Below are positions 1 to 64,000 of a stretch of DNA of 64,000 bases, piece by piece. The notes under the pieces were generated by a model. The model saw only the letters and a list, made by a program, of their open reading frames with translations. It searched no databases and had not been told where the DNA came from. Position 1 is the first letter of the stretch. The number at the start of each line of letters is the position of its first letter. A program made the position numbers and the translations under genes. The stretch is from Anaerovibrio sp. JC8. Lineage in GTDB: Bacteria; Bacillota; Negativicutes; Selenomonadales; Selenomonadaceae. The DNA lies in NCBI RefSeq assembly GCF_002100115.1, contig NZ_ANBM01000004.1, positions 186,001 through 250,000 of the forward strand, read 5' to 3'.

Positions 1-212
1 CAATTATCCCATACGCTTGAAAAAACAGCTATATCATCTGACTTCACATAGGAGTAGCTGGCCATTCGAGAGAGAAAATCACTCCAAGAACGAGATATTT
101 TTCCATAATCATGTACACTGAGAACATTATCACTCTCAATAGTTTTCCGCACTATCGCATCAAGATCAACCAACTTCAGTAGTTCTTGTACCGTTATAAA
201 AGCTTTTGTCAC
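1..212 (-). CDS. Partial hypothetical protein (N-terminal end only)
   Basis: An open frame runs from a GTG at 212 off the left edge of the window (70 codons seen, beginning VTKAFITVQELL). A G-rich ribosome site (GGGGGG) sits 6 bases before the GTG, which supports this start; an in-frame GTG six codons upstream is possible but has no ribosome site. The visible part is polar with a DYGKISRSWSDFL stretch and no signal peptide or membrane segment. I do not recognise a family. It lies downstream of glf on the same strand, so it may belong to the same surface-glycan operon. Confidence 0.5.
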   Translation of the reverse strand, partial: MTKAFITVQELLKLVDLDAIVRKTIESDNVLSVHDYGKISRSWSDFLSRMASYSYVKSDDIAVFSSVWDN

Positions 213-261
213 GCCAGTCCCCCCATTCACTCTATTTCTTAATTATCTTTTTTTAAAATGA

Positions 262-1389
262 TTACGTATCATAAGTTTTTAACTCACTTTCAGCATTTTC
301 CAAGGCCTTGGCGATGGTTACATCCATGTCATAGTAGGAATAGGTTCCCAGGCGGCCACCGAAAATTACGTTATTGAGCTTTGCCGCCTCTGCCTTGTAC
401 TGGGCATACAGAGTACTGTTTTTCTCGTCATTAACAGGGTAATAAGGCTCGTCTCCCTTTTTCCATTCTGAGGAAAATTCCCGGGAAATCACGGTTTTCG
501 GCAAATCATTGCCATTTTCATCCTTGCCAAATTCAAACCACTTGTGCTCAACAATCCTGGTCCATGGTGTTTCCCGATCCGTATAATTAACTGCCGCATT
601 GCCCTGGAAATTAGGCATATCCAGCAGCTCATTTTCAAATCTTACCGAGCGGTATTCCAAGGTGCCCAGCTTATAATCAAAGAACTCGTCTATTGGGCCG
701 GTGTAGAGGATTTTCTCGGCAATATTTTCGTACCCACTCCGTTTTTTAAGGAAGTCCACCCCAAGCCGAACTTCGATGCCCTCCAGAAGATTCTCCACCA
801 GCTTGGTATAACCACCCATAGGAATCCCCTGATAAAGGGCATTGAAATAATTGTTGTCGTAGGTGTAGCGCACCGGCAGCCGCTTTATGATGAAAGCTGG
901 CAAATCCTTGCAGTCACGTCCCCATTGCTTTTCCGTGTAACCCTTAATGAGCTTTTCAAAAATATCCCGGCCCACCAAAGAAATGGCCTGCTCCTCCAGA
1001 TTCTTTGGCTCCCCCTTTATCTCCTGCCGCTGCTCCGCAATCTTGGCCGCCGCTTCCTCCGGAGTCACCACTCCCCACATCTTGTTGAAGGTGTACATAT
1101 TAAAGGGCAGGGAATACAGCTCTCCCTTGTAGTTTGCCACCGGAGAGTTGGTGAAGCGGTTAAATTCAGCGAATTTATTCACATAATCCCACACGGTTTT
1201 ATTATTGGTATGAAAAATATGGGCACCATATTTGTGGACATTAATGCCCTCCACCTTTTCCGTGTACACATTTCCCCCAATATGGTCCCGCCGATCGATA
1301 ACCAGCACCTTTTTCCCTGCTGCCCTGGCCTGCTGGGCAAACACCGCACCGAACAGGCCGGAGCCTACTATTAAATAGTTATACTGCAT
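262..1389 (-). CDS. glf: UDP-galactopyranose mutase
   Basis: Flavoenzyme that interconverts UDP-galactopyranose and UDP-galactofuranose in the cytoplasm, supplying Galf for surface glycans. The N-terminus has the FAD-binding Rossmann motif (YLIVGSGLFGAVFAQ) followed by DRRDHIGGN, and the family-typical blocks YGAHIFHT, FNMYTFNKMWG and GYTEKQWGRD are present; the C-terminus has FGGRLGTYSYYDMD. The length of 375 residues is normal for the family. The open frame extends 17 codons upstream, but the ATG at 1389 is preceded by an AGAGAGG ribosome site and starts MQYNYL exactly at the Rossmann strand, so I use it. It is separated from the toxin gene by only 22 bases. Confidence 0.95.
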   Translation of the reverse strand: MQYNYLIVGSGLFGAVFAQQARAAGKKVLVIDRRDHIGGNVYTEKVEGINVHKYGAHIFHTNNKTVWDYVNKFAEFNRFTNSPVANYKGELYSLPFNMYTFNKMWGVVTPEEAAAKIAEQRQEIKGEPKNLEEQAISLVGRDIFEKLIKGYTEKQWGRDCKDLPAFIIKRLPVRYTYDNNYFNALYQGIPMGGYTKLVENLLEGIEVRLGVDFLKKRSGYENIAEKILYTGPIDEFFDYKLGTLEYRSVRFENELLDMPNFQGNAAVNYTDRETPWTRIVEHKWFEFGKDENGNDLPKTVISREFSSEWKKGDEPYYPVNDEKNSTLYAQYKAEAAKLNNVIFGGRLGTYSYYDMDVTIAKALENAESELKTYDT

Positions 1390-1411
1390 AGAATGGTCCT
1401 CTCTTTTGGTT

Positions 1412-1723
1412 TTAAGTATCAAACAAGCTGCCATAATCACTGCGGTCGTCCAGCACTAAATCTATATATACAACCTTTTCCTTTTTATTCACCCGATAAA
1501 CCAACCACAAATGGAGCCAAAAAGGAATCAGTCTATACATAGGTGGCAGATACTTCAACCGACGCGCCCCACGTTCAGGCATATTTTCCAAAGACTCTTT
1601 GCCACTAATAAAGGCATCAATGAACTTTTGCCCCAAAGCCTCATCCTGCACAATAGTAAGCTCAGCGGCCTTTGTCACCAACTGCTCTTTTGCATTTGGT
1701 GAAACAATTACAGTATATTTCAT
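1412..1723 (-). CDS. RelE/ParE-family toxin
   Basis: Small basic protein of 103 residues with the RelE/ParE layout: MKYTVIVSPNAKEQL at the start, an amphipathic helix pair, then RLKYLPPMYRLIPFWLHLWLVYRV and a C-terminal strand with KVVYIDLVLDD. Members of this superfamily cut mRNA at the ribosome or poison gyrase; which one cannot be told from the sequence. Its ATG overlaps the TGA of the upstream antitoxin gene by four bases (ATGA), the usual translational coupling of such pairs. The pair sits between flagellin and glf and is likely an accessory insertion. Confidence 0.8.
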   Translation of the reverse strand: MKYTVIVSPNAKEQLVTKAAELTIVQDEALGQKFIDAFISGKESLENMPERGARRLKYLPPMYRLIPFWLHLWLVYRVNKKEKVVYIDLVLDDRSDYGSLFDT

Positions 1724-2001
1724 TTCTTAGCCGCCTCTTTTACCGCCCGTCGCATCATCTCCACAACTTCATCGCAGGAATAATCTGGTACGCCATCACG
1801 TCTTGCTTCTTCTATTCCCAATAGTTCTTCCCTAAGCGAAAAAGCTGCCTCACGACGGTTATAATTATCTATGTCCATTACAACCAGGTCACCTTCGCCA
1901 TTCTTGGTTAAATAAACCGGTGAAGCTGACTCCCGACATAGTTTTGCAATACCATTATAATCCTGTCTTATGGACGCTGATGGTTTTATTATGGTTTTCA
2001 T
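1720..2001 (-). CDS. Phd/YefM-family antitoxin
   Basis: Antitoxin partner of the downstream RelE/ParE-like gene. The N-terminal region MKTIIKPSASIRQDYNGIAKLCRE, followed by SPVYLTKNGEGDLVVMDIDNY, has the Phd/YefM DNA-binding fold pattern; the charged C-terminal half (EEARRDGVPDYSCDEVVEMM) is the expected toxin-wrapping tail. The length of about 93 residues fits the family. A GTG nine bases upstream is in frame, but GAGGTG lies about six bases before the ATG at 2001, so that ATG is preferred. By analogy with the family, it should repress its own promoter in the AT-rich region 2010-2070, where a TATAAT-like box can be seen. Confidence 0.8.
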   Translation of the reverse strand: MKTIIKPSASIRQDYNGIAKLCRESASPVYLTKNGEGDLVVMDIDNYNRREAAFSLREELLGIEEARRDGVPDYSCDEVVEMMRRAVKEAAKK

Positions 2002-2074
2002 ACCGCTCACCTCGATATAGCAATATTTGTATTATATTTATATGTAATTATACTACATTGACTTGTTTAGGTAT

Positions 2075-2118
2075 AGAAAAACCTCACCCAACAGCTAAAA
2101 GCTGACGGATGAGGTTAT
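2075..2118 (-). terminator. Rho-independent terminator after the large flagellin gene
   Basis: Read on the minus strand, AACCTCATCC and GGGTGAGGTT form the outer stem and CAGC/GCTG an inner stem, followed by TTTTTCT. It starts a few bases after the stop codon of the large flagellin and would separate the flagellin operon from the toxin-antitoxin pair. Confidence 0.8.
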
Positions 2119-2121
2119 GTT

Positions 2122-5082
2122 TCATTGTAGCAAATTAAGTACATTGCTACTATTCTGGTTAGACTGACTCAACATAGCTTGGCCAGACTGAGCTAAAATT
2201 TCAGCCGTAGCCAAATCCAAGGAACTCTTCGCCATATCTGCATCCCGAATAACAGACTCCGCGGACATGGTACTTTCCTGATCTGTAATAATATTCGCTT
2301 CTGCGTGTTCCATGTGAACTATCTGAGCACCAATCAATGTATTGGCATCGATAAGGTATTGAAGCCCCTTGTCCAATGTTCCTTCAACCTTAGGAGGCCC
2401 ATCCGTTCCCAATAGCTTCTCCCTTTTCTCACTTGTCATAACACTATAATCGTCCAGAGAATATGTCCCTACTTTGTAACCAAATATATGGTCCATGGTA
2501 GTCTGTGGAATCCTGACATGAATATTGGCACTGGCGCGGTCAGTATGATGGATAACCAAATCATTAACATATATGTGGCGTACATCCTCTACAATATTAT
2601 CCAATACACCATCAGCAATTTTAGCACCGTGAGACTGTTTATCCGGAAAACTACTATCATTAAGAACAGTAAAACGCCGTTTATCATATATTGTAATGGT
2701 TCCTTTATCATAATCGGCCGCCAATTCAAACATATGCTTGTAGTCATTTATTAGCCAATCAGCCAACCCCTGAGGATTTTTATTGCCATCACCTTCGTAA
2801 ATTGTCTTCACCAACGACTGCACATCCGTCACATCAGATACATCCACCACAAAAGTCTTAATATCCTGCGAACCAGTACCACTCTTCGGTCTGTCATCTG
2901 CTACTGGACTAATACCATTGACAAATTGAAGATTAACCCACTGCGACTTATCAGTAGCACAATAGAACCTCACTCCTTTACCATCAAGAGTCGCAGCAAT
3001 ATCTCCATTAGTGCCAAAAAAACTTGCGAAATCAATTGTATAGTCCCGTAAATCCCCTTCCCGGAAGGAAATGTATTCTTTATCTGCATCCAAACCCAAT
3101 ACATCAGATTCAGACGTATTATTAGGATCATAATCTATTTTACCAGCCGTATATGACCTGAATTTTAAGCCGATTGTAGCATCAGAAGAATCTTTTACTT
3201 CTTCCGTTAGCTTTATAAATTTATATTCTGAACCAACATATCCATAGGTGCCTACCCGTGGAGTTAACAAATCTGCAAATGCCTTTGATACAGTTTTCCC
3301 CCCTTCAACACCTTTTCGTAGGGTATCTAGGTCAATAATATTATAGCCATTTAACTTATATATGCTCTCTATGGCAGGTGCCTTACCACTGTCAATAAAT
3401 TCATATCTTAACTCATACAAATATGGATATCCATTATTTCTAATATAGTAACCGCGTGAAAAACCTTTCCCAACCAATGCATCTATAAACGCTTCTGCTT
3501 TATCCATATCAGAGGTATTATACCCGGATAAATCCCAATTCCAATAAGCATATCCCCCCTCTATCCCTTCCTGTTCTGTAATTCCGCCCAGTGCCGTAGT
3601 AGTTTTTGCTTGAGTTATTCCGTCAGTTACACTATATGAATTTCCTGTTTCACCACTTACCAATGATGTCAGTTTCATGGTGCCACCAGAAAAATCGAGT
3701 CTCATACCACCATAACTGCTATTTCCGAAACTATAGCTACCTGTACAATTTTTCCCTACAACCACACAGCCAGTACTAGGGTCCTTTTCTGGTGGATTAT
3801 TTCCACTAACAAAGATAACATGTTCAGTAAATTCGGCCGCTTCACCTGCCTTGCCTGCCTTCAACGTTATTCCCGAATTATCTGCCACACCGCTAATATC
3901 TTTAGATATGGTCGCATATGTAGGATATTTAACTATAACTGACTTAGGTTTGTCTGTTGCAGGATCATATTCATCGCGATATTCCGCATTTTGCCCATTC
4001 TCAAGGTGAAAATCTCCTAAACCAGTAGTTATAGCCTCCTGACGCATACCTGTTAATCCATATATATTATATTTATCAGTGTCATTTGAATCCGCAGCAC
4101 TAGCTTTGACAGTAAATACTACCTTCTCATTTGATACAGAATCCACGCTTACATCATAATAACTGGACAACTTACCTTTAACAGTATTTGCTATTGCCGC
4201 AGCAATTTCATTTTTATTTGTTTTTCCAGAAATATCAATTACAACACTATTATCAACATATTTTGCATTTGTGTCATCCGTTAAGACAAAATTCATTTCC
4301 GGTAAATACTGATGATACTTAACCGCAAATGAAGCATTATTCAATGCAGAAATCGGTGTTGTACTTAAATCAATAGTAATTTGTTTGGCTTGACTAGTTG
4401 TAGCACCGTGTAAAAAAGACTTTGAATCATCTGCAGGATCACTCGCAGCCTGTGTGTCATACCCAGGTATCGAATTTACTTTTACTTTATTCACATTATA
4501 CCCATCGTATTTAACCGAATCTGAATCACTGCCAAATGTATCAAACGGTCCTATCTGTTCGTCCAGGTCGCCGAAATTATCCGGTATCAAGTTCAGACTG
4601 TCACTGCCCTCTACCAAAACAGCTTTATCCAATATCCGCCAACTGCTCACTGTTTCTTGGACAGTGTCGCCTAACAGTAATAACTTTTTATTAAATGTGG
4701 TCTCTGCCGCAATATCATTTATCTCATCATAATACTGGCTGATTTCCTTCTGGATAATCGCCCTATCCACATCTGTATTGGTATCATTGTGTGCATCAAT
4801 TACCTTCGCCTTAATGGTACGGAGAAGGTTAATCTGGCTCTGAATGGCACCCTCAGCCGTGCGTAACATAGAAGCACCATTCTTTACGTTGGCCTCGTCC
4901 TGTTCTAAAGCCCGAATACGCACCCGCATTTTTTCGGAAATAGCATATCCAGAAGCATCATCACCGGCATTGCGAATTTTCTCACCTAATGCAAGCTGAG
5001 CTGATGCCTTGGATTTTTTCTTGGTATTTTTGTTAAGTTCTCCCAAAATCATATTGGAAGAAATGTTATTGACAATTCCCAT
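2122..5082 (-). CDS. Flagellin with very large variable region
   Basis: Structural subunit of the flagellar filament, exported through the flagellar type III system, so no signal peptide. The N-terminal D0/D1 helices are clear (NNISSNMILGELNKN, AGDDASGYAISEKMR, and the NDTNTDVDRAIIQKEI block), as is the C-terminal D1/D0 helix (SAESVIRDADMAK, then QAMLSQSNQNSSNVLNLLQ). At 986 residues it is about two to three times the usual flagellin: roughly 700 residues of beta-rich, Asp/Ser/Thr-rich sequence are inserted between the conserved ends, forming surface-exposed outer domains. The open frame begins 16 codons earlier, but the ATG at 5082 has a GGAGG site and starts MGIVNNISS as flagellins do. It follows the protease flagellin by 59 bases and is probably co-transcribed with it. 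Unusually for a flagellin it contains cysteines. The insert has no protease motif that I can see. Confidence 0.93.
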   Translation of the reverse strand: MGIVNNISSNMILGELNKNTKKKSKASAQLALGEKIRNAGDDASGYAISEKMRVRIRALEQDEANVKNGASMLRTAEGAIQSQINLLRTIKAKVIDAHNDTNTDVDRAIIQKEISQYYDEINDIAAETTFNKKLLLLGDTVQETVSSWRILDKAVLVEGSDSLNLIPDNFGDLDEQIGPFDTFGSDSDSVKYDGYNVNKVKVNSIPGYDTQAASDPADDSKSFLHGATTSQAKQITIDLSTTPISALNNASFAVKYHQYLPEMNFVLTDDTNAKYVDNSVVIDISGKTNKNEIAAAIANTVKGKLSSYYDVSVDSVSNEKVVFTVKASAADSNDTDKYNIYGLTGMRQEAITTGLGDFHLENGQNAEYRDEYDPATDKPKSVIVKYPTYATISKDISGVADNSGITLKAGKAGEAAEFTEHVIFVSGNNPPEKDPSTGCVVVGKNCTGSYSFGNSSYGGMRLDFSGGTMKLTSLVSGETGNSYSVTDGITQAKTTTALGGITEQEGIEGGYAYWNWDLSGYNTSDMDKAEAFIDALVGKGFSRGYYIRNNGYPYLYELRYEFIDSGKAPAIESIYKLNGYNIIDLDTLRKGVEGGKTVSKAFADLLTPRVGTYGYVGSEYKFIKLTEEVKDSSDATIGLKFRSYTAGKIDYDPNNTSESDVLGLDADKEYISFREGDLRDYTIDFASFFGTNGDIAATLDGKGVRFYCATDKSQWVNLQFVNGISPVADDRPKSGTGSQDIKTFVVDVSDVTDVQSLVKTIYEGDGNKNPQGLADWLINDYKHMFELAADYDKGTITIYDKRRFTVLNDSSFPDKQSHGAKIADGVLDNIVEDVRHIYVNDLVIHHTDRASANIHVRIPQTTMDHIFGYKVGTYSLDDYSVMTSEKREKLLGTDGPPKVEGTLDKGLQYLIDANTLIGAQIVHMEHAEANIITDQESTMSAESVIRDADMAKSSLDLATAEILAQSGQAMLSQSNQNSSNVLNLLQ

Positions 5083-5141
5083 TTGGAGACCCTCCTCCAA
5101 CAATGAAAACACTAACTGAATGAATAACATTAACTAAAATA

Positions 5142-6911
5142 CTATTGTAACAAGCTAAGTACCGCCGACGAACTCTGATTTGCCTGACTCAACATGGACT
5201 GAGCCGCCTGCAGCAGAACATTGTTCTTGGTGTAGTCTGTCATTTCTTTAGCCATATCGGAATCCCTTATTACACTTTCAGCCGAAGTAACATTTTCCGT
5301 TGCCGTAGTAATATTAGCTATTGTATAGTCCAACCGACTGTGCAAAGCACCTATCTTTGTCAGTTGATCCAGGGCCCGCTCAATGGATTTATCCAACTGA
5401 GCAATAGCATTTGAGGCATCTGTCTGAGTCTGCACACTGACATTTTTGCCATTCTTGTCCTGAAGGCCAAGCGCTTGGGCATCCACATTGGAAAATACCG
5501 CATGGATATTCTGAGCTGCCTTGGTCCCCGTCTGGAAGAACAGGCCACCCTTTATCTGCATATATTCCATTGGCCAGTTTACTTTTAGGCCATTTATATA
5601 AGTGTGGTCATTATCCGGATTGGTCCAGTATTTCACAGACCCACCCTCCGGCACAACGGAATCCTTTGTTTTATCCTTGCGGCTCACTCCGGCATCATGA
5701 CCAGTAATAGCCCCGGTATCATCATTGTACAGGTCTATATCACAATAATCTTTCAAAAAGTTGGCTCCAGCCGTTCCTTCATCCGCTGCCATCTGTGTCT
5801 GCATGGCGGAAAACGATGCAAACTTACCCTTTGTAGCGGCACTTACCGCTGCATCTATACGGGCAGTAGTCATTGCCCCCGTACCATCAGCCAATGAACT
5901 CATAAAATGCGTCAAAGCCTGTTCGGCAGTAAAGCCACTTTGAGCTGCCATATAGCGGAACATTACATAGCCGGCTGCATATTGGTTTTCATCCCCTGTA
6001 CCCGGACTAGTGCTAAGAGTGTTCGCTATATTCCCCGCCAAGGACGTAATAGTATCCCTCCGCAAATCATCAATACCATGAATAACCTCAGCAGCTCCTT
6101 CTGTAATGCACTGATAAAGGCCGCCAAAACCCTCAATACTGGCCGACATTATGGCATGGGTCATTTCATGGGCAATTGTCCGGTCAAGGTAACCAGCTCC
6201 TGAATGGGTGGAAGCACCATTTACATCCCCATCCACCAAATCATTATAGTAGGTCATATTGACAGTCAATGTTAATTTATTAGTAACTCCGCCAAGAGAA
6301 GAATGGGTTACATACGCCAAAGTACCAGTTTCGCCTTCCTCTTTAAAAACCACATCCATCTCATTAACACTGGTATTGCCCTTATCAAAACCAAGGCCAG
6401 TGGAACGGGCAATCATATCAAGGCTGTTCCCAATCCACTCGGTATTGAGAGCCGCCATAATAGTCTGTTCCTTGCTATATGTATGATCAGCTGCCCCATC
6501 AAATATGTATTTTCCGTTAAACGTAACCAGGGCATTATCATTCAGCTGGTCAATATGCTGGTTAAGCTCTTTTTGAATAATGGCTCGGTCAGCGTCCGTA
6601 TTAGTATCATTGGCCGCATCAATAGCTTTTTCCTTCATTGTACGCATGATGGCCACAGAATTTGAAAGTACGCCATCAGCCACCTTCAAAAGACTCTGGG
6701 CATTTTGAGCATTCTGGTTGTCCTGATCCAGGCTTCTTATCTGAGCTCTCATTTTTTCGGAAATGCTATACTCGGAAGCACCATCACCGGCACTATTGAT
6801 TTTCATGCCGGAAGAGAGTTTCTCTACACCTTTATCCACAGCCTTACTGTTTTTCTTTGTCTCGCCCAATATAGTCATTGCCGCTATGTTATTGTTGATA
6901 ACCATTGCCAT
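5142..6911 (-). CDS. Flagellinolysin (flagellin with inserted zinc metallopeptidase domain)
   Basis: Both flagellin ends are intact: N-terminal MAMVINNNIAAMTILGETKK with SAGDGASEYSISEKM and the NDTNTDADRAIIQKEL block, and C-terminal SAESVIRDSDMAKEM with QSMLSQANQSSSAVLSLLQ. Between them, at about residues 140-410, lies a peptidase domain with a canonical zinc motif HEMTH (residues 248-252) and a third ligand candidate Glu271 in TEGAAE, 23 residues on, i.e. the gluzincin pattern HExxH...E. Proteolytically active flagellins with this layout (flagellinolysins) are an established family described in clostridia and other phyla; filaments carry thousands of protease copies. The start at 6911 is supported by AGGTGA. 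It is first in the flagellin operon, behind a sigma-28-like promoter. The catalytic residues are all present, so activity is expected but not shown. Confidence 0.92.
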   Translation of the reverse strand: MAMVINNNIAAMTILGETKKNSKAVDKGVEKLSSGMKINSAGDGASEYSISEKMRAQIRSLDQDNQNAQNAQSLLKVADGVLSNSVAIMRTMKEKAIDAANDTNTDADRAIIQKELNQHIDQLNDNALVTFNGKYIFDGAADHTYSKEQTIMAALNTEWIGNSLDMIARSTGLGFDKGNTSVNEMDVVFKEEGETGTLAYVTHSSLGGVTNKLTLTVNMTYYNDLVDGDVNGASTHSGAGYLDRTIAHEMTHAIMSASIEGFGGLYQCITEGAAEVIHGIDDLRRDTITSLAGNIANTLSTSPGTGDENQYAAGYVMFRYMAAQSGFTAEQALTHFMSSLADGTGAMTTARIDAAVSAATKGKFASFSAMQTQMAADEGTAGANFLKDYCDIDLYNDDTGAITGHDAGVSRKDKTKDSVVPEGGSVKYWTNPDNDHTYINGLKVNWPMEYMQIKGGLFFQTGTKAAQNIHAVFSNVDAQALGLQDKNGKNVSVQTQTDASNAIAQLDKSIERALDQLTKIGALHSRLDYTIANITTATENVTSAESVIRDSDMAKEMTDYTKNNVLLQAAQSMLSQANQSSSAVLSLLQ

Positions 6912-6958
6912 AATAATCACCTATACCTTTAAAACAAAAACAACTCTTCTTATCTCGT

Positions 6959-6986
6959 TTATCGGTAAAACAGATGCGGGACTAAA
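6959..6986 (-). promoter_or_regulatory. Sigma-28 (FliA/SigD)-like flagellar promoter
   Basis: On the minus strand ACCGATAA (6966 to 6959) matches the sigma-28 -10 consensus GCCGATAA at seven of eight positions. About 12 bases upstream TTTAGTCC is a weaker match to the -35 TAAAGTTT. It lies about 50 bases ahead of the flagellinolysin start, where a late flagellar promoter is expected. Confidence 0.65.
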
Positions 6987-7056
6987 GTCTAAACCAATCA
7001 ATAATTTACCACAATCCATCTGGCATATTTTTTATCTTTCTTACAAACCACAGTAA

Positions 7057-8580
7057 TCATGTCCAGAAAATTGCTGTCTGGGAAATTCCCATGAACACTA
7101 AATTATCCTTTATTTCACGCACTTTTTCCGAACTCTTGACGGCAATCACGACTTGATCAAAGCCACCCTGCCGCAGGTTTTCTACAGGAACAACGGGAAG
7201 ACCTTGTTTCTGCATTTCCTCAGCCTGTCTATCCACCCAGCAGACCACTTCTCTTCCCTTCGCTTGCAGCTTGGCATAGAGGTCACGACCAAAATGCCCC
7301 GCTCCATAGAGAGCAATCTTATCAGCTAGTACACCAACGGGATAGCTGTTAGCCAACCCGAAAGGTAACTCCGTCTCATCAAGCTTTTTGTCCATTGCAT
7401 CTATAGATACATCTTCCCCTGCCAGACGTCGCATGCGCAATTCGCCCACTTTCAGTTGCAGATTCACATCATCCTCATGCTTGCTCAGCAGTTCTTTTTC
7501 TCTACGTGTAAGCACAGCCCCATTATAAAAAATTGTCTTAATCCCCAATTCGCCGGCACGTTCAATATCCGAAAGCTTGTTATCACCTGTATGCACCCAG
7601 TGGAAAATGTCTAATGCTTCTTTCTCTTGAACTTGTTTATAGCTATTGCCACTCCATTTAGCCTTGAGCATATCCGCCGAAGAATAAATAGGCAATTCGC
7701 GGAACACCTCATCTACTTTAACCAACAACGAACGAAGTTCCCTCTCACCCAAATACATGTCAGAGATAAGTATAACCCTATGACCAGTTGCCAGCATCTC
7801 TTTCACATGTTTGATATTTTCATCCACACCTATGAGATTTTGTGTTTCAATATCCAACTCCAGCTTCATTAACCCCTGAAGTTGAGCATCACTCAATCCT
7901 TCTGCCTCGCCAAGACACTTGTATATATCTTTAAAGGTTATATCTTCACGACTATCGCTCTGCCCAAGTTTCCGAGCCTTGCTTTCATAATAGCAACGCA
8001 TATCAAAAAAGCCCTGCCGTACCCGCAGAGGCAATCCCGGCAAAAGCTTCTCATCTGCCAAAGTCTCCTGCATTAAAGCAAATATTCCCTTCGGCGTTGC
8101 CACCTTGCGGGTAACGAGGGTATCAAATACATCAAAGGTCATCACATCGTCCTCGTGATAAAGGATGCGCTTCTTCAACTCCTCCCTAATGCGGGTAGAA
8201 CTGGTACTCTCCGTATAGGGAAAAAACTCCACCTCAGAACCACGCTCATGCAGGGCAGTTATTAAAGGCTCCCAATTACCATGGTCATCTCCACAGAAAT
8301 GACAATCATATCGATACTGTTCCCATATCTTTAGTTTGTCATCCGAACCAACATCAACCTTAATAACCTCATCCACATAACGGCAAGCCGCCACAATATC
8401 AGCCCGCTCCTCATAAGGTACATATGGCTTTTTGCCTTTATAAACCTCATTCAGCTCATCGGATACCACTCCTGCTATGAGATAATCACATCGTTCCTTG
8501 GCTCGCTTAAACAGATTAAGGTGACCAACATGGAAAAGATCAAAGGTTCCCTGCACATAGCCTTTTGTATATTTTTTCAC
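7057..8580 (-). CDS. Cytidylyltransferase-HAD hydrolase-Rossmann three-domain fusion
   Basis: Residues 1-140 form a TagD/glycerol-3-phosphate-cytidylyltransferase-type domain (YVQGTFDLFHVGHLNL, with the HxGH signature, and STSSTRIRE). Residues about 148-390 are a COG5610-like HAD domain (TFDVFDTLVTR, VILISDMYL, HTGDNKLSDIERA). Residues about 421-507 are a small Rossmann module (KIALYGAGHFGRDLY, VVCWVDR). It probably activates an unidentified alcohol phosphate with CTP, with the HAD part acting on a phosphate ester. A GTG at 8589 overlaps the stop of the upstream gene, but GGAGGTG lies six bases before the GTG at 8580, so I start there (MKKYTKGYVQG). The next upstream gene carries LicD, which would use such a CDP-activated group. 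Substrates are unknown. Confidence 0.87.
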   Translation of the reverse strand: MKKYTKGYVQGTFDLFHVGHLNLFKRAKERCDYLIAGVVSDELNEVYKGKKPYVPYEERADIVAACRYVDEVIKVDVGSDDKLKIWEQYRYDCHFCGDDHGNWEPLITALHERGSEVEFFPYTESTSSTRIREELKKRILYHEDDVMTFDVFDTLVTRKVATPKGIFALMQETLADEKLLPGLPLRVRQGFFDMRCYYESKARKLGQSDSREDITFKDIYKCLGEAEGLSDAQLQGLMKLELDIETQNLIGVDENIKHVKEMLATGHRVILISDMYLGERELRSLLVKVDEVFRELPIYSSADMLKAKWSGNSYKQVQEKEALDIFHWVHTGDNKLSDIERAGELGIKTIFYNGAVLTRREKELLSKHEDDVNLQLKVGELRMRRLAGEDVSIDAMDKKLDETELPFGLANSYPVGVLADKIALYGAGHFGRDLYAKLQAKGREVVCWVDRQAEEMQKQGLPVVPVENLRQGGFDQVVIAVKSSEKVREIKDNLVFMGISQTAIFWT

Positions 8581-8585
8581 AATGC

Positions 8586-11390
8586 TCACCTCCCCTGCTC
8601 ATCCTCCAAAATCCATTCCCGTTCCTGTACATAAACCTTGTATTTCTTAATACCCATTTTTTCAAGTTGCTCCGAAATAGCCTTATAGTGAATACTACAT
8701 ATGATTAAGTGACGTTGACTTTCTGGCATATCCAAAAGTTTCTCGGGCTCAATGATTTCAACACCCTTGCGGGTAGTTCCCCACTTCTTTTCATCATTGT
8801 CCACAATAAAAGCAGGAGGATACGCCCTTCCATACTTCTTCATGTAATCCTCAAACATAAAGCCACCACCAAAAAGCACCACAGTCTTTCCTTCTGCGCC
8901 ATCAAAAAGCTTCCAGAAAATATCCCGATAGCGTACATAAGACACCTCAGGATTAAAAATACCAAGGTGATGAGGTTTACGCTTGGACATAGGTGGTAAC
9001 TTCATAAAATCACGACCTGCTGTCAGCTGCAGGCATTTTTCATATTCTTTTGGAGCTCTTACCAACAATGAACCAAAAGTCAGCTTTAAGCCTTCACCAA
9101 AAAAATCTTTTTCAAATATTCCCGGCGTAGTACCGTTGGTAAAAATCGCCAAATAATTCGAACCATCTTTCAAATCACTATGCAACACTGCCTGCAGTCT
9201 TCTGCATAGCCAACTGTGCGGCATAATTTTAGCAGCTAATGAATGCAATGTCCGCAGCCCATAAGGGATGTATTGACGTGATTCACCATAAATCTTGGCA
9301 TAAAGCAGACTTTGCCATAAATGTATACGCCCTGCCTTCTTCTTGACCTTTTTCCTGTCAGAAGAACAATAATCCAAAGGCATAATATCCATCCAAATGC
9401 CCAGATGGCCGTCATGGCCAAAATCATCCCGTCCTATGCCTGTGGTATCATCATTTCTGAGCCGGACATAGCCCCCATAAAAGGTGTCAGGATCATTCTC
9501 CATAGTCTGGAGGAAATAAGGTGCTGGGAAAGCATGCCCCAATTCCAAAAGCCTATCATAATCCTCGCGAGGCATTACCACATCCACATCGTCATCCCAA
9601 GGAATAAACCCACCATGGCGCACAGCCCCCAACAATGTTCCAAAGAACACGTAATAGGTTAGTCCATGCGCCTGGCAGAACTCTTGAAATGCCCCTAAAA
9701 TTCCATACTGTACCTGCCATATTTTCTTCATCTTGTCCGAAACAATATACTCGGGGCTATATTCTTCATCCAATCCCAAAATTAAGCTATTGCGTCGCAT
9801 CTGCGCGGCATCCACCTGCATCCATCTATAAAAATGCTTATAAATATTATGCTGACGCACCTCTGGCAAAAAAACTTTGTTTTCCTCTTCAACAAACGCC
9901 TGCCACATCTTATCAGTGATGCTATACCGATTCATCAATTCACGGCGAGGAATATACTCTTCACTTTCTGGCGTAAATGCATATGTGTAGTGAATAGCCC
10001 TAAAAATAACATACTTGGCCGGATAATTTTCCCGTACATACTCCTGATCAAAAAACAGAATACCATTTTCCCCATAAAAAGAATTTAGGGGTATTAATTC
10101 CAAGCTGGCTTTTTCGAGGATAGGCTCCCATGGTTCAGCCGGTAATTCCTTACAAGCAACCATGGCACATTCTTCTATGTTCACGGTATCTGATGATTGC
10201 AGTATATACTGCCACAAATCATCAAAAATTCTGAGAAATAGTTCCGATTTGCTCCGTACAACATCCTTAAGAAAAATCGACAACATAGGCGCACTTATTC
10301 GCTGCATTTCTATCTGCCCATTTTGCCATTTCCCAGATAATACGGGTATCCCACGTTCCTTTAGATAAGTAGTTTTTTCAATTAAGCTCTGAGCATATGG
10401 CTCCCCCTGAGGAAAAAGGGGCTTCTTTGCTGCTTTACCATCAGAATACAGAACCGTGGCAAAGGCCTTGTCCCTTCCCCTATCGGTAGAAAGCGCAGCA
10501 TAAACAATCTTTGAAAGTGCGTCCCTCTCATTAGCCAGTTCCAACAAAAACGAATTGGCAAAGAAAGGAAAGACTTCACCTTTTACAATATCACTGTACA
10601 GCTTGCTTTCATCTACCACAAGTGTACTGTTATCCAGGTGATAAACCATAAGCCGTTCATTGAGATTGTCCTCCGGCAAGTGTTCATCCGTATATATAAG
10701 CTGGGGTAAATGCCAGTCTGGCAATGGATAATAACACTTTATGCCAGACACTCCGGCATCTTCGGCCAGCTCCAGTAGTTCCTGTCTCGAAAAAGACTGT
10801 CTTCCACTTCTCTGCCAAATACGATTGATACCAGCAAATGGCCGATCAGCATTTCTATCTTTTTCGCCACAAAAATACCTAAGGCCCAACCTGTTATCCA
10901 CTGCTATAAACAGCTTGCCTTCAGGATTTAAATGTTGCAATAAAAGCTTTATTACAGCACTAGGACCAGAAAGCTTGCCACCAGATAATACGAAATCCTG
11001 CTCTACCTGCTCTAAACCACCGGCAAGCACTATATAGTCATATTTCTCATCCAGCTCCCGTATATATTCCCGCCAATCTTTTTCCACCACAGTAAGTCCT
11101 GTGGTACCTTTGCAACGAAGCCTTATTCCCTCGGCCCTAACATAACTTTCCTCTACTGCTACGACTTTCTGACATTTCCTGCAAAAAAGCTCCGTCAAAG
11201 CACCGAACTCTGCTCCCAATTCCAAAAGCTTACCTTCAGAAGAAAAATCATACCATCCTAATAAGCCTTGACGATAATCTGCCAGTTGCTCGAAAACCTC
11301 AAAACGATGATCCCGTTCCAGAACAGAATCATAGTCACCATAGTTTTCGTCTTTTATATACTCCAATATATCCTTATCCACACAATCCAT
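8586..11390 (-). CDS. Methyltransferase-LicD phosphotransferase-Rossmann fusion
   Basis: A 934-residue multidomain protein. Residues about 45-230 look like a SAM-dependent methyltransferase (KLLELGAEFGALTELF, then VVAVEES). The middle 230-550 is a long region with no motif I recognise. Residues about 555-820 are a LicD/FKRP-type domain (FFGTLLGAVRHGGFIPWDDDVDVVM, with the DDDxD acidic cluster near 599-603). Residues about 834-925 are a Rossmann-like tail (KTVVLFGGGFMFEDY, FIVDNDEKKWG). LicD proteins transfer a phospho-alcohol from a CDP carrier onto a sugar, so the partner is likely the cytidylyltransferase encoded just downstream; the genes nearly touch. Predicted cytoplasmic; no membrane segment seen. 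The ligand transferred is unknown. Confidence 0.85.
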   Translation of the reverse strand: MDCVDKDILEYIKDENYGDYDSVLERDHRFEVFEQLADYRQGLLGWYDFSSEGKLLELGAEFGALTELFCRKCQKVVAVEESYVRAEGIRLRCKGTTGLTVVEKDWREYIRELDEKYDYIVLAGGLEQVEQDFVLSGGKLSGPSAVIKLLLQHLNPEGKLFIAVDNRLGLRYFCGEKDRNADRPFAGINRIWQRSGRQSFSRQELLELAEDAGVSGIKCYYPLPDWHLPQLIYTDEHLPEDNLNERLMVYHLDNSTLVVDESKLYSDIVKGEVFPFFANSFLLELANERDALSKIVYAALSTDRGRDKAFATVLYSDGKAAKKPLFPQGEPYAQSLIEKTTYLKERGIPVLSGKWQNGQIEMQRISAPMLSIFLKDVVRSKSELFLRIFDDLWQYILQSSDTVNIEECAMVACKELPAEPWEPILEKASLELIPLNSFYGENGILFFDQEYVRENYPAKYVIFRAIHYTYAFTPESEEYIPRRELMNRYSITDKMWQAFVEEENKVFLPEVRQHNIYKHFYRWMQVDAAQMRRNSLILGLDEEYSPEYIVSDKMKKIWQVQYGILGAFQEFCQAHGLTYYVFFGTLLGAVRHGGFIPWDDDVDVVMPREDYDRLLELGHAFPAPYFLQTMENDPDTFYGGYVRLRNDDTTGIGRDDFGHDGHLGIWMDIMPLDYCSSDRKKVKKKAGRIHLWQSLLYAKIYGESRQYIPYGLRTLHSLAAKIMPHSWLCRRLQAVLHSDLKDGSNYLAIFTNGTTPGIFEKDFFGEGLKLTFGSLLVRAPKEYEKCLQLTAGRDFMKLPPMSKRKPHHLGIFNPEVSYVRYRDIFWKLFDGAEGKTVVLFGGGFMFEDYMKKYGRAYPPAFIVDNDEKKWGTTRKGVEIIEPEKLLDMPESQRHLIICSIHYKAISEQLEKMGIKKYKVYVQEREWILEDEQGR

Positions 11391-11446
11391 ATTTCTGTCC
11401 TCTTTAACATTGCAGATTATCTTTCATAGTTACGTATCCCTAAAAG

Positions 11447-13750
11447 TTATAATCTCCATTTTCCAAAATACATTATCTTATCCTCAGAGATACCAATTTT
11501 TAGCATTTCGTCTTTGACTTCACCAGCTATCCATGGATTATACACAGCAATCCATACCACATCAAAGTGATACTCTGTCAAGTTATCAATAGTTCCCGTA
11601 ACTGGCTGGCCTTCTTCCCTAAACTGCTTATAGTTTTTATCCAGCCAGCCTACAATCTCACACCCCATTTTTGTAGCTGCACTATAAATTCTGTGTCCCA
11701 GTACACCTGCACCATATATTACATATTTTTCACCGACAGCTCTGAATGGGAACCCCCGAAAAGCGGCATAAATATCCTCTGGCGGCAGTAGGTCTTTTCC
11801 CCAAATCTGCTTATACCTTTTTATGATTTTTCCACGATTTCTTTGGTACCATGCTATCTTGTTATTCTCCCAGGTATCGCAACGCAATAAGGAATAGTGT
11901 ATATCAGAGCCCTTGTATTGCGAATAATCTGGGTTTAAAAGAAATAGATTTCTTATATCCTTATCCGTCAATATAGGAGCAAATTTTTTAATTTTATCTG
12001 AATACCCGGTATCTTCAAATGGCATATCAGCAAAAAAATCCAGCACATTTTTATCAGGTGTTTCACCTACATCATCTAGATAAAAATATGACATCTTGGC
12101 CGACGGTACCAAACTATACTGGCTATAACAATCCATATATGATTTGGAAAACTCACCCACAGCAGATAAATACTTATCGTACCCATAATTAGTTAATATA
12201 TCCTTCTCTTTTTGGTCATTAACTGTTACAGGAATAATCCGTTCAATTTCCCCACTGTAAGCAACAGTCTGCCCATGCAGAGCCCGACAAAGCAGCTCTA
12301 ACAACATACTATGGGACAATATCTTGGGCTGAAAATTATAATATTGGGCCTTGCCCTCTATACCATCACCAAACAAATTATAATAGAAAATCTTGACTGG
12401 TTTTTCGTATGTATCATGAATAATATCCACCATACATTCAGAGGTGAAACCAGTCCCTACCAATTCCACAAAGGCAAAATCATCCTTGGCAAAACCAATC
12501 TCCTGGCAAAGATAGTCCAGAGCCAGCTTGCGTTTCTCACTATGCTGCTTTTTCAGGAATTCACGAAACTCAGACTGCTGAGCTAAATAAAGTCCTAACC
12601 AGTTAAATGTCTCCGTATACAGCAAGTGCTCCGTATCCGGCCAATGCTCGGGAAGAAACGGTTTCATTTTATCTATCGATATTTCCAGGACATCAGCTAT
12701 ATCGGCAATTTTTCTGGCCTTGGAAGCAACCCATGGTCTGGTTATATTCAACAGCCTCTTTAGCTGTGCTTCACTTCCATCATAACCAGCCATACGCCAG
12801 GTACGGCGTGAACCATAAACATAATGAGTTTCAATAGGTAAATCCCATTTTTTTATTATTTCATCTGCAATTTGCTTCAGAACAAATCCATCTCTGGCGA
12901 TAAAATATAACCTATGCACACCCATTTCCTGACTTCGCCTAATCACCCAATTTACATAAGGAAAAAGTATGGCTCCACCTACAGATACTCCCACAACAGA
13001 CGGATTACTCCAATCTTTGTGCTTCAAGCGAAGATTTTTGGCCGTACCGATTGCCAACTGGGCAGCTGAATCATACGCCGCTTGCTCTAAATACCGTTTT
13101 TCTACTCCCCATAAGGCCGAAAAATGGTACTGTTTGGCCTGAATCCCAAGCCATTCAGGCACCTTTACATCTGCTGACTCCTCATCCCCCACATGCCGCC
13201 ATTCACTATATGCAACCTGCTCTTTTCTCCTGATCAGCTCGTATAAGCTGCCAGAACTCTTGCATTTCCGCCAAATCGAAGAAACATATATGGGAATATC
13301 AGCAAAAACGCTGTCAGCATTATTCAGCATATTCCGAACTATAGCCTCATCTAAATACGTGTCGGCTATAAGGATAACCCTATTGCCTTCTTCCACCAGT
13401 TTCTTTATATTGGCAATATTTTCCTCAACGCCAACTACATTCTGTAGCTCAATTTCCTTTTCCAGGGCCATTAATTGTTCTATAGCAATCTCATTAAACT
13501 CACCGGTGGTGGCCATGGCCTTGTATATTTCCGGCAGGGTCACTTCCTCAACATTGACACCGCTGCGATAATTGCGTGCCAAGGACTCCGCCCCAACCCG
13601 CAAATCATAAAACCTGTTGCGGATTTCGGCAGATATGCCATGATATTTTTCCTCATTTTGCAAACGATGCTGCATAATGGCAAATATACCCGCTGGTGTT
13701 GCGGTTCGCCTGGTAATCAATGTATCAAAAATATCAAAACTGTATAGCAT
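11447..13750 (-). CDS. COG5610-type HAD hydrolase with C-terminal Rossmann module
   Basis: The first about 230 residues are a HAD domain (MLYSFDIFDTLITRR with the nucleophile pair D6/D9, VILIADTYLDE, and HVGDEESADV), clearly paralogous to the HAD part of the 7-8.6 kb fusion: both share FD.FDTL.TR..ATP.GIFA. Residues about 240-660 are the long second region typical of COG5610 proteins (VGVSVGGAILFPYVNWVIRR, LYFIARDGFVLKQIAD), of unknown role. Residues about 675-767 are a Rossmann module (KYVIYGAGVLGHRIY, IVGWLDKNYKQF). COG5610 genes typically sit in capsule and O-antigen loci. The ORF extends 12 codons upstream but AGGGTG precedes the ATG at 13750. It follows the transketolase pair by 43 bases. 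Confidence 0.83.
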   Translation of the reverse strand: MLYSFDIFDTLITRRTATPAGIFAIMQHRLQNEEKYHGISAEIRNRFYDLRVGAESLARNYRSGVNVEEVTLPEIYKAMATTGEFNEIAIEQLMALEKEIELQNVVGVEENIANIKKLVEEGNRVILIADTYLDEAIVRNMLNNADSVFADIPIYVSSIWRKCKSSGSLYELIRRKEQVAYSEWRHVGDEESADVKVPEWLGIQAKQYHFSALWGVEKRYLEQAAYDSAAQLAIGTAKNLRLKHKDWSNPSVVGVSVGGAILFPYVNWVIRRSQEMGVHRLYFIARDGFVLKQIADEIIKKWDLPIETHYVYGSRRTWRMAGYDGSEAQLKRLLNITRPWVASKARKIADIADVLEISIDKMKPFLPEHWPDTEHLLYTETFNWLGLYLAQQSEFREFLKKQHSEKRKLALDYLCQEIGFAKDDFAFVELVGTGFTSECMVDIIHDTYEKPVKIFYYNLFGDGIEGKAQYYNFQPKILSHSMLLELLCRALHGQTVAYSGEIERIIPVTVNDQKEKDILTNYGYDKYLSAVGEFSKSYMDCYSQYSLVPSAKMSYFYLDDVGETPDKNVLDFFADMPFEDTGYSDKIKKFAPILTDKDIRNLFLLNPDYSQYKGSDIHYSLLRCDTWENNKIAWYQRNRGKIIKRYKQIWGKDLLPPEDIYAAFRGFPFRAVGEKYVIYGAGVLGHRIYSAATKMGCEIVGWLDKNYKQFREEGQPVTGTIDNLTEYHFDVVWIAVYNPWIAGEVKDEMLKIGISEDKIMYFGKWRL

Positions 13751-13793
13751 ATAGTACACCCTGCCTCGTGATTTACTCCATCCCAAGAAATTC

Positions 13794-14765
13794 TCATCCC
13801 AGTTGATTGAAGTAATCCTTTATTCTCTCAAAAATCTTCTGCGCCGAAAGACCATTTTCTTCCAGCATCCACTCATACTCTCCAGCTTTTCCATAGGCAT
13901 CCGGCAGCCCCAGGAATATCTGTGGTGGAGACTGTTTCAATGCTGCCTTATATTCAGCAATAGCGCTGCCCAGTCCACCTACAATATTATGCTCCTCCAA
14001 TGAAACCCACAGCTTGGTAGTCTTTGCATAGGCTTCCAGCACTTCACCATCCAGTGGCTTAATAGTATGTATATTTACCACTGCGGTGCTTATTCCCACC
14101 TCGTCCAAAAGCTTGGCCGCCTTCAGTCCATTAGCGGCAATAGTGCCAGTAGTAAAAATAACTATATCCGTTCCTTCTTTTAAATTAACTGCCTTCCCCA
14201 ACTGAAAATCATAGTCTTCTTTATATATCATCGGTGTATTCACCTTGCCGGTTAAACGGATATACATAGGCTGGTCCGATTCAGCTGCGGCCTCGGCCAC
14301 CTTCACTGCCTCAAAGGCATCGACTGGTGATACTACAACCAGATTTGGTATAACCCGCATCAGGGCTATATCTTCAAAACAGAAGTGGGAGTTGCCAAGA
14401 TGCCCATTTACAATACCGGCCCGAGCTCCCACCAGCTTCACCGGCAATTTCATATAGCCCATGTTTACCCGCACCTGCTCACAGCTGCGCATGGTAATGA
14501 AATTGGCAAATGTAGCGGCAAATGTTTTGAAACCTGTTTTAGCAAGTCCTGCGGCTATGTTCACCATATTTTGCTCAGCAATACCAACATTATAAAACTG
14601 ATTTGGACATTCCCGCATAAACTTGCCTATACCGCTGGATTGAGCCAAATCAGCGGCCAATACGGCAAAATCATCCCTTTCAGCTGCCAGTTCAGCCAGG
14701 CGGGCAAAAAAGGACCCTTGGGGCCCCAACATGGAATAGGTGCGTAATATTTTCCGATCAACCAT
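13794..14765 (-). CDS. Transketolase, C-terminal subunit (split enzyme)
   Basis: The pyrimidine-binding and C-terminal domains of a TPP-dependent transketolase, encoded apart from the cofactor-binding half. Visible blocks: NVGIAEQNMVNIAAGLAKTG (the conserved Glu that activates TPP), GHLGNSHFCFEDIALMR, and the C-terminal domain with VSLEEHNIVGGLGSAIAE. The length of 323 residues fits split transketolases and 1-deoxyxylulose-synthase-like C-subunits. Start: GTG at 14768 and ATG at 14765 are both possible after GGAGGTG; ATG is chosen. It overlaps the stop of the N-subunit gene. Being last in the LuxC/LuxE/KASIII operon suggests a dedicated ketol transfer in that pathway, not central metabolism. 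Confidence 0.9.
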   Translation of the reverse strand: MVDRKILRTYSMLGPQGSFFARLAELAAERDDFAVLAADLAQSSGIGKFMRECPNQFYNVGIAEQNMVNIAAGLAKTGFKTFAATFANFITMRSCEQVRVNMGYMKLPVKLVGARAGIVNGHLGNSHFCFEDIALMRVIPNLVVVSPVDAFEAVKVAEAAAESDQPMYIRLTGKVNTPMIYKEDYDFQLGKAVNLKEGTDIVIFTTGTIAANGLKAAKLLDEVGISTAVVNIHTIKPLDGEVLEAYAKTTKLWVSLEEHNIVGGLGSAIAEYKAALKQSPPQIFLGLPDAYGKAGEYEWMLEENGLSAQKIFERIKDYFNQLG

Positions 14766-15607
14766 CACTCGGACACCTCCTGTCCCAGCTCCTGCATAGC
14801 TTCCTTGTATTGCTTTTCCGAAAGAGCACTATGATGCCACTCCGGCTTATTTTCCATAAAGCTGATACCTTTTCCCTTTATAGTATTTGCTATCACAGCC
14901 TTAGGCCTGCCATTTTTCAATGCCATAATCTCAGAAAAGGTTTCGCAAATTTTTTCTGTATCATGACCATCAATTTCCCGTACATCAAAGCCAAAGCTGC
15001 AAAATTTATCCCCTAAATCCAACAAATCCATAATATCCTTGGTCGTGCCATCACTCTGAATGGAATTTTTATCCACAATAACAATCAAGGAATCCAGTCC
15101 AAAGGACGCGGCCGCCATAGCCCCTTCCCATACAGACCCTTCATCACATTCACCATCGCCCATCAGGACAAAAACATGGTTATCATAACCCTTTCGGCGA
15201 TACCCCAAAGCAATGCCAATACCAGTTCCTATTCCCATCCCCAGGCTGCCAGTGGAAAGCTCAATTCCTCTAGCATCATTCATTACAGGATGTCCCGGTA
15301 GTTCAGAACCATCAGCCTCGAATCCCCGTAAATCTTCCATTGGAAAGTATCCGGCACAGGCCAAAGCCACATAAAATGACACAGCCGCATGCCCCTTGCT
15401 TAAGAGAAACACATCTCTTTGCTCCTTGGCTGGATTATTGGCATCTTTGTCCATAATTCCACCATATAAGCAGGCCAGAAGCTCAATACAGGAAAGTGCC
15501 CCACCAAAGTGAGCCCCTTTTCGTCCAGCACTATATCCTGTCTTTATTGTCTCAATGCGCATTTTTTCCGCAAGGGAGTTGATTTTATCCAAATTTACGA
15601 TTGCCAA
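14765..15607 (-). CDS. Transketolase, N-terminal (TPP-binding) subunit
   Basis: The thiamine-diphosphate-binding half of the split transketolase. The TPP signature GDGECDEGSVWEGAM...VDKN is present, as are AGRKGAHFGGALSCIELL, LSKGHAAVSFY and GTGIGIALGYRRKG. With the downstream gene it would move a two-carbon ketol unit from a ketose donor to an aldehyde acceptor. The frame overlaps the end of the upstream dehydrogenase gene; no ATG has a ribosome site, but a TTG at 15607 follows GGGGGGA by six bases, so it is chosen (start uncertain by up to seven codons). Its operon partner LuxC makes aldehydes, which suggests an acyl aldehyde as acceptor (inference). Confidence 0.88.
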   Translation of the reverse strand: MAIVNLDKINSLAEKMRIETIKTGYSAGRKGAHFGGALSCIELLACLYGGIMDKDANNPAKEQRDVFLLSKGHAAVSFYVALACAGYFPMEDLRGFEADGSELPGHPVMNDARGIELSTGSLGMGIGTGIGIALGYRRKGYDNHVFVLMGDGECDEGSVWEGAMAAASFGLDSLIVIVDKNSIQSDGTTKDIMDLLDLGDKFCSFGFDVREIDGHDTEKICETFSEIMALKNGRPKAVIANTIKGKGISFMENKPEWHHSALSEKQYKEAMQELGQEVSE

Positions 15608-16355
15608 TCTTAATCCCCCCATCCACACGAATTACTTGGCCGGTAATATAGCTGGACATATCCGAAGCCAAAAAAACTACCGTATTGGCCACCTCTTCCG
15701 GCTTGCCCCACCGGGCCAAAGCCGAATGAGCAATTAGATCCTTGCCCAAAGATTCATCCATAGCCTTTCCCATCTCTGTTTCAATGATCCCCGGAGCAAT
15801 GGCATTTACCCTAATACCATTATTGCCAAATTCTCTTGCCAAAGTTTTGGTTGCTCCCACCATGGCGGCCTTGCTGCTGACATATTCCAGCTGTCCTGGC
15901 GCACCATCCAATCCAGACATTGATGCTATCTGCACAATACTGCCCCCGTGTTCATTTCTCTGCATTAAGCGGGAAACATACTGCACCAGCCGCATCTGAG
16001 CAAAAAAATTAACTTCAAAGAGATTTCTCATATTATCAATGGGAGTCATCTGAAACAATGTATTTTCTGAAAGAGCTCCGGCATTATTGACCAGAACATC
16101 AATAGGACAATGGGCTTTACGGATGTCAGTCACAGCCTTTTTTACCCCAGCCTCATCGCAAATATCAAACACAACAGGTCTAATTTCCACCGAATACTCA
16201 TTGGCAAGAGACTCAAACTCTTGCGCCAGTGTTTCAGTCAAATTTCGTACACAGGCAAATACATTAGCCCCATTTTGGGCAAAGGCCGTCAAAATGGCCT
16301 TGCCAATACCACGGCTGCAACCGGTTATAACAGCATTTTTCCCTTTTAGCAACAC
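15585..16355 (-). CDS. Short-chain dehydrogenase/reductase (FabG-like)
   Basis: A 256-residue classical SDR: cofactor motif TGCSRGIGKA, NNAG at about 110, catalytic Ser (IASMSG), and YVSSK with the Tyr-Lys pair, ending YITGQVIRVDGG. It most resembles 3-oxoacyl-ACP reductases (FabG), using NAD(P)H. The start is a GTG after GAGGG. It lies directly between LuxC and the transketolase genes, so it may reduce the keto group of an intermediate handled by them. Substrate not deducible. Confidence 0.88.
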   Translation of the reverse strand: MLLKGKNAVITGCSRGIGKAILTAFAQNGANVFACVRNLTETLAQEFESLANEYSVEIRPVVFDICDEAGVKKAVTDIRKAHCPIDVLVNNAGALSENTLFQMTPIDNMRNLFEVNFFAQMRLVQYVSRLMQRNEHGGSIVQIASMSGLDGAPGQLEYVSSKAAMVGATKTLAREFGNNGIRVNAIAPGIIETEMGKAMDESLGKDLIAHSALARWGKPEEVANTVVFLASDMSSYITGQVIRVDGGIKIGNRKFG

Positions 16356-16362
16356 GGTTCCC

Positions 16363-17562
16363 TCACCTCACATCCACTATTCTCGTCATCTCTTCAACAA
16401 TATTGTAGCCATCCCAAATAACATCCAAGTCCAAGGCCTTGCCGATTGGCACCAAACGATCAATCCCCAGCCAACCATTCTCCAACACCATACTGGCCAA
16501 AGCTTTAGGATCAATACCATAATAAGTCACAGTTTGCATTTTTCCCTTCATTATAGGACCCAATTCTTTTAAATCTTTCACATCATACTCATAAAACAGG
16601 CCAAAGCTTCCCCTAAGTTCTGTCAAATCATAAGAAATATTTTTTAGAGGCACACGATAGAGCAAATTATCTTCGGACACAAGATTGCCAGTCTGTTCAA
16701 ATCTTACTGCATTGCTGCAAAACAGTGAATACTTGCTGGTAGCTTTAATAGGTGGAAAATCATATCGACCTTCAGCCAGCTTTTTTACCGCCAGCCAAAA
16801 ACGTTCCTTGCCACCTTCGAGTTTTTTCTCATCCCCCTGCCACAATATCAGTTGAGGTGACGAGCAGGCATTCTGATCCATCAAAAAAGTATCATTATAA
16901 AAGTCCTGGGCCAGGCGCTGCACAATCTGTTCTTCAGCGTCTGCAACAGCATCAGCGTTCAACAGGGCCACAGAATAACGATCAGCAAAGGTTAATTCCA
17001 CCGCCCGGGGTGGCAAGGGATATTCTCTGATATTACGAATGGTCTCATCTCCACCCCAAATCAGTCGAACCTGGCACTGGGACGAAAATTCCTTTGTCCA
17101 TATACTCTCCCTGGGATAACGCACAATAGCCGTCATTGAGCGAATAACCTGATATTCCTCCCTTGCAAGTATCCGATCCAACACAGCACACAGCAGCTTT
17201 ATCTGGGGATAATCCTTGCTGGCTACCCGCACAATATTGGCATTCCCAGCCAATAACCCAAACATATAGGAAAATATAAACTGCACCGGAATATTGGATG
17301 GTGTTATGTGAAAAGCCAATCCACGGCCTATGCGCAAAGTTTCCTGACCCAAGCTGGATTTAAGCCGCTTAATATTTCCTTTACGGGTCCAAAAGCCCAC
17401 GGCAACAATATCCGGATAAGCCTTGCAATCCCCATCATGTAAAATTTCCGCGGAAAAATCATCCAAAAAGCGGCACACTATATCACTATATGGTGGCAAT
17501 GGCTTAACTTCATGAATTTCCTCTCCTGCCAAATAGATCAACTCACTGCCCATAGGTATCAC
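16363..17562 (-). CDS. LuxC-like acyl-thioester reductase
   Basis: A 399-residue protein of the LuxC (acyl-CoA/acyl-protein reductase) family, a branch of the aldehyde-dehydrogenase fold. LuxC reduces an activated acyl group to the aldehyde with NADPH. The nucleophile block is present: LMDQNACSSPQ with Cys233. Nucleotide-binding blocks GRGLAFHITPSNIPVQ and LLAGNANIVRVASK are clear. It overlaps the LuxE-like gene by 20 bases; start GTG 17562 (GGGGG upstream) or ATG 17553. No luciferase genes (luxAB) are nearby, so the aldehyde is not for light but presumably an intermediate for a glycan substituent. The following genes (SDR, transketolase) could use it. Confidence 0.9.
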   Translation of the reverse strand: MIPMGSELIYLAGEEIHEVKPLPPYSDIVCRFLDDFSAEILHDGDCKAYPDIVAVGFWTRKGNIKRLKSSLGQETLRIGRGLAFHITPSNIPVQFIFSYMFGLLAGNANIVRVASKDYPQIKLLCAVLDRILAREEYQVIRSMTAIVRYPRESIWTKEFSSQCQVRLIWGGDETIRNIREYPLPPRAVELTFADRYSVALLNADAVADAEEQIVQRLAQDFYNDTFLMDQNACSSPQLILWQGDEKKLEGGKERFWLAVKKLAEGRYDFPPIKATSKYSLFCSNAVRFEQTGNLVSEDNLLYRVPLKNISYDLTELRGSFGLFYEYDVKDLKELGPIMKGKMQTVTYYGIDPKALASMVLENGWLGIDRLVPIGKALDLDVIWDGYNIVEEMTRIVDVR

Positions 17563-18622
17563 TGCACCCCCTGATTTCCGCTTTGCTTATTCGCCCCAAA
17601 AGTTCAAAGTATTTTCCCTTTCGGCCGCACGGGCAATCATCCTCACCCAATATTTTTCCCCAGTCTTCGGTCAAAAGAATATGCCCCGGGTAGCTGGAAG
17701 GCAGTATCGACAACAGTTCTACCAATCCCTCCTCGCCGATTTTACAACTGCTAAAATCCCGGGGATTACGAATCAAAATATCTGAAAAAACTGAACAGTG
17801 CATATGGCCTTCTTCACACTCCACAAAAACCGAGCCCAGCTGCTCGGCCATACCGTAATAGTTATGGATATGCACATTACCGCACACACTCCGTACAGCT
17901 TCATTATAAGCTTTTGTACTTACCCGCTCAGCCTGAAGCTTTTTCCAACCTCCAATATGGAACAAAACTCCATCAGGGATTTCCAATGATTTGCCACCGG
18001 ACCGCAAAGTCTTTACTACATATTGCCAAATCATATACGTATAGCCAAATAAAATAATCCGTTCCCCCTGGTGCTTGGCTAGATAATCCTTCAACTCCGC
18101 CTCACGTAATTGCATATTATCATCCAAGGCAAAAAAAACATCCCTGCCAAACATGGAAAAGCCAATAATCCCTGCTCCACGGGCCGAAAACATCCGTGGA
18201 TCCTTCTTGGCTAATTCCGTGTCAAGGATTATCATGGGAAGGCGTTTCTTGCCAATATAAGAAGCCATTATATTCGCCAAACATTTCGATTGGGCCATGG
18301 CAGTAGCCCTATCCAAAAACACCTGTGATCTGGTCTGTCCAGTTGTACCGGAGGATTTCATGGTCTTTACAACTGACTCCCGTGGCACGCTCAGAAGCTC
18401 AAATTCTTTAAAAAGCTGTACTGATATAAAGGGAAAATCTGCCAATTCCTCAATCCCCTCGGCATTATAGCCCAATGCCTGCAAAATACGGGCATACTCC
18501 GAACAATTATTTATATGGTGGGCTGTCAGTTCTTTCAGGCACTTAACCATAAACTGGCTTTTTTCCTTTGCCTTCATGGAATAAGGCTCATATTTAAGAT
18601 ATGGTACATGACTGTCCAGCAT
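17543..18622 (-). CDS. LuxE-like acyl-protein synthetase
   Basis: ATP-dependent enzyme of the LuxE/PaaK-related adenylating family. In the lux system LuxE activates a carboxylic acid as acyl-AMP, holds it on a cysteine and passes it to LuxC. Motifs: MKSSGTTGQTRSQVFLD (phosphate-binding loop), NYYGMAEQLGSVF (adenine site), and a C-terminal CPCGRKGKYFELLGR hinge. The 359 residues match LuxE length. The open frame runs 20 codons further up, but the ATG at 18622 follows AGGAG by eight bases and leaves four bases to the upstream stop. Adjacent to and overlapping luxC, as in lux operons. Confidence 0.88.
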   Translation of the reverse strand: MLDSHVPYLKYEPYSMKAKEKSQFMVKCLKELTAHHINNCSEYARILQALGYNAEGIEELADFPFISVQLFKEFELLSVPRESVVKTMKSSGTTGQTRSQVFLDRATAMAQSKCLANIMASYIGKKRLPMIILDTELAKKDPRMFSARGAGIIGFSMFGRDVFFALDDNMQLREAELKDYLAKHQGERIILFGYTYMIWQYVVKTLRSGGKSLEIPDGVLFHIGGWKKLQAERVSTKAYNEAVRSVCGNVHIHNYYGMAEQLGSVFVECEEGHMHCSVFSDILIRNPRDFSSCKIGEEGLVELLSILPSSYPGHILLTEDWGKILGEDDCPCGRKGKYFELLGRISKAEIRGCSDTYGQ

Positions 18623-18626
18623 ATCC

Positions 18627-19268
18627 TCATCTCCTAACATACACATCCAAAGGCTGGGAAAAAGCCGCCCCAAGAGATGCATATAAATTCATTACTGACA
18701 TGTTGCGGCTGGAAATACGTCCCCAAAGTTTCTTTATTCCCTGCTCCCGGCACTTCTCCACTGCACCTGCATATAGGGAAGTCGCAACTCCAGCCACCCG
18801 ATATTTTTCGTCCACCGCCGCCAAGCGGATAATAGCTTGATTCTGATTTTCCACATCGGGCAGGACCTCCAAAAAACCGGCGATTTCTCCCCTAAAGCGG
18901 CAAATATAAAAGGACTTCATCTCATCCACATATGCGCATATGGAGCCTCTTTTCTCATCGTCAGATGTATTAGTCCTATCAAAAAAACGCGAATCAGGCA
19001 AAAAAGCCTGCTTCGCTATCTCATAAATGCGATTTTCCAGCTTATTTATCCTCTCTAAAGGTATTCTACACAACCTGGAAAAATCCCTGTCTTTTTTTAT
19101 AGGAATGGTAGCCTTTATGGTGCGATCAACCATAAAATAGCCTTCTTTTCGCAACAATTCCGCTATTTCCCTTGCATCCGAATCGACTACAAATTTGGAC
19201 GGTTTCACCTGGAAAGCCGCCCATTCCTCTATATTATGCAGTTCTTTAGCCGCCATTTGGTACTTCAC
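18627..19268 (-). CDS. GNAT-family N-acetyltransferase
   Basis: A 213-residue acyltransferase. The C-terminal 120 residues have the GNAT pattern: FYICRFRGEIAGFLEV, IIRLAAVDEKYRVAGVATSLY (acyl-CoA loop, degenerate R/Q-x-x-G-x-G/A) and WGRISSRNMSVMNLYASLGA. The N-terminal part is unlike common GNATs and may be substrate-specific. It overlaps the upstream AMP-ligase stop by four bases (start GTG 19268; ATG 19256 is an alternative). In this operon it likely acylates an amino group of the intermediate or of a sugar; substrate unknown. Confidence 0.78.
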   Translation of the reverse strand: MKYQMAAKELHNIEEWAAFQVKPSKFVVDSDAREIAELLRKEGYFMVDRTIKATIPIKKDRDFSRLCRIPLERINKLENRIYEIAKQAFLPDSRFFDRTNTSDDEKRGSICAYVDEMKSFYICRFRGEIAGFLEVLPDVENQNQAIIRLAAVDEKYRVAGVATSLYAGAVEKCREQGIKKLWGRISSRNMSVMNLYASLGAAFSQPLDVYVRR

Positions 19269-20668
19269 ATGCCCAGCCCCTTCAAACTTTCATACAATAT
19301 CTTCCCCGATGAATTACGGGGTATTTCTTCCACCTTTACAACGGCAAAGGCCGAACTGTGCAAGTGGGTAAATTCCCCCAAACGCAGGCACAATTCCTTG
19401 GTATTTATATCCTCCGTGGTGTAAACCACTAGTTTATCATCTGCTCCGGCACAGGCACAGGAAAGATACCCCTGACTTTTGAGATATGCCTCCACCGCAT
19501 CCAAACTTACACGATTACCAAACAATTTAAGGAACCGCTTCTTTCGACCAGTAATGTAATAAAAGCCATCACCATCCCGGCGGGCAATATCCCCGGTATG
19601 AAGCACTCCATGATTCTCATCACCTTTGCTAAGGTCATCCTGACACTCCGTATAACCAAGGGTCACATTATCTCCGTAATAAATGAGTTCGCCATCAATA
19701 TCCGAAGCCGTTATCTCTGCCCCTCTATCATCCATCAAGGCCAGCCGCCCCTCTGGTATAGCTATCCCTATACTTCCGGCTTTATCCTGGGCATATTCCC
19801 ATGGAAGATAAGCCATTCGGGCTGTAGCTTCACAGGCACCATACATAGTAATGAATTTTATCCCCTTATCATCGCACACTTTGGCAAACTCAGCAGAAAT
19901 ATCAGCCGCCAACTTGCCTCCCGCCTGGGTAATAAAACGCAATGATGGCAAATCCATGCGCCCAAACCGCATCCGTTTGAGCATCTCATATGTATAAGGT
20001 ACCCCGCCGAAATTGGTAACTTCATACTTCTTTAAAAGCTCCCAAAAAACTCGGGCAAACATTGAAGCCTCAGTAAGCACTATACTGCCCCCAGCAAACA
20101 GCTGCGTCTGGATGATCGAAAGACCATAGGTGTAATACATGGGCATGGTAGTAATGGCCCTGTCATCAGATGTCAAAGACAGATACTTCGCAATAGACAA
20201 GGTATTGGCCATTATATTCTTATAAGACTGACGGACAAGCTTCGGACTGCCAGTGCTGCCAGAGGTTGACAGCAAAACCGCCAAATCATCGTTAATAGGA
20301 TACTTTTCTTCCCCAGTATCCCACAGCTGATAATTCCCATCTGAATACAATACTTTGCCAATACTGGCTTTGCGCCCAACTTCCATCCACAAATACTTTG
20401 GATGATATGCTTTCAGCAAATGTTCCAAAAGCTCATCCTGTATTTCCCCATTAAGCAACAAAGGAACCATACCATGTCGCAGAGCCCCAACATAAGCCGT
20501 AACCGCCGATACACAATTACGGCACAACAAAAACGCTAGACTGCGCTTTTCCATAAGGCTGGCAATATTATCCGCTTCTGCCACCAACTGATTAAAGGAC
20601 CACGCCTTGCCCGACTCTTCAATCAGTGCCGTTGTATCACCGAATTTTTCCAACTGGTCAAAAATCAT
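19265..20668 (-). CDS. AMP-dependent acyl ligase (acyl-CoA/acyl-ACP synthetase family)
   Basis: ANL-superfamily adenylating enzyme of 467 residues. The A3 loop LLSTSGSTGSPKLVRQ, the A5 motif MYGACEATARMAY, A7/A8 HTGDIARRDGDGFYYITGRKKRF and the catalytic A10 lysine in PRNSSGKILYESL are all present. It would activate a carboxylic acid and load it on the ACP encoded immediately upstream. The ATG at 20668 follows GAGG by nine bases; an upstream TTG (20683) lacks a ribosome site. No carrier domain is fused, consistent with the free ACP next door. Confidence 0.9.
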   Translation of the reverse strand: MIFDQLEKFGDTTALIEESGKAWSFNQLVAEADNIASLMEKRSLAFLLCRNCVSAVTAYVGALRHGMVPLLLNGEIQDELLEHLLKAYHPKYLWMEVGRKASIGKVLYSDGNYQLWDTGEEKYPINDDLAVLLSTSGSTGSPKLVRQSYKNIMANTLSIAKYLSLTSDDRAITTMPMYYTYGLSIIQTQLFAGGSIVLTEASMFARVFWELLKKYEVTNFGGVPYTYEMLKRMRFGRMDLPSLRFITQAGGKLAADISAEFAKVCDDKGIKFITMYGACEATARMAYLPWEYAQDKAGSIGIAIPEGRLALMDDRGAEITASDIDGELIYYGDNVTLGYTECQDDLSKGDENHGVLHTGDIARRDGDGFYYITGRKKRFLKLFGNRVSLDAVEAYLKSQGYLSCACAGADDKLVVYTTEDINTKELCLRLGEFTHLHSSAFAVVKVEEIPRNSSGKILYESLKGLGM

Positions 20669-20683
20669 TTTACGTAGCCTCAA

Positions 20684-20923
20684 TCAAAGCTCTACATCAT
20701 ATTTCTGCAAAATTTCCTTGCCCTTGCCAAAGGTACCAAAATCCATAATATCTTCCGTCTCAAACATGATGTCAAAGGCATCCTCTATGGAAGCCATCAA
20801 CCGCATATGTCCCACAGAATCCCATTCAGGAATGCTGTCAAAAGCAAGTTCATCAGTCAATGCGCTGTCGTCTATTTCCAAAGCCTCTTTAAAAGCTTCC
20901 TTATACTTTTCCATATTAGTCAT
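20684..20923 (-). CDS. Acyl carrier protein 1
   Basis: An acidic 79-residue carrier protein. The phosphopantetheine site is EWDSVGHM with Ser36, a non-housekeeping variant of the DSL motif. The start has a perfect GGAGG seven bases upstream. It sits between KASIII-1 and the AMP-ligase, so it is likely loaded by that ligase or extended by that synthase. It differs strongly from the second ACP in the operon, arguing for two distinct carrier roles. Confidence 0.9.
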   Translation of the reverse strand: MTNMEKYKEAFKEALEIDDSALTDELAFDSIPEWDSVGHMRLMASIEDAFDIMFETEDIMDFGTFGKGKEILQKYDVEL

Positions 20924-20947
20924 ATATATACCTCCAAAACCAGAAGC

Positions 20948-22000
20948 CTAAAGCTCCCATGTATCATAAATCACTGTATCAGACAAATCCGCTGTCAAAG
21001 CCCCCCAGGAAAGTCCCACACCAAAGCCGCAAATCAGTACCTTGGAAAGGCCATTTCTCTCCGCCAATTCTTTGTGAGTTTTTGACAACATAAGTGGCAC
21101 TGACGCAGAAACGGTATTCCCCATATGCTTCAGCTCTATGGGCATTCTATCCAATGATACACCAATCCGTTTGGCCAAAAACTCTAAAATCAGCTGATTG
21201 GCCTGATGCATGGCAAATGTCCCCACATCATCTAGTTTCCATTCAGCATACTCCAAAGTTTCCTTCACCATTGACGGTACCTTACTAAGGGCAAAGTTCA
21301 TAATCTCCAGACCATCCATATAGGTGTACTCCGGCCAGCGAGGATGTCCATTCTTGTCCATAACAGGTTGAGCGGTTTCCACCGACTTAGGTAATCGCCA
21401 GCCACCGGCCTCCATAAATATGTACTGGTAACCACTGCCATCTGAATGAATATTGAAGCACATGGTCTGCTCTCCCCGCTCTACCACGGTGACCGCAAAG
21501 CCATCCCCCAATACCATACGGTTGCCCCGGTCCTGCTTGTGAATCATCCGAAGCTGGGTATCGCCAGTGAAAACCAATACCCTCCGGCAGCTGCCAGATG
21601 ATACCAACAGTGCTGCCTGATACAGACCATAAACATAGCCGGAACAACCATAATTAATATCAAAGGCCACAGCAGACTGGGGCAGTCCCAACCTATCCTG
21701 CAATATTACACTGGTGGCTGGCACCCGATAGTCTGGGGTCTGAGAAATAAAAACAATCCCATCGAAGTCATCGCCTGTAAGGCCACTTTGCTGCATCAAA
21801 TGCTTCGCCAATATCATTCCATAATCAGAGGTACACATGGACTCATCTGCAACATGAACCGACTCCACACCAGTGGACTTTTTTATGCGTTTTACTTCCT
21901 TTTCGTTGAAGTATTTTTCATAATCGGAAATATTGATAATCTGTTGTGGTAGACCAGATGCTATATAGGAGATTTTTATGTTTGATAATTTTACCTTCAT
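20948..22000 (-). CDS. 3-oxoacyl-ACP synthase III-like (KASIII-1)
   Basis: A 350-residue thiolase-fold condensing enzyme. The Cys-His-Asn triad is visible: Cys119 in NYGCSGYVYGL, His265 in AMHQANQ, Asn295 in KHMGNTVSAS. KASIII enzymes take an acyl-CoA primer and condense it with malonyl-ACP; homologues in secondary pathways also form esters. It lies four bases after the SDR-2 gene and 24 bases before ACP-1. With the intact triad, a condensation role is expected; the primer is unknown. Confidence 0.92.
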   Translation of the reverse strand: MKVKLSNIKISYIASGLPQQIINISDYEKYFNEKEVKRIKKSTGVESVHVADESMCTSDYGMILAKHLMQQSGLTGDDFDGIVFISQTPDYRVPATSVILQDRLGLPQSAVAFDINYGCSGYVYGLYQAALLVSSGSCRRVLVFTGDTQLRMIHKQDRGNRMVLGDGFAVTVVERGEQTMCFNIHSDGSGYQYIFMEAGGWRLPKSVETAQPVMDKNGHPRWPEYTYMDGLEIMNFALSKVPSMVKETLEYAEWKLDDVGTFAMHQANQLILEFLAKRIGVSLDRMPIELKHMGNTVSASVPLMLSKTHKELAERNGLSKVLICGFGVGLSWGALTADLSDTVIYDTWEL

Positions 22001-22004
22001 AATA

Positions 22005-22775
22005 TCAATTCATCCCCGCCAAGCTGCCGCCATCAACCACAATATCGGTTCCAGTAATCCACCGTGCTGCATCACTCAACAGGAACAACACCATAGGGCT
22101 CACATCCTCTGGTTTACCAACGCCAAGAGGGTAGGAATCATATATTTCCTTAACCCTATCGGCACCAATTTCATCACGTGATTTTAGTGACATGTCCGTT
22201 TCCACCCAACCAGGGCTTATACTATTAATACGATGCTGGTCGCGATACAGCTCCTTCGCCAAGGAACGAACAGCAGAACACACCGCCCCTTTAGCACCAG
22301 AGTATGCAAACTGTCCTCTATTACCATAATGGGCAGCCGTAGAGGCAAAGACTACATATGATGAGCCCTTTGAAGCATGCTTTTTCTTGGCCATGCCCTG
22401 TATAAACCGCGTCATGCCGAAAAAACTGGTGTCAAGTATACGATGAGCAAAATCATCGTCATACATTCTAAGGGCGGTCATGCCAGTAATACCGGCAGTA
22501 TATACCCCTCCATGAATTTTCCCATGATTTGCAACAAATTCACATAAAACTCGGTCCCAATCCTCCGGACATGCCTCAAGCACATCCAGAGATTGTACTT
22601 CAATCAGGTCAGGGAACGACTTCTGTACTTCTTGCAGTCTTTCCTCATTGCGTGCAACCGCCAAAACATGGGCCCCAGCTTCGGCCAAATTCAATGTAAT
22701 TTGCCGCCCCATACCAGACGAGGCCCCAACTACCACAAAATTCTTATTGTCAAATTGAAACTTTACATCCTTCAT
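22005..22775 (-). CDS. Short-chain dehydrogenase/reductase 2
   Basis: A 256-residue SDR with VVVGASSGMGRQ (cofactor loop), FASTAAHYGNRGQFAYSGAKGA (Ser, and Tyr-x-x-x-Lys as YSGAK), and ITGTDIVVDGGS at the end. The NNAG position is TAGITG, a variation from the classical motif. Probable keto-reductase acting after KASIII-1 or KASIII-2 on an ACP-bound or free keto intermediate. It starts 13 bases after the MBL gene with an AAGGATGG ribosome site. Confidence 0.88.
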   Translation of the reverse strand: MKDVKFQFDNKNFVVVGASSGMGRQITLNLAEAGAHVLAVARNEERLQEVQKSFPDLIEVQSLDVLEACPEDWDRVLCEFVANHGKIHGGVYTAGITGMTALRMYDDDFAHRILDTSFFGMTRFIQGMAKKKHASKGSSYVVFASTAAHYGNRGQFAYSGAKGAVCSAVRSLAKELYRDQHRINSISPGWVETDMSLKSRDEIGADRVKEIYDSYPLGVGKPEDVSPMVLFLLSDAARWITGTDIVVDGGSLAGMN

Positions 22776-22788
22776 TATTTACCCATCC

Positions 22789-23472
22789 TTAAGATTTTGT
22801 AAATATATCATTCTCATATTTCAAACCTTGGGCCGAATATGGCTCCCCATGTCCCGGCATGATTTCGAATTGCTCCCCCACCGATAGCAAATATGGGAGA
22901 GTATATTTTTTATAATCTTTTTTGGAGCCACCTGGCAACCTTAGCAATACAGGCAAATCCAAAATCAAATAATCCCCAGAAAACAAATATTTATCATCAA
23001 ACTCGATAACCATACTACCCACAGAATGCCCCGGCCTTGAAGATAAATGAAGCTTGTGCTCCCCCCACTGGAAATCATAGCTGTCATCAAAAACTACATC
23101 TGCCTCAATGGCATCCGTAGGCAAAGCATCACAAAAGGCCTCTACTTCCTTTTCGTGTCCCTTGGCCTCCGGGCACATCAAAGCCAAAAATGTCCATGGG
23201 ATATTATTTCTGGAATCAGCAATATATTTAGCACATTCCCTTTGACATATCACCCTCGCATTAAAAACTTTTTTATACCAATTTGCTCCAGATACATGAT
23301 CAAAATGTTCATGAGTCAGAAGGATTGTTAATTCTCGAATTCCCGCTTCTTTTAATATGTTCATAGCTTCATCAGAACAGCTGGGATCAATAAGTAATGC
23401 CATATCTCCTTCTAGCATGAGATACATATTTGATGCCACGTATTTCATAGGAAACCTGTGAAATTCACACAT
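22789..23472 (-). CDS. Metallo-beta-lactamase-fold hydrolase
   Basis: A 227-residue MBL-fold protein with all metal-binding blocks: LLTHEHFDHVSG, GHSVGSM, FSGDYLI, and MPGHGEP. The fold includes glyoxalase II and various thioesterases. Between ACP-2 and SDR-2 in an acyl pathway it may release or proofread a thioester from an ACP (inference; MBL-fold thioesterases occur in polyketide pathways). No signal peptide. Confidence 0.88.
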   Translation of the reverse strand: MCEFHRFPMKYVASNMYLMLEGDMALLIDPSCSDEAMNILKEAGIRELTILLTHEHFDHVSGANWYKKVFNARVICQRECAKYIADSRNNIPWTFLALMCPEAKGHEKEVEAFCDALPTDAIEADVVFDDSYDFQWGEHKLHLSSRPGHSVGSMVIEFDDKYLFSGDYLILDLPVLLRLPGGSKKDYKKYTLPYLLSVGEQFEIMPGHGEPYSAQGLKYENDIFTKS

Positions 23473-23491
23473 GTTTTTTTATTCCTATATA

Positions 23492-23710
23492 TCAGCGATT
23501 AATAAGCTGATACAAATCGCGTACAACCTTAGCATCACGCACCTCTTGCGGCTCCACATGAGTCTTGGCCACCTTGGAGCACAAAGCTAAAAAGGAAACA
23601 TAGCTCAAAGAATCCCACTCCTCAACCTCCTCCAGAACGGTATCCATCTGAAGCTCTTCTTCCGTATCCATTACATCAACTAACTTTTCAATAAATTCCT
23701 GTTCATTCAT
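23492..23710 (-). CDS. Acyl carrier protein 2
   Basis: A 72-residue, strongly acidic carrier protein with the phosphopantetheine motif EWDSLSYVSF (Ser34). It is preceded by an AGGGGAG ribosome site and lies 23 bases downstream of KASIII-2. Pairing of each KASIII with its own ACP (this one with KASIII-2, the other with KASIII-1) suggests two condensation or acyl-transfer steps in one pathway. Confidence 0.88.
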   Translation of the reverse strand: MNEQEFIEKLVDVMDTEEELQMDTVLEEVEEWDSLSYVSFLALCSKVAKTHVEPQEVRDAKVVRDLYQLINR

Positions 23711-23733
23711 GGTAAAAACTCCCCTAAGTCAAT

Positions 23734-24789
23734 TTAAATTTCGTTGGTTGGCAATATATTAATATCACTTAAATCCATTATCATGGAAGCAACAGAAAGT
23801 CCTGCACCGAAACCGGAAAGTAATGCAGTATGATATTTCGTATAATCTGCCCCATCTTTTTTCAATTCCGTCATAGCTGTAGGTATAGACGCCATATCCG
23901 TATTGCCTATGTTGGCACACTTAAATGGCATTACCTCAGATGACATCCCCAGCTTTTCCGCCAAGGAATTGACAATCAAACCATTGGCCTGATGTACTAG
24001 TGCTATGTCCATAGCATCTTTACTTAAATCTACATATTTCAACAATGCCGTAATATTATCTGGCACTTCTTTTAAAGTAAAATCCGTAATAGCCATACCA
24101 TCCATCATAGAATAATTTTCCGGCTCAAGAATCATCTCACCATCTGCGGTAGTCCTCTTTCGTTCTCTGGCTGCACCACGAGGTTCATAAAGCTTCTTAA
24201 ACCTATCCCCATAACTATCAATATTATAATAAATTTTCTTTTTACAGTTTTCTGGGGTGCGTCCCAATATTGCCACACTGGCAGCATCCCCCATAATAGT
24301 AAGGAATGACGTATCTTTGGGGTTGGTGATATCTGGATTAGATGTTACATCTCCACAGCATAACAAAACTTTCTTGCCAAGGTTCGACAGCATAGAAGCA
24401 GCAATATATATGCCATATACAAATCCAGGACAGCTACAATTAACATCAAAAGCCAGTACATCTGTCCCCAAGCTCAAACGATCCTGTATGCTGTAGCTGG
24501 TGGCTGGTAACGGATAATCTGGCCGTTGGGTTACAAAAAATACTGCCCCAATATCTTCCCGCTTAACTATTCCTTCATCAAATATTCTTTCTGCTGAAGC
24601 TACGCACAAATCCGAAGCACTGATACCTGGCTGAACGATACTCAATTTCTCAACCCCAGTACCAGCTATCACCCTTGCCAAGCGTTTGGGTTTTATTAAA
24701 TCTCCCACTCGTTCTTCAACTGGCACACGATTTTTTGATAGTGATGTCGCCAATGCTTCAATCCGTACATCTTCTATAACACCAAACAA
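23734..24789 (-). CDS. 3-oxoacyl-ACP synthase III-like (KASIII-2)
   Basis: A second KASIII-type enzyme of 351 residues, paralogous to KASIII-1 but quite divergent. Triad: Cys120 in NCSCPGFVYGI, His266 in LVHQANG, Asn296 in ANIGNTDMAS. The start is a TTG at 24789 with GGAGGT eight bases upstream; an ATG in between is out of frame and soon hits a stop. The gene is downstream of a GNAT-like gene and a WecE-like aminotransferase, linking the acyl pathway to amino-sugar synthesis. Confidence 0.9.
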   Translation of the reverse strand: MFGVIEDVRIEALATSLSKNRVPVEERVGDLIKPKRLARVIAGTGVEKLSIVQPGISASDLCVASAERIFDEGIVKREDIGAVFFVTQRPDYPLPATSYSIQDRLSLGTDVLAFDVNCSCPGFVYGIYIAASMLSNLGKKVLLCCGDVTSNPDITNPKDTSFLTIMGDAASVAILGRTPENCKKKIYYNIDSYGDRFKKLYEPRGAARERKRTTADGEMILEPENYSMMDGMAITDFTLKEVPDNITALLKYVDLSKDAMDIALVHQANGLIVNSLAEKLGMSSEVMPFKCANIGNTDMASIPTAMTELKKDGADYTKYHTALLSGFGAGLSVASMIMDLSDINILPTNEI

Positions 24790-24811
24790 CTATCCATACC
24801 TCCTGACATTG

Positions 24812-25561
24812 TCACTCAAAATGTCTGATAAAAACATTCGATATATTAGTAACCTTTCTACCGAACATCAAATGCAACTGCAATATTGGTACATTATTAG
24901 AGGATACCATGGTTCTGTCAACTTTTCCAGTTCCATCCAAAAAACACTTAATGGACGAAAAAAGATACAATCCGCCATAATTTCTTGTGTTTTCACCGAC
25001 AAAAATCCCCCCCAATAAACCTTTTATATTCCCATTCCCCAAATCTTTGCCTAAAAAAAAGCCTATGGGATAATTATTGTAACACGAAAAAAAAATATCT
25101 GCCCCACGCCGTACTTCGTCCTGAACCCATAAAGCATACCTTTTATTTGCAGTATTTACGCCAAAAAATGGATCCAAAGCAATCCGGTCTGTGGTGAAAA
25201 TCCCCTTGTTAATTTCACTCATAACATATTCTAGTTGGCTATTATCAACTCTGCTATAACTAATTCCCGGAAACACATCTTTATACAATTCATATTTCTC
25301 TTTTGCATCTTCTCGTGTCAGTTTTAACCCTATTTGTGATTCAATTAATAAATATTTATTCTTCTGAAGTAACTGACTTATCCGTGGGTATTTTGTATCT
25401 GTCTTAACAACAACATATTTTGCCTGACAATTATTCCTAAAATCTTCTATTTGTCCACAAATATCCTCATCAGACAATGAAGCATCTTTTTTTTCCAACG
25501 AAACTTCTATGGTTTTTACTCCTAAGTTTCGTTCCTCCCATGTTGCATTAACACATTTCAT
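24812..25561 (-). CDS. GNAT-like acyltransferase, possible WecD-type amino-sugar N-acyltransferase
   Basis: A protein of about 249 residues. The second half has the arrangement of WecD-like sugar acetyltransferases: ALWVQDEVRRGADIFFSC, YPIGFFLGKDLGNGNIKGLLGGIFV and MVSSNNVPILQLHLMFGRKV (the SxxN...G.K pattern). The gene directly upstream is a WecE-like sugar aminotransferase, the pairing used to make dTDP-4-acetamido-4,6-dideoxygalactose. An acyl other than acetyl is possible, since the acyl-ACP operon follows. Start ATG 25561 (AAGGA eight bases before) or ATG 25570. Confidence 0.68.
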   Translation of the reverse strand: MKCVNATWEERNLGVKTIEVSLEKKDASLSDEDICGQIEDFRNNCQAKYVVVKTDTKYPRISQLLQKNKYLLIESQIGLKLTREDAKEKYELYKDVFPGISYSRVDNSQLEYVMSEINKGIFTTDRIALDPFFGVNTANKRYALWVQDEVRRGADIFFSCYNNYPIGFFLGKDLGNGNIKGLLGGIFVGENTRNYGGLYLFSSIKCFLDGTGKVDRTMVSSNNVPILQLHLMFGRKVTNISNVFIRHFE

Positions 25562-25640
25562 AAATCCCATCCTTTATAACCCACCACAATTTCATCACGA
25601 TACGATATCCCTACAATTATTTGAAACAGATAGACCAACT

Positions 25641-26771
25641 CTAAGAAAAATATGATTTTAACCTATAAACAACTTTTTCTCTATCTTGTTCCGTCAATCC
25701 ATAATACAACGGTAGTCTAACTAATCTTTCACTTTCTTTTGTGGTATATATGTCTTCCCCTGCGAATCTGCCATATTTTCTTCCCGCCGGCGCAGAGTGC
25801 AGGGGCACATAATGAAATACGCAATATATTCCATGTTTCCTCATATAATCGATAAATTTGGTTCTTCCATTAAGATTTTCAAGTTTCAAATAAAACATAT
25901 GCCCATTATGCTCACAATCTGTCGGGACATATGGCAATTCAACTTTTCCTGCATTCTCAAGAAATTGCAATTCATTTTTATAAAATGACCATGAATCTAC
26001 TCGATTTTTCAATATCTCTTCGGCATGCAACAGCTGCCCCCAAAGATATGCGGCATTTAGCTCGCTTGGTAAATAGCTGTCGCCAAAATCTACCCAAGTG
26101 TACTTATCCACTTCACCTCTGAAAAAAGCCGAACGATTAGTTCCTTTTTCTCTAAGTATCTCTGCCCGTAAATTATAAGTATCATCATTAATTACCAATG
26201 CTCCGCCTTCACCCATAGAATAATTCTTTGTCTCATGGAAGGAAAAGCATCCAAAATCTCCAATAGTTCCCAAAGGCCTTCCTTTGTATGTGCTCATAAT
26301 CCCCTGTGCTGCATCTTCAATTACTTTTAGATTATGCCGTCTGGCAATATCTAAAATTGTATCCATCTCACAGGCAACACCTGCATAATGAACTACTATT
26401 ATAGCTTTTGTTTTGTCCGTTAGAGCAGCCTCAATTTTTTTTTCATCAATATTCATCGTATCAGGACGAACATCGACAAAAACCAGCCTTGCTCCAGCTA
26501 AAACAGCTGCTGTTGCCGTGCTAGAAAAAGTAAAGCTGGGAAGAATAACTTCATCTCCTGGCTGTAAATCACAAAGAAGCAGGGCCATATCCAAAGCTGT
26601 GGTCCCACTTGTAGTCAGCAATATCTTTTGCGCATTAAACCGTGCTTCCATCCACTTGCTGCATCTTTTGGTAAAGTCTCCATCACCGGAAATCTTGCGG
26701 TTGTTGATGACTTCCTGTATGTATTTTATTTCATCTCCTGTACATGGAGGAATATTAAATGGAATAGACAT
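25641..26771 (-). CDS. Sugar aminotransferase, WecE/RffA-like (DegT/DnrJ/EryC1 family)
   Basis: PLP enzyme of 376 residues. The family blocks are LLTTSGTTALDMALLL, IEDAAQGIMSTYKGRPLG, and the PLP lysine in FHETKNYSMGEGGA (Lys182); ILREKGTNRSAFFRGEVDKYTWVDFGDSY-type blocks, read in parts, are the hallmark of WecE (dTDP-4-dehydro-6-deoxyglucose 4-aminotransferase). It would give a dTDP-4-amino-4,6-dideoxyhexose using glutamate. The required dehydratase (RmlB type) and RmlA are not in the window. It heads the acyl-ACP operon, 70 bases upstream of the GNAT-like gene. A 9-base A run within the coding strand is in frame. Confidence 0.9.
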   Translation of the reverse strand: MSIPFNIPPCTGDEIKYIQEVINNRKISGDGDFTKRCSKWMEARFNAQKILLTTSGTTALDMALLLCDLQPGDEVILPSFTFSSTATAAVLAGARLVFVDVRPDTMNIDEKKIEAALTDKTKAIIVVHYAGVACEMDTILDIARRHNLKVIEDAAQGIMSTYKGRPLGTIGDFGCFSFHETKNYSMGEGGALVINDDTYNLRAEILREKGTNRSAFFRGEVDKYTWVDFGDSYLPSELNAAYLWGQLLHAEEILKNRVDSWSFYKNELQFLENAGKVELPYVPTDCEHNGHMFYLKLENLNGRTKFIDYMRKHGIYCVFHYVPLHSAPAGRKYGRFAGEDIYTTKESERLVRLPLYYGLTEQDREKVVYRLKSYFS

Positions 26772-26797
26772 ATATCATATCCCCTTCTCGGTTTTTG

Positions 26798-28285
26798 TTA
26801 AGTAGAACAAATTTTTATATCATGTATGATTTTTTTTCCGACGGTTAGTTCTTTTACACGCGCTATCATTTGTTCAGCACAATCATTAGACTTTACAGCA
26901 ATAATAACAGTATTAAATTCTTTATCCTTTAAGCCAATATCTGGCGAAAGAACTGTCATATCGAAATCTTCGTGTCGGCCGTCGATCACAGCGACTAGCT
27001 CACAATAACTGCTTGCTTCGATTTGTGAGATGTAATCATCTCCAATCTTACCTGCCCCGTATATTATGACCTTTTCATTCGGATTGACTCTCCAAAATGG
27101 GAAAATGGCCATCCAATTTTTATGTCTATACTTTTTTAATCTTTCAGTATAATATTCCTCCTTTAATGACGAATAGTTCAAATAATCCCACTGCTTTTCA
27201 TAATAATGTTCCGCCGGCCTATGTTCAGGCATATTAAAGCTTTTGTTATTATACTTATCCGATATTAATACATCTTCCAAAAAATTTTCGTATGTTTTAC
27301 CTTTAACCTCACTGCCATACCATGAGTCTTGTGTGTCATACCCTAAAACCCCAGATGCCTTTGTTGTCAAAACATTTGCTGTAATGACACAGACACCCTC
27401 GTAAGATATAAGCCTTGCGGTTTGAGCCACTGCTATAATTACATCAATTTTTTTAAATATGATTCTTGGAATAGGAACCAGCACACCCCAAAAAATAATC
27501 TTAACGTTATCTGCACCATAAAAAATATCATTTATATATTCTCTTATCGGATTTTCATCTCCTATGAAAATCAAATTAATATCGTATGATGGATGTAGTC
27601 TAGCAAAATTTTTCACCCCCAAAAGTGCCTTTCTCACAAAGGGTTTATCCATTCTTGAGATAATACAAATATTCCATTTACTACGAGGCAACAAATCAAC
27701 ATTTTCAAATAACACATCCTGCACAGGATCTTGTTCTACTATAAACTCTGGGTATTCTATTAATCTATCAATAACACCTTTGTAACCTTTAAATAATCTT
27801 TTTGTGGCTTCCCGAGAAGCAATTAATTCATTTCTGCAATACTTAAAATAAAAAAAATCCAAATTCTCTTTATAATAAGTTTTATAACCATTTTTATTAC
27901 GATAGTATTCATTACAACAAAAAATATAATGTTTACATTTTAACTTTTCTGCTAACAACTCACCCCAAAAAGCTGCCACATCATAGTGAGATTCAATGAT
28001 GTTCAAATCTTCTTTTCCTTCAATTCCTATGTCGGTTAATATTCCATCGACAATGTAATCACATACCTTCTCTTGTAAATCATATGGAAGTAGCCCCAGT
28101 CCCATATTACCACCAAATAAAAATTTATTAAGATATGCAATATCGCACTTCTCATTATTATTGCCAGCAAATAACACAATTACATTCCAACCGCATTTTT
28201 CCAGATATCGTGCCTTACCAGCAGTATATGCCTGTGTTCCCCCTACAGGATGAATATCATATGTGATTATTATATATTTTTTCAT
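26798..28285 (-). CDS. Glycosyltransferase (GT-B/GT4-like) with C-terminal Rossmann module
   Basis: A 495-residue protein. The first about 380 residues look like a GT-B retaining transferase: IITYDIHPVGGTQAYTAGKARYL (nucleotide-sugar side loop), WNICIISRMDKPFVRKALLG and INLIFIGDENP, although the usual E-x7-E motif is not clear. Residues about 405-490 form the recurring Rossmann module (KVIIYGAGKIGDDYISQIE, LVAVIDGRHEDFD, FNTVIIAVKS). The ATG at 28285 follows TGAGGA; three codons upstream another ATG overlaps that site. Predicted soluble. Acceptor and donor unknown. Clearly more AT-rich than the 13-25 kb genes. Confidence 0.78.
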   Translation of the reverse strand: MKKYIIITYDIHPVGGTQAYTAGKARYLEKCGWNVIVLFAGNNNEKCDIAYLNKFLFGGNMGLGLLPYDLQEKVCDYIVDGILTDIGIEGKEDLNIIESHYDVAAFWGELLAEKLKCKHYIFCCNEYYRNKNGYKTYYKENLDFFYFKYCRNELIASREATKRLFKGYKGVIDRLIEYPEFIVEQDPVQDVLFENVDLLPRSKWNICIISRMDKPFVRKALLGVKNFARLHPSYDINLIFIGDENPIREYINDIFYGADNVKIIFWGVLVPIPRIIFKKIDVIIAVAQTARLISYEGVCVITANVLTTKASGVLGYDTQDSWYGSEVKGKTYENFLEDVLISDKYNNKSFNMPEHRPAEHYYEKQWDYLNYSSLKEEYYTERLKKYRHKNWMAIFPFWRVNPNEKVIIYGAGKIGDDYISQIEASSYCELVAVIDGRHEDFDMTVLSPDIGLKDKEFNTVIIAVKSNDCAEQMIARVKELTVGKKIIHDIKICST

Positions 28286-28349
28286 AGCTCCCATTCCTCA
28301 CGAACTAGTTCTTAAGAGCAAACGACATTGACAACACCATAATGATAAT

Positions 28350-28367
28350 CCTGAATTATTCATAAAA
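28350..28367. repeat. Junction repeat copy 1
   Basis: The 18 bases CCTGAATTATTCATAAAA occur here and again at 29798-29815, each about 60 bases upstream of a minus-strand gene start. The spacer around them (28286-28450) has no gene that I can see. Confidence 0.7.
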
Positions 28368-28450
28368 CAACATTCAAAACCATCTAAGCCCTATCAAACC
28401 TGAGCACGGTGGATGTTTTTGCTGTTTCAACTGCGTTGAATAATTCAAAA

Positions 28451-29743
28451 TTAACTTATATTTGGCACCCAAATCATCACTTCTTCGTCATAACCAACGC
28501 GCTTTAATTGCATAAAAATCTCATCACGCATCCGTTCTTTGGCTACCGCAACCAATATGTAATCAATTTTTTTACTCATAAGTTTATTCGGATCAGATAT
28601 CTCACCCCCAAAATGTTCATAGGCATTGTCGACCCAAGCTACAACATCGCAATGCTTGCAATTTAATAACGATGCGTATACTTGACGGCCAATGCTTCCC
28701 GCACCAAAAACAGCAACTTTTGCTCCTTTAGGAATTTTTTCTTCCATACTATGACGAAATACCCGTAATTCCAATTCAGCAACTCGTTTCTTCAATGTAT
28801 CAATACCTTGCCAATAAGAATACATTAATCGATTCATGTGCTGTAAAGAAACCCAATGTTTCTGATACAAACGTAGTTCTCCACTTAATGCCTCCCAAAA
28901 ACGCTTTACAAAGCTTAATGGATAATGCTTTCGCATAAAGGGAAGCAAACGCACGGATAAATCTTCAATCGATATGCCTAAACGCCCACCAAAACTATCT
29001 TTACTTTCTAATCTATAATCAAAGAATGATTCTACAATATCCTGTCCTGCAATCTCCACAAGATTATCATAAAGATCATGCATATCTTTAGGAAGTCGAA
29101 GCACCCCAAGTGATTCATCTCCATGCGGTTCCAAACCATTGTTTTTTACACATTGATTTAAATATTTCTCTCCATGCCATCCCGAATACATATATGCCCC
29201 ACCAAGTTCGCCAGGACGATTATAGAATTCCACATCATGAAAACAGACTATAGCATCGTTTCTCATGTACGGTAACAGCATAATTAAATCTATTAATGGA
29301 TAAGGATGGGCATGTGCTCCATCAATAAAAATCATATCTATTTTTTCTTTTTCAGACAAAATATTTTCAATATCAAAAGTTGTCATACCATTCATAAATG
29401 ACCAATGCTTAAGCTCATCGCTGCTTGCTTCTTTTTTTACAACCTCACCATAAAAATCACTTTTCTCTACTTCAATATCATATTGATGATATTGCGAATT
29501 AAATATAGTACCCGCCTTCAGCATATAAAGAGCAGATACCCCACGGTAAATTCCTACCTCAACAACTCTGTTAATTCTTGTACCATCTTTAAATATATAA
29601 TTTTTGATAAGTCCCATCAAAAAGCATAATTGCGATGGAGTTGCTGAAACATTAGTATCATACTTTGTTCTATAATCCGGCAAACTTTTATAAACCTCAA
29701 AACCAACTTTTTCATAATATCCTTTCTTAATCCATTCTGTCAT
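28451..29743 (-). CDS. Class I SAM methyltransferase (Methyltransf_24-like) with C-terminal Rossmann module
   Basis: A 430-residue protein. The N-terminal about 210 residues resemble the Methyltransf_24/CmcI-like group: RVVEVGIYRGVSALYMLKAG (SAM loop), DMIFIDGAHAHPYPLIDLIML and IVCFHDVEFYNRP. Residues about 340-425 are the Rossmann module (AKVAVFGAGSIGRQVY, VVAWVDNAYEHFGG, YILVAVAKERMRDE). It shares this architecture with the gene at 35.6-36.7 kb. It probably methylates a sugar hydroxyl of the glycan; the substrate is not visible. The ATG overlaps a short upstream frame as TAATG. Confidence 0.82.
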   Translation of the reverse strand: MTEWIKKGYYEKVGFEVYKSLPDYRTKYDTNVSATPSQLCFLMGLIKNYIFKDGTRINRVVEVGIYRGVSALYMLKAGTIFNSQYHQYDIEVEKSDFYGEVVKKEASSDELKHWSFMNGMTTFDIENILSEKEKIDMIFIDGAHAHPYPLIDLIMLLPYMRNDAIVCFHDVEFYNRPGELGGAYMYSGWHGEKYLNQCVKNNGLEPHGDESLGVLRLPKDMHDLYDNLVEIAGQDIVESFFDYRLESKDSFGGRLGISIEDLSVRLLPFMRKHYPLSFVKRFWEALSGELRLYQKHWVSLQHMNRLMYSYWQGIDTLKKRVAELELRVFRHSMEEKIPKGAKVAVFGAGSIGRQVYASLLNCKHCDVVAWVDNAYEHFGGEISDPNKLMSKKIDYILVAVAKERMRDEIFMQLKRVGYDEEVMIWVPNIS

Positions 29744-29862
29744 TATGAACCTACTCCTTTTCTCTTATGCACACCAATAGCAATCAAATAGCTAAAACCT
29801 GAATTATTCATAAAATAAGATACAAAGCCAGTTACACTCCACGTGATAATGCACTTTCTCAT
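29743..29862 (-). other. Short open frame (39 aa), doubtful
   Basis: A 39-codon frame from ATG 29862 ends in TAATG, coupled to the methyltransferase start. It includes FMNNSG, encoded by the junction repeat. No ribosome site precedes it and it resembles no family I know. It could be a leader peptide or a relic; I do not claim a gene. Confidence 0.2.
29798..29815. repeat. Junction repeat copy 2
   Basis: Second exact copy of CCTGAATTATTCATAAAA, with similarity continuing a few bases on either side. See 28350-28367. Confidence 0.7.
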
Positions 29863-29866
29863 GGGA

Positions 29867-31342
29867 TTATGAATTCATTTTGTAGTTAAACCATTCCATT
29901 GCATGTTCATGGCCAAACACATATCCCATGCTCTCGTCAAATCCACTACCGCGCAAGACCTCCTGTACCTCATCAAGATGCTCATCTCGCAAGGCTAGCA
30001 CAGTAATTGCAGAAGCCATAGCAGGCTTTATATCTTCTACAAGAAAAACTGGTAGGCCAAGGTAATATTCTGTATTGCGATGCCCGTCTGAAACAACGAA
30101 CCCCACCACATCAACATTTTTATGACAAAAAAATTCATATGCGGCGCATCCATATTGCCCTGCTCCATAAATATAAACTTTTTTGCCTTGACAGGATTGG
30201 TAAAGAGCATTCAAATTTGGACATACCTTTTGTGACCATTTCAGCATTGATGACAGCCCCTCAGCGAAACGCTTATTAAAGCTTGTGGCACTGAGAGACT
30301 TAATACGTTGAAAACCACGCTCACGCAACTCGCAACACAAATCATCATCAAGCCATAACCTTTTCAAAACTGCAACAATATCTTCAACAGAATCTGGATT
30401 AAAAACTAAGCCGGCATCTCCTATTTGCCATGGCATAGCATAAAGATTTGAAACAGCTACTGGGCATCCCATAAAGAGGCTCTCCACTGGCGGAATATTC
30501 GTTGGTCCATCATATGTAGGCATAACCATGGCTCTTGCATGCTTATACAAATATTTCATCTGTGAATTGTTTATTCCACCTGTAATGTCCACTTGTTCCT
30601 CTAATCCAAACGCTTTGATGACTCGCTTTATCTGTTTAGCTGCTCCTGACTGTCCCTGTCCTGTGAATAGAAAATTAACCTTTATTCCTTCTTCTCTAAG
30701 TTGTTCCATAGCCATAAGCAGATTCAAATGATTTTTGTGGTATCCAAAATTCGCTGGATAGAAAAAAAACTTCTCATTTTTTAAAGCAACAGGTTCCTCA
30801 GGCTCTTCTTCCTCTAAGTATTTACATGGTCTAAATGGTAGCACATAAATCTTGTCCTGATATAAATGACCACATACATGCATTATTTGCTCACGACCTA
30901 AATCAGAATCCGTGAAAACACCTATTGAGTGTCTGCAAAACATTTGATACATATATTCATTATCATAACCGCGATGAGTCGCAAAACTTTTATCATAATA
31001 GCACATAATATCGTGTATTACATTTATAACTGGTGTTTTAAGCATCATACTACTACTAGCATCTGCCCCATCCATAGGATAAATAATAGCATCACAATTA
31101 TAACTATCCATTGTCTCTATGGCATTATACACGTCTTTAGACAACAGCACTGCTTCAATATCAGGATATTGATTCATAAGCGTCTCTTTCCATATATCAA
31201 CATGGCAAAATCCAATAACATCCATTTTACCTATTTGGCAACGCAAAGCATCAAGAATAAAGAATATATAATGATAGCTACCACCTGCTTGTGGCATACG
31301 GTTTAGATACACCCCTATCTTTTTTTTATTTGTCACACTCAT
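29867..31342 (-). CDS. Glycosyltransferase family 4-like with C-terminal Rossmann module
   Basis: A 491-residue protein. The GT4 core is clear: FFYPANFGYHKNHLNLLMAM, NFLFTGQGQSG, GGINNSQMKYLYKHARAMVMPT, then PPVESLFMGCPVAVSN, which carries the E-x7 nucleotide-sugar loop. Residues about 395-480 carry the Rossmann module (KVYIYGAGQYGCAAYEFF, VVGFVVSDGHRN). The start ATG 31342 has GGAGG six bases upstream and overlaps the preceding aminotransferase by 17 bases. Likely a retaining transferase acting at the inner membrane face; sugar unknown. Confidence 0.88.
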   Translation of the reverse strand: MSVTNKKKIGVYLNRMPQAGGSYHYIFFILDALRCQIGKMDVIGFCHVDIWKETLMNQYPDIEAVLLSKDVYNAIETMDSYNCDAIIYPMDGADASSSMMLKTPVINVIHDIMCYYDKSFATHRGYDNEYMYQMFCRHSIGVFTDSDLGREQIMHVCGHLYQDKIYVLPFRPCKYLEEEEPEEPVALKNEKFFFYPANFGYHKNHLNLLMAMEQLREEGIKVNFLFTGQGQSGAAKQIKRVIKAFGLEEQVDITGGINNSQMKYLYKHARAMVMPTYDGPTNIPPVESLFMGCPVAVSNLYAMPWQIGDAGLVFNPDSVEDIVAVLKRLWLDDDLCCELRERGFQRIKSLSATSFNKRFAEGLSSMLKWSQKVCPNLNALYQSCQGKKVYIYGAGQYGCAAYEFFCHKNVDVVGFVVSDGHRNTEYYLGLPVFLVEDIKPAMASAITVLALRDEHLDEVQEVLRGSGFDESMGYVFGHEHAMEWFNYKMNS

Positions 31343-32453
31343 AAAGAACCTCCTTCAGTTTTTCCACCACATACTCCTGGTCATCGTCAGTCAAATTAAC
31401 ACCGCTTGGAATATAAAAACCTCTACGAGCTAAACGGGAAGCCACAGGATACTCCTCTCCGTCAAACAGGTGCATTCCCTTAAATACCGGTTGCTCGTGC
31501 ATTCCCCAGAAAAAGCCTCGACAGCCAATTCCCTCTGCACCAAGGCGTTTCATCATTTCATCAGCATCCACAGGAATTTTGTCATCTAACACTATTCCGT
31601 ATACCCAGTAAATATTATCGGCATAATCTGTACTTGTAACTGGCAACTGCAAACCATCTACATCTTTAAGTAACTTATTATAAAGCGCTCCGATGTGGTG
31701 TTTTTTTTCAACCGTTCTTTTCAATTTTTCCAGTTGAGCGCACCCCAAAGCAGCTTGGACATTAGTCATACGAAAATTGTAACCAAGCTCTTCATGAACA
31801 TACCGCTTTTTAGGACTAAAAAAAAGATTTCTAACTAAAGCACATCTTTCTGCCAAATTATCATCATTCGTCAGCACCATTCCACCCTCGCCACAGGTAA
31901 TGTGCTTGTTAGGATAAAAGCTGAATGTGCTTATATCGCCAAAACTGCCACATGGACGCCCCTTGTAGGTCTGACCATGCATCTCCGCAGCATCTTCGAT
32001 TACATACAAATTATGTTTTTTTGCAATATCCAGCACTGGATCCATATTTACCGGCAAACCATAAATATGTACCACCATAATTGCCTTAGTTTTTTCTGTT
32101 ATCTTAGCCTCAATGTCTTCCACCTTCATATTAAAGGTTAATGGGTCTGCATCTATAAGTACCGGTTTTGCCCCCACTCTTACCAGAGGGGCTGCACAGG
32201 AAATAATAGTGAAGGTTGGCATAATCACCTCATCACCCTCACCAATTTTTAAGGCCAATACAGCAGTATCCAATGCTACCGATCCGTTGGATACTGCTAC
32301 TGCATGCTTTCTATCAGTAAGCTCTGCCATCCCTTGCTCAAAACGCTTTACAAATGGTCCCTCAAATGAAATCCAATTTGTATCTATACATTCATTAATA
32401 TATTTTCGCTCATTGCCATCTAAAACCGGTTCATTAACAAATACCCTTCTCAT
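31326..32453 (-). CDS. Sugar aminotransferase, DegT/DnrJ/EryC1 family (perosamine-synthase-like)
   Basis: PLP enzyme of 375 residues with AVSNGSVALDTAVLAL, VIEDAAEMHGQTYKGRPCG, the PLP lysine in FYPNKHITCGEGG (Lys183) and LGYNFRMTNVQAALG. These blocks resemble GDP-perosamine synthase (Per/RfbE) and related 4-aminotransferases more than WecE. The actual donor sugar cannot be decided by eye, and no GDP-mannose dehydratase lies in the window. Start supported by GGGGGATTGGT before ATG. It follows a small cupin gene by 19 bases. Confidence 0.88.
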   Translation of the reverse strand: MRRVFVNEPVLDGNERKYINECIDTNWISFEGPFVKRFEQGMAELTDRKHAVAVSNGSVALDTAVLALKIGEGDEVIMPTFTIISCAAPLVRVGAKPVLIDADPLTFNMKVEDIEAKITEKTKAIMVVHIYGLPVNMDPVLDIAKKHNLYVIEDAAEMHGQTYKGRPCGSFGDISTFSFYPNKHITCGEGGMVLTNDDNLAERCALVRNLFFSPKKRYVHEELGYNFRMTNVQAALGCAQLEKLKRTVEKKHHIGALYNKLLKDVDGLQLPVTSTDYADNIYWVYGIVLDDKIPVDADEMMKRLGAEGIGCRGFFWGMHEQPVFKGMHLFDGEEYPVASRLARRGFYIPSGVNLTDDDQEYVVEKLKEVLYECDK

Positions 32454-32472
32454 ACCAATCCCCCATTTTTTA

Positions 32473-32901
32473 TTAATTTAAAATAACGTTCTCGTCTTCA
32501 ACTGACGGAAACCTAGTCTTATCCCCGTCTCCAGCATAAGGCCCCTGTTTTACCTCAATCATTTCAATATCTTCCAATACCTTAAAACCATGTCCACCAC
32601 TTACTAAAAGAATAACGTCACCTGCATAAATAATGTGGCTTTCAATATAATTTTGATCATCATCATAAAAATCAACCCTCATTTTTCCTTTACGAATGAC
32701 CAACGTCTCGCGTGTATATACTACACTTCTATGTACCGGATTATGCACATGAGCTGCTATTTCGTGTCCAGCAGGATGTTCCATATACGCCAGCTGTTGG
32801 GACAATTCATTTGAAGTCAAAAACGAAATTCCTGGTTTATGGTATGTGTGGGGAATAATTATCGCCAGAAGATTTTCTCCATTTCTTATCTCTTTAATCA
32901 T
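32473..32901 (-). CDS. Small cupin-domain protein
   Basis: A single-domain cupin of about 142 residues: PAGHEIAAHVHNPVHRSV (metal-binding histidines), TLVIRKGKMRVDFYDDD, and YAGDVILLVSGGHGFKVLED. It occurs in sugar-modification loci beside aminotransferases, where some cupins act as sugar-nucleotide isomerases or epimerases; this one does not look like FdtA/WxcM. The frame extends upstream into the neighbour, but the ATG at 32901 has GAGGT and avoids overlap. Function unassigned. Confidence 0.8.
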   Translation of the reverse strand: MIKEIRNGENLLAIIIPHTYHKPGISFLTSNELSQQLAYMEHPAGHEIAAHVHNPVHRSVVYTRETLVIRKGKMRVDFYDDDQNYIESHIIYAGDVILLVSGGHGFKVLEDIEMIEVKQGPYAGDGDKTRFPSVEDENVILN

Positions 32902-32917
32902 TTGTACCTCACTTTTT

Positions 32918-33421
32918 TCACCAAAAAATATCACTAAATTTAATATAATCAATATTCCTTTTATACCCAGAGTCGTCCAATTGTTTAGCTATATCATCTT
33001 GATAATTTCTTGTAGCAATGATAAAAACTTCATTCTCTTCTTTTCTAATCTCATCCAAGTTATACACAATATTATTATTGAATTGTTTGGCGCTATTGTC
33101 TACGTATGCCACTATTTCAACACCAATAGTGCGCAATATTACATCTATCCAACTACAATCCAGGCCACACCCAAACAGTATTATTTTTTTCCCACTAGGC
33201 AAGTTATTTAGAATAAGTTTATTCACATAATGTTCAATCATATCATTTCTACGATCAATAGCTTTTCTAACCAATGAGACAATATGTCTATTCCAAGAAA
33301 TAACTCCACAAATAGACAATATATCTTCCCTATACTTATCTAAAATGTACTCATACCCTTCCATATCCTTATTCATGTCACTAGAGATTTGACCTTCATT
33401 ATGAAGATTATAAACAAACAA
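32918..33421 (-). CDS. C-terminal fragment of a frameshifted GT2: glycosyltransferase tail plus Rossmann module
   Basis: This 167-codon frame starts in the middle of a protein: FVYNLHNEGQISSD and GYEYILDKYRE are typical of the end of a GT2 domain, and residues 75-165 are a Rossmann module (KKIILFGCGLDCSWID, IVAYVDNSAKQF, VFIIATRN) lacking the last glycine of GxGxxG. There is no ribosome site in front. Removing one base from the 7-base homopolymer at 33449-33455 joins it to the upstream frame as LAKKCEFIHIEKPLFVYNL. So it is most likely the rest of the gene that begins at 34055. Confidence 0.8.
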   Translation of the reverse strand: MFVYNLHNEGQISSDMNKDMEGYEYILDKYREDILSICGVISWNRHIVSLVRKAIDRRNDMIEHYVNKLILNNLPSGKKIILFGCGLDCSWIDVILRTIGVEIVAYVDNSAKQFNNNIVYNLDEIRKEENEVFIIATRNYQDDIAKQLDDSGYKRNIDYIKFSDIFW

Positions 33422-33443
33422 GGGCTTCTCGATGTGGATAAAT

Positions 33444-34055
33444 TCACATTTTTTTAGCCAATCTTAAACTTGTGTCCCATTCTTGATATGTCTTGATGTC
33501 CTCCCCTAGTTTTCCTACTTCTAATAAAGCTTTCTTTGAAGTCAACATGGCCTGAAACATAGGTCCCGTACTATTTAGTAGATTTTTATAACAATCATTT
33601 CCCTGTACAACAGGCAAATTCCACACATAACTACATTTTTTCGAAATATCATGTACTTTACAATTTCCGTGAATAACAACATATTCGTTATAATTATGAT
33701 CTTTCAATACATTTAACTGTACTTCCAGCTTGTTTTCTAACCATTCATCATCGCTATCACAAAAACAAATCCATTTACCACTAGCAATATCTATTCCTTT
33801 ATTTCTTGCTACTTGAGCACCAGAATTTTTCTCTAGTTTCTCATAAATAATATTGCTATCTGTATAATCCTCCTGATACTTCTTCACAATGTCTGATGTT
33901 CTGTCTGCTGAACAATCATCTATTACTATTATTTCATCTGCCTTATGGGTCTGTTTTATTATGCTGTCCAAGCATTTTCCTATTCTTTTTTCCCTATTAT
34001 ATACCGGTATTACGACAGATATTCTATTTTCATCATCTATCTTTTCCCCTATCAT
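33444..34055 (-). CDS. N-terminal fragment of a frameshifted family 2 glycosyltransferase
   Basis: A clear GT2 (GT-A) catalytic region: ISVVIPVYNREKRIGKCLDSI, DEIIVIDDCSADRTSDI, NSGAQVARNKGIDIASGKW and the metal-binding CDSDDEW, then EDIKTYQEWDTSLRLAKK near the end. It stops at codon 203 just after a run of seven T on the plus strand (A7 in the message), well short of a normal GT2. The ATG at 34055 has AGGAGGAG upstream; the frame is open 22 codons further but without a better site. With the downstream frame the full protein would be about 375-380 residues. Confidence 0.82.
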   Translation of the reverse strand: MIGEKIDDENRISVVIPVYNREKRIGKCLDSIIKQTHKADEIIVIDDCSADRTSDIVKKYQEDYTDSNIIYEKLEKNSGAQVARNKGIDIASGKWICFCDSDDEWLENKLEVQLNVLKDHNYNEYVVIHGNCKVHDISKKCSYVWNLPVVQGNDCYKNLLNSTGPMFQAMLTSKKALLEVGKLGEDIKTYQEWDTSLRLAKKM

Positions 34056-34140
34056 TTCTCTCCTCCTGCTTACAGCATTTAACATATTGAGCTGGTATGA
34101 TAAGTGCCACTTTTCAGGCAATACAAGTAGTTAAATGACT

Positions 34141-35568
34141 CTATAATCTATCATTATTGATATATTCTTTCACTTTTTCTATCACCATTTGAGGAGTGAT
34201 AGACTTCATGCATTCAGGATGCTTGAGCCCTCTGGCGCACACAGAGAAATCATTATATAAATAGCAACAATCACAACACTTTCCAGCACGCATATTGATG
34301 TTTTCTTGATAGCCAAAATAATGAACTGGCGTAGGACCGAACAACACAGCACATTTTGTCCCTATTTGTGTAGCAAGGTGCACTAAGCCACCTTCACAAT
34401 CAATATGAAGAATTGAATCCCTTAACACATACTTTACTAACTCTAAATCCTTTCCAAACAGATAATAATCTACATTGTCTATTTTTGCACCACCTTGTAT
34501 ACCAATTTGCACGATCTTTATGTCTGGAAATGCTGCATGGAACAATCTATTAAATTCAGAATAACTCTCTATTTCCCACACCTTATTCGGTATTTTTTCC
34601 GGGCAGGAATCCCGGTGTCCACCCCAACCGTAATTTATAGTAATATATCGGCCCAAATTAATATTTTTAAATTCAGCTTCTAATTTTTGATCAAATGTTA
34701 TCTCCACTTTATTATCAATTGTATAATCAAACAGTTCATTGTAATTTGTATAGCAGTTATAACCTAATACCCTGCATCTGGAAAAGTGGATATTTCTATG
34801 CAAAGGATTATCTGCATCTAATCCATATTGCTGTACATAATCCTTTGCCTTTTTCAAAAAAATATAAAATCGATGATCCAACGAACATATCTTATCCAAA
34901 TTTATTTGATAAAACTTTAAGACATAATCATATCGAAATACAACATCATAATCCGATAATTCCTGTGGATACACCGTTCTTGAAAAAATTTCATTAATAT
35001 TTTTCTTATCTCCAAAAATCGATTTTGCATATTTGTAACGTGCAGGAGATACATATAAATCAACAACGCATTTTTCCATATTTGCATAGGTCAACATTGC
35101 ATCTAGAAAATACTTGTTGATAATTTGATCTCCCAAGCCTCCCGAAATAATCATCGCAATTGATATTTTATTTTGGGAAGAAATCACATCTTTTTTTACA
35201 GTAAAACATGCCATTTGGGATTTGCCCAAAGAAGGAACTGATTCTGAAGATGCTACGATTATTTTATCTTCCGGAATATCATATTTTTCAACAAGCTCTT
35301 TCTGAATTTTTGCTACTTCAACCCTATTTTTTACAGTTATTACTACTTTATCATAGTGGTATGCTTTTATCTCTGACGGAGGTATAACCTTCACTAAATT
35401 GGACGAATACTGAGCACTCTTCCTATCTGCTACTGCAACAATCTCACAGTATCTGTTTAATTCAATTTGTGACAAATAGTATCGTCCAATAACACCAATT
35501 CCATAAAGAATAACTTTTTCGCCTGGATTTATTCTTTCATAAGGAAAAAGATAATATTCCTGTTCCAT
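34141..35568 (-). CDS. Rossmann module fused to a heptosyltransferase-like (GT9) glycosyltransferase
   Basis: A 475-residue protein with the order reversed from its neighbours: the Rossmann module is N-terminal (residues 17-110: KVILYGIGVIGRYYLSQIE, IVAVADRKSAQYS, KVVITVKNR). Residues 135-475 look like GT9: ISIAMIISGGLGDQIINKYFLDA, YITINYGWGG, and LHIDCEGGLVHLATQIGTKCAVLFGPTPVHYFGY read in parts, matching the conserved heptosyltransferase end. Cysteine-rich GKCCDCCYL and CARG...HPECM near the C-terminus are unusual and could bind metal. Its donor need not be a heptose. Confidence 0.82.
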   Translation of the reverse strand: MEQEYYLFPYERINPGEKVILYGIGVIGRYYLSQIELNRYCEIVAVADRKSAQYSSNLVKVIPPSEIKAYHYDKVVITVKNRVEVAKIQKELVEKYDIPEDKIIVASSESVPSLGKSQMACFTVKKDVISSQNKISIAMIISGGLGDQIINKYFLDAMLTYANMEKCVVDLYVSPARYKYAKSIFGDKKNINEIFSRTVYPQELSDYDVVFRYDYVLKFYQINLDKICSLDHRFYIFLKKAKDYVQQYGLDADNPLHRNIHFSRCRVLGYNCYTNYNELFDYTIDNKVEITFDQKLEAEFKNINLGRYITINYGWGGHRDSCPEKIPNKVWEIESYSEFNRLFHAAFPDIKIVQIGIQGGAKIDNVDYYLFGKDLELVKYVLRDSILHIDCEGGLVHLATQIGTKCAVLFGPTPVHYFGYQENINMRAGKCCDCCYLYNDFSVCARGLKHPECMKSITPQMVIEKVKEYINNDRL

Positions 35569-35580
35569 GCCCCGTATCTC

Positions 35581-36708
35581 CTAACCAATTAACTTTATTC
35601 TCTCCCTTGCCACACCTATTCCCTGTAAATAATCAACAACCTCTGTCGCTATTTTTTCCTTCACAATAGCAACAATTATATAATCAAATGCACTTATATC
35701 AATTTCGTCCGCAGATTGTACTTCTATACCATCTACAAATCCGATGCTCTTGTAATTTTTATCAACACACCCAACGAGTTCAACATTATCAACATATTTT
35801 ATCAACCCTAATAAACTTCTTCCAACTACACCTGCACCATACACAAGCACACGGGTATTCGGTGGAAATGTGCATAGATCTTTAAACTTGGAATTTATTA
35901 TCCTTTTTGCATTCATTTTGACGGCTTTATCGAACATCGTACATAACTGCTTATCATAATATCTACGAATCATTTTATAATAATTATCCATTTCCCAACT
36001 TGAAGGAAAATATTGCCACCTAAGTGTCAAAGCCATAAGCAAATTTGCTAAATTTCGCTTAGTTTCATCGGTTAACCTAAATGCCCCAATATTAGGATAC
36101 GAATACTCATCATTTTCTAAAGAGTCCATGTTTATCATTTTATCTCCGGATACCGCTGATAATAACATAGCTGTACAATAAGAATGCTCTGCATAAACTT
36201 TATACTGCGTCAATGCAATATCATGCAGACATACAACAGCCCCTGTAGACAAAAAAGGGAATATTACTAAAAAATCCAATATTTCGCCTGGAAGCGAGTG
36301 AGCCGTATCCAATATAACGAAATCTATTTCATTTCCTATATCGTCCAAATGAGATGCTATTCCTGTACCAAATAGGAATTTATGAGTTCCATGATTCAAT
36401 TTTTTTATAGCTTCTTCAGCCAAGTATCCGCATTTTTCGTGTGGCTTCCTATAATAAAAAGAATTTATATCCACAGAATACATTTGATAAGGTTCTCCAT
36501 TTTCTTCCAAACACTTTAATATGATGGCCGTTGTGCCTCCAGCAGCGACTCCAACCTCTAAAATCTTTTTTGGGGCGAACTTTTTTATAAGGCCACACAA
36601 AAAAGCTGAATCATGCTCTGACATCTCAATATCTTCAATGTGCTCTATTTGAGAGACAATGTCTTTTCTAAACGAGTAATCCTCAATAATTTCATCTATT
36701 AATAACAT
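35581..36708 (-). CDS. SAM methyltransferase with C-terminal Rossmann module (paralogue of 28451-29743)
   Basis: A 375-residue protein. The methyltransferase part has KILEVGVAAGGTTAIILK (SAM loop), IDFVILDTAHSLPGEILDFLVIF and VVCLHDIAL. The last about 90 residues are the Rossmann module (TRVLVYGAGVVGRSLLGLI, LVGCVDKNYKSIG, YIIVAIVKEKIATEVVD). Same architecture as the 28.5-29.7 kb gene but divergent. The frame begins at GTG 36720, yet GGGGGA precedes the ATG at 36708. Likely a glycan O-methyltransferase. Confidence 0.82.
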   Translation of the reverse strand: MLLIDEIIEDYSFRKDIVSQIEHIEDIEMSEHDSAFLCGLIKKFAPKKILEVGVAAGGTTAIILKCLEENGEPYQMYSVDINSFYYRKPHEKCGYLAEEAIKKLNHGTHKFLFGTGIASHLDDIGNEIDFVILDTAHSLPGEILDFLVIFPFLSTGAVVCLHDIALTQYKVYAEHSYCTAMLLSAVSGDKMINMDSLENDEYSYPNIGAFRLTDETKRNLANLLMALTLRWQYFPSSWEMDNYYKMIRRYYDKQLCTMFDKAVKMNAKRIINSKFKDLCTFPPNTRVLVYGAGVVGRSLLGLIKYVDNVELVGCVDKNYKSIGFVDGIEVQSADEIDISAFDYIIVAIVKEKIATEVVDYLQGIGVARERIKLIG

Positions 36709-36723
36709 TTTATCCCCCACATC

Positions 36724-37713
36724 TCAAAATACATTCAGATACCATTCTGCAAACTTAGTCAAACCTTCCTTAATTGATACCTTTGGCCTATAACCAAACT
36801 CCCGTTCCAAGTCAGTCACATCCGCATATGTCTGATAAACATCCCCCGGCTGCATCGGCAAATATTCCTTAATAGCCTTTTTCCCCAATGCCTCCTCAAG
36901 AACCGACACAAAATCCATCAACCTTTCTGGATTATTGTTACCAATATTATAAACCCTATGTCTAACGCCATTTCCATCTAGACATGGTGATTTTTCTAAT
37001 ATTAGTGTCAACGCCTCCACTACATCATCTATATAGGTAAAATCCCGTAACATGTTCCCGTTATTATAAATTTTGATAGGAATATTTTTCATAATAGCAT
37101 CAGCAAACTTATAATAGGCCATATCAGGTCTTCCATATGGTCCATACACTGTAAAAAACCTCAACCCTGTTGCCGGTATTTCATACAGGTGACTATATGT
37201 ATACGCCATAAGTTCGTTTGCTTTCTTTGTTGCGGCGTATAAACTGATTGGAAAATCCGTCTTGTCCTCCACCGCAAAAGGTGTTTTATGCTGATTGCCA
37301 TATACAGATGAACTGGATGCATATACTAAATGTTCTACGGAATAATGACGACAAGCTTCTAAAATGTTAAAGAAGCCGCAAATATTTGAATCAATATACT
37401 CCCTAGGATGATCAATACTATACCGAACCCCAGCTTGAGCTGCTAAATTCACTACTACATTAGGGGTATATTTGTCAAAAACACTTTCCAATGCTTGAAA
37501 ATCAACTATATCCAGTAAAACAAATTTATATCCAGAATATTTTTTTAAAATTGCCAATCTCTCATTTTTCAAAGCTGGACTATAATAATTATTTAGATTA
37601 TCTACACCAATAACCTTATATCCGTCCTCCAGTAATCTTTTTGATAAATGAAAACCTATAAAGCCCGCTGAACCAGTCACTAGAATCACTTTATCCGATT
37701 TAACAATAGACAT
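36724..37713 (-). CDS. NAD-dependent sugar-nucleotide epimerase, UDP-glucuronate 4-epimerase-like
   Basis: Extended SDR: VTGSAGFIGFHLSKRLL (NAD loop), GVDNLNNYYSPALKNERL, ASSSSVYGNQHKTPF, YAATKKANELMAYTYSHLY (Tyr-x-x-x-Lys) and LRFFTVYGPYGRPDMAYYKF. The NYY and YGRPDMA blocks are typical of UDP-glucuronate 4-epimerases (CapI/Cap1J type), giving UDP-galacturonate. The substrate would come from UDP-glucose dehydrogenase (50.3 kb). An ugd relic lies 1.2 kb upstream, suggesting these two genes were once neighbours. Start uncertain: ATG 37713 is used; TTG 37734 is the longest frame. Confidence 0.87.
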   Translation of the reverse strand: MSIVKSDKVILVTGSAGFIGFHLSKRLLEDGYKVIGVDNLNNYYSPALKNERLAILKKYSGYKFVLLDIVDFQALESVFDKYTPNVVVNLAAQAGVRYSIDHPREYIDSNICGFFNILEACRHYSVEHLVYASSSSVYGNQHKTPFAVEDKTDFPISLYAATKKANELMAYTYSHLYEIPATGLRFFTVYGPYGRPDMAYYKFADAIMKNIPIKIYNNGNMLRDFTYIDDVVEALTLILEKSPCLDGNGVRHRVYNIGNNNPERLMDFVSVLEEALGKKAIKEYLPMQPGDVYQTYADVTDLEREFGYRPKVSIKEGLTKFAEWYLNVF

Positions 37714-37743
37714 TTCCAATACTACCATCCCCAAGAATAAACT

Positions 37744-38172
37744 TTATTTTTTCCCCTCTTGCTCTGCCAAATATTTTTTCAAATCATGCAACCTTGAGAC
37801 ATTATGTTCATTATGAAATATCCAATGCTTATCGCGATTATAATTATCCGTAAGAAATAGGATATCATCCAAGGAATATCCGTTTTTCCATAACACATAG
37901 GGAAACGCTATCTGATCCCTTCTACATTTTGTTTTAACTTCAGTCCACCACTGATCCATAATTTTTACACATTGCGGGTGGTTATGTTCTCGTAGCAGAA
38001 TATTATTTAATCCCATTCCCCCTCCCCTGGGAAATCCTTCCAACCAATAACCTTTTACTTGGTCATATACTTTTTCCGGCAAATCGCGTCTCTGCTCTAT
38101 CACAGTCATAGCTTCTTCGTATATATCACCCCAAATATTCCTCGCAGTTACACCAATACGTGGAGCAAGCAA
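37744..38172 (-). CDS. C-terminal fragment of a frameshifted TOD1/MUCI70-like (DUF616) glycosyltransferase
   Basis: A 142-codon frame that opens abruptly with LAPRIGVTARNIWGDIYEEAM and continues EGFPRGGGMGLNNILLREH, RRDQIAFPYVLWKNGY: the second half of a DUF616-type glycosyltransferase-like domain. It has no convincing ribosome site. Deleting one base in the A7 run (plus strand 38179-38185) fuses it to the upstream frame as TSFFDYLLAPRIG. So it is the rest of the gene beginning at 38890. Confidence 0.78.
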   Translation of the reverse strand: MLAPRIGVTARNIWGDIYEEAMTVIEQRRDLPEKVYDQVKGYWLEGFPRGGGMGLNNILLREHNHPQCVKIMDQWWTEVKTKCRRDQIAFPYVLWKNGYSLDDILFLTDNYNRDKHWIFHNEHNVSRLHDLKKYLAEQEGKK

Positions 38173-38176
38173 ATAG

Positions 38177-38890
38177 TCAAAAAAACGATGTCATATCCTC
38201 GACGATCTCAACATTTCCATCATAGTAAATACTTCTTCTATAATTCGGGAAAATCTTATGTGCATTAATCTTGCAATAGCGATTCATTCTTGTATAATCA
38301 CCAACCAGTTCCTCCGGTACAATGTTTTTAACATCAATCCATTTGTACTTTGAACCTTCTATCGGTGGTTTATCAGATATTAGGAAATAATCGTAAAGGG
38401 CAGAAGATAATTTTGGCTCAATAATGTTATCATAGTCTCCAACCACACAGGTATAAGCAACGATTCTGTCATCAGTGATAAAATCAAAATATTCCCACCC
38501 TATATGTAAATGACGGTGCAAAACATCGTATGGAATAATATGCCTAATCCCCATGTTTCTCAGTTGTTCCACTACATCCGGTACAGTCGAAAAAGCCACA
38601 GTCAATACACATATGCATCGTGCACTATATTCTTTAAGCTTATCTATCTCGCAGCATTCAATACCATCTATTATTATCTTTCCCCATTTATCTTTATTAT
38701 TGTCACAAAAAAAATCTGGTTGAATACCTCTCTTTTTCAGCTCACGGTACCCATATCCTGTTCCCAAAAGACCTGTTCCCCAAAAAACAGTCTTAAATTC
38801 ACTGTTTTTCATCTTTTGGATATATGATTCGACAATATCTGCCGGATATTTATCTGAATACGACGAAGATCCATAAACCTTCTTTTTCAA
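38177..38890 (-). CDS. N-terminal fragment: Rossmann module plus first half of DUF616-like glycosyltransferase
   Basis: Starts at a TTG (38890) with GGGAG about nine bases upstream. Residues 30-125 are a Rossmann module (FKTVFWGTGLLGTGYGY, FFCDNNKDKWG, CVLTVAFSTVPD). From about 140: RIVAYTCVVGDYDNI, YFLISDKPP, YKWIDVKNI, YTRMNRYCKINAHKIFPNYR, SIYYDGNVEIVEDM, which matches DUF616 (TOD1/MUCI70-like) proteins. It ends prematurely at TSFF-stop in a 7-base homopolymer. Intact length would be about 380 residues. Confidence 0.78.
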   Translation of the reverse strand: MKKKVYGSSSYSDKYPADIVESYIQKMKNSEFKTVFWGTGLLGTGYGYRELKKRGIQPDFFCDNNKDKWGKIIIDGIECCEIDKLKEYSARCICVLTVAFSTVPDVVEQLRNMGIRHIIPYDVLHRHLHIGWEYFDFITDDRIVAYTCVVGDYDNIIEPKLSSALYDYFLISDKPPIEGSKYKWIDVKNIVPEELVGDYTRMNRYCKINAHKIFPNYRRSIYYDGNVEIVEDMTSFF

Positions 38891-38945
38891 TTAATCCATC
38901 TCCCAGTCAAAATTTTAATATAATTATATATCATATCCATCTCAC

Positions 38946-39075
38946 TTATATATCCCTTATATATACCTTTTCAAAAACATCATCCAGCACATTGTCGTAC
39001 CGATTTGCTATTATGCATTTTCATACACTTCCGTTAACAAAAGCACATCATGTCAACAACTGCTTGCGCCATTTT
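38946..39075 (-). pseudogene. ugd: Degraded 3' end of a UDP-glucose dehydrogenase gene
   Basis: In the 202-base gap 38891-39092, the minus strand encodes CIIANRYDNVLDDVFEKVY followed by IRDI and a stop. This lines up with the C-terminus of the intact enzyme at 50.3 kb ([27 protein letters not shown]). Just upstream, pieces in other frames (LLTEVYENA, VVDMM) fit the preceding segment, so at least two frameshifts have accumulated. The sequence differs enough from the 50.3 kb copy to be a different, older ugd. Confidence 0.72.
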
Positions 39076-39092
39076 AATACTAACCATTATTG

Positions 39093-40343
39093 TTACGCAC
39101 GCATTCTATCTAAGATTATCCTTAAGCGATCACTGGTCAATTCTGCGGGATTAAGAAGTTTTATTTTGTTGTTCAATTTCTTGCCATAGGCAGAAATTAA
39201 CTCCTCCCTAGCACCAGCAGCCAACTCGTACTGCCCAATCCCCATTAAAATATAGTCGTATTCTACTTCACCAATCTTCTCTGGGGAATCAACATTCAAG
39301 CCAGCAGCTCGATGTTTTTTATAGGATCGATCGCTCCATAGTACAATATGACCACCATGTGTAGAAATAAAACGATAAAGCTGTACCCCCAAAGATCCGG
39401 CTCCATAAAGCACAATTTTTGCTGCCATAGGCACACCATAAGGAAAGATTGTCTTCCCCTCCATTTCACCAAACAGTTCATAGTCATGCAGCAGAATATT
39501 ATTATAGGCTAAAAGAATCATCTGTCGCTCCACATTTTTCTGGAATTCCGATGGAACCAATCTGCCCTCCCCCTGTAGGTGATTTATCAGTGCCATGCTG
39601 CTTTGACGCTGACGTAATAACTCCGCCCCCCGATTAACCTGATGGCACATGGAATCATTATTTTTGTAATAGTAATAAGCCCCTTTATGCGCCACGGACA
39701 GAGACTGTGCTGCCAACAAACAAGTAACCATGGCAGCACATCCCTCTCCTATGGAGATACTGTTATCTACTTTCATTTGGCACATCTGAATAAATTTTGT
39801 TTTAAACAAACAACCACACAAACTATTACGTACCAATTGACGAAAAACATACTTTTCGTCAATCAGATTCAGCAGAACCTTTTTCTCAATGCTCAATCGG
39901 TCATAAAAACCTTCCGTGAGACCACTATTCTGTTTCTGCTGATAGCCATCGCCATATACCTGGACAAAATCAGTGAAAATAATATCCGCACCTCTTCTCA
40001 TCTCCGGCAACAGCTCCTCACAACGCGTCAAAGATATCTCATCGTCCGCATCCACATAGCTGACATAATCGCCCGTTGCTTTGGCTACTCCTACTTTCCG
40101 AGCATATACCAGCCCGCCATTTTTTTGATGAATGATACGAAACCTATGGTCGCAAGACGCATATTCCTCCAGCAGATTACCTGTACTGTCCGTAGAACCG
40201 TCATCAACGCATATAATCTCCCAAGGCTGATATGTCTGTCCAAGTATACTCTGCAAACATCTATCCAGATATTTCTCAGCATTATACGCGGGGATAACAA
40301 AAGAAACCTTTGGTTGAACTTCTTGTGTCAAATTCGCCTCCAT
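39093..40343 (-). CDS. Family 2 glycosyltransferase with C-terminal Rossmann module
   Basis: A 416-residue protein. GT2 core: VSFVIPAYNAEKYLDRCLQSI, WEIICVDDGSTDSTGNLL, QKNGGLVYARKVGVAKATGDYV and the metal site YVDADDEI. Residues about 315-405 are the Rossmann module (KIVLYGAGSLGVQLYRFI, IVLWSDRSYKKH, YILMGIGQYELA). Start ATG 40343 with GGGAGG. It resembles the intact form expected for the broken GT2 at 33-34 kb and shows that this architecture is functional in the cluster. Predicted soluble or membrane-associated; substrate unknown. Confidence 0.88.
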   Translation of the reverse strand: MEANLTQEVQPKVSFVIPAYNAEKYLDRCLQSILGQTYQPWEIICVDDGSTDSTGNLLEEYASCDHRFRIIHQKNGGLVYARKVGVAKATGDYVSYVDADDEISLTRCEELLPEMRRGADIIFTDFVQVYGDGYQQKQNSGLTEGFYDRLSIEKKVLLNLIDEKYVFRQLVRNSLCGCLFKTKFIQMCQMKVDNSISIGEGCAAMVTCLLAAQSLSVAHKGAYYYYKNNDSMCHQVNRGAELLRQRQSSMALINHLQGEGRLVPSEFQKNVERQMILLAYNNILLHDYELFGEMEGKTIFPYGVPMAAKIVLYGAGSLGVQLYRFISTHGGHIVLWSDRSYKKHRAAGLNVDSPEKIGEVEYDYILMGIGQYELAAGAREELISAYGKKLNNKIKLLNPAELTSDRLRIILDRMRA

Positions 40344-40433
40344 CGATAATTCCTCCCAATACCTTCTTTATGTTGTGGCCAAGTATTGAGGTGGTAAAAA
40401 TAGCTTTACTATATATACTTGCCATTGCAATTT

Positions 40434-42746
40434 TTAAACTTTTTGTCCCATAAACCGCTTAAAGTACCCCGTTACCGTCTCATCAAAGGTAAACTGAGCT
40501 TTCTTATCTGGTAATGAATGCAACATACTTGTAACCTTATCACTGTCCACATCTGGCTTAGCTATCTCCACAATAATATCTGCCACTATTTTCATAGACT
40601 CTACTGGCCAATCGTAACGAGCAATCTCCTGGGTACCCAGACGGATACCAAAACCATTGAAAAGTCTCTTTTTTTTCTTATTTAGCGTTATGCCATAGCG
40701 CAAACTATTTGCAAAGATACGTTCCATCATTTCTTTGTCCGTCAAAATAAATACCTGATGAGTCGTACTGTGCATATCACCAACATGGGCGATGTTAAAG
40801 CCACGTTGCTCCAACTCCATTGCCAAAGCCTGAGATAGCTCCACGATATGTTGCTGATATGGCTTTCCAAAACTCTCAAACTCAACCAGTGCAAAAAGCA
40901 GACTCACTTTTTGATGCATCTGCGTATGACGGATATATATAGGATTGATGGTCCGTTCCAGACGTTCATGCAAACTATCATTATTAGTCATAATCAGACC
41001 ACTGGCAGGTCCCGGAAAAGTCTTATGCGTACCACCGAACATCACAAAATTATCAATCTTGCCCAGTGGATTTTCCACTACCCCCGCACCAATCAGTCCT
41101 AAAGTCTGGCTGGCATCGTATAACAGAACTGTATCACCCAGCTCGATGTTTGTTACATGCAAAGGCTGTATAAGATCTGACGGTGCTAGCAAAATATAAT
41201 CTATATGCTCTTCTTTAAGGCGCCGATTTAGTGTTGGAAAATCGAGATCATAACGTTCAAAATCATATGGTACCTCTGAAACAACAAGTCCCAGTCGTTC
41301 GCAGATAGGTTTAACAGACGCATGTCCACCTGCACTGCTACCTAGAATCATCACATGATCACCAGCCTTAGCCAATGAACTCATGACCATCATAAGGCAG
41401 TTCATACCTGTTAGCGTACGGGAATCTGTGTATTTGGCTCCAAAGATAGTACGACATTTTTCCGAAATCATCTCGTAGAAAGGCAATAGATAGGTACTGC
41501 CTATAAAATTATCCGCTTCCATATAGGAGTATGTATTGCCAACAATATAACGCTCCTGAAAACCCATTTGCAGTGGCATATTGGCGAAATCAGAAATGAC
41601 ATTTTCTGCAGCACATAAAGGTAATGTCTTGTCATAATAACTCTCAAAACTATCTACAATAGCCGCCAATTCCTGAATCTCATCATCAAAACGTCTAATA
41701 ACCTCTATGCTGAGATCTTTGCCAATACGGCAGATATATCTACGTCCATCACACGAAAACGTAAAGCCAAGTCCCAAATTTTCCTTGGTAATAGGTCGCA
41801 AATTGGTCAAGGAACGCTCAGGCACAGATAAGTGCTGGGCAATTTCCGCCAACAAAGATGAATGAGCATCATTCTGATAGCTATCATCAAACTGTCTTAG
41901 TTCCTCCAAAGAATCAAATTCATAAATCACTCCCTGATCACAACGCTTTGCATACATATAAAGCTCTGCAAGGTGCCGATCTTGAATGTCAGCCCAGAAA
42001 CTGTCTCTTGTGCGAGGAAGATTCCACTCTTTCTCTACAATATCGATAAAATTATCGCTGAAGCGCTTATTGAAGTACGCATAACCGAGCGTAACCCATG
42101 TATCTGCCACTCCATAAGCTGTATCCGTGATACGGTCATAAGCATCCGTAGTGACACCACGTTCTTCAGTATCACCTTCTTGATAAATTGTACAATAGTA
42201 AGCATCATATGCGTAAGTTTGAAAAATATTCTTAGTAAAATACAAATCAGATGAAGTAATTATAGTGTTGCCAAGTTTTGCCTTGGCAGCATACACACTT
42301 GCATGATTATTGCGAATACGGTAATCTTCCGTCTCCACTATAGATACGCCATACTTATCTCGCAAATAATCAAACTTCTCTTTCATGAAGCCTACGACTA
42401 TTGTTATGTCGTTGATACCTTTTTCTTTTAACTGGTTAATTTGTCGCTCAATTAATACCTCTCCCTTAACTGTAAGCAGAGATTTAGGTTGTTCAAAGCA
42501 AAGAGGTACGAAGCGAGTTGAAACTCCAGCAGCCAGAATTATAGCATTATCAATCTTGTGTGCCTGTAGATACCTCTCAGCTTTGTCCGTGAGCTTTTCA
42601 TCATCCACATATCCATCATAGTTTAGGTTTCTATACTCCTGCTCAATAACTGAGTACGGTTTATATAATGCCTTAGCCGCCTGTCTGGAATCCCATTCAT
42701 TCTTTTCGTCGAGATAAAGCATAATGTCAAACATAATTTTATTCAT
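40434..42746 (-). CDS. LicC-type cytidylyltransferase fused to an SHMT-like PLP enzyme
   Basis: A 770-residue fusion. Residues 1-60: winged-helix-like start (RQAAKALYKPYSVIEQEY). Residues 65-300: nucleotidyltransferase of the LicC type (NAIILAAGVSTRFVPLCFEQPKSLL, read in parts; ERQINQLKEKGI; TIVVGFMKEKFDYL). Residues 312-355: a stub like the first strands of choline kinase (GRRYICRIGKDLS). Residues 370-730: serine-hydroxymethyltransferase-like fold (LPLCAAENV, RYIVGNTYSYME, YDASQTLGLIGAG with the PLP Asp, and GGTHKTFPGPASG with the PLP Lys575). LicC normally makes CDP-choline, usually fused to or beside a choline kinase; here the kinase body is replaced by an SHMT-type domain. It overlaps the LicD gene by eight bases, so it likely makes the CDP ligand that LicD transfers. 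The ATG 42746 has GAGGAGGG. Confidence 0.87.
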   Translation of the reverse strand: MNKIMFDIMLYLDEKNEWDSRQAAKALYKPYSVIEQEYRNLNYDGYVDDEKLTDKAERYLQAHKIDNAIILAAGVSTRFVPLCFEQPKSLLTVKGEVLIERQINQLKEKGINDITIVVGFMKEKFDYLRDKYGVSIVETEDYRIRNNHASVYAAKAKLGNTIITSSDLYFTKNIFQTYAYDAYYCTIYQEGDTEERGVTTDAYDRITDTAYGVADTWVTLGYAYFNKRFSDNFIDIVEKEWNLPRTRDSFWADIQDRHLAELYMYAKRCDQGVIYEFDSLEELRQFDDSYQNDAHSSLLAEIAQHLSVPERSLTNLRPITKENLGLGFTFSCDGRRYICRIGKDLSIEVIRRFDDEIQELAAIVDSFESYYDKTLPLCAAENVISDFANMPLQMGFQERYIVGNTYSYMEADNFIGSTYLLPFYEMISEKCRTIFGAKYTDSRTLTGMNCLMMVMSSLAKAGDHVMILGSSAGGHASVKPICERLGLVVSEVPYDFERYDLDFPTLNRRLKEEHIDYILLAPSDLIQPLHVTNIELGDTVLLYDASQTLGLIGAGVVENPLGKIDNFVMFGGTHKTFPGPASGLIMTNNDSLHERLERTINPIYIRHTQMHQKVSLLFALVEFESFGKPYQQHIVELSQALAMELEQRGFNIAHVGDMHSTTHQVFILTDKEMMERIFANSLRYGITLNKKKKRLFNGFGIRLGTQEIARYDWPVESMKIVADIIVEIAKPDVDSDKVTSMLHSLPDKKAQFTFDETVTGYFKRFMGQKV

Positions 42747-43602
42747 AGTATCCCTCCTCTTGCAAAATCTTTTCATTAAATGATATTTCAGAAACTGGAT
42801 GTGCCTTTCGTTTTTCCTCAGGCGGCAATTTCATGTAGTCTCCATACAGAAAATGTAAATATTCTTCATATTTTCTCGTACCTTGCAATTTAGCCCCAGC
42901 AAACTCTAAGGTAACAGTATCTTCATACCACTCACGCTTGTAGCCATATGTATCGTTGCAAGCAGGAAAAGTCAAGCACTTCACCCACTCGGATTTGTAA
43001 CGGTTACGATGATCAATATAAGAAGCATATTTATCTTTCAATATTCTCTCATCAATCTTTGCCAATACGCTATAAGCAAGTTTTTCTAAACCACTTGATT
43101 TTGTCACACCTACCACAGAATAAAAGGCTTTTCGATAAAGAAAGCTATGAAAATTTGTAAGCGCACGGTGCAGATAAAACTCTGGCACATTATCACATAC
43201 AAAAACATCCAAGAAGATGCCTTGCTCATAAGGCATAAATTCCTGCCCTAAACGTATAAACTTAGTCCCCTTCATGCGTAGTTTGCCATACCCCCAGCGA
43301 TAACCTGGGGTACGAAAAAGATCCTGGAAATAATAGTTCTCCGGATTCAACTCTGAGTCGCAAACCCTCACCCATTCATCGTAGGCTGGACGGTTCATGA
43401 TGACATCCGCATCATCATCCCAAGGAATGAAGCCACCATGGCGTATAGCACCAAGCAAAGTACCTCCATCAATGCTGTACTTAATCCCATGTTTCTGGCA
43501 AATGCGATCAAATTCTTTCAGCAGACATAGCTCCGTGAATTGTACTTTACGCAATTCTTCACTTGTAAGGAAGTGACGTTTCTTGCCGTCTGCATTCCCC
43601 AT
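42739..43602 (-). CDS. LicD-family phosphotransferase
   Basis: A 287-residue LicD/FKRP-type enzyme: KYSIDGGTLLGAIRHGGFIP, WDDDADVIMNRPAYDEW (acidic metal cluster), FLDVFVCDNVPE. LicD proteins transfer phosphocholine, or another phospho-alcohol, from a CDP carrier to a sugar hydroxyl. The immediate downstream overlap with the LicC-SHMT gene implies that its donor is whatever that fusion makes, which may not be choline. The start has GGGGGATGG upstream. Confidence 0.9.
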   Translation of the reverse strand: MGNADGKKRHFLTSEELRKVQFTELCLLKEFDRICQKHGIKYSIDGGTLLGAIRHGGFIPWDDDADVIMNRPAYDEWVRVCDSELNPENYYFQDLFRTPGYRWGYGKLRMKGTKFIRLGQEFMPYEQGIFLDVFVCDNVPEFYLHRALTNFHSFLYRKAFYSVVGVTKSSGLEKLAYSVLAKIDERILKDKYASYIDHRNRYKSEWVKCLTFPACNDTYGYKREWYEDTVTLEFAGAKLQGTRKYEEYLHFLYGDYMKLPPEEKRKAHPVSEISFNEKILQEEGYYE

Positions 43603-43647
43603 ACATCCATCCCCCTCTTTTGCCTCTCTTAGACATCAATGAGCAAT

Positions 43648-44841
43648 TTAGCATTCACTTTTTCCAGTTTTTATCCTTCTCCATTTTATGTTATTTCTTA
43701 TGACTCTGCTAGGGATACCAGCACAAATACTATTAGACGGCACGGATTTATTCACTAGGGACAATGCGCCAATTATAGTACCCTCACCTATACTACAACC
43801 AGGCAACAGAGTGCTTCCTAAGCCTAACCAAACATGGTTACCTGTGACAATCGGCATGGAATTATCGATAATGCTGTTTGTGTTTACATCGATTATTTCA
43901 TGACTGCCAGCATCCATTTTGATGTAAAAGGAGAACATATTATCTTCGCCAATTTCTATCTTAGATCGTTCGCACCCAATTTGGAAATTAGAGTTCATTG
44001 TGGTTCCGTCTCCGATAGAAATCATACCTCCATCCGCAGCAATTCTCCCGTTGTACTGTAACCTTATTTTTGTTCCTAGCTTAACAGTAGCATGTCTAGC
44101 TGCATCACAGATAGTTCTATTACCAATACTACAATTATTCCCAATATATAAAGACGATTCTTCCTTGGCAGAAACCTTTGCTTCTTCTCCTATAGTAGTG
44201 CTATCACCTATAATGATAAAACTCTTTTGACCTATTAGAGAACTTTTTTTCGATAGACAGGAATGCCTGCCAACTATAATATTTGCTTCTTCAGCCCAAA
44301 CAAATGAGGACTCGTGTAATAGTGTATTTTTACTAATAGTAATCCTGCTTCCTTGAGATGCAAATATGCGCACTTTGGAATGAATTACTACACCTGATTC
44401 AATCAAAATTTCTGATGTTTTATCTGCAAAAATATGAGTGTCTTCCGCAATAGCAGTATGAGGAGATATTTTTTTACACCCATTGGATTTTATAATATCC
44501 ATTGGTAAGTCGTCTAAAAACAATGGACTTATAACTCCTAAGCTGTCTATATTGTATTGGCTTAACTCTTTAACTATTTCTTCGCTAAATTGCCAACCGA
44601 CAGCAACAATTACAGTACCAAAATGTTCTGTTATTAACTCTTCGATTCTAAGAACAGGTTTATTACATAATACGGTAGGATTTTCATACTTATTAGAAAC
44701 AAGAAAAGCTTTTACTCGTCCGTCAGAATTTTCTAAAAATTCACATATTCTTTCTGCAATTGTTTTAGCACCATATATAAAAACCGCCTTATCTGAGCAA
44801 ATAGATTTTAGTTGTCGTCTCGTATTTATTATTTTATGCAT
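43648..44841 (-). CDS. Left-handed beta-helix (hexapeptide) acyltransferase with N-terminal Rossmann-like module
   Basis: A 397-residue protein. Residues 18-105 are a PglD_N-like module in degenerate form (KAVFIYGAKTIAERICEFL, VKAFLVSNKYE, TVIVAVGWQFSEE). From about 125 to 390 it is a hexapeptide-repeat beta helix of unusual length (many I-G-x-x-x-x turns such as IGDSTTIGEEAKVSAKE), ending like sugar O-acetyltransferases: GNHVWLGLGSTLLPGCSIGE and AGIPSRVIRNN. It would transfer an acetyl or other acyl from CoA. Begins the LicD/LicC operon. Confidence 0.85.
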   Translation of the reverse strand: MHKIINTRRQLKSICSDKAVFIYGAKTIAERICEFLENSDGRVKAFLVSNKYENPTVLCNKPVLRIEELITEHFGTVIVAVGWQFSEEIVKELSQYNIDSLGVISPLFLDDLPMDIIKSNGCKKISPHTAIAEDTHIFADKTSEILIESGVVIHSKVRIFASQGSRITISKNTLLHESSFVWAEEANIIVGRHSCLSKKSSLIGQKSFIIIGDSTTIGEEAKVSAKEESSLYIGNNCSIGNRTICDAARHATVKLGTKIRLQYNGRIAADGGMISIGDGTTMNSNFQIGCERSKIEIGEDNMFSFYIKMDAGSHEIIDVNTNSIIDNSMPIVTGNHVWLGLGSTLLPGCSIGEGTIIGALSLVNKSVPSNSICAGIPSRVIRNNIKWRRIKTGKSEC

Positions 44842-44936
44842 ATACCAAACTTCCTGTCCCTTCCCCTACGGCCAGTCCAGTGCTCCGGAGTTGCTGCCTT
44901 TTGCAGTCTCATATACATCACCACAAAACCTCACAC

Positions 44937-45029
44937 TCATACACCGTTGCTTTGTTTATTATTAACATATTGTTCACATAACTCAATCAAGTCCTTCTTT
45001 ACTCTTAAAGAATCTCCATTATTTTCCAT
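44937..45029 (-). CDS. Small open frame (30 aa), low confidence
   Basis: Starts ATG 45029 inside the end of the zinc-ribbon gene and reads MENNGDSLRVKKDLIELCEQ then a short tail to TGA at 44937. It has amphipathic-helix character (DLIELCEQYVNN). It might be a real small protein coupled to the zinc-ribbon gene, or the out-of-frame end of a longer one. The ribosome site is weak. The remaining spacer 44842-44936 holds nothing I recognise. Confidence 0.3.
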   Translation of the reverse strand: MENNGDSLRVKKDLIELCEQYVNNKQSNGV

Positions 45030-45282
45030 TACTATCCATCTTTTCTAAACAAGAACACTCCTTTGAAGATAAATAGCACAATAGTGCAGTCTTTACGTCA
45101 TCAACTGTATATTGTCTTAATTCTTTCGGTGAAGCCGAACCAACCAGTTTATGATATGCTCTTAAAGATATTACATAATCGCCACAAGATGAACAGTAAT
45201 ACCCCTTCATTCTGTTTTCATTCATTAAATCTGTCTTAGCAATCAATCCACAAATTTGGCAAATCTCATCATCTTTTTCCAT
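45019..45282 (-). CDS. Zinc-ribbon protein of unknown function
   Basis: An 87-residue protein with CQICGLIAK and YYCSSCGDYVIS, two CxxC pairs expected to bind one zinc, then a helical C-terminus. I recognise no family beyond that. It lies 12 bases after the DUF2971 gene and has an AGAGG ribosome site, so the two likely form an operon. Possibly a nucleic-acid or protein-binding partner in a defence-like pair (inference). Confidence 0.7.
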   Translation of the reverse strand: MEKDDEICQICGLIAKTDLMNENRMKGYYCSSCGDYVISLRAYHKLVGSASPKELRQYTVDDVKTALLCYLSSKECSCLEKMDSNGK

Positions 45283-45294
45283 AAAATACCTCTT

Positions 45295-46323
45295 TTAAAA
45301 TCTTAATGGAATTTTAGACTTCACAATATTACTTTCTTCTATTTTTATGCCTTTTGACTTTAGGTATTCTAATACTACTTTACCGTCACATTTCGTTGTA
45401 GGACTCAAATGTATTTTACATATACTATCCTGCGGTATAGCCATTTCAATATAAGGTCTAAGCATACCATCAATCAACTTATACCTATTGCTATACTCAC
45501 CTACAAATGCTAGAGTGTCCCAATCTGATTTCTCTGACATAGTGAATTTCTTAGTAATTACTATTCTGCTCTCCTGTTCATTAGAAAAAGACGGATCTTT
45601 CATAAATAGTGCCATTGGAAATATTACGCGTTTATAAAATTCATTTCCCCAAAACATATCCAAAACCTTATTGTCATCATCACCACAAAATTTTTTGTAT
45701 GTCTCTAATCCTTTCATTAAGATTTCTTCGAATAACTTTACTTGTTGGTCAGCATCATAAATAACCTTGCCAATGTACTTATTACATCTTACCGCAACGA
45801 TTGAATCATGTGCCTTACGGTATTCATATATTTTATCGTAGTAACCAGCACATTTGTCTATATTGAATTTTATACATACGCCATCACCTTTAGAATAATA
45901 TTTCCACATATCCAAAGAATCTTCTTTAGTTGAAAATGAACAAACATAAACCTCATTACTGTGCAAATAAGAATCAACAGGATTTCTTCCCCATGGGGTT
46001 GTTGGTGTACTAAGTTCTCTTTTGTTATTATCTACAATATCTTTAAATACATTCAAAAAATGCCCATCTTTTTCAAGTGTAACTTGTTTTATGCAGTAAT
46101 CCAGTGCTTTACTAAATTCATTGTGCAAGTATTTAACTTCTTTTTCGTCATTTAACACATCTATTCTACTTAAATGCATAGATGCACTATCAATTATCCC
46201 CATCATTCCCTTTAATGTCGTATAATGAAACATGTTATCTACATTTTCATAAAAAATACCTGTTTCATTTATTATTTTTTCCAAATCTTCTTCAAGTTCT
46301 GTATATGTGTATTTCTCTGTCAT
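45295..46323 (-). CDS. DUF2971-family protein
   Basis: A 342-residue cytosolic protein. The DUF2971 hallmarks are FHYTTLKGMMGIIDSASMHLSR, then VLNDEKEVKYL, YVCSFSTKEDSLDMWKYYSKG and the late SNEQESRIVI block. The function is not established; the domain is common in accessory and defence-type neighbourhoods, and its H-Y-T...E arrangement recalls ADP-ribosyltransferase folds (inference by pattern only). The start has GGGGGATTAACT. Base composition is low in GC relative to the acyl operon. Confidence 0.75.
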   Translation of the reverse strand: MTEKYTYTELEEDLEKIINETGIFYENVDNMFHYTTLKGMMGIIDSASMHLSRIDVLNDEKEVKYLHNEFSKALDYCIKQVTLEKDGHFLNVFKDIVDNNKRELSTPTTPWGRNPVDSYLHSNEVYVCSFSTKEDSLDMWKYYSKGDGVCIKFNIDKCAGYYDKIYEYRKAHDSIVAVRCNKYIGKVIYDADQQVKLFEEILMKGLETYKKFCGDDDNKVLDMFWGNEFYKRVIFPMALFMKDPSFSNEQESRIVITKKFTMSEKSDWDTLAFVGEYSNRYKLIDGMLRPYIEMAIPQDSICKIHLSPTTKCDGKVVLEYLKSKGIKIEESNIVKSKIPLRF

Positions 46324-46355
46324 AGTTAATCCCCCGCTTCAACATAGTTTTTACA

Positions 46356-46451
46356 TTAAGTCTCACTGTACGTCTCGCGGCTTCCACAATTATTCGCAAC
46401 AGTCACTGCTGCATAAATAGCATCCAGCATGCTCTCCTCATTAGTATTACC
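46356..46451 (-). pseudogene. Possible coding relic in a 393-base spacer
   Basis: The gap 46324-46716 holds no full gene. Its minus strand contains a 32-codon open stretch ESMLDAIYAAVTVANNCGS and RETYSET before a stop at 46356, without a proper start; the composition looks like the end of a protein, but I cannot name it. The rest of the gap holds the ATPase terminator and a repeat (46582-46684). Confidence 0.22.
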
Positions 46452-46581
46452 TTAGGCCTTTCTATACTGGCTCCTCCGTGTATTTCTTGTTGCACATATA
46501 TATCCATCACAATTTATTCCCTGCAGTATCTATCGAAAGGGACAAATTTAATCTAAAGCCACAAATACCTTTACTTATACA

Positions 46582-46666
46582 ATTCTATCATCCTCCAGCG
46601 TAATCCTGCAAAAACAAGATATTTCTTTCCAACTGTGCCAAATTTGGGGCAAAAGAAAACTGCTGC
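46582..46666. repeat. 85-base direct repeat, copy A
   Basis: About 90 percent identical over 85 bases to 48139-48223 (both begin ATTCTATCAT and end AAAACTGCTGC, containing CAGCGTAATCCTGCAAAAAC). Copies lie just beyond the 3' ends of two neighbouring minus-strand genes (ATPase and hipA), so each includes the terminator hairpin arm and about 60 conserved bases past it. Confidence 0.8.
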
Positions 46667-46684
46667 ACATCGTACAACAGTTTT
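46651..46684 (-). terminator. Terminator after the DUF4143 ATPase gene
   Basis: On the minus strand AAAACTGTTG and CAGCAGTTTT form a stem with one mismatch, closed by a nine-base loop and followed by TTTTCTTTT. It lies 32 bases after the ATPase stop codon. Confidence 0.75.
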
Positions 46685-46716
46685 ACGACAATTCTTTTGT
46701 TTAACCATAAAAGATA

Positions 46717-48024
46717 TCATTTTATAAATCTCAGTAAAAAATCTGCAATACCTATTATAGTAAATCCATTTTCATCGTATGTCTCGCTAATCGGCTTATT
46801 TATAACCAAGACCTTCTTAATCTGATCATTCAATTTTAAATATGGCCTTATTTCCCGGTCTCTGGTATCCGCATTAGAAATATCCGCAGTAACTTGAATG
46901 TAATATGCCCTGCGCCCATTGGTGGCATAGAAGTCCACTTCATTGTTCTTCCTTATTGATTTATGATTTGCATCTTTTTCTACGGTATCAAACGCCCCTA
47001 CATTTACAGAATAACCATGGTAACATAGTTCATTGTAAACAATGTTCTCAAGCATCTGTCCTTCATCTGGAAATGCAAAGTTTAGTCTGGCATTACGCAG
47101 GCCAGTGTCACAAAAATAATACTTTCTTAAGGCTCCGATCTCTTTTCTTCCCTTCAAATCATATCTTTTTGCTTCTCTTATCAAAAATGCATCTTTGAAA
47201 TAGCCTATATATTTTTCTACTGTAGCCTTATCTATTTTTTCATGCCTAACACTGGCAAATGTATTGGCAATTTTTTCAGCATTTAACAACGAACCTGTGG
47301 ATGAACTTATAATATTGCACAATTCATCCAAGGCCTCTCCCTTATTCAGCTGGTTTCTCTCAACAATATCGCTGAAATATGTTGTAAAAAACAAGTTCTT
47401 TAAGTATTCTTTTCGTTCGTCTTCTATCTTCAATACAGCCAACGGCATACCGCCAAACTGCATGTAAGTATATATTGAATCTGTTGGCGAACCTCCTATG
47501 TAGCCATGATATTCCTCAAAAGATAAAGGGGACAAGTTTATATTAGTGGCCTTATCTCTAAACTCGGTGACAATATCAGAGGACAACATCTTTGAATTAG
47601 AACCTGTCACATAAAGGTCGATATTCTTTTCCCGTGAAAGTCCTAATACCACATCTACAAATGAAATAGTTTCCGAATCCTTAGCACCAGCAAGAACATG
47701 CACGCCACCAGTAAGATTAGGATTAACAATTGAGTAAACTTTCTGTATTTCATCAATAAAAACATAATAAGTATCTCTATCGGCACACTTTGCCCTAATA
47801 TACGTTCCTAATTCCAAGGGATCACGATATCTGGCATTTTGGTCGTCATCAAGTTCTAATATAATTATTCTATTTTCAGGCACATTTTTAGATAGAAGAT
47901 ATTCCCTGAATATTTCTTTTAAAAGAAATGATTTTCCGCAACGCCTTATACCAGTTATTACCTTTGGGAAGCCGTTATTTTGTGAATTAATTAGTTGATT
48001 TAGATATTTGTCTCTCTTTATCAT
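46717..48024 (-). CDS. AAA ATPase with DUF4143 domain
   Basis: A 435-residue protein of the AAA_14/DUF4143 type. Walker A is ITGIRRCGKSFLLKEIF, Walker B is YYVFIDEIQKV, sensor YVTGSNSKML; the C-terminal DUF4143 region has RKYYFCDTGLRNARL and the nuclease-like NEVDFYATNGRRAYYIQV (E-V-D-F ... Y-x-Q). Such proteins are widespread in anaerobes and their role is unknown. The promoter region carries two TGTAGA/TCTACA palindromes. Flanked by the two copies of an 85-base repeat, so it may be a small mobile cassette. Confidence 0.9.
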   Translation of the reverse strand: MIKRDKYLNQLINSQNNGFPKVITGIRRCGKSFLLKEIFREYLLSKNVPENRIIILELDDDQNARYRDPLELGTYIRAKCADRDTYYVFIDEIQKVYSIVNPNLTGGVHVLAGAKDSETISFVDVVLGLSREKNIDLYVTGSNSKMLSSDIVTEFRDKATNINLSPLSFEEYHGYIGGSPTDSIYTYMQFGGMPLAVLKIEDERKEYLKNLFFTTYFSDIVERNQLNKGEALDELCNIISSSTGSLLNAEKIANTFASVRHEKIDKATVEKYIGYFKDAFLIREAKRYDLKGRKEIGALRKYYFCDTGLRNARLNFAFPDEGQMLENIVYNELCYHGYSVNVGAFDTVEKDANHKSIRKNNEVDFYATNGRRAYYIQVTADISNADTRDREIRPYLKLNDQIKKVLVINKPISETYDENGFTIIGIADFLLRFIK

Positions 48025-48038
48025 ACAATCTCCTAAAA

Positions 48039-48052
48039 TGTAGAATTCTACA
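48039..48052. promoter_or_regulatory. Palindromic operator 1 (TGTAGAATTCTACA)
   Basis: Perfect 14-base palindrome about 15 bases upstream of the ATPase start, between the likely -10 box and the ribosome site; binding here would block transcription. See the matching site at 48103. Confidence 0.6.
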
Positions 48053-48066
48053 GTTTTGCTGATTGT

Positions 48067-48096
48067 ATTTTATCATTATATCCTACAATAATTCAA
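48067..48096 (-). promoter_or_regulatory. Probable sigma-A promoter of the ATPase gene
   Basis: Minus-strand TTGAAT (48096-48091) and TAAAAT (48072-48067) with an 18-base spacer; a TATAAT at 48080-48075 is an alternative -10. It is bracketed by the two operator-like palindromes. Confidence 0.5.
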
Positions 48097-48102
48097 TAAA
48101 AA

Positions 48103-48116
48103 TGTAGAAATCTACA
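48103..48116. promoter_or_regulatory. Palindromic operator 2 (TGTAGAAATCTACA)
   Basis: Second copy of the TGTAGA-N2-TCTACA palindrome, centred 64 bases (about six helical turns) from the first, upstream of the -35. A half site (TCCTACA) lies between them at 48081. Confidence 0.6.
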
Positions 48117-48138
48117 ATTTTTGTGTTTTCCATGAAAA

Positions 48139-48223
48139 ATTCTATCATTCCCCAGCGTAATCCTGCAAAAACGAGATATTTCTTTTCCTACTGCGCCAAG
48201 TTTGGGCAAAAGAAAACTGCTGC
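48139..48223. repeat. 85-base direct repeat, copy B
   Basis: Partner of 46582-46666. It contains one arm of the hipA terminator. See copy A. Confidence 0.8.
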
Positions 48224-48241
48224 TTCTCAAATGCAGCAGTT
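48207..48241 (-). terminator. Terminator after hipA
   Basis: On the minus strand AACTGCTGC and GCAGCAGTT form a perfect nine-base stem with a nine-base loop, followed by TTTCTTTTG. It starts 32 bases after the hipA stop codon. Confidence 0.82.
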
Positions 48242-48272
48242 ATATAAAAATAATATATTCAAATTATCAAAT

Positions 48273-49517
48273 TTACTTTTCGACCATACTAAATGCTGCG
48301 TACATTTTTTCTATTGCATTTCGGCTTAACCCATTATTTTTAGCTAATTCACGCCAATTATCTTTAACAATCCTAAACATATCCGCAGCAATACTCTTAG
48401 CTTCATGCAGATCAATATCATAATATTGTGCCGTTTCTAATGCCAAATCAACATCTACCGTAGATTCCTTATCATCCACCATCAATGACAAATTATCGCC
48501 GTAAGGTACTGGATTGACATCATACAACGGAGATAAACGCCACCCCTGAGGGGTATACACAAATCCGTGATTTCTTAAATGATCATCCGTATTATTTACG
48601 GCCATACTAAACACAATCCTTCTCCACAATTCAATCAAATCCAGCTTTGGCTTGCAGCCATTGGCGCGAATAAAGGCCGCAATATCCAGATAGCTACTGT
48701 CATTTTCGCCATCGACTTTTCCCAACAATGACATTGCAGAAGAAAAATGAATTCTCCTTTTGCCCTCTCTATCAAATCTCTTGACAATAAATGTTGCTCC
48801 ATTTGCTGAAAAGGTCTCCAATCGAGCTTCCGGAACATTTAATCCACACATTTTTGCCAAATCATGCACTACCATTTCCCAGGCTCCACTATTAAAAGTA
48901 TCGTGTTTTGAAGGAAACTTAGCAATCCACAATACACCATCTGTATCCTGCACCGTAGCCTTCGGTCTGGCGCCCCCCAATGATGAACCTGGGGCCAATA
49001 ATTGATTTAGCCATTTTTCTTCAAAACCGTCCTCATCATTTTCAAAGGAAAAAGCAGCTGCCTCCAGCGTCCTCAATGTAACCCAGGGTGGTGTAGCCAA
49101 AGACTTATCAGAAGCTTCAAAATGCTCTCCACCATCTACCGAGAATCGTAACGCCCCCATACGCGCTTCGTCATATACACCTAGTAGATAGTCTGACTCA
49201 GTCAATTTATTAGGGCGTCTATTTTCCTTGCGGGCATTTATTGCTTCCCGCCTTTGCAACAGTAGTCTTCCCCACCTATCTGGGCATGAATCAGAAAACA
49301 AGCCAAATAGTTGCTTTCCCAATGGTGTATATTGGCGGCCTCTATACAGATAAAGCTCCGGATCAAGAGTAATGCCGGCACCATTATTTAATAACCATTT
49401 ATCATCATATTCAAAGGAAAATTTTTCTGTTCTTTTATCTCCGTCAACATAAAGCCGACCTAAGATAATAGGATTAGTACTACTCCAGTTTTCATACACC
49501 CATATTGTCCTGCTCAT
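48273..49517 (-). CDS. hipA: HipA-family kinase (toxin)
   Basis: A 414-residue protein with the HipA N-terminal subdomain (TIWVYENW ... LLLQRREAI) and the HipA-like kinase core: SLGGARPKA, WIAKFPSKHDTFNSGAWE, FIVKRFDREGKRRIHF, the catalytic loop VNNTDDHLRNHGF, and the metal-binding YDVNP. HipA kinases phosphorylate glutamyl-tRNA synthetase or other targets and cause growth arrest unless bound by HipB. The gene overlaps hipB; ATG 49517 is chosen (MSRTIWV) since the longer frame runs into hipB. Full-length, catalytic residues intact. Confidence 0.9.
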   Translation of the reverse strand: MSRTIWVYENWSSTNPIILGRLYVDGDKRTEKFSFEYDDKWLLNNGAGITLDPELYLYRGRQYTPLGKQLFGLFSDSCPDRWGRLLLQRREAINARKENRRPNKLTESDYLLGVYDEARMGALRFSVDGGEHFEASDKSLATPPWVTLRTLEAAAFSFENDEDGFEEKWLNQLLAPGSSLGGARPKATVQDTDGVLWIAKFPSKHDTFNSGAWEMVVHDLAKMCGLNVPEARLETFSANGATFIVKRFDREGKRRIHFSSAMSLLGKVDGENDSSYLDIAAFIRANGCKPKLDLIELWRRIVFSMAVNNTDDHLRNHGFVYTPQGWRLSPLYDVNPVPYGDNLSLMVDDKESTVDVDLALETAQYYDIDLHEAKSIAADMFRIVKDNWRELAKNNGLSRNAIEKMYAAFSMVEK

Positions 49518-49839
49518 TATCCATTTTTCTCCTTGGGGCACGTTTTTTAGGCATAATGTCTAAGTCTTGTAGTTTTCTTCCCAATTCATCATCTTTTGCT
49601 ATTAAAATCAAATCTTTATCCATACCATTCAATGCGTGAAGGACTGCCGCATAAATACCTATGGCTACAGATGGAGATCCCTTTTCTACAGACCATATTG
49701 TGGCCCGGCTTACACCTGCCCGTTCTGCCACTAAAGCCACCGATATTTTACGTCTTAGACGTGCTAATTTTATCTGTTCTCCAAGCTTTGACAAATATTC
49801 TTGGGTTTTGGGCATAATAACAACTTTTCTGGCAGCCAT
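49492..49839 (-). CDS. hipB: HipB-type XRE-family antitoxin/repressor
   Basis: A 115-residue protein with a helix-turn-helix: LGEQIKLARLRRKISVALVAERAGVSRATIW (read in parts) and VEKGSPSVAIGIYAAVLHAL. The acidic C-terminal tail is usual for HipB. It starts at ATG 49839 with GGAGATGA and ends within hipA. It should neutralise HipA and repress the operon through the inverted repeat at its promoter. Confidence 0.88.
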   Translation of the reverse strand: MAARKVVIMPKTQEYLSKLGEQIKLARLRRKISVALVAERAGVSRATIWSVEKGSPSVAIGIYAAVLHALNGMDKDLILIAKDDELGRKLQDLDIMPKKRAPRRKMDNEQDNMGV

Positions 49840-49885
49840 ATATTCATCTCCGCATCAACAATTCAAACTTCTCCGTTCTTTTATC

Positions 49886-49931
49886 GTCTATTATTTTAAA
49901 CTATATAAGATAAATGTCAATAATAGTAGAC
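49886..49931 (-). promoter_or_regulatory. hipBA promoter with flanking inverted repeat
   Basis: Minus-strand TTGACA (49920-49915), a 16-base spacer, then TAAAAT (49898-49893). GTCTATTATT (49886-49895) and AATAATAGTAGAC (49919-49931) are inverted repeats flanking the promoter, a natural HipB operator. Confidence 0.65.
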
Positions 49932-49960
49932 ATTATTTGATATTTGCAGCCTACACCACT

Positions 49961-50263
49961 TCATGCTATCAATACCTTTTCTCTCATAACAGTTTTATAA
50001 AATTCACTATCTTGGTTTATTTCATTTATCTCAAAAACATCAACCTTTTTATTGAAGGTAGCGCGTAGTTCTTCGCCTAAAGCAAAAATTTGTGTCAATT
50101 TAAATCCTTCGCCACCGATAACGAGAAAATCCATGTCGCTACTCTCATCAGCTTCACCTCGTGCATACGAACCAAATAAATAAATCTCTTTTACTTTATA
50201 TTTATCTGCTAAAGGTTTTACTAGATAAGTTATATTTTCCAATGTAACAACATTCTTATCCAT
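49961..50263 (-). CDS. MNT-type minimal nucleotidyltransferase (MntA-like)
   Basis: A 100-residue protein with the polymerase-beta-type signature LFGSYARGEADESSDMDFLV (GS-x9-D-x-D). Such proteins usually pair with a HEPN toxin and AMPylate it; no HEPN gene is next to it here, the neighbours being hipB and ugd. The ATG 50263 has AAGGTGG upstream; the longer frame adds five codons. A TATAAT-like box lies just upstream in the 40-base gap to ugd. Confidence 0.82.
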   Translation of the reverse strand: MDKNVVTLENITYLVKPLADKYKVKEIYLFGSYARGEADESSDMDFLVIGGEGFKLTQIFALGEELRATFNKKVDVFEINEINQDSEFYKTVMREKVLIA

Positions 50264-50303
50264 CTTTCCACCTTCCACAATGTATAATTATATCCAGTAT
50301 ACT

Positions 50304-51551
50304 TCAGTCTCTCCCGAACAAATCCCTAGTATAAACCTTATCTTTCACATCACGCAGACACTCATCAAATCTGTTTGCAATAATGCAATGGCACATATGC
50401 TTAAATTCTTCAAGGTCACCAATCACTTTACTTCCGAAGAAGGTGGTACCAGCATCCAATGTAGGCTCATAAATAACCACATTAGCACCTTTGGCCTTGA
50501 TACGCTTCATTACCCCCTGAATTGCCGACTGTCTGAAATTATCCGAGTTGCTTTTCATAGTCAGCCTGTATACGCCAATCACGCAGTCTTTTTCCGTATC
50601 CTTGCTATATGCTCCGTGACTGTAATAATCATAATAGCCAGCCTTTTTCAGCACCTGATCGGCAATAAAGTCTTTTCTGGTACGATTGCTTTCCACGATG
50701 GCACTTATCATATTCTGAGGTACATCTGAATAATTCGCCAAAAGCTGCTTAGTATCCTTTGGCAGGCAGTAGCCACCATAACCGAAGGACGGATTATTAT
50801 AATGCGTACCAATACGCGGATCCAATCCAATCCCCTGAATTATATCTTTTGTATTTAGTCCTTTCATCTCCGCATATGTATCCAGCTCATTAAAATAAGA
50901 CACCCGCAGTGCCAAATATGTATTGGCAAAAAGTTTTACTGCTTCTGCCTCAGCAAATCCCATAAACAATGTATCTATATTTTCTTTCTCCGCCCCATCC
51001 TGCAAGAGCCTGGCAAATGTTTCTGCCCACACTCTACTATTGTCATCGCAGCCCACAATAATTCTGCTGGGATATAGATTATCATACAATGCCTTGGATT
51101 CCCGCAAAAACTCTGGCGAGAAGATAATTCTTTCGGTTCCGTACTTTTCTCTAATTCTTTCTGTATATCCCACCGGAATTGTACTCTTTATCACCATAAT
51201 GGCAGTATCGTTGTATTTCAGCACCTGTTCAATAACGCTCTCTACTGATGAACAATCAAAATGCTGGGTTACCGGATCATAATTCGTAGGCGTTGCAATC
51301 ACAACAAAATCAGCCTCTTTATATACACCAGCTCCATCCAATGTAGCTGTCAACTTCAGAGGCTTTTCCTTCAAATACTTTTCGATATATTCATCCTGAA
51401 TAGGGGATACCTTACTATTTAGTTTCCTTACTTTATCTTCTACAACATCCACAGCAACCACATCATGGTGCTGAGATAATAACACCGCCATGGATAAACC
51501 CACATATCCTGTACCTGCCACGGCAATTTTCAGTCTTTCATAATCTCTCAT
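50304..51551 (-). CDS. ugd: UDP-glucose 6-dehydrogenase
   Basis: Oxidises UDP-glucose to UDP-glucuronate with two NAD. A 415-residue protein: [18 protein letters not shown] (NAD loop), [26 protein letters not shown], catalytic [15 protein letters not shown] (Cys262), and the C-terminal [14 protein letters not shown]. It supplies the epimerase at 36.7 kb. A degraded second copy is at 38.9 kb. No membrane segment. Confidence 0.95.
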
Positions 51552-51621
51552 ATACTCACCATATATCTATATAGTTATTCATCACCTATATTAATCTATC
51601 GGATAAGGCATCAATCGCCAC

Positions 51622-52392
51622 CTATCCACGCCACCAGCTCATATCCCCATCCACTACACGTCTGCCGCTGTCAGGGCAATCGGTGATAATGGCATCCACA
51701 CCCAGATCAGCCCAGCGTTTGATCTCGCTTTTCATATCTATCGTCCAAAGATGTACCTTGATACCCTTTTGGTGACAAGCTTCCAAGACACTTTCCTGCA
51801 TTTTGGTATATGGTGGATGATAGGCCTCTGCCCCCAGTTTCAAAACATAATCCGCCGCTTTTCCAATCAAATCACCGGAAAGAAGGCCGAATCGTGAAGG
51901 ATAGCCTTTTACCTTACTGTATTCCATAGCTTTTTTCACAGAATAATGATTGAAGGAGGAATATATTACCCGCTCATCCATACCCATGGAATGCACCATA
52001 TCCAAGGTCTTTTCTTCCAAGCCCTCATAATAAATGGCACCAGATTTTAATTCAATATTCAGCTCCAGCTCTGTACTACGTAAAAGACAAAGCAAATCCT
52101 CCAGCGTAGGAATCTCCGTTTTACCAAATTCCGGATGGGTTTTGCTAAAGGAAAATCCCCGCAACTCAGCTAAAGTATAATCCTTTAACCAGCCACTGCC
52201 GTCGCTTACCCTGTCTATACGTTCATCATGACATAGCACCAATACTCCATCTTTGGTAAGCTGCACATCTGTCTCAATGCCGTCTGCCCCCATCTTTATA
52301 GCCCGTTCAAAAGCCGGCATAGTGTTTTCCGGGGCATATTGCTTATCCCAACCGGAGGCCCCCCGATGGGCCCAGATTTTTGTTTTTGCCAC
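51622..52392 (-). CDS. Glycerophosphodiester phosphodiesterase family protein
   Basis: A 256-residue GDPD-type TIM barrel: IWAHRGASGWDKQYAPENTMPAF (catalytic HRG and E-N-T), GADGIETDVQLTKDGVLVLCHDE, LNIELK, and VHLWTIDMKSEIKRWADLGVDAIITD read in parts. Family members split glycerophosphodiesters into glycerol 3-phosphate and an alcohol. It has no signal peptide, so it would act in the cytosol. Starts two bases after the TagD-oxidoreductase gene (GTG 52392 after GGAGGG), strongly suggesting a shared glycerol-phosphate role. Confidence 0.92.
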   Translation of the reverse strand: MAKTKIWAHRGASGWDKQYAPENTMPAFERAIKMGADGIETDVQLTKDGVLVLCHDERIDRVSDGSGWLKDYTLAELRGFSFSKTHPEFGKTEIPTLEDLLCLLRSTELELNIELKSGAIYYEGLEEKTLDMVHSMGMDERVIYSSFNHYSVKKAMEYSKVKGYPSRFGLLSGDLIGKAADYVLKLGAEAYHPPYTKMQESVLEACHQKGIKVHLWTIDMKSEIKRWADLGVDAIITDCPDSGRRVVDGDMSWWRG

Positions 52393-52394
52393 TT

Positions 52395-53747
52395 CTATAT
52401 TCCCTCCTGAAGTTTCTTTCTGGCTGCCAAAAGTTTCTCCATAATATCAGCCATAGCGATACTTTCGGCGGCTGTGAGCTTAAAATCACTCTTGCCGTAA
52501 CCATTTATCGTAGAGATAAAGTCACTCAATTCATAACGGAGACCTCCGCCTAAGAAACGGGTAGAAATCTTCTGATTCTGCTCCCTGTCCTCATAGCATA
52601 CTTCAAATTCGTGGGTTAGCCACCACGGAGATGGTACCAGAATGTATCCCTTAGTACCGGATATAAGAAGCTGCCCTTCCGACTTTACCTTTAGGCCCGT
52701 CTTGGCAGTAGCTATAGCTGTAGGATAGGTAAAATAGGCCTTAGTATAAACATCTACACCATTATCAGCCAAAAACATTTTAAACTCAACGCTATCGTAC
52801 TCAAGGCCCAGAATTTTAAAAATAGGAAGCAGCGCGTAGCTGCCGAACTCCGTGAAACTGCCGCCGCACTCTGTATCCGAAAGTTCACGAAGGTGATCCG
52901 CCGTCAACCTCGAAAAACAAGCTTCCACATCACGCACTTCACCAATGGTTCCACTTTTTACTGTGCTAAGCAAACGAATAAAGCCAGGAGCATGGGCGGT
53001 CTTTATGGCCTCCATTAGCACCAGTTTTTTTTCTTTTGCTATTGCATAAAGTTCCTCAGCCTGGGCTTTAGTAAGCGCCAACGGTTTCTCACAGAGAACA
53101 TGTATACCGTGTTCCAAAGCACTCTTGGCATATGGATAGTGAAATGCATGTGGAGCCGCAATATTCACTGCATTTACCTTGCTGTACAGTTCATCAATGT
53201 TATCCGTGTAAAAATCCAGCTTGTGACTCTCTGCAAACTGCTTAGCACTTTCAATATGTGGGTTATACACCCCATCAATAGTGAGACCGCTTACGAACCT
53301 GGACTCAGGAACAAAGCGCCCAGCGATCCGGCCGCTGCCAATAATCCCCATATGCACCAGCTCATAGGCCTGAGCCCTGAGCCTGGTACTGGAAACGCCC
53401 TCGGTACGGGGGAGATAGATAACATCACAATACTCCTTCAGATAGTCAAAATGCCCTGTCCAGTCCGAGCCTACCGTGAATACATCCACCTGATACTTCT
53501 GGATGTCCTCTACCTTCTGCCCCATATGATCTTCCACAATAATTTCATCAGCAAAGCCTGTAGCCTTTACATTTTCAATACGTTTCATAATAGGGTCGAT
53601 AAGGTTCAGTTTACCCCGCTCCTCATCAAAATGCTCCGTTGTCACGCCAACAATAAGGTAATCACCCAATGCTTTGGCACGCTCCAGCAAACGATAATGT
53701 CCTCTATGGAAAAGATCGAAAGACCCGTAAGTAATGACCTTCTTCAT
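52395..53747 (-). CDS. TagD-like cytidylyltransferase fused to Gfo/Idh/MocA oxidoreductase
   Basis: A 450-residue fusion. Residues 1-130: glycerol-3-phosphate cytidylyltransferase type (VITYGSFDLFHRGHYRLLERA, VFTVGSDWTGHFDYL, GVSSTRLRAQ). Residues about 133-445: Gfo/Idh/MocA dehydrogenase (MGIIGSGRIAGRFVPESRF, NIAAPHAFHYPYAKSALEHGIHVLCEKPLAL read in parts, with the catalytic EKP). The oxidoreductase may form the alcohol phosphate that is then activated with CTP, but the reaction is unknown. Start has GGGGGGCGACAT. Neighbours: phosphoesterase, CDP-glycerol-type transferase, GDPD. Confidence 0.9.
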   Translation of the reverse strand: MKKVITYGSFDLFHRGHYRLLERAKALGDYLIVGVTTEHFDEERGKLNLIDPIMKRIENVKATGFADEIIVEDHMGQKVEDIQKYQVDVFTVGSDWTGHFDYLKEYCDVIYLPRTEGVSSTRLRAQAYELVHMGIIGSGRIAGRFVPESRFVSGLTIDGVYNPHIESAKQFAESHKLDFYTDNIDELYSKVNAVNIAAPHAFHYPYAKSALEHGIHVLCEKPLALTKAQAEELYAIAKEKKLVLMEAIKTAHAPGFIRLLSTVKSGTIGEVRDVEACFSRLTADHLRELSDTECGGSFTEFGSYALLPIFKILGLEYDSVEFKMFLADNGVDVYTKAYFTYPTAIATAKTGLKVKSEGQLLISGTKGYILVPSPWWLTHEFEVCYEDREQNQKISTRFLGGGLRYELSDFISTINGYGKSDFKLTAAESIAMADIMEKLLAARKKLQEGI

Positions 53748-53763
53748 ATGTCGCCCCCCTCAA

Positions 53764-55083
53764 CTATATATTGCGATCATGACCAGCACCAAACCGCACA
53801 AAATGCATTTTTCCACTGTTTTTAATAACAAGTATATCCCACAACTCCTGAGATACTTCCCCAAAAACTCTTTCTGGTGTGAAACTGCCTTTCACCTTGC
53901 GCTCAGTCATATCCTCACATTTGGCACAACCAATAGCAATGATAGGGAAAATTTTCCTTCCCCGCCACTGATAAACAAAGTCTGCGTGGGCATGCCCATG
54001 AATATGGCCCAGTATCCTTGAACCACTGCTGTCCAATGCCTGCATCAGCAAATTACCATTGCGGATTTCCTCCGACCATGGATCCAGTTCTGCCAATGGG
54101 GCATCATGGGAAAAAATCATCACCCGCCAGTCTTTCGGTACTTCTTTCAATGTTTCACGCACCCAAGAAATCTGGGTTAAATCAAATCCATATCGCGGCC
54201 TGGATTCATTCTGGTATGCACTTAGATAGAAACAACGTAGCTTTTGCTGTGAGTAATCCACAAAATAATACGTCTTGTCTTTATCCTGCTTCCACTTGGC
54301 GACATCCCCCTGGTAAAGCTCTGCCTGTTCATGGAGAGACATAGACTCAGGATTGCCATGGAAATAATTGGCATCATGATTTCCCAAAACAATGTGTATC
54401 GGCACATTCAACTTATTCAAATCATTTAGCATGGATGACACATAAAATCGTGTCATAGCCTTTGATACCGTGCCATCTGTCATATCCCCCAGATGAATAA
54501 CACCATCAAAGCTGACTTTTTCCTGTAAAGCCTTGAGATTTGCTGCCGTATCTTGCCATGTGCCATTTACTGTAGCATGAGTATCGGTTAGCACAGCCAG
54601 TACCAAATCGCCCTCTGAACGAATATCTTTGACTTTATCTGCCACACGCTGTACCTCATCCCAAAATACTTTTGGCATAGGGCTTTGCCCCAATGATTTT
54701 ACAGATATGATATTTTCTACATTAGCAGCCTCATCAGAGGTAATTGTCTCACCATCCATCCGCCGTAGGCATACACGAAAATAACATCTATCATTAAATA
54801 TATAATCTTCATCCATAAAGCTCTCTTGCAGGGAGCCCACCTGGTAGGTACCCCATATCTGTTCAGGAGCATAGTCATAAGTATGAATGTACTTATCTGC
54901 CATCTCCAGCTTGTAGCAAGCTACAGCATAGCGATAACGATTGTCTAATAAATGAATTATAGTTCCCCTATCAGCAAGATAAAATCCCTCTGTAGCCATC
55001 ATCTGCCGATGTCCGCGTTCCAAACAGCCATTTTGAGGATTCAACCAATAGCCATTCGTCACTTCCAGCACTCTTTTTTCCAT
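53764..55083 (-). CDS. Calcineurin-like metallophosphoesterase
   Basis: A 439-residue protein. The N-terminal about 150 residues are beta-rich and unlike known phosphoesterases. From about 160 all metal motifs appear: LAVLTDTHATVNG (D-x-H), HLGDMTDGTVS (GDxxD), VLGNHDANYF (GNHD), MIFSHDAPLAE and GHIHGHAHADF. It may hydrolyse a phosphodiester in the same decoration pathway, e.g. trimming a CDP- or glycerophospho-intermediate. Its ATG overlaps the upstream stop by one base (TGATG). Confidence 0.88.
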   Translation of the reverse strand: MEKRVLEVTNGYWLNPQNGCLERGHRQMMATEGFYLADRGTIIHLLDNRYRYAVACYKLEMADKYIHTYDYAPEQIWGTYQVGSLQESFMDEDYIFNDRCYFRVCLRRMDGETITSDEAANVENIISVKSLGQSPMPKVFWDEVQRVADKVKDIRSEGDLVLAVLTDTHATVNGTWQDTAANLKALQEKVSFDGVIHLGDMTDGTVSKAMTRFYVSSMLNDLNKLNVPIHIVLGNHDANYFHGNPESMSLHEQAELYQGDVAKWKQDKDKTYYFVDYSQQKLRCFYLSAYQNESRPRYGFDLTQISWVRETLKEVPKDWRVMIFSHDAPLAELDPWSEEIRNGNLLMQALDSSGSRILGHIHGHAHADFVYQWRGRKIFPIIAIGCAKCEDMTERKVKGSFTPERVFGEVSQELWDILVIKNSGKMHFVRFGAGHDRNI

Positions 55084-57713
55084 CAGCCTAGCCTCCTAAG
55101 GATTTCTTCCTTAACCTTCTCCCCGCAAGTACCATCACAGTTCTGAGCCAACTCCGACCAGGCCTCACGCTGTTTTTCCCTGTCGTGGGTACCATTTGCC
55201 ACATAATCAACAAACTGACTTATTGAGCGGAGAGTTCTCTGCTCCCCAGTAGCATAAGGAATATCTTTTCCCATTCGGCCAAAGGTCTGCTCTATAGGTG
55301 TAGGCCACAATTTGGTCTGTTTCTCCGTCAATCGGCAAGGAACCTCCCTGTAAGTTAGGGTATGGAAGTCATACCAATAAAGGCGATTATCATAAGCAAA
55401 CTGTATACCCCTTACGGCCGTATCATTCCAAGGCTGGTAATATAACGACCAAAGGCAACCCACGCTGGTGAGGTGGGACTGCTGTAAAAAGTAATAGGAT
55501 TTTCTTTCTTCCCAAGCAAATGGCAAGCCCATATCCACCTTCTCCAACTTCTTTTCTACCATATTCAGCCGCATGGCCATGCTACCATAACACGGCAAAA
55601 GGTAAATATAACCATCTACCCTAACAATACCAGAAAATTTATATTGATCCTTACCATTCCACCAATCTGTCTGGCATTGATAATTCTCAGGATAATCCTC
55701 AATATCCAGCACTTCGCATTCTCCAGTATGAGTATTCCAACGACGAATTTTCGTGGTCAGTCGAGGGAATAGCAAAAAAATTCCCGAGCCGTACTTCTCC
55801 TCCACTATAGCACAACAGTCCGTGTCCTCAGGCCCCACAGCCTGCCAAGAATATTCTCCAGTGACCAAATCAAAGTTCATGACCCGATTGGTCTGAAAGG
55901 AAGCAACATATGCCTGATTTGGATAGTTTATCCAGCAAGCCGGACCCATAAGTTCCATATGCTCCGCTGTCACCATCGGCAATATTTCTTCTACGCACTC
56001 ACGGAGGTACTTCAACTCCCCACTTTGCTTATCCAACCGCAAAATTGCAGAATATCTGTATGGTAAAAAATACAGATAGCGCTCCCCTTTCAATATCCCA
56101 CAAAAATTGCCACTCTCCAATGGATTATCATAAGGTATATCCTGCCGTTCTCCCGTTGTCTCATCAAATATGCAAATAGTTTTTGCACTGCCAGGGGCGA
56201 AGTAGGACTTATAATTTTCCTCATCCATTATAAAAGTTGCATAATTCTTACTATCAGGGGTATTGCCAAAATCAATCAATGTTGTAATCTCCCCACTTTC
56301 CCAATCCATACGGCAGAATCTGTTATAATGAGGAGCTAAAAAATAGCTGTGTTTAATGTCATTGTCCACAATATGGGTACCAATCTGCAGACTTGCCCGC
56401 TCCTCCAAAGTTGGTTCCTGCCACAGAGTATAGTCCTCTGCAAAAAAGATAGGCTTACCCGCATAACCAAAGAGACTTACTACCGATGATGAACTCTCTC
56501 CCAAATAGGCATCAGAAATCGCCATAGCCATATCTATATCAGGAGTATCGTCAAATATCCCAATTGCCTCATCTTTAAATCTCTGTTTCAAGGCAAGATA
56601 ACTATCCAACAAGTCCGACCTTATCGAATTCAAGCAAGACTCTATCAAAGGATGCGGGCGCCAAAGAATAACCACATCTTTGCGCCGACTAAAGACATCA
56701 AAAATGTAGCTCATTTTCTTTAAGAACCGATCCCCCTGCTGAAGTATGCCGGAAATACTGGTGTTATAGAATATGACTTTGCGTCCGCCAATATAATCTA
56801 GCCATTCCGCTGGTATCTGATGGTGTTTTTCACAATAAAAAATTCTGTCTATCTTTGGCGAACCCAAAGCCAAAATTTTTTCCTTAGGAACGAAATCATA
56901 AAGATACGGTTCCTCCCCTTCCTTTATTTCTGAAAAACGCATTGGAGCAATCTGCATATCATCCTGCTGAACCACCATATAATCCATATGATTGTACACA
57001 GAAAGGTTAGTTTGCAACTCCGGCCAACGGCGCCCAACAACAAAGTAAGGCACATAAACTAATAGGTCCGTATATTTTTTCAGATTAAAGGAGTAATAAG
57101 CCGAATCGACAGATGTGGCAGAATTATAATTATCATACGGATTGTGAACAAAAATCACATCTGGATGCATGGATTCCAAATTAACCGTCTGCCAATCCAA
57201 TGTAGGTATATCTTTAGGAAATAAATCCCTCTCACAATGCCACTCTTTAACTGTACGGTCCTGGTTTAAATCACAATACGGAATAGGCACAACATGGGCA
57301 TTGCAATGCTCTTTATCCTCAGCAAGGGCCCTCCACACACTTTCCAGGCTATCCCACATGGAGGCTTTATATGGCAGGAATACTATCTCCTTCTTTATCT
57401 CCTTTTCGCCACGCAGCAATTGCAGTACATAATCCACTATTTCCCTGCAAAGCCCACGGCACTCATCTGTTTCAGCACGTCCAAGAGCTGACCAATCCGT
57501 ATCTGTTATTGTCTGTTTAAGAGTTTGCAGCATATCATGGTACTGCTCATAACGTATTGAAGATAACCCGATCTGGCATTTATCATCAACATCCCGCAGA
57601 ATCTCCATGACTATATTGGTCTGTTCCTTATCTCGCCAGTCAATCTGCTGAAAAATCTGCAGAAGCGATGCAAAATTCTCTATTAATTCTTTCTGTACAG
57701 CCCGATCCATCAT
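55083..57713 (-). CDS. CDP-glycerol-type phosphotransferase with C-terminal seven-repeat (propeller-like) domain
   Basis: An 876-residue protein. Residues 1-105 are helical. Residues about 106-450 resemble teichoic-acid-type CDP-glycerol glycerophosphotransferases (GT-B fold): DVIFVHNPYDNYN, ILALGSPKIDRIFY, KVIFYNTSISGIL, VVILWRPHPLIESC, and ISDAYLGESSSSVVSLFGYAGKP read in parts. Residues 465-800 contain seven related repeats (at about 467, 514, 558, 612, 657, 714, 779) of type hydrophobic-x-D-x3-G-E-x3-h, fitting a seven-bladed propeller. Combined with TagD next door, it is the likely acceptor of CDP-glycerol or an analogue. Unusual architecture; acceptor unknown. Confidence 0.8.
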   Translation of the reverse strand: MMDRAVQKELIENFASLLQIFQQIDWRDKEQTNIVMEILRDVDDKCQIGLSSIRYEQYHDMLQTLKQTITDTDWSALGRAETDECRGLCREIVDYVLQLLRGEKEIKKEIVFLPYKASMWDSLESVWRALAEDKEHCNAHVVPIPYCDLNQDRTVKEWHCERDLFPKDIPTLDWQTVNLESMHPDVIFVHNPYDNYNSATSVDSAYYSFNLKKYTDLLVYVPYFVVGRRWPELQTNLSVYNHMDYMVVQQDDMQIAPMRFSEIKEGEEPYLYDFVPKEKILALGSPKIDRIFYCEKHHQIPAEWLDYIGGRKVIFYNTSISGILQQGDRFLKKMSYIFDVFSRRKDVVILWRPHPLIESCLNSIRSDLLDSYLALKQRFKDEAIGIFDDTPDIDMAMAISDAYLGESSSSVVSLFGYAGKPIFFAEDYTLWQEPTLEERASLQIGTHIVDNDIKHSYFLAPHYNRFCRMDWESGEITTLIDFGNTPDSKNYATFIMDEENYKSYFAPGSAKTICIFDETTGERQDIPYDNPLESGNFCGILKGERYLYFLPYRYSAILRLDKQSGELKYLRECVEEILPMVTAEHMELMGPACWINYPNQAYVASFQTNRVMNFDLVTGEYSWQAVGPEDTDCCAIVEEKYGSGIFLLFPRLTTKIRRWNTHTGECEVLDIEDYPENYQCQTDWWNGKDQYKFSGIVRVDGYIYLLPCYGSMAMRLNMVEKKLEKVDMGLPFAWEERKSYYFLQQSHLTSVGCLWSLYYQPWNDTAVRGIQFAYDNRLYWYDFHTLTYREVPCRLTEKQTKLWPTPIEQTFGRMGKDIPYATGEQRTLRSISQFVDYVANGTHDREKQREAWSELAQNCDGTCGEKVKEEILRRLG

Positions 57714-57761
57714 CTTAAAAACACATCCTATCTAAAACAATACCTCTTATTAATATTAAAC

Positions 57762-57808
57762 AAAAAATGCCCAAATCCTCTTTAGTTCATCGGATATAGG
57801 CACTTTTT
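57762..57808. promoter_or_regulatory. Terminator- or attenuator-like hairpin in divergent spacer
   Basis: AAAAAATGCC...ATCC and GGAT...GGCACTTTTT are near-perfect inverted repeats with a 13-base loop and poly-U-like tails on both strands. It sits in the 174-base spacer between the divergently transcribed 55.1-57.7 kb and 57.9 kb genes, so it may act as leader attenuator for the minus operon. Confidence 0.5.
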
Positions 57809-57827
57809 ACTATACTGACTAAAATCT

Positions 57828-57855
57828 TTTCCATTAATCCTTACCGTAGTATACT
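57828..57855 (+). promoter_or_regulatory. Probable promoter of the fucosyltransferase-like gene
   Basis: TTTCCA (57828-57833), a 16-base spacer, then TATACT (57850-57855), about 33 bases before the ATG. The -35 is a weak match. Confidence 0.4.
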
Positions 57856-57887
57856 AAAATCAAATAACCACTCAAAGGAGATGTGTC

Positions 57888-58790
57888 ATGAAAATCCAAT
57901 TTCTCAATGGTGGATTAGCCAACCAGACATTTCAATACATTTTCACCCGCTACTATGAGCTATCTCATCCTGGCGAGCAGATGTTTCTAGATGACTCGTA
58001 TTTTGCCTTGAACACAGTACATAATGGCTACGAACTGGAAAAGGTATTTCCCAATGCCCGCCCCCGTATGTTGAGCCATTTTTTCGATGAGGATATATGG
58101 GAATATATGCTTGACGAAAAGCGCAAAGGTAAGAGCATCCCCCAGATTCTGACCGAAAATGGAATTCCCATTACCATGCTATCAGAATTTGGCGATAGCT
58201 ACAAAAATTTCAATCCCTTCGATGGTGACGTAAAGTACGTGGAAGCCCATGTTTTCCAGCCGCAAATCTGTGATGTTCCTTACGAGAATGTATACTACCA
58301 CGGATACTGGATAAACAGGGACTGGCTATATTCATATAAAGAAACCCTGGTGCCGGAATTGGCTTTTCCAGAAGTAACGGAGCCTCACAATATTGCATAT
58401 ATGAAAGAAATCCAAAACACCAACTCCGTCTCCATTCACATACGCCGTGGAGATTTCGTTAAGATTGGCTGGAGCCTCCCTACTGAGCAAATAAGGGATA
58501 TTCTTCTTTATTTCTTAGACAATACCCCTAAGCACCTTAATTTCCATGCCTTTGTCTTTTCTGATGACATACCCTGGTGCAGGGAAAATTTTATGCAATT
58601 AGGCTTAAACAAATTCTACAAATGCACCTTCGTTGAAGGAAACACCGACGGGCTGAACTATCGGGATATGCAGCTTATGAGCAGCTGCAAGGCTATGATA
58701 CAGTCCAACAGCTCCTTCGGATATCTGGCAGCATTGCTTAATCAGAATAAGCAATACATTTTAAATCCATTTGATGCACGACCAGTTTAA
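57888..58790 (+). CDS. Family 11 glycosyltransferase (alpha-1,2-fucosyltransferase-like)
   Basis: The only plus-strand gene. 300 residues with the GT11 signature: FLNGGLANQTFQYIFTRYYE at the N-terminus, VSIHIRRGDFVK (HxRRxD, binding GDP-sugar), FVFSDDIPWCREN and QSNSSFGYLAALLN. GT11 enzymes use GDP-fucose; no GDP-fucose synthesis gene is in the window. Strong AAAGGAG ribosome site. Convergent with the GT2 gene at only seven bases. Confidence 0.9.
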   Translation: MKIQFLNGGLANQTFQYIFTRYYELSHPGEQMFLDDSYFALNTVHNGYELEKVFPNARPRMLSHFFDEDIWEYMLDEKRKGKSIPQILTENGIPITMLSEFGDSYKNFNPFDGDVKYVEAHVFQPQICDVPYENVYYHGYWINRDWLYSYKETLVPELAFPEVTEPHNIAYMKEIQNTNSVSIHIRRGDFVKIGWSLPTEQIRDILLYFLDNTPKHLNFHAFVFSDDIPWCRENFMQLGLNKFYKCTFVEGNTDGLNYRDMQLMSSCKAMIQSNSSFGYLAALLNQNKQYILNPFDARPV

Positions 58791-58797
58791 TATCCGC

Positions 58798-59973
58798 TCA
58801 ATCACGCGCAGGCATGCGATAAACATGCTCAGCATCACCAAAGTATAAAAGGCCTTCATCACTCAACGAAGCACGCAAGGTCTGAATGAGTTTTTCTCCA
58901 TCTGGCATAATGCGAGCATTGCCCAACAAGGCAATCCTATCGAATTTCTGCCCCGCAAAATGTGCTGCCAGCCCCTGACGGAAATCCTTGCATGCATACA
59001 CCTGAAAAGTCCTGCCCGCCATCTGCATGCCAATTTCACTATCAGTCAATCCATACAGCCTAAGACTGGCATTTCGTCGGTGCAGCCAAAACAAGTTATA
59101 GGCCAAGTCACAATTAACGATTAGAATGTCCTTGCCCTGTTCTATCTCATCTGCCATAGAAGTTATCATTTCATCAGACATGTGATAGTTTTCTGTGACC
59201 TCCCACTTCTGCAAAAAATAAGCCCGATTTCTCTCAATAAGCTGCTGATATTTCCGTTCCTTTTCCAACTGCTGCTCAGGATTATTTTTCCCGGAAAATG
59301 CCACACTGCCAAAATGATGGATATATGTATCCCCGCATAGCAGCAATTCATACCCAGCCTGACGCATGCGCAGACAATAATCATCATCCTCGAAATTACC
59401 TGGACTGAAAGCTTCATCCAGGCCACCAATTCTTTCGTAAACATCCCGCTTGAACATCAGGCAAAACCCCACTAACAGCAGCCATGGATACCATTTATGT
59501 GAATCCTGCTGATTAAATTTCTCCGCAGCTTCCTCCAGGCCTTCCAATGATTCATATTCAACATTACTGATACTCTGTTCATTGGAGCAGTGATTTGTTA
59601 AGCAACTAACTGCACCGATATCAGCCCCACTATACAAAGCTGCCAGCATATTGTCCAGCCACCGTGGTGTTACTATGGTATCATTATTAAGCAATAACAT
59701 CTCGGTTCCCTGGGCTATTTTCATGCCCTGATTACAGCCCTTTGGGAAGCCCACATTTTCCTGATTCAATATCAGGCGGATATCATTCTGCTGTTTGAGC
59801 CACTCAGCCGAACCATCCTTGGAGGCATTGTCAACCACGATTATTTCATAGGTTCCTGGACGCGTATGTTTACGGATACTATCAATACAAAGCTGTGTGT
59901 ATTCCAAAGCGTTATAGCTCAATATGATAATACTAGTAAGTTTTTTACCTTCTACTTTGTCATTATCTTTCAT
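58798..59973 (-). CDS. Family 2 glycosyltransferase (rhamnosyltransferase-like)
   Basis: A GT-A protein of 391 residues: TSIIILSYNALEYTQLCIDSI, IIVVDNASKDGSAEWL, NQENVGFPKGCNQGMKIAQG, LLLNNDTIV, then PGNFEDDDYCLRMRQAGYEL (catalytic acids). These blocks match the rhamnosyltransferase-like branch (GT2, WbbL type). The last about 130 residues form an extra domain (DILIVNCDLAYNLFWL, FDRIALLGNARIMPDG) of unknown role. Start ATG 59973 or 59979; overlaps the upstream gene by 11 bases. Confidence 0.88.
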   Translation of the reverse strand: MKDNDKVEGKKLTSIIILSYNALEYTQLCIDSIRKHTRPGTYEIIVVDNASKDGSAEWLKQQNDIRLILNQENVGFPKGCNQGMKIAQGTEMLLLNNDTIVTPRWLDNMLAALYSGADIGAVSCLTNHCSNEQSISNVEYESLEGLEEAAEKFNQQDSHKWYPWLLLVGFCLMFKRDVYERIGGLDEAFSPGNFEDDDYCLRMRQAGYELLLCGDTYIHHFGSVAFSGKNNPEQQLEKERKYQQLIERNRAYFLQKWEVTENYHMSDEMITSMADEIEQGKDILIVNCDLAYNLFWLHRRNASLRLYGLTDSEIGMQMAGRTFQVYACKDFRQGLAAHFAGQKFDRIALLGNARIMPDGEKLIQTLRASLSDEGLLYFGDAEHVYRMPARD

Positions 59974-61612
59974 AACCATAAGCCTCCACTAATTTACTTG
60001 CCATAAACTGCATTGCTTTGTCATTAGGATGCTTTGCTACACCATTATGTTCAACGATATGCTTGTTTCCAGCTTCATCAAGCACGGTGCTATGCAAGCC
60101 ACACAAATAATTATCATTCTGAATAGACTTCAAGGAAATATACTCAGCAGATACTAACTTACAGACTTGCTCCTTGATTTCATCCAGTAAATCATTTTCC
60201 CAAAAATTACCATAAACGAATATCCTTTTATCATTGCCAGCCCGTTCCCTGATATAAGATAACATGTCATAAAAATCATCTACTATAGTGGACATATCCT
60301 GAACATTTTCGCCCAGCTGCAAAACGATAAACTTATAACTGCAAAAATCAAATTTTTCCAATAGCTGAAGTGTCTCATGCCGATCATAACTTTGCATTTC
60401 CCACGTTGCAAAATTAAAAACCTCTGGTGTTATTAAAATCTCGCCACTAAGGCTTTTAGATATAAGATGCACATAATCGGTATCCTTTGCGGAAGCAGCC
60501 ATTCCCCATTCCCCCCACCAATAACCGCATTTACCATGCAAAGAAATCGAATTACCGATAACCAGATATTTCTCTTCATTTGTTAAACAATTGTTAAAAA
60601 TATCATCTTCATATCCATAAACTAGTTTTGCACCGTAATCACATGCTATATCACTTAATTTTAATGAATTAAAACCTTTTGTCGTGATAAGGTAATCTAT
60701 ATCCGGCAAAATATCCAGCGGAAGTTTCCCATTATTGTTGTACAGTATAACCCGAGAATAAACATCTCCCTTATATTTATAATCGTTCAATATTTTCTCA
60801 ATTAATTCCCCATATTTATATGAATCTATAATCAGCAATTGCTTAGAATTTATCGCCAACAAAAACTGTTTAGATATATGTTGCATCAATATTTTGATTT
60901 CATCCGTACTCTCTTCGCCTTGCAAAGATATCAAGTAAATTTCAAAGCCATTATCTTTCAAACGTCTTAAATCTTTGACAAAATCGGAATTTGTGACCTC
61001 ATAATCCTTTTTATAATGCTCTTCAATAAAACGACCAACTTCTTCCAAATTGCGTGGGATAGTCATCGCTTTAATTTTGTCGGTAGGCCAGTACCACCAT
61101 TTTATTTTCTGCAATTTATCAATTACTGGTTTAGGGAACCTGTATTTTATTATCTTTGCCGGCGTCCCTGCGACAACCGCGTAAGGCGGAACATCCTTTG
61201 TAACCACAGAACGTGCCCCTATACATGCGCCATTACCGATGTGTACGCCCCCCATGATCGTACAACCAAATCCAATCCATACATCATTACCTATGACAAC
61301 CTGTTGTTTTTTTCCACCAACTTTGTGATCCAAATAATCCCTTAAGGGAGCATGATTACTTTCTTTATCAAGTTGTTCCATAGGATATGTAGTTAGTCCT
61401 TGAATAGCATGATCCATCCCCAACAAAAACACACTGTCATACGATATAGAACAATAATTTCCTACCATAAGATGCGCAGCACTAATCCCCGAATCAAAAA
61501 ATGATCCACCAATATAACTACCTTTCCCGATTGTTACTATATGATTATCATGGAAATAATATTTCCTAATTTTGGATGGAAAGGGTTCTCCTATCAACAA
61601 TTGGGTTCGCAC
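59963..61612 (-). CDS. Hexapeptide acetyltransferase fused to SGNH-like esterase
   Basis: A 549-residue protein. Residues 15-190: CatB/Vat-like O-acetyltransferase beta helix (GKGSYIGGSFFDSG, VVIGNDVWIGFGCTIMGGVHIGNG, VVAGTPAKIIKYRFP read in parts). Residues about 210-340: an alpha/beta region with no motif I recognise. Residues about 345-545: SGNH-hydrolase pattern (YLVIGNSISLHGK, FIVLQLGENVQDMS with the block-III Gly-x-Asn, and AKHPNDKAMQF with the Asp/His pair). Start GTG 61612 with GAGGTGATTAT; an ATG nearby is out of frame. A synthesising and a removing activity in one chain is notable. Confidence 0.83.
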   Translation of the reverse strand: MRTQLLIGEPFPSKIRKYYFHDNHIVTIGKGSYIGGSFFDSGISAAHLMVGNYCSISYDSVFLLGMDHAIQGLTTYPMEQLDKESNHAPLRDYLDHKVGGKKQQVVIGNDVWIGFGCTIMGGVHIGNGACIGARSVVTKDVPPYAVVAGTPAKIIKYRFPKPVIDKLQKIKWWYWPTDKIKAMTIPRNLEEVGRFIEEHYKKDYEVTNSDFVKDLRRLKDNGFEIYLISLQGEESTDEIKILMQHISKQFLLAINSKQLLIIDSYKYGELIEKILNDYKYKGDVYSRVILYNNNGKLPLDILPDIDYLITTKGFNSLKLSDIACDYGAKLVYGYEDDIFNNCLTNEEKYLVIGNSISLHGKCGYWWGEWGMAASAKDTDYVHLISKSLSGEILITPEVFNFATWEMQSYDRHETLQLLEKFDFCSYKFIVLQLGENVQDMSTIVDDFYDMLSYIRERAGNDKRIFVYGNFWENDLLDEIKEQVCKLVSAEYISLKSIQNDNYLCGLHSTVLDEAGNKHIVEHNGVAKHPNDKAMQFMASKLVEAYGYER

Positions 61613-61632
61613 ATAATCACCTCAATTTGATT

Positions 61633-62805
61633 TCACAAATCTACTCCAGTCAATTCACTAATTTCATCTAATATCTTACGGAATGAAAAATGTGTCTGTA
61701 CATATTCATTACAACGCAATACCATATGTTTGCGCCACGACTCGTCCGCAAGCACCTTTTTGCATAATTCCCTTGCCTCATACTTATTATTAAAGACTGG
61801 AAATAAGTCTTTTGGAAAGCACTTGTCATAATCTTTGTGGTAATCAGAAACCAAGCATGCACTACTGTTTAATATATCTAAAACTCGCCAAGGAAATCCA
61901 TTGACCGCCTGAATGTGGCCAATACATATTCCAATCTTGGAAGAGTTGTATGCATCCATATTTTCTTTAAAACTTTTCACAATTTGATTGGAATAACAAA
62001 GCATTAACTCCGTCTGATAGTAATAATCCGTAGCCCAGTTTCCTGACCCGTATAAATCAAGTCCCAAATCAGCAACCTCAGCTAAAATGCCAATTCTATT
62101 TTCATCACTTAACTCCATCCGAAGTGCAGCAGGAAAAAAATGATTAATTACTTTTTCTGACCTAATTATATTTTGCCTAATAAGATCATGCACTTCAGAA
62201 TATGGGTGCTTTTTAAAATATCGTATAGCCAAACGAAATTCATTACGCTCTTCGTCAGTAGGATTAGTTGACAAAAATGAGTTTACCTCTGTATGCGTCA
62301 AGCGGTTGCTATAGTTCATAAACTTGCTGGCAATATAAACTATATTGGATTTTTTCTCTTTTTCTTCAGGGGTAATCATTGAAAATGGATGACATTCACC
62401 AATTTGATAATCTTTTACACCTATTTTCCTCAAATATTCTACACTGTCTTCTGAAACGCAGAAAAAATATCTGTCTGGATGAGCCTTTATTTTTGATAAA
62501 TTAGGCCAATATAGGTATGAATCGGATGCATAAATCAAAATTGGGCAGTCCACGATCTCACTTAAATCCCAAAAGGCAAAATTAAAAATAATGCAGATAT
62601 CTGGGTTAAATTCCTTCAGCCCAACCACCACATCTTCTTGAATTACGTCCGGCCAATCAACAAAATTACATTGCCTATGAGCTGTATACGCTACTTGATG
62701 CCCTGCAGCTTCAAACGCACGAATAAACGATTCATACCAAGGACCAATTTTAGTATTAGTCACTCCATAATCCGGCCCTGCAAACATCGCCATAAAAACT
62801 TTCAT
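61633..62805 (-). CDS. Glycosyltransferase (CgeB/GT-B-like)
   Basis: A 390-residue protein with a CgeB-like GT-B arrangement: MKVFMAMFAGPDYGV, WYESFIRAFEAAGHQVAY, DICIIFNFAFWD, LDLYGSGNW, and AYNSSKIGICIGHIQAVNGFPWRVLDILNSSACLVSDY read in parts, which is the conserved C-terminal sugar-donor region. C-terminal ELCKKVLADESWRKHM is also typical. No membrane segment. Donor and acceptor unknown; it sits in the last glycan block, between the acetyltransferase and a sugar aminotransferase. Confidence 0.82.
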   Translation of the reverse strand: MKVFMAMFAGPDYGVTNTKIGPWYESFIRAFEAAGHQVAYTAHRQCNFVDWPDVIQEDVVVGLKEFNPDICIIFNFAFWDLSEIVDCPILIYASDSYLYWPNLSKIKAHPDRYFFCVSEDSVEYLRKIGVKDYQIGECHPFSMITPEEKEKKSNIVYIASKFMNYSNRLTHTEVNSFLSTNPTDEERNEFRLAIRYFKKHPYSEVHDLIRQNIIRSEKVINHFFPAALRMELSDENRIGILAEVADLGLDLYGSGNWATDYYYQTELMLCYSNQIVKSFKENMDAYNSSKIGICIGHIQAVNGFPWRVLDILNSSACLVSDYHKDYDKCFPKDLFPVFNNKYEARELCKKVLADESWRKHMVLRCNEYVQTHFSFRKILDEISELTGVDL

Positions 62806-62844
62806 TCTGCCATCCCATCCATTCTCTTTTTGACTGCAAATTCT

Positions 62845-63942
62845 TTATACGAAACTGTTAATCATCTTAATAACATAGCCTATTTCTTCATCCGTCATAC
62901 CATAATACATTGGCAGGCTAAGCTGTGTAGCTGATATTTCCTCAGCAACAGGATAATCACCTTTTGTGAAGCCTAAATCCTTATAGCATTCCTGCATATG
63001 CATTGGAATAGGATAATGCTTATTAGTGCAGATACCAGCTTCATTCAGCCATTTTTCCAATTCATCCCTACGCTTGCACCTTATTCCAAAAATATGCCAC
63101 ACTGGAACAGTATACTCTGGAACATATGGCAAAATTATCTCTGGATTATCAATACCATCCATATACAATTTAGCAATACGTCTACGTTCCTTATTCATCT
63201 TATTCAAATAGGGAAGTTTAGCCGTCAGGAAAGCTGCCTGTAATTCATCGAGTCGGGAGTTATTGCCTTTATAAATGTGATGATATTTGTAATCTGAACC
63301 ATAGTTCCCAAGGGCCCTTACCTTATCAGCTATGTCCTTGTTATTTGTAATTACTGCACCGGCATCGCCTAATGCTCCTAGATTTTTACCAGGATAAAAA
63401 CTAAAGCCAGCTCCATCGCCAAATGTGCCAATTGAATGTCCTTTATAGGTTGCACCATGTGCTTGTGCACAGTCTTCTACCACAAATAAATTATATGTTT
63501 TAGCCAAGTCCATTATCGGATCCATATCACACGCCTGGCCATACAAATGTACTGGCATAATAGCTTTGGTTTTATCTGTTATAGCAGGCTCAATGCGAGT
63601 TACATCAATATTAAAAGTTCTGATATCAGGCTCAACAAATACAGGGTTAGCTCCAACATAAGTCACTGCCAAAGCAGTTGCAATGTAGGTATTTGACGGC
63701 ACAATTACTTCGTCACCTTCACCAATGCCTAAAGCCTTTAAAGACAACATCAAGGCATCAAGGCCATTACCTACGCCTACGCAATATTTAGAATTACAAA
63801 ACTCCGCAAAAGACGTTTCAAAGGCCTCATCTTCTATGCCCTCTATATACCAAGAACGGCTAAAAACACGATCAAACGCTTTCCTTAATTCTCCGTCTAA
63901 TTCGCATTCCATAGGTTTAAAACTAACAAATGGCACTTTCAT
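62845..63942 (-). CDS. Sugar aminotransferase, FdtB/QdtB-like (DegT/DnrJ/EryC1 family)
   Basis: A 365-residue PLP enzyme: [39 protein letters not shown] lysine in [16 protein letters not shown] (Lys186), then [27 protein letters not shown] read in parts, matching FdtB/QdtB 3-aminotransferases (dTDP-3-amino-3,6-dideoxyhexose). The [11 protein letters not shown] block separates it from the WecE- and Per-like genes. GGAGG precedes the ATG at 63942. The isomerase that should precede it is not visible in full; only the tail of an upstream frame is. Confidence 0.9.
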
Positions 63943-63963
63943 GCTCTAAGTGTCCTCCATTGA

Positions 63964-64000
63964 TTACGCCATTGGGCCGCCCAGTGTATTCCACTTAACA
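63964..64000 (-). CDS. Possible 3' end of an upstream gene
   Basis: The minus strand at the right edge reads VKWNTLGGPMA followed by a stop at 63964, 21 bases before the aminotransferase start. It could be the tail of a gene in the same operon, but eleven codons are too few to name it. Confidence 0.3.
   Translation of the reverse strand, partial: VKWNTLGGPMA

Follow-up and report, generated by a model that had tools for sequence, protein, structure and literature searches.

The flagellin glycosylation island of the rumen bacterium Anaerovibrio sp. JC8 encodes a set of acyl-activating, acyl-reducing, and transketolase genes that is best explained as a tetronate-type acyl cassette with a transketolase-dependent chain extension, predicted to decorate the flagellin glycan (probability about 0.5). 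This reading draws on direct observations of the genes present, their operon arrangement, their conservation, and the clade and altered residues of the transketolase, and also on the second cassette nearby, in which an iron-dependent alcohol dehydrogenase (Fe-ADH) replaces the reductase SDR2 and the transketolase.

Gene content and genomic setting

The analyzed window (a 64,000-nucleotide stretch of contig NZ_ANBM01000004.1) contains at positions 13794 to 24789 a tight operon of 13 minus-strand genes (Table 1). These code for two KASIII/ACP pairs, two short-chain reductases (SDRs), an MBL hydrolase, an AMP-ligase, LuxE, LuxC, the acyltransferase GNAT2, and a split transketolase. The preliminary description counted 14 overlapping or closely spaced genes in this span; the close spacing is borne out, but the 14th gene, GNAT1, lies just upstream of it, as does WecE. 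From GNAT1 to TktC, the intergenic gaps range from -56 to +24 bp, followed by 7 bp to the next gene, so these genes are, by their layout, a single operon. Farther downstream, across a gap of 136 bp, it runs into two flagellin genes of the same orientation. The flanks encode GT41-type and TibC-type protein glycosyltransferases, and enzymes of dTDP-4-keto sugars are present in the same island. Given that the glycan genes are contiguous with the flagellin genes, the locus is a flagellin glycosylation island, which fits the amino-sugar setting originally proposed from WecE; gene position points to flagellin as the final acceptor of the glycan.

Table 1. Genes of the cassette and its surroundings (positions in the window)
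Product	Coordinates	Strand	Remarks
TktC, transketolase Pyr and C-terminal half	13794..14768	-	PF02779, PF02780; acceptor-pocket residues replaced
TktN, transketolase ThDP-binding half	14765..15628	-	PF00456
SDR2, FabG-like short-chain reductase, TktN partner	15585..16355	-	
LuxC-like acyl reductase	16363..17562	-	PF05893; nucleophile Cys233 kept
LuxE-like acyl-protein synthetase	17543..18682	-	PF04443; Cys373
GNAT2, GNAT-family acyltransferase	18627..19268	-	weak WecD likeness
AMP-forming acyl ligase	19265..20683	-	PF00501
ACP2, acyl carrier protein of the LuxE/LuxC core	20684..20923	-	PF00550; EWDS motif
KAS2, KASIII	20948..22000	-	Cys-His-Asn triad
SDR1, FabG-like reductase	22005..22775	-	
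MBL-fold hydrolase, possibly acyl-ACP thioesterase	22789..23472	-	HxHxDH motif
ACP1	23492..23710	-	EWDSL motif; no Pfam match
KAS1, KASIII	23734..24789	-	Cys-His-Asn triad
GNAT1, putative N-acyltransferase	24812..25570	-	no family match; outside the 13-gene span
WecE-type dTDP-4-keto-6-deoxyhexose transaminase	25641..26771	-	TIGR02379, 611 bits (cutoff, 435)
Large HAD-like/PglD-like protein, next operon gene after TktC	11447..13786	-	
Methyltransferase-LicD fusion	8586..11390	-	
Cytidylyltransferase-like protein	7057..8589	-	
Flagellin, 592 aa	5142..6920	-	
Flagellin, 1002 aa	2122..5130	-	

All gene calls but one are backed by Pfam/NCBIfam matches or by motifs. The exception is GNAT1, which had no Pfam, NCBIfam, or PDB-sequence match and no homologs in 60 relatives other than its own genome; its single-sequence AlphaFold model (mean pLDDT of 41) is too poor to interpret. 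Of the two acyltransferases proposed initially, GNAT2 is a member of the GNAT family, but the label of GNAT1 is unproven. The two KASIII-ACP pairs were recognized correctly: the catalytic triads of KAS1 and KAS2 are intact, ACP1 has the DSL motif despite the absent Pfam match, and ACP2 belongs to PF00550. None of the window genes scanned for domains encodes a luciferase (luxAB), a dehydratase, an enoyl reductase, or FabF, in agreement with the preliminary description.

The LuxE and LuxC homologs

The acyl-accepting Cys373 of LuxE, which aligns with residue 364 of the LuxE chain in PDB entry 7xc6 (7xc6_E), is at least 97% conserved in 88 sequences, and the catalytic Cys233 of LuxC is likewise at least 97% conserved in 93 sequences. 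Both chains are homologous to the LuxC-LuxE fatty acid reductase of the lux systems, with the catalytic cysteines kept; however, there is no luxAB here, and an MBL hydrolase is found rather than LuxD. The similarity holds at the level of the Pfam superfamilies, while the NCBIfam scores are far below the equivalog cutoffs (60 bits versus 550 for LuxE and 37 versus 750 for LuxC), which, along with the missing luxAB, rules out a bioluminescence luxCDABE operon. The LuxE gene overlaps GNAT2 by 56 bp, so its true start may be further downstream.

Conservation in other genomes

Relatives of LuxC are scattered over many phyla (494 stretches were found), and the combination of ACP, AMP-ligase, LuxE, and LuxC recurs across many of them; with the set preserved in different phyla, a chance gene island is ruled out. 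In the sampled loci, which are biased toward close LuxC relatives and were counted without regard to kinship, the TktN-TktC pair accompanies LuxC in 43 of 89 cases, so the LuxC-LuxE-TktN-TktC block is indeed conserved in relatives. The median LuxC-TktN distance is 4.1 kb. The remaining 46 of the 89 loci have no transketolase within reach; therefore, the aldehyde would have other fates as well. An SDR of the SDR2 kind is present in all 37 long transketolase loci versus 14 of 33 others (p = 1e-8), at most two genes away from TktN in 39 of 45 cases. KASIII, by contrast, is not associated with the transketolase (16/37 loci versus 11/33; p = 0.47) and can be dismissed as a core part of the cassette. 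It follows that the chain reduced by LuxC does not need to be primed by KASIII, as had been suggested initially. The MBL gene recurs next to ACP2 and the AMP-ligase in relatives, in one of which it is fused to the ligase. In Anaerovibrio lipolyticus LB2005, a DegT aminotransferase occupies the place of the transketolase, and neither TktN nor TktC was detected next to the cassette. One genome carries the SDR2-TktN-TktC trio away from its LuxC locus, along with a LuxE/LuxC cassette.

A dedicated transketolase clade

The possibility that the cassette transketolase is the sole copy in the genome, considered in the preliminary description, did not hold: the genome also encodes a full-length transketolase and a second split pair (L029). 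These two copies and the TktC tree rule out a housekeeping role for the cassette enzyme. In that tree, TktC proteins of the cassettes (46/46) form a single clade with a support of 1.0, and the one extra member of this clade is also part of an SDR2-TktN-TktC trio.

The best PDB sequence match of both TktN and TktC is the split-gene transketolase of Carboxydothermus hydrogenoformans (PDB 6yaj/6yak; PMC7661550), with which they share the two-chain architecture, ThDP, and catalytic residues. By sequence, the ThDP motif, the catalytic Glu, and the substrate His set of a split-gene transketolase are present: E411, F437, and H473 of TktC are retained in all 46 cassette members and H26, H66, and H261 of TktN in all 47, with H100 retained in 40 of 47. 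However, the cassette clade lacks acceptor-pocket residues for sugar phosphates that other split enzymes have. In E. coli numbering, the cassette members never contain H461 (0/46 versus 28/30 others), D469 (0/46 versus 26/30), R91 (0/47 versus 27/30), or an Arg at position 520 (0/45 versus 29/30, with this site counted by motif in the other split enzymes). Losses of D469 and H461 alone are not diagnostic, because L029 of the same genome also lacks both. In the E. coli enzyme, D469 pairs with R91, and the S385Y/D469T/R520Q variant was evolved toward non-phosphorylated, non-polar aldehydes (PMC5073344). The remodeled pocket fits, and supports, a non-phosphorylated aldehyde acceptor. Since the distal pocket serves transketolase donors as well as acceptors, the same losses could instead mirror an unusual C2 donor. 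With its dedicated clade and altered pocket, the transketolase can still be predicted to extend the LuxC-derived aldehyde to a ketol, the core of the initial proposal.

Proposed pathway and alternatives

The tetronate-type model with chain extension would start with LuxE adenylating a short carboxylic acid and holding the acyl group on Cys373, from where LuxC would accept it on Cys233 and reduce it to an aldehyde; these two steps are suggested by family membership and the conserved cysteines. Judging from gene co-occurrence and the remodeled pocket, the split transketolase would then add a C2 ketol unit to this aldehyde, rather than to a sugar phosphate, yielding a 1,3-dihydroxy-2-ketone, and SDR2 would probably reduce the new ketone. 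By analogy, the AMP-ligase would load the finished acid onto ACP2 and GNAT2 would transfer it to an amino sugar, with the MBL enzyme acting as a putative thioesterase. The initial acyl-LuxE-LuxC-aldehyde sequence is thus kept, but the feeding of LuxE from ACP appears less probable: analogy with the V. cholerae tetronate genes suggests that the AMP-ligase and ACP2 activate the finished acid. A separate 3-hydroxyacyl group, of the kind known from the viosamine island, may be made by the KASIII-ACP1-SDR1 module for the amino sugar that derives from WecE, and the glycan would end up on flagellin.

The order of steps envisaged initially is possible but doubtful. In such a scheme, a short 3-hydroxyacyl chain would be built on ACP2 by KASIII and an SDR and released by the MBL enzyme, LuxE and LuxC would reduce it, and the transketolase would produce a deoxy-ketose-like unit; 3-hydroxybutanal would yield a 4,6-dideoxyhexulose skeleton. 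KAS2 adjoins ACP2, both KAS triads are intact, and the recurrent position of the MBL gene is compatible with a release step, which in lux systems is performed by LuxD. However, many transketolase-LuxC loci lack KASIII, the two are not associated, and the role of the AMP-ligase would be left unexplained.

The frequent occurrence of LuxE/LuxC without a transketolase, and the single genome with a detached SDR2-TktN-TktC trio, could mean that the cassette has two separate products, a tetronate-like acyl group made by LuxE/LuxC and an unusual sugar precursor made by the transketolase. This is unlikely, as the tight linkage is repeated in many gene orders and phyla, the genome with the detached trio also carries a LuxE/LuxC cassette, and a sugar-phosphate acceptor fits poorly with the altered pocket. 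It is very improbable that the ThDP enzyme, instead of adding a C2 ketol to an aldehyde, attaches an acyl unit to a keto-sugar to form a branched-chain sugar similar to yersiniose or caryophyllose: the dTDP-4-keto sugar enzymes in the island and the changed distal pocket are consistent with such a reaction, but TktN retains the donor-side His set of transketolases.

Comparison with known systems

The tetronate gene set of V. cholerae O1 consists of ACP, AMP-ligase, Fe-ADH, a LuxE-LuxC fusion, and an acyltransferase and places a hydroxyacyl group on an amino sugar. Matched by domain, its ACP, AMP-ligase, LuxE, and LuxC are all found here; however, LuxE and LuxC are separate genes, and SDR2, TktN, and TktC stand in for the alcohol dehydrogenase. 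The second cassette of the same genome (L030), just outside the window, has the V. cholerae-type make-up, including the Fe-ADH. RfbN, encoded in the rfb/wbe O-antigen locus of V. cholerae O1, is listed with a LuxE domain (Morona 1995, as cited in PMC4772473), and wbeL is a tetronate gene of that organism (PMC3441752).

Compared by gene listing, a similar set is that of Dickeya zeae EC2, which, next to flagellin, combines LuxC, LuxE, an AMP-ligase, two transketolase genes, two SDRs, ACP, an aminotransferase, and an acyltransferase; no KASIII is listed, and tktA/tktB are assigned to sugar biosynthesis with no mechanism. Such gene sets have so far been listed only as "fatty acid" and "sugar" genes. 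The group II flagellin glycosylation island of Aeromonas (PMC7874193) shares ACP, 3-oxoacyl-ACP reductase, AMP-synthetase, LuxE, and LuxC beside flagellin glycosylation genes but lists no transketolase or KASIII; its glycan is linked via a pseudaminic acid derivative. Conversely, the viosamine island of Pseudomonas syringae, whose genes provide flagellin with an N-(3-hydroxybutanoyl) amino sugar (PMC3927599), shares, by gene class, the aminotransferase, KASIII, ACP, SDR, and acyltransferase (putative here), whereas LuxE, LuxC, AMP-ligase, and transketolase are not listed. The preliminary description knew of no locus with the full set; similar sets were in fact listed in D. zeae EC2, Aeromonas, and V. 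cholerae O1, albeit without this mechanism. A search of the available literature found no paper that links LuxC/LuxE with a transketolase mechanistically, and it seems that the product of the cassette has been worked out by no one.

Implications

It is plausible, if still tentative, that this transketolase clade became adapted to acyl-derived aldehydes supplied by LuxE/LuxC. The building blocks of the glycan would then combine acid or fatty-acid carbon with the C2 unit of a ketose, an undescribed class of sugar decoration that would extend across Bacillota, Proteobacteria, Planctomycetes, Synergistota, SAR324, and Gastranaerophilales, among other groups. The flagellar glycan of Aeromonas carries an unidentified 102 Da part (PMC7874193), for which the proposed cassette chemistry would suggest a dihydroxybutanoyl residue as a candidate, because its computed mass (C4H6O3) is 102.03. 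If the proposed pathway is correct, the clade would be a natural example of a transketolase acting on non-phosphorylated aldehydes, a change in specificity that protein engineering has reached through directed evolution, and a source of enzymes for carbon-carbon bond formation. It would also assign a role to genes that are repeatedly found together in the glycan loci, including flagellin islands, of many phyla.

Gene content and setting of the cassette

On the minus strand, the cassette genes and those just upstream run in the order WecE, GNAT1 (a putative acyltransferase), KAS1, ACP1, MBL (an MBL-fold hydrolase), SDR1, KAS2, ACP2, AMP-ligase, GNAT2, LuxE, LuxC, SDR2, TktN, and TktC, with gaps of -56 to +24 bp from GNAT1 to TktC. 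The preliminary description listed this gene set correctly but counted 14 genes between 13794 and 24789, where 13 are present; of its WecE-GNAT pair at the operon head, WecE matched its family, whereas no family was detected for GNAT1 by domain, profile, and PDB-sequence searches. Past TktC, three large glycan-type genes follow on the same strand at gaps of 7, 56, and -4 bp and then, after 136 bp, a tandem of two flagellins, one of them very long (1002 and 592 aa).

Coordinates of the cassette and other features (L-numbers, DNA stretches from the same genome or from relatives)
Feature	Position	Position in genome	Remark
WecE to TktC	window 26771-13794		minus strand
MBL hydrolase	window 22789-23472		
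1002-aa flagellin	window 2122-5130		
Nucleotidyltransferase/SHMT-like PLP domain fusion	window 40434-42776		directly 3' of a LicD gene
DUF4143 AAA ATPase and HipA-like protein	window 46717-49541		inserted within the glycan island
Second cassette	L030:3-5840	contig 4, 250003-255840	immediately beyond the window
Three GT41-type (O-GlcNAc-transferase-like) proteins and one TibC-like glycosyltransferase	L031:11069-16133; L030:8675-18375		flanking the island
Other split transketolase pair	L029:7573-9320	contig 5, about 159572-161319	
AMP-ligase/MBL single frame	L021:12010-14148		relative genome G004

The surrounding island encodes glycosyltransferases, sugar aminotransferases, a sugar 4,6-dehydratase-like enzyme, methyltransferases, and LicD proteins (window gene scan). 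Together with the adjoining flagellins and the GT41-type and TibC-type protein glycosyltransferases in the flanks beyond the window, this position points to a flagellin glycosylation island. WecE scores 611 bits with the profile of dTDP-4-amino-4,6-dideoxyhexose transaminases (cutoff, 435), which makes dTDP-Fuc4N or a closely related compound the probable amino sugar. The nucleotidyltransferase/SHMT-like fusion may carry out an activation of the CDP-aminoalcohol or aminoethylphosphonate type for the glycans.

Conservation of the cassette

A LuxC alignment search of one genome per species (84,980 species) returned 494 relatives; the best 80 of these, plus nine loci from whole-genome searches, made up the sample. 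The nearest named relative among the best 80 of 494 is an uncultured Anaerovibrio of the RUG MAG series (L032), with a 95% identical LuxC. Counted over related sequences with kinship ignored, as in the Fisher tests below, LuxC loci contained LuxE in 87/89 cases, AMP-ligase in 76/89, ACP in 70/89, and transketolase in 43/89, the gene set being stable while gene orders varied. When only loci of 12 kb or more were counted, all 37 with transketolase had an SDR1/SDR2-type SDR, versus 14/33 others (P = 1e-8), and GNAT2 was present in 17/37 versus 4/33 (P = 0.0035), whereas KASIII showed no such association (16/37 versus 11/33; P = 0.47). SDR2 lies at most two genes away from TktN in 39 of 45 cases. 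Thus, ACP2-AMP-ligase-LuxE-LuxC is the core, SDR2-TktN-TktC often joins it, and the KASIII modules occur independently; the previously proposed conserved LuxC-LuxE-TktN-TktC-KASIII block holds except for KASIII. Among 398 genomes of the phylum, close TktC matches occurred in the Anaerovibrio sp. JC8 genome itself and one other, both with a LuxC cassette.

Plasmid pRA_T24_2 of the clover symbiont Rhizobium anhuiense T24 (L115) carries TktN-TktC-acyltransferase-ACP-AMP-ligase and DegT-LuxE-LuxC, with an SDR, a GMC oxidoreductase, and FabZ. In L021, a single open frame matches both AMP-ligase and MBL hydrolase, which suggests that the two act together.

A probably specialized transketolase

The cassette transketolase is not the sole, housekeeping copy: the genome also encodes a full-length enzyme (666 aa) and another split pair. 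When placed in a tree alongside 30 further split TktCs of the phylum, those from cassettes formed one clade (46/46; support, 1.0), which included one further sequence, a Desulfosporosinus TktC (L117) itself found in an SDR2-TktN-TktC trio. Catalytic E411, F437, and H473 are invariant in this clade, and its TktNs retain H26, H66, and H261 (47/47) and mostly H100 (40/47). In contrast, the residues corresponding to E. coli H461 (0/46 versus 28/30 in the others), D469 (0/46 versus 26/30), Arg520 (0/45 versus 29/30), and R91 (0/47 versus 27/30) are lost, and S385 is retained in 23/46. In the E. coli enzyme, S385 binds the substrate phosphate, D469 and R91 form a salt bridge, and R520 narrows the funnel (PMC5073344; see also PMC7661550); the S385Y/D469T/R520Q variant was evolved from phosphorylated to nonphosphorylated and then to nonpolar and aromatic aldehydes (PMC5073344). 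The natural changes fall at the same positions, a pattern to be expected of a transketolase fed by LuxC, although the pocket is common to donor and acceptor. A further caveat is that the other split pair of this genome likewise lacks H461 and D469, although it keeps an R520-like Arg.

Proposed pathway

LuxE Cys373, aligned with residue 364 of LuxE in PDB entry 7xc6 (the known acyl-accepting Cys), and LuxC Cys233 are at least 97% conserved (n = 88 and 93 sequences, respectively), so these enzymes likely convert an acid via an acyl-enzyme to an aldehyde. The preliminary description placed a KASIII/ACP-built chain before LuxE, LuxC, transketolase, and the SDRs. Both KAS1 and KAS2 have an intact Cys-His-Asn triad; with ACP1, SDR1, and WecE they resemble the Pseudomonas syringae viosamine island, in which KASIII, ACP, SDR, and acyltransferase yield N-(3-hydroxybutanoyl) viosamine on flagellin (PMC3927599). 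With KASIII unlinked to the transketolase, that order is the less likely one, at about one chance in four. About even odds can be given to the alternative that keeps the KASIII module separate, in which the LuxE/LuxC aldehyde would be extended by a C2 ketol unit and reduced by SDR2, after which AMP-ligase and ACP2 would activate the finished acid and GNAT2 would transfer it to the amino sugar. Both orders share the central reaction, extension of the LuxC aldehyde by transketolase. A probability of roughly 0.85 can be given to the view that this is a real and conserved cassette, devoted to decorating glycans and equipped with a specialized transketolase.

The earlier statement that no described locus with the full set was known to its author needs qualification: nearly the same set, without KASIII or a mechanism, was listed beside fliC in Dickeya zeae (PMC7575072), and surveys of Enterobacteriaceae (PMC4875605) and Aeromonas (PMC7874193), one of which suggests a "liposugar," listed ACP, LuxE, LuxC, ligase, and FabG in flagellin islands. 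Among the papers covered by our literature search, none ties transketolase to the LuxC product. Because similar sets were listed before without this link, the locus is not wholly undescribed, and what is new is the testable transketolase-LuxC idea.

The second cassette of the same genome, divergent from the first and neighbored by genes for a GNAT and an FdtA-type isomerase, encodes ACP, AMP-ligase, an iron alcohol dehydrogenase, and a LuxE-LuxC fusion, the make-up of the Vibrio cholerae O1 tetronate genes rfbKLMN. In the window cassette, SDR2, TktN, and TktC stand in place of this dehydrogenase step; an SDR alone occupies that place in two plasmids and in Aeromonas flagellin islands (PMC7874193). 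In Anaerovibrio lipolyticus LB2005 (L034), and likewise in L020, SDR2 is followed by a DegT aminotransferase instead of TktN/TktC, a possible third fate of the aldehyde. The simplest reading is a common core that makes the aldehyde, combined with interchangeable tailoring steps: reduction, C2 extension followed by reduction, or perhaps amination.
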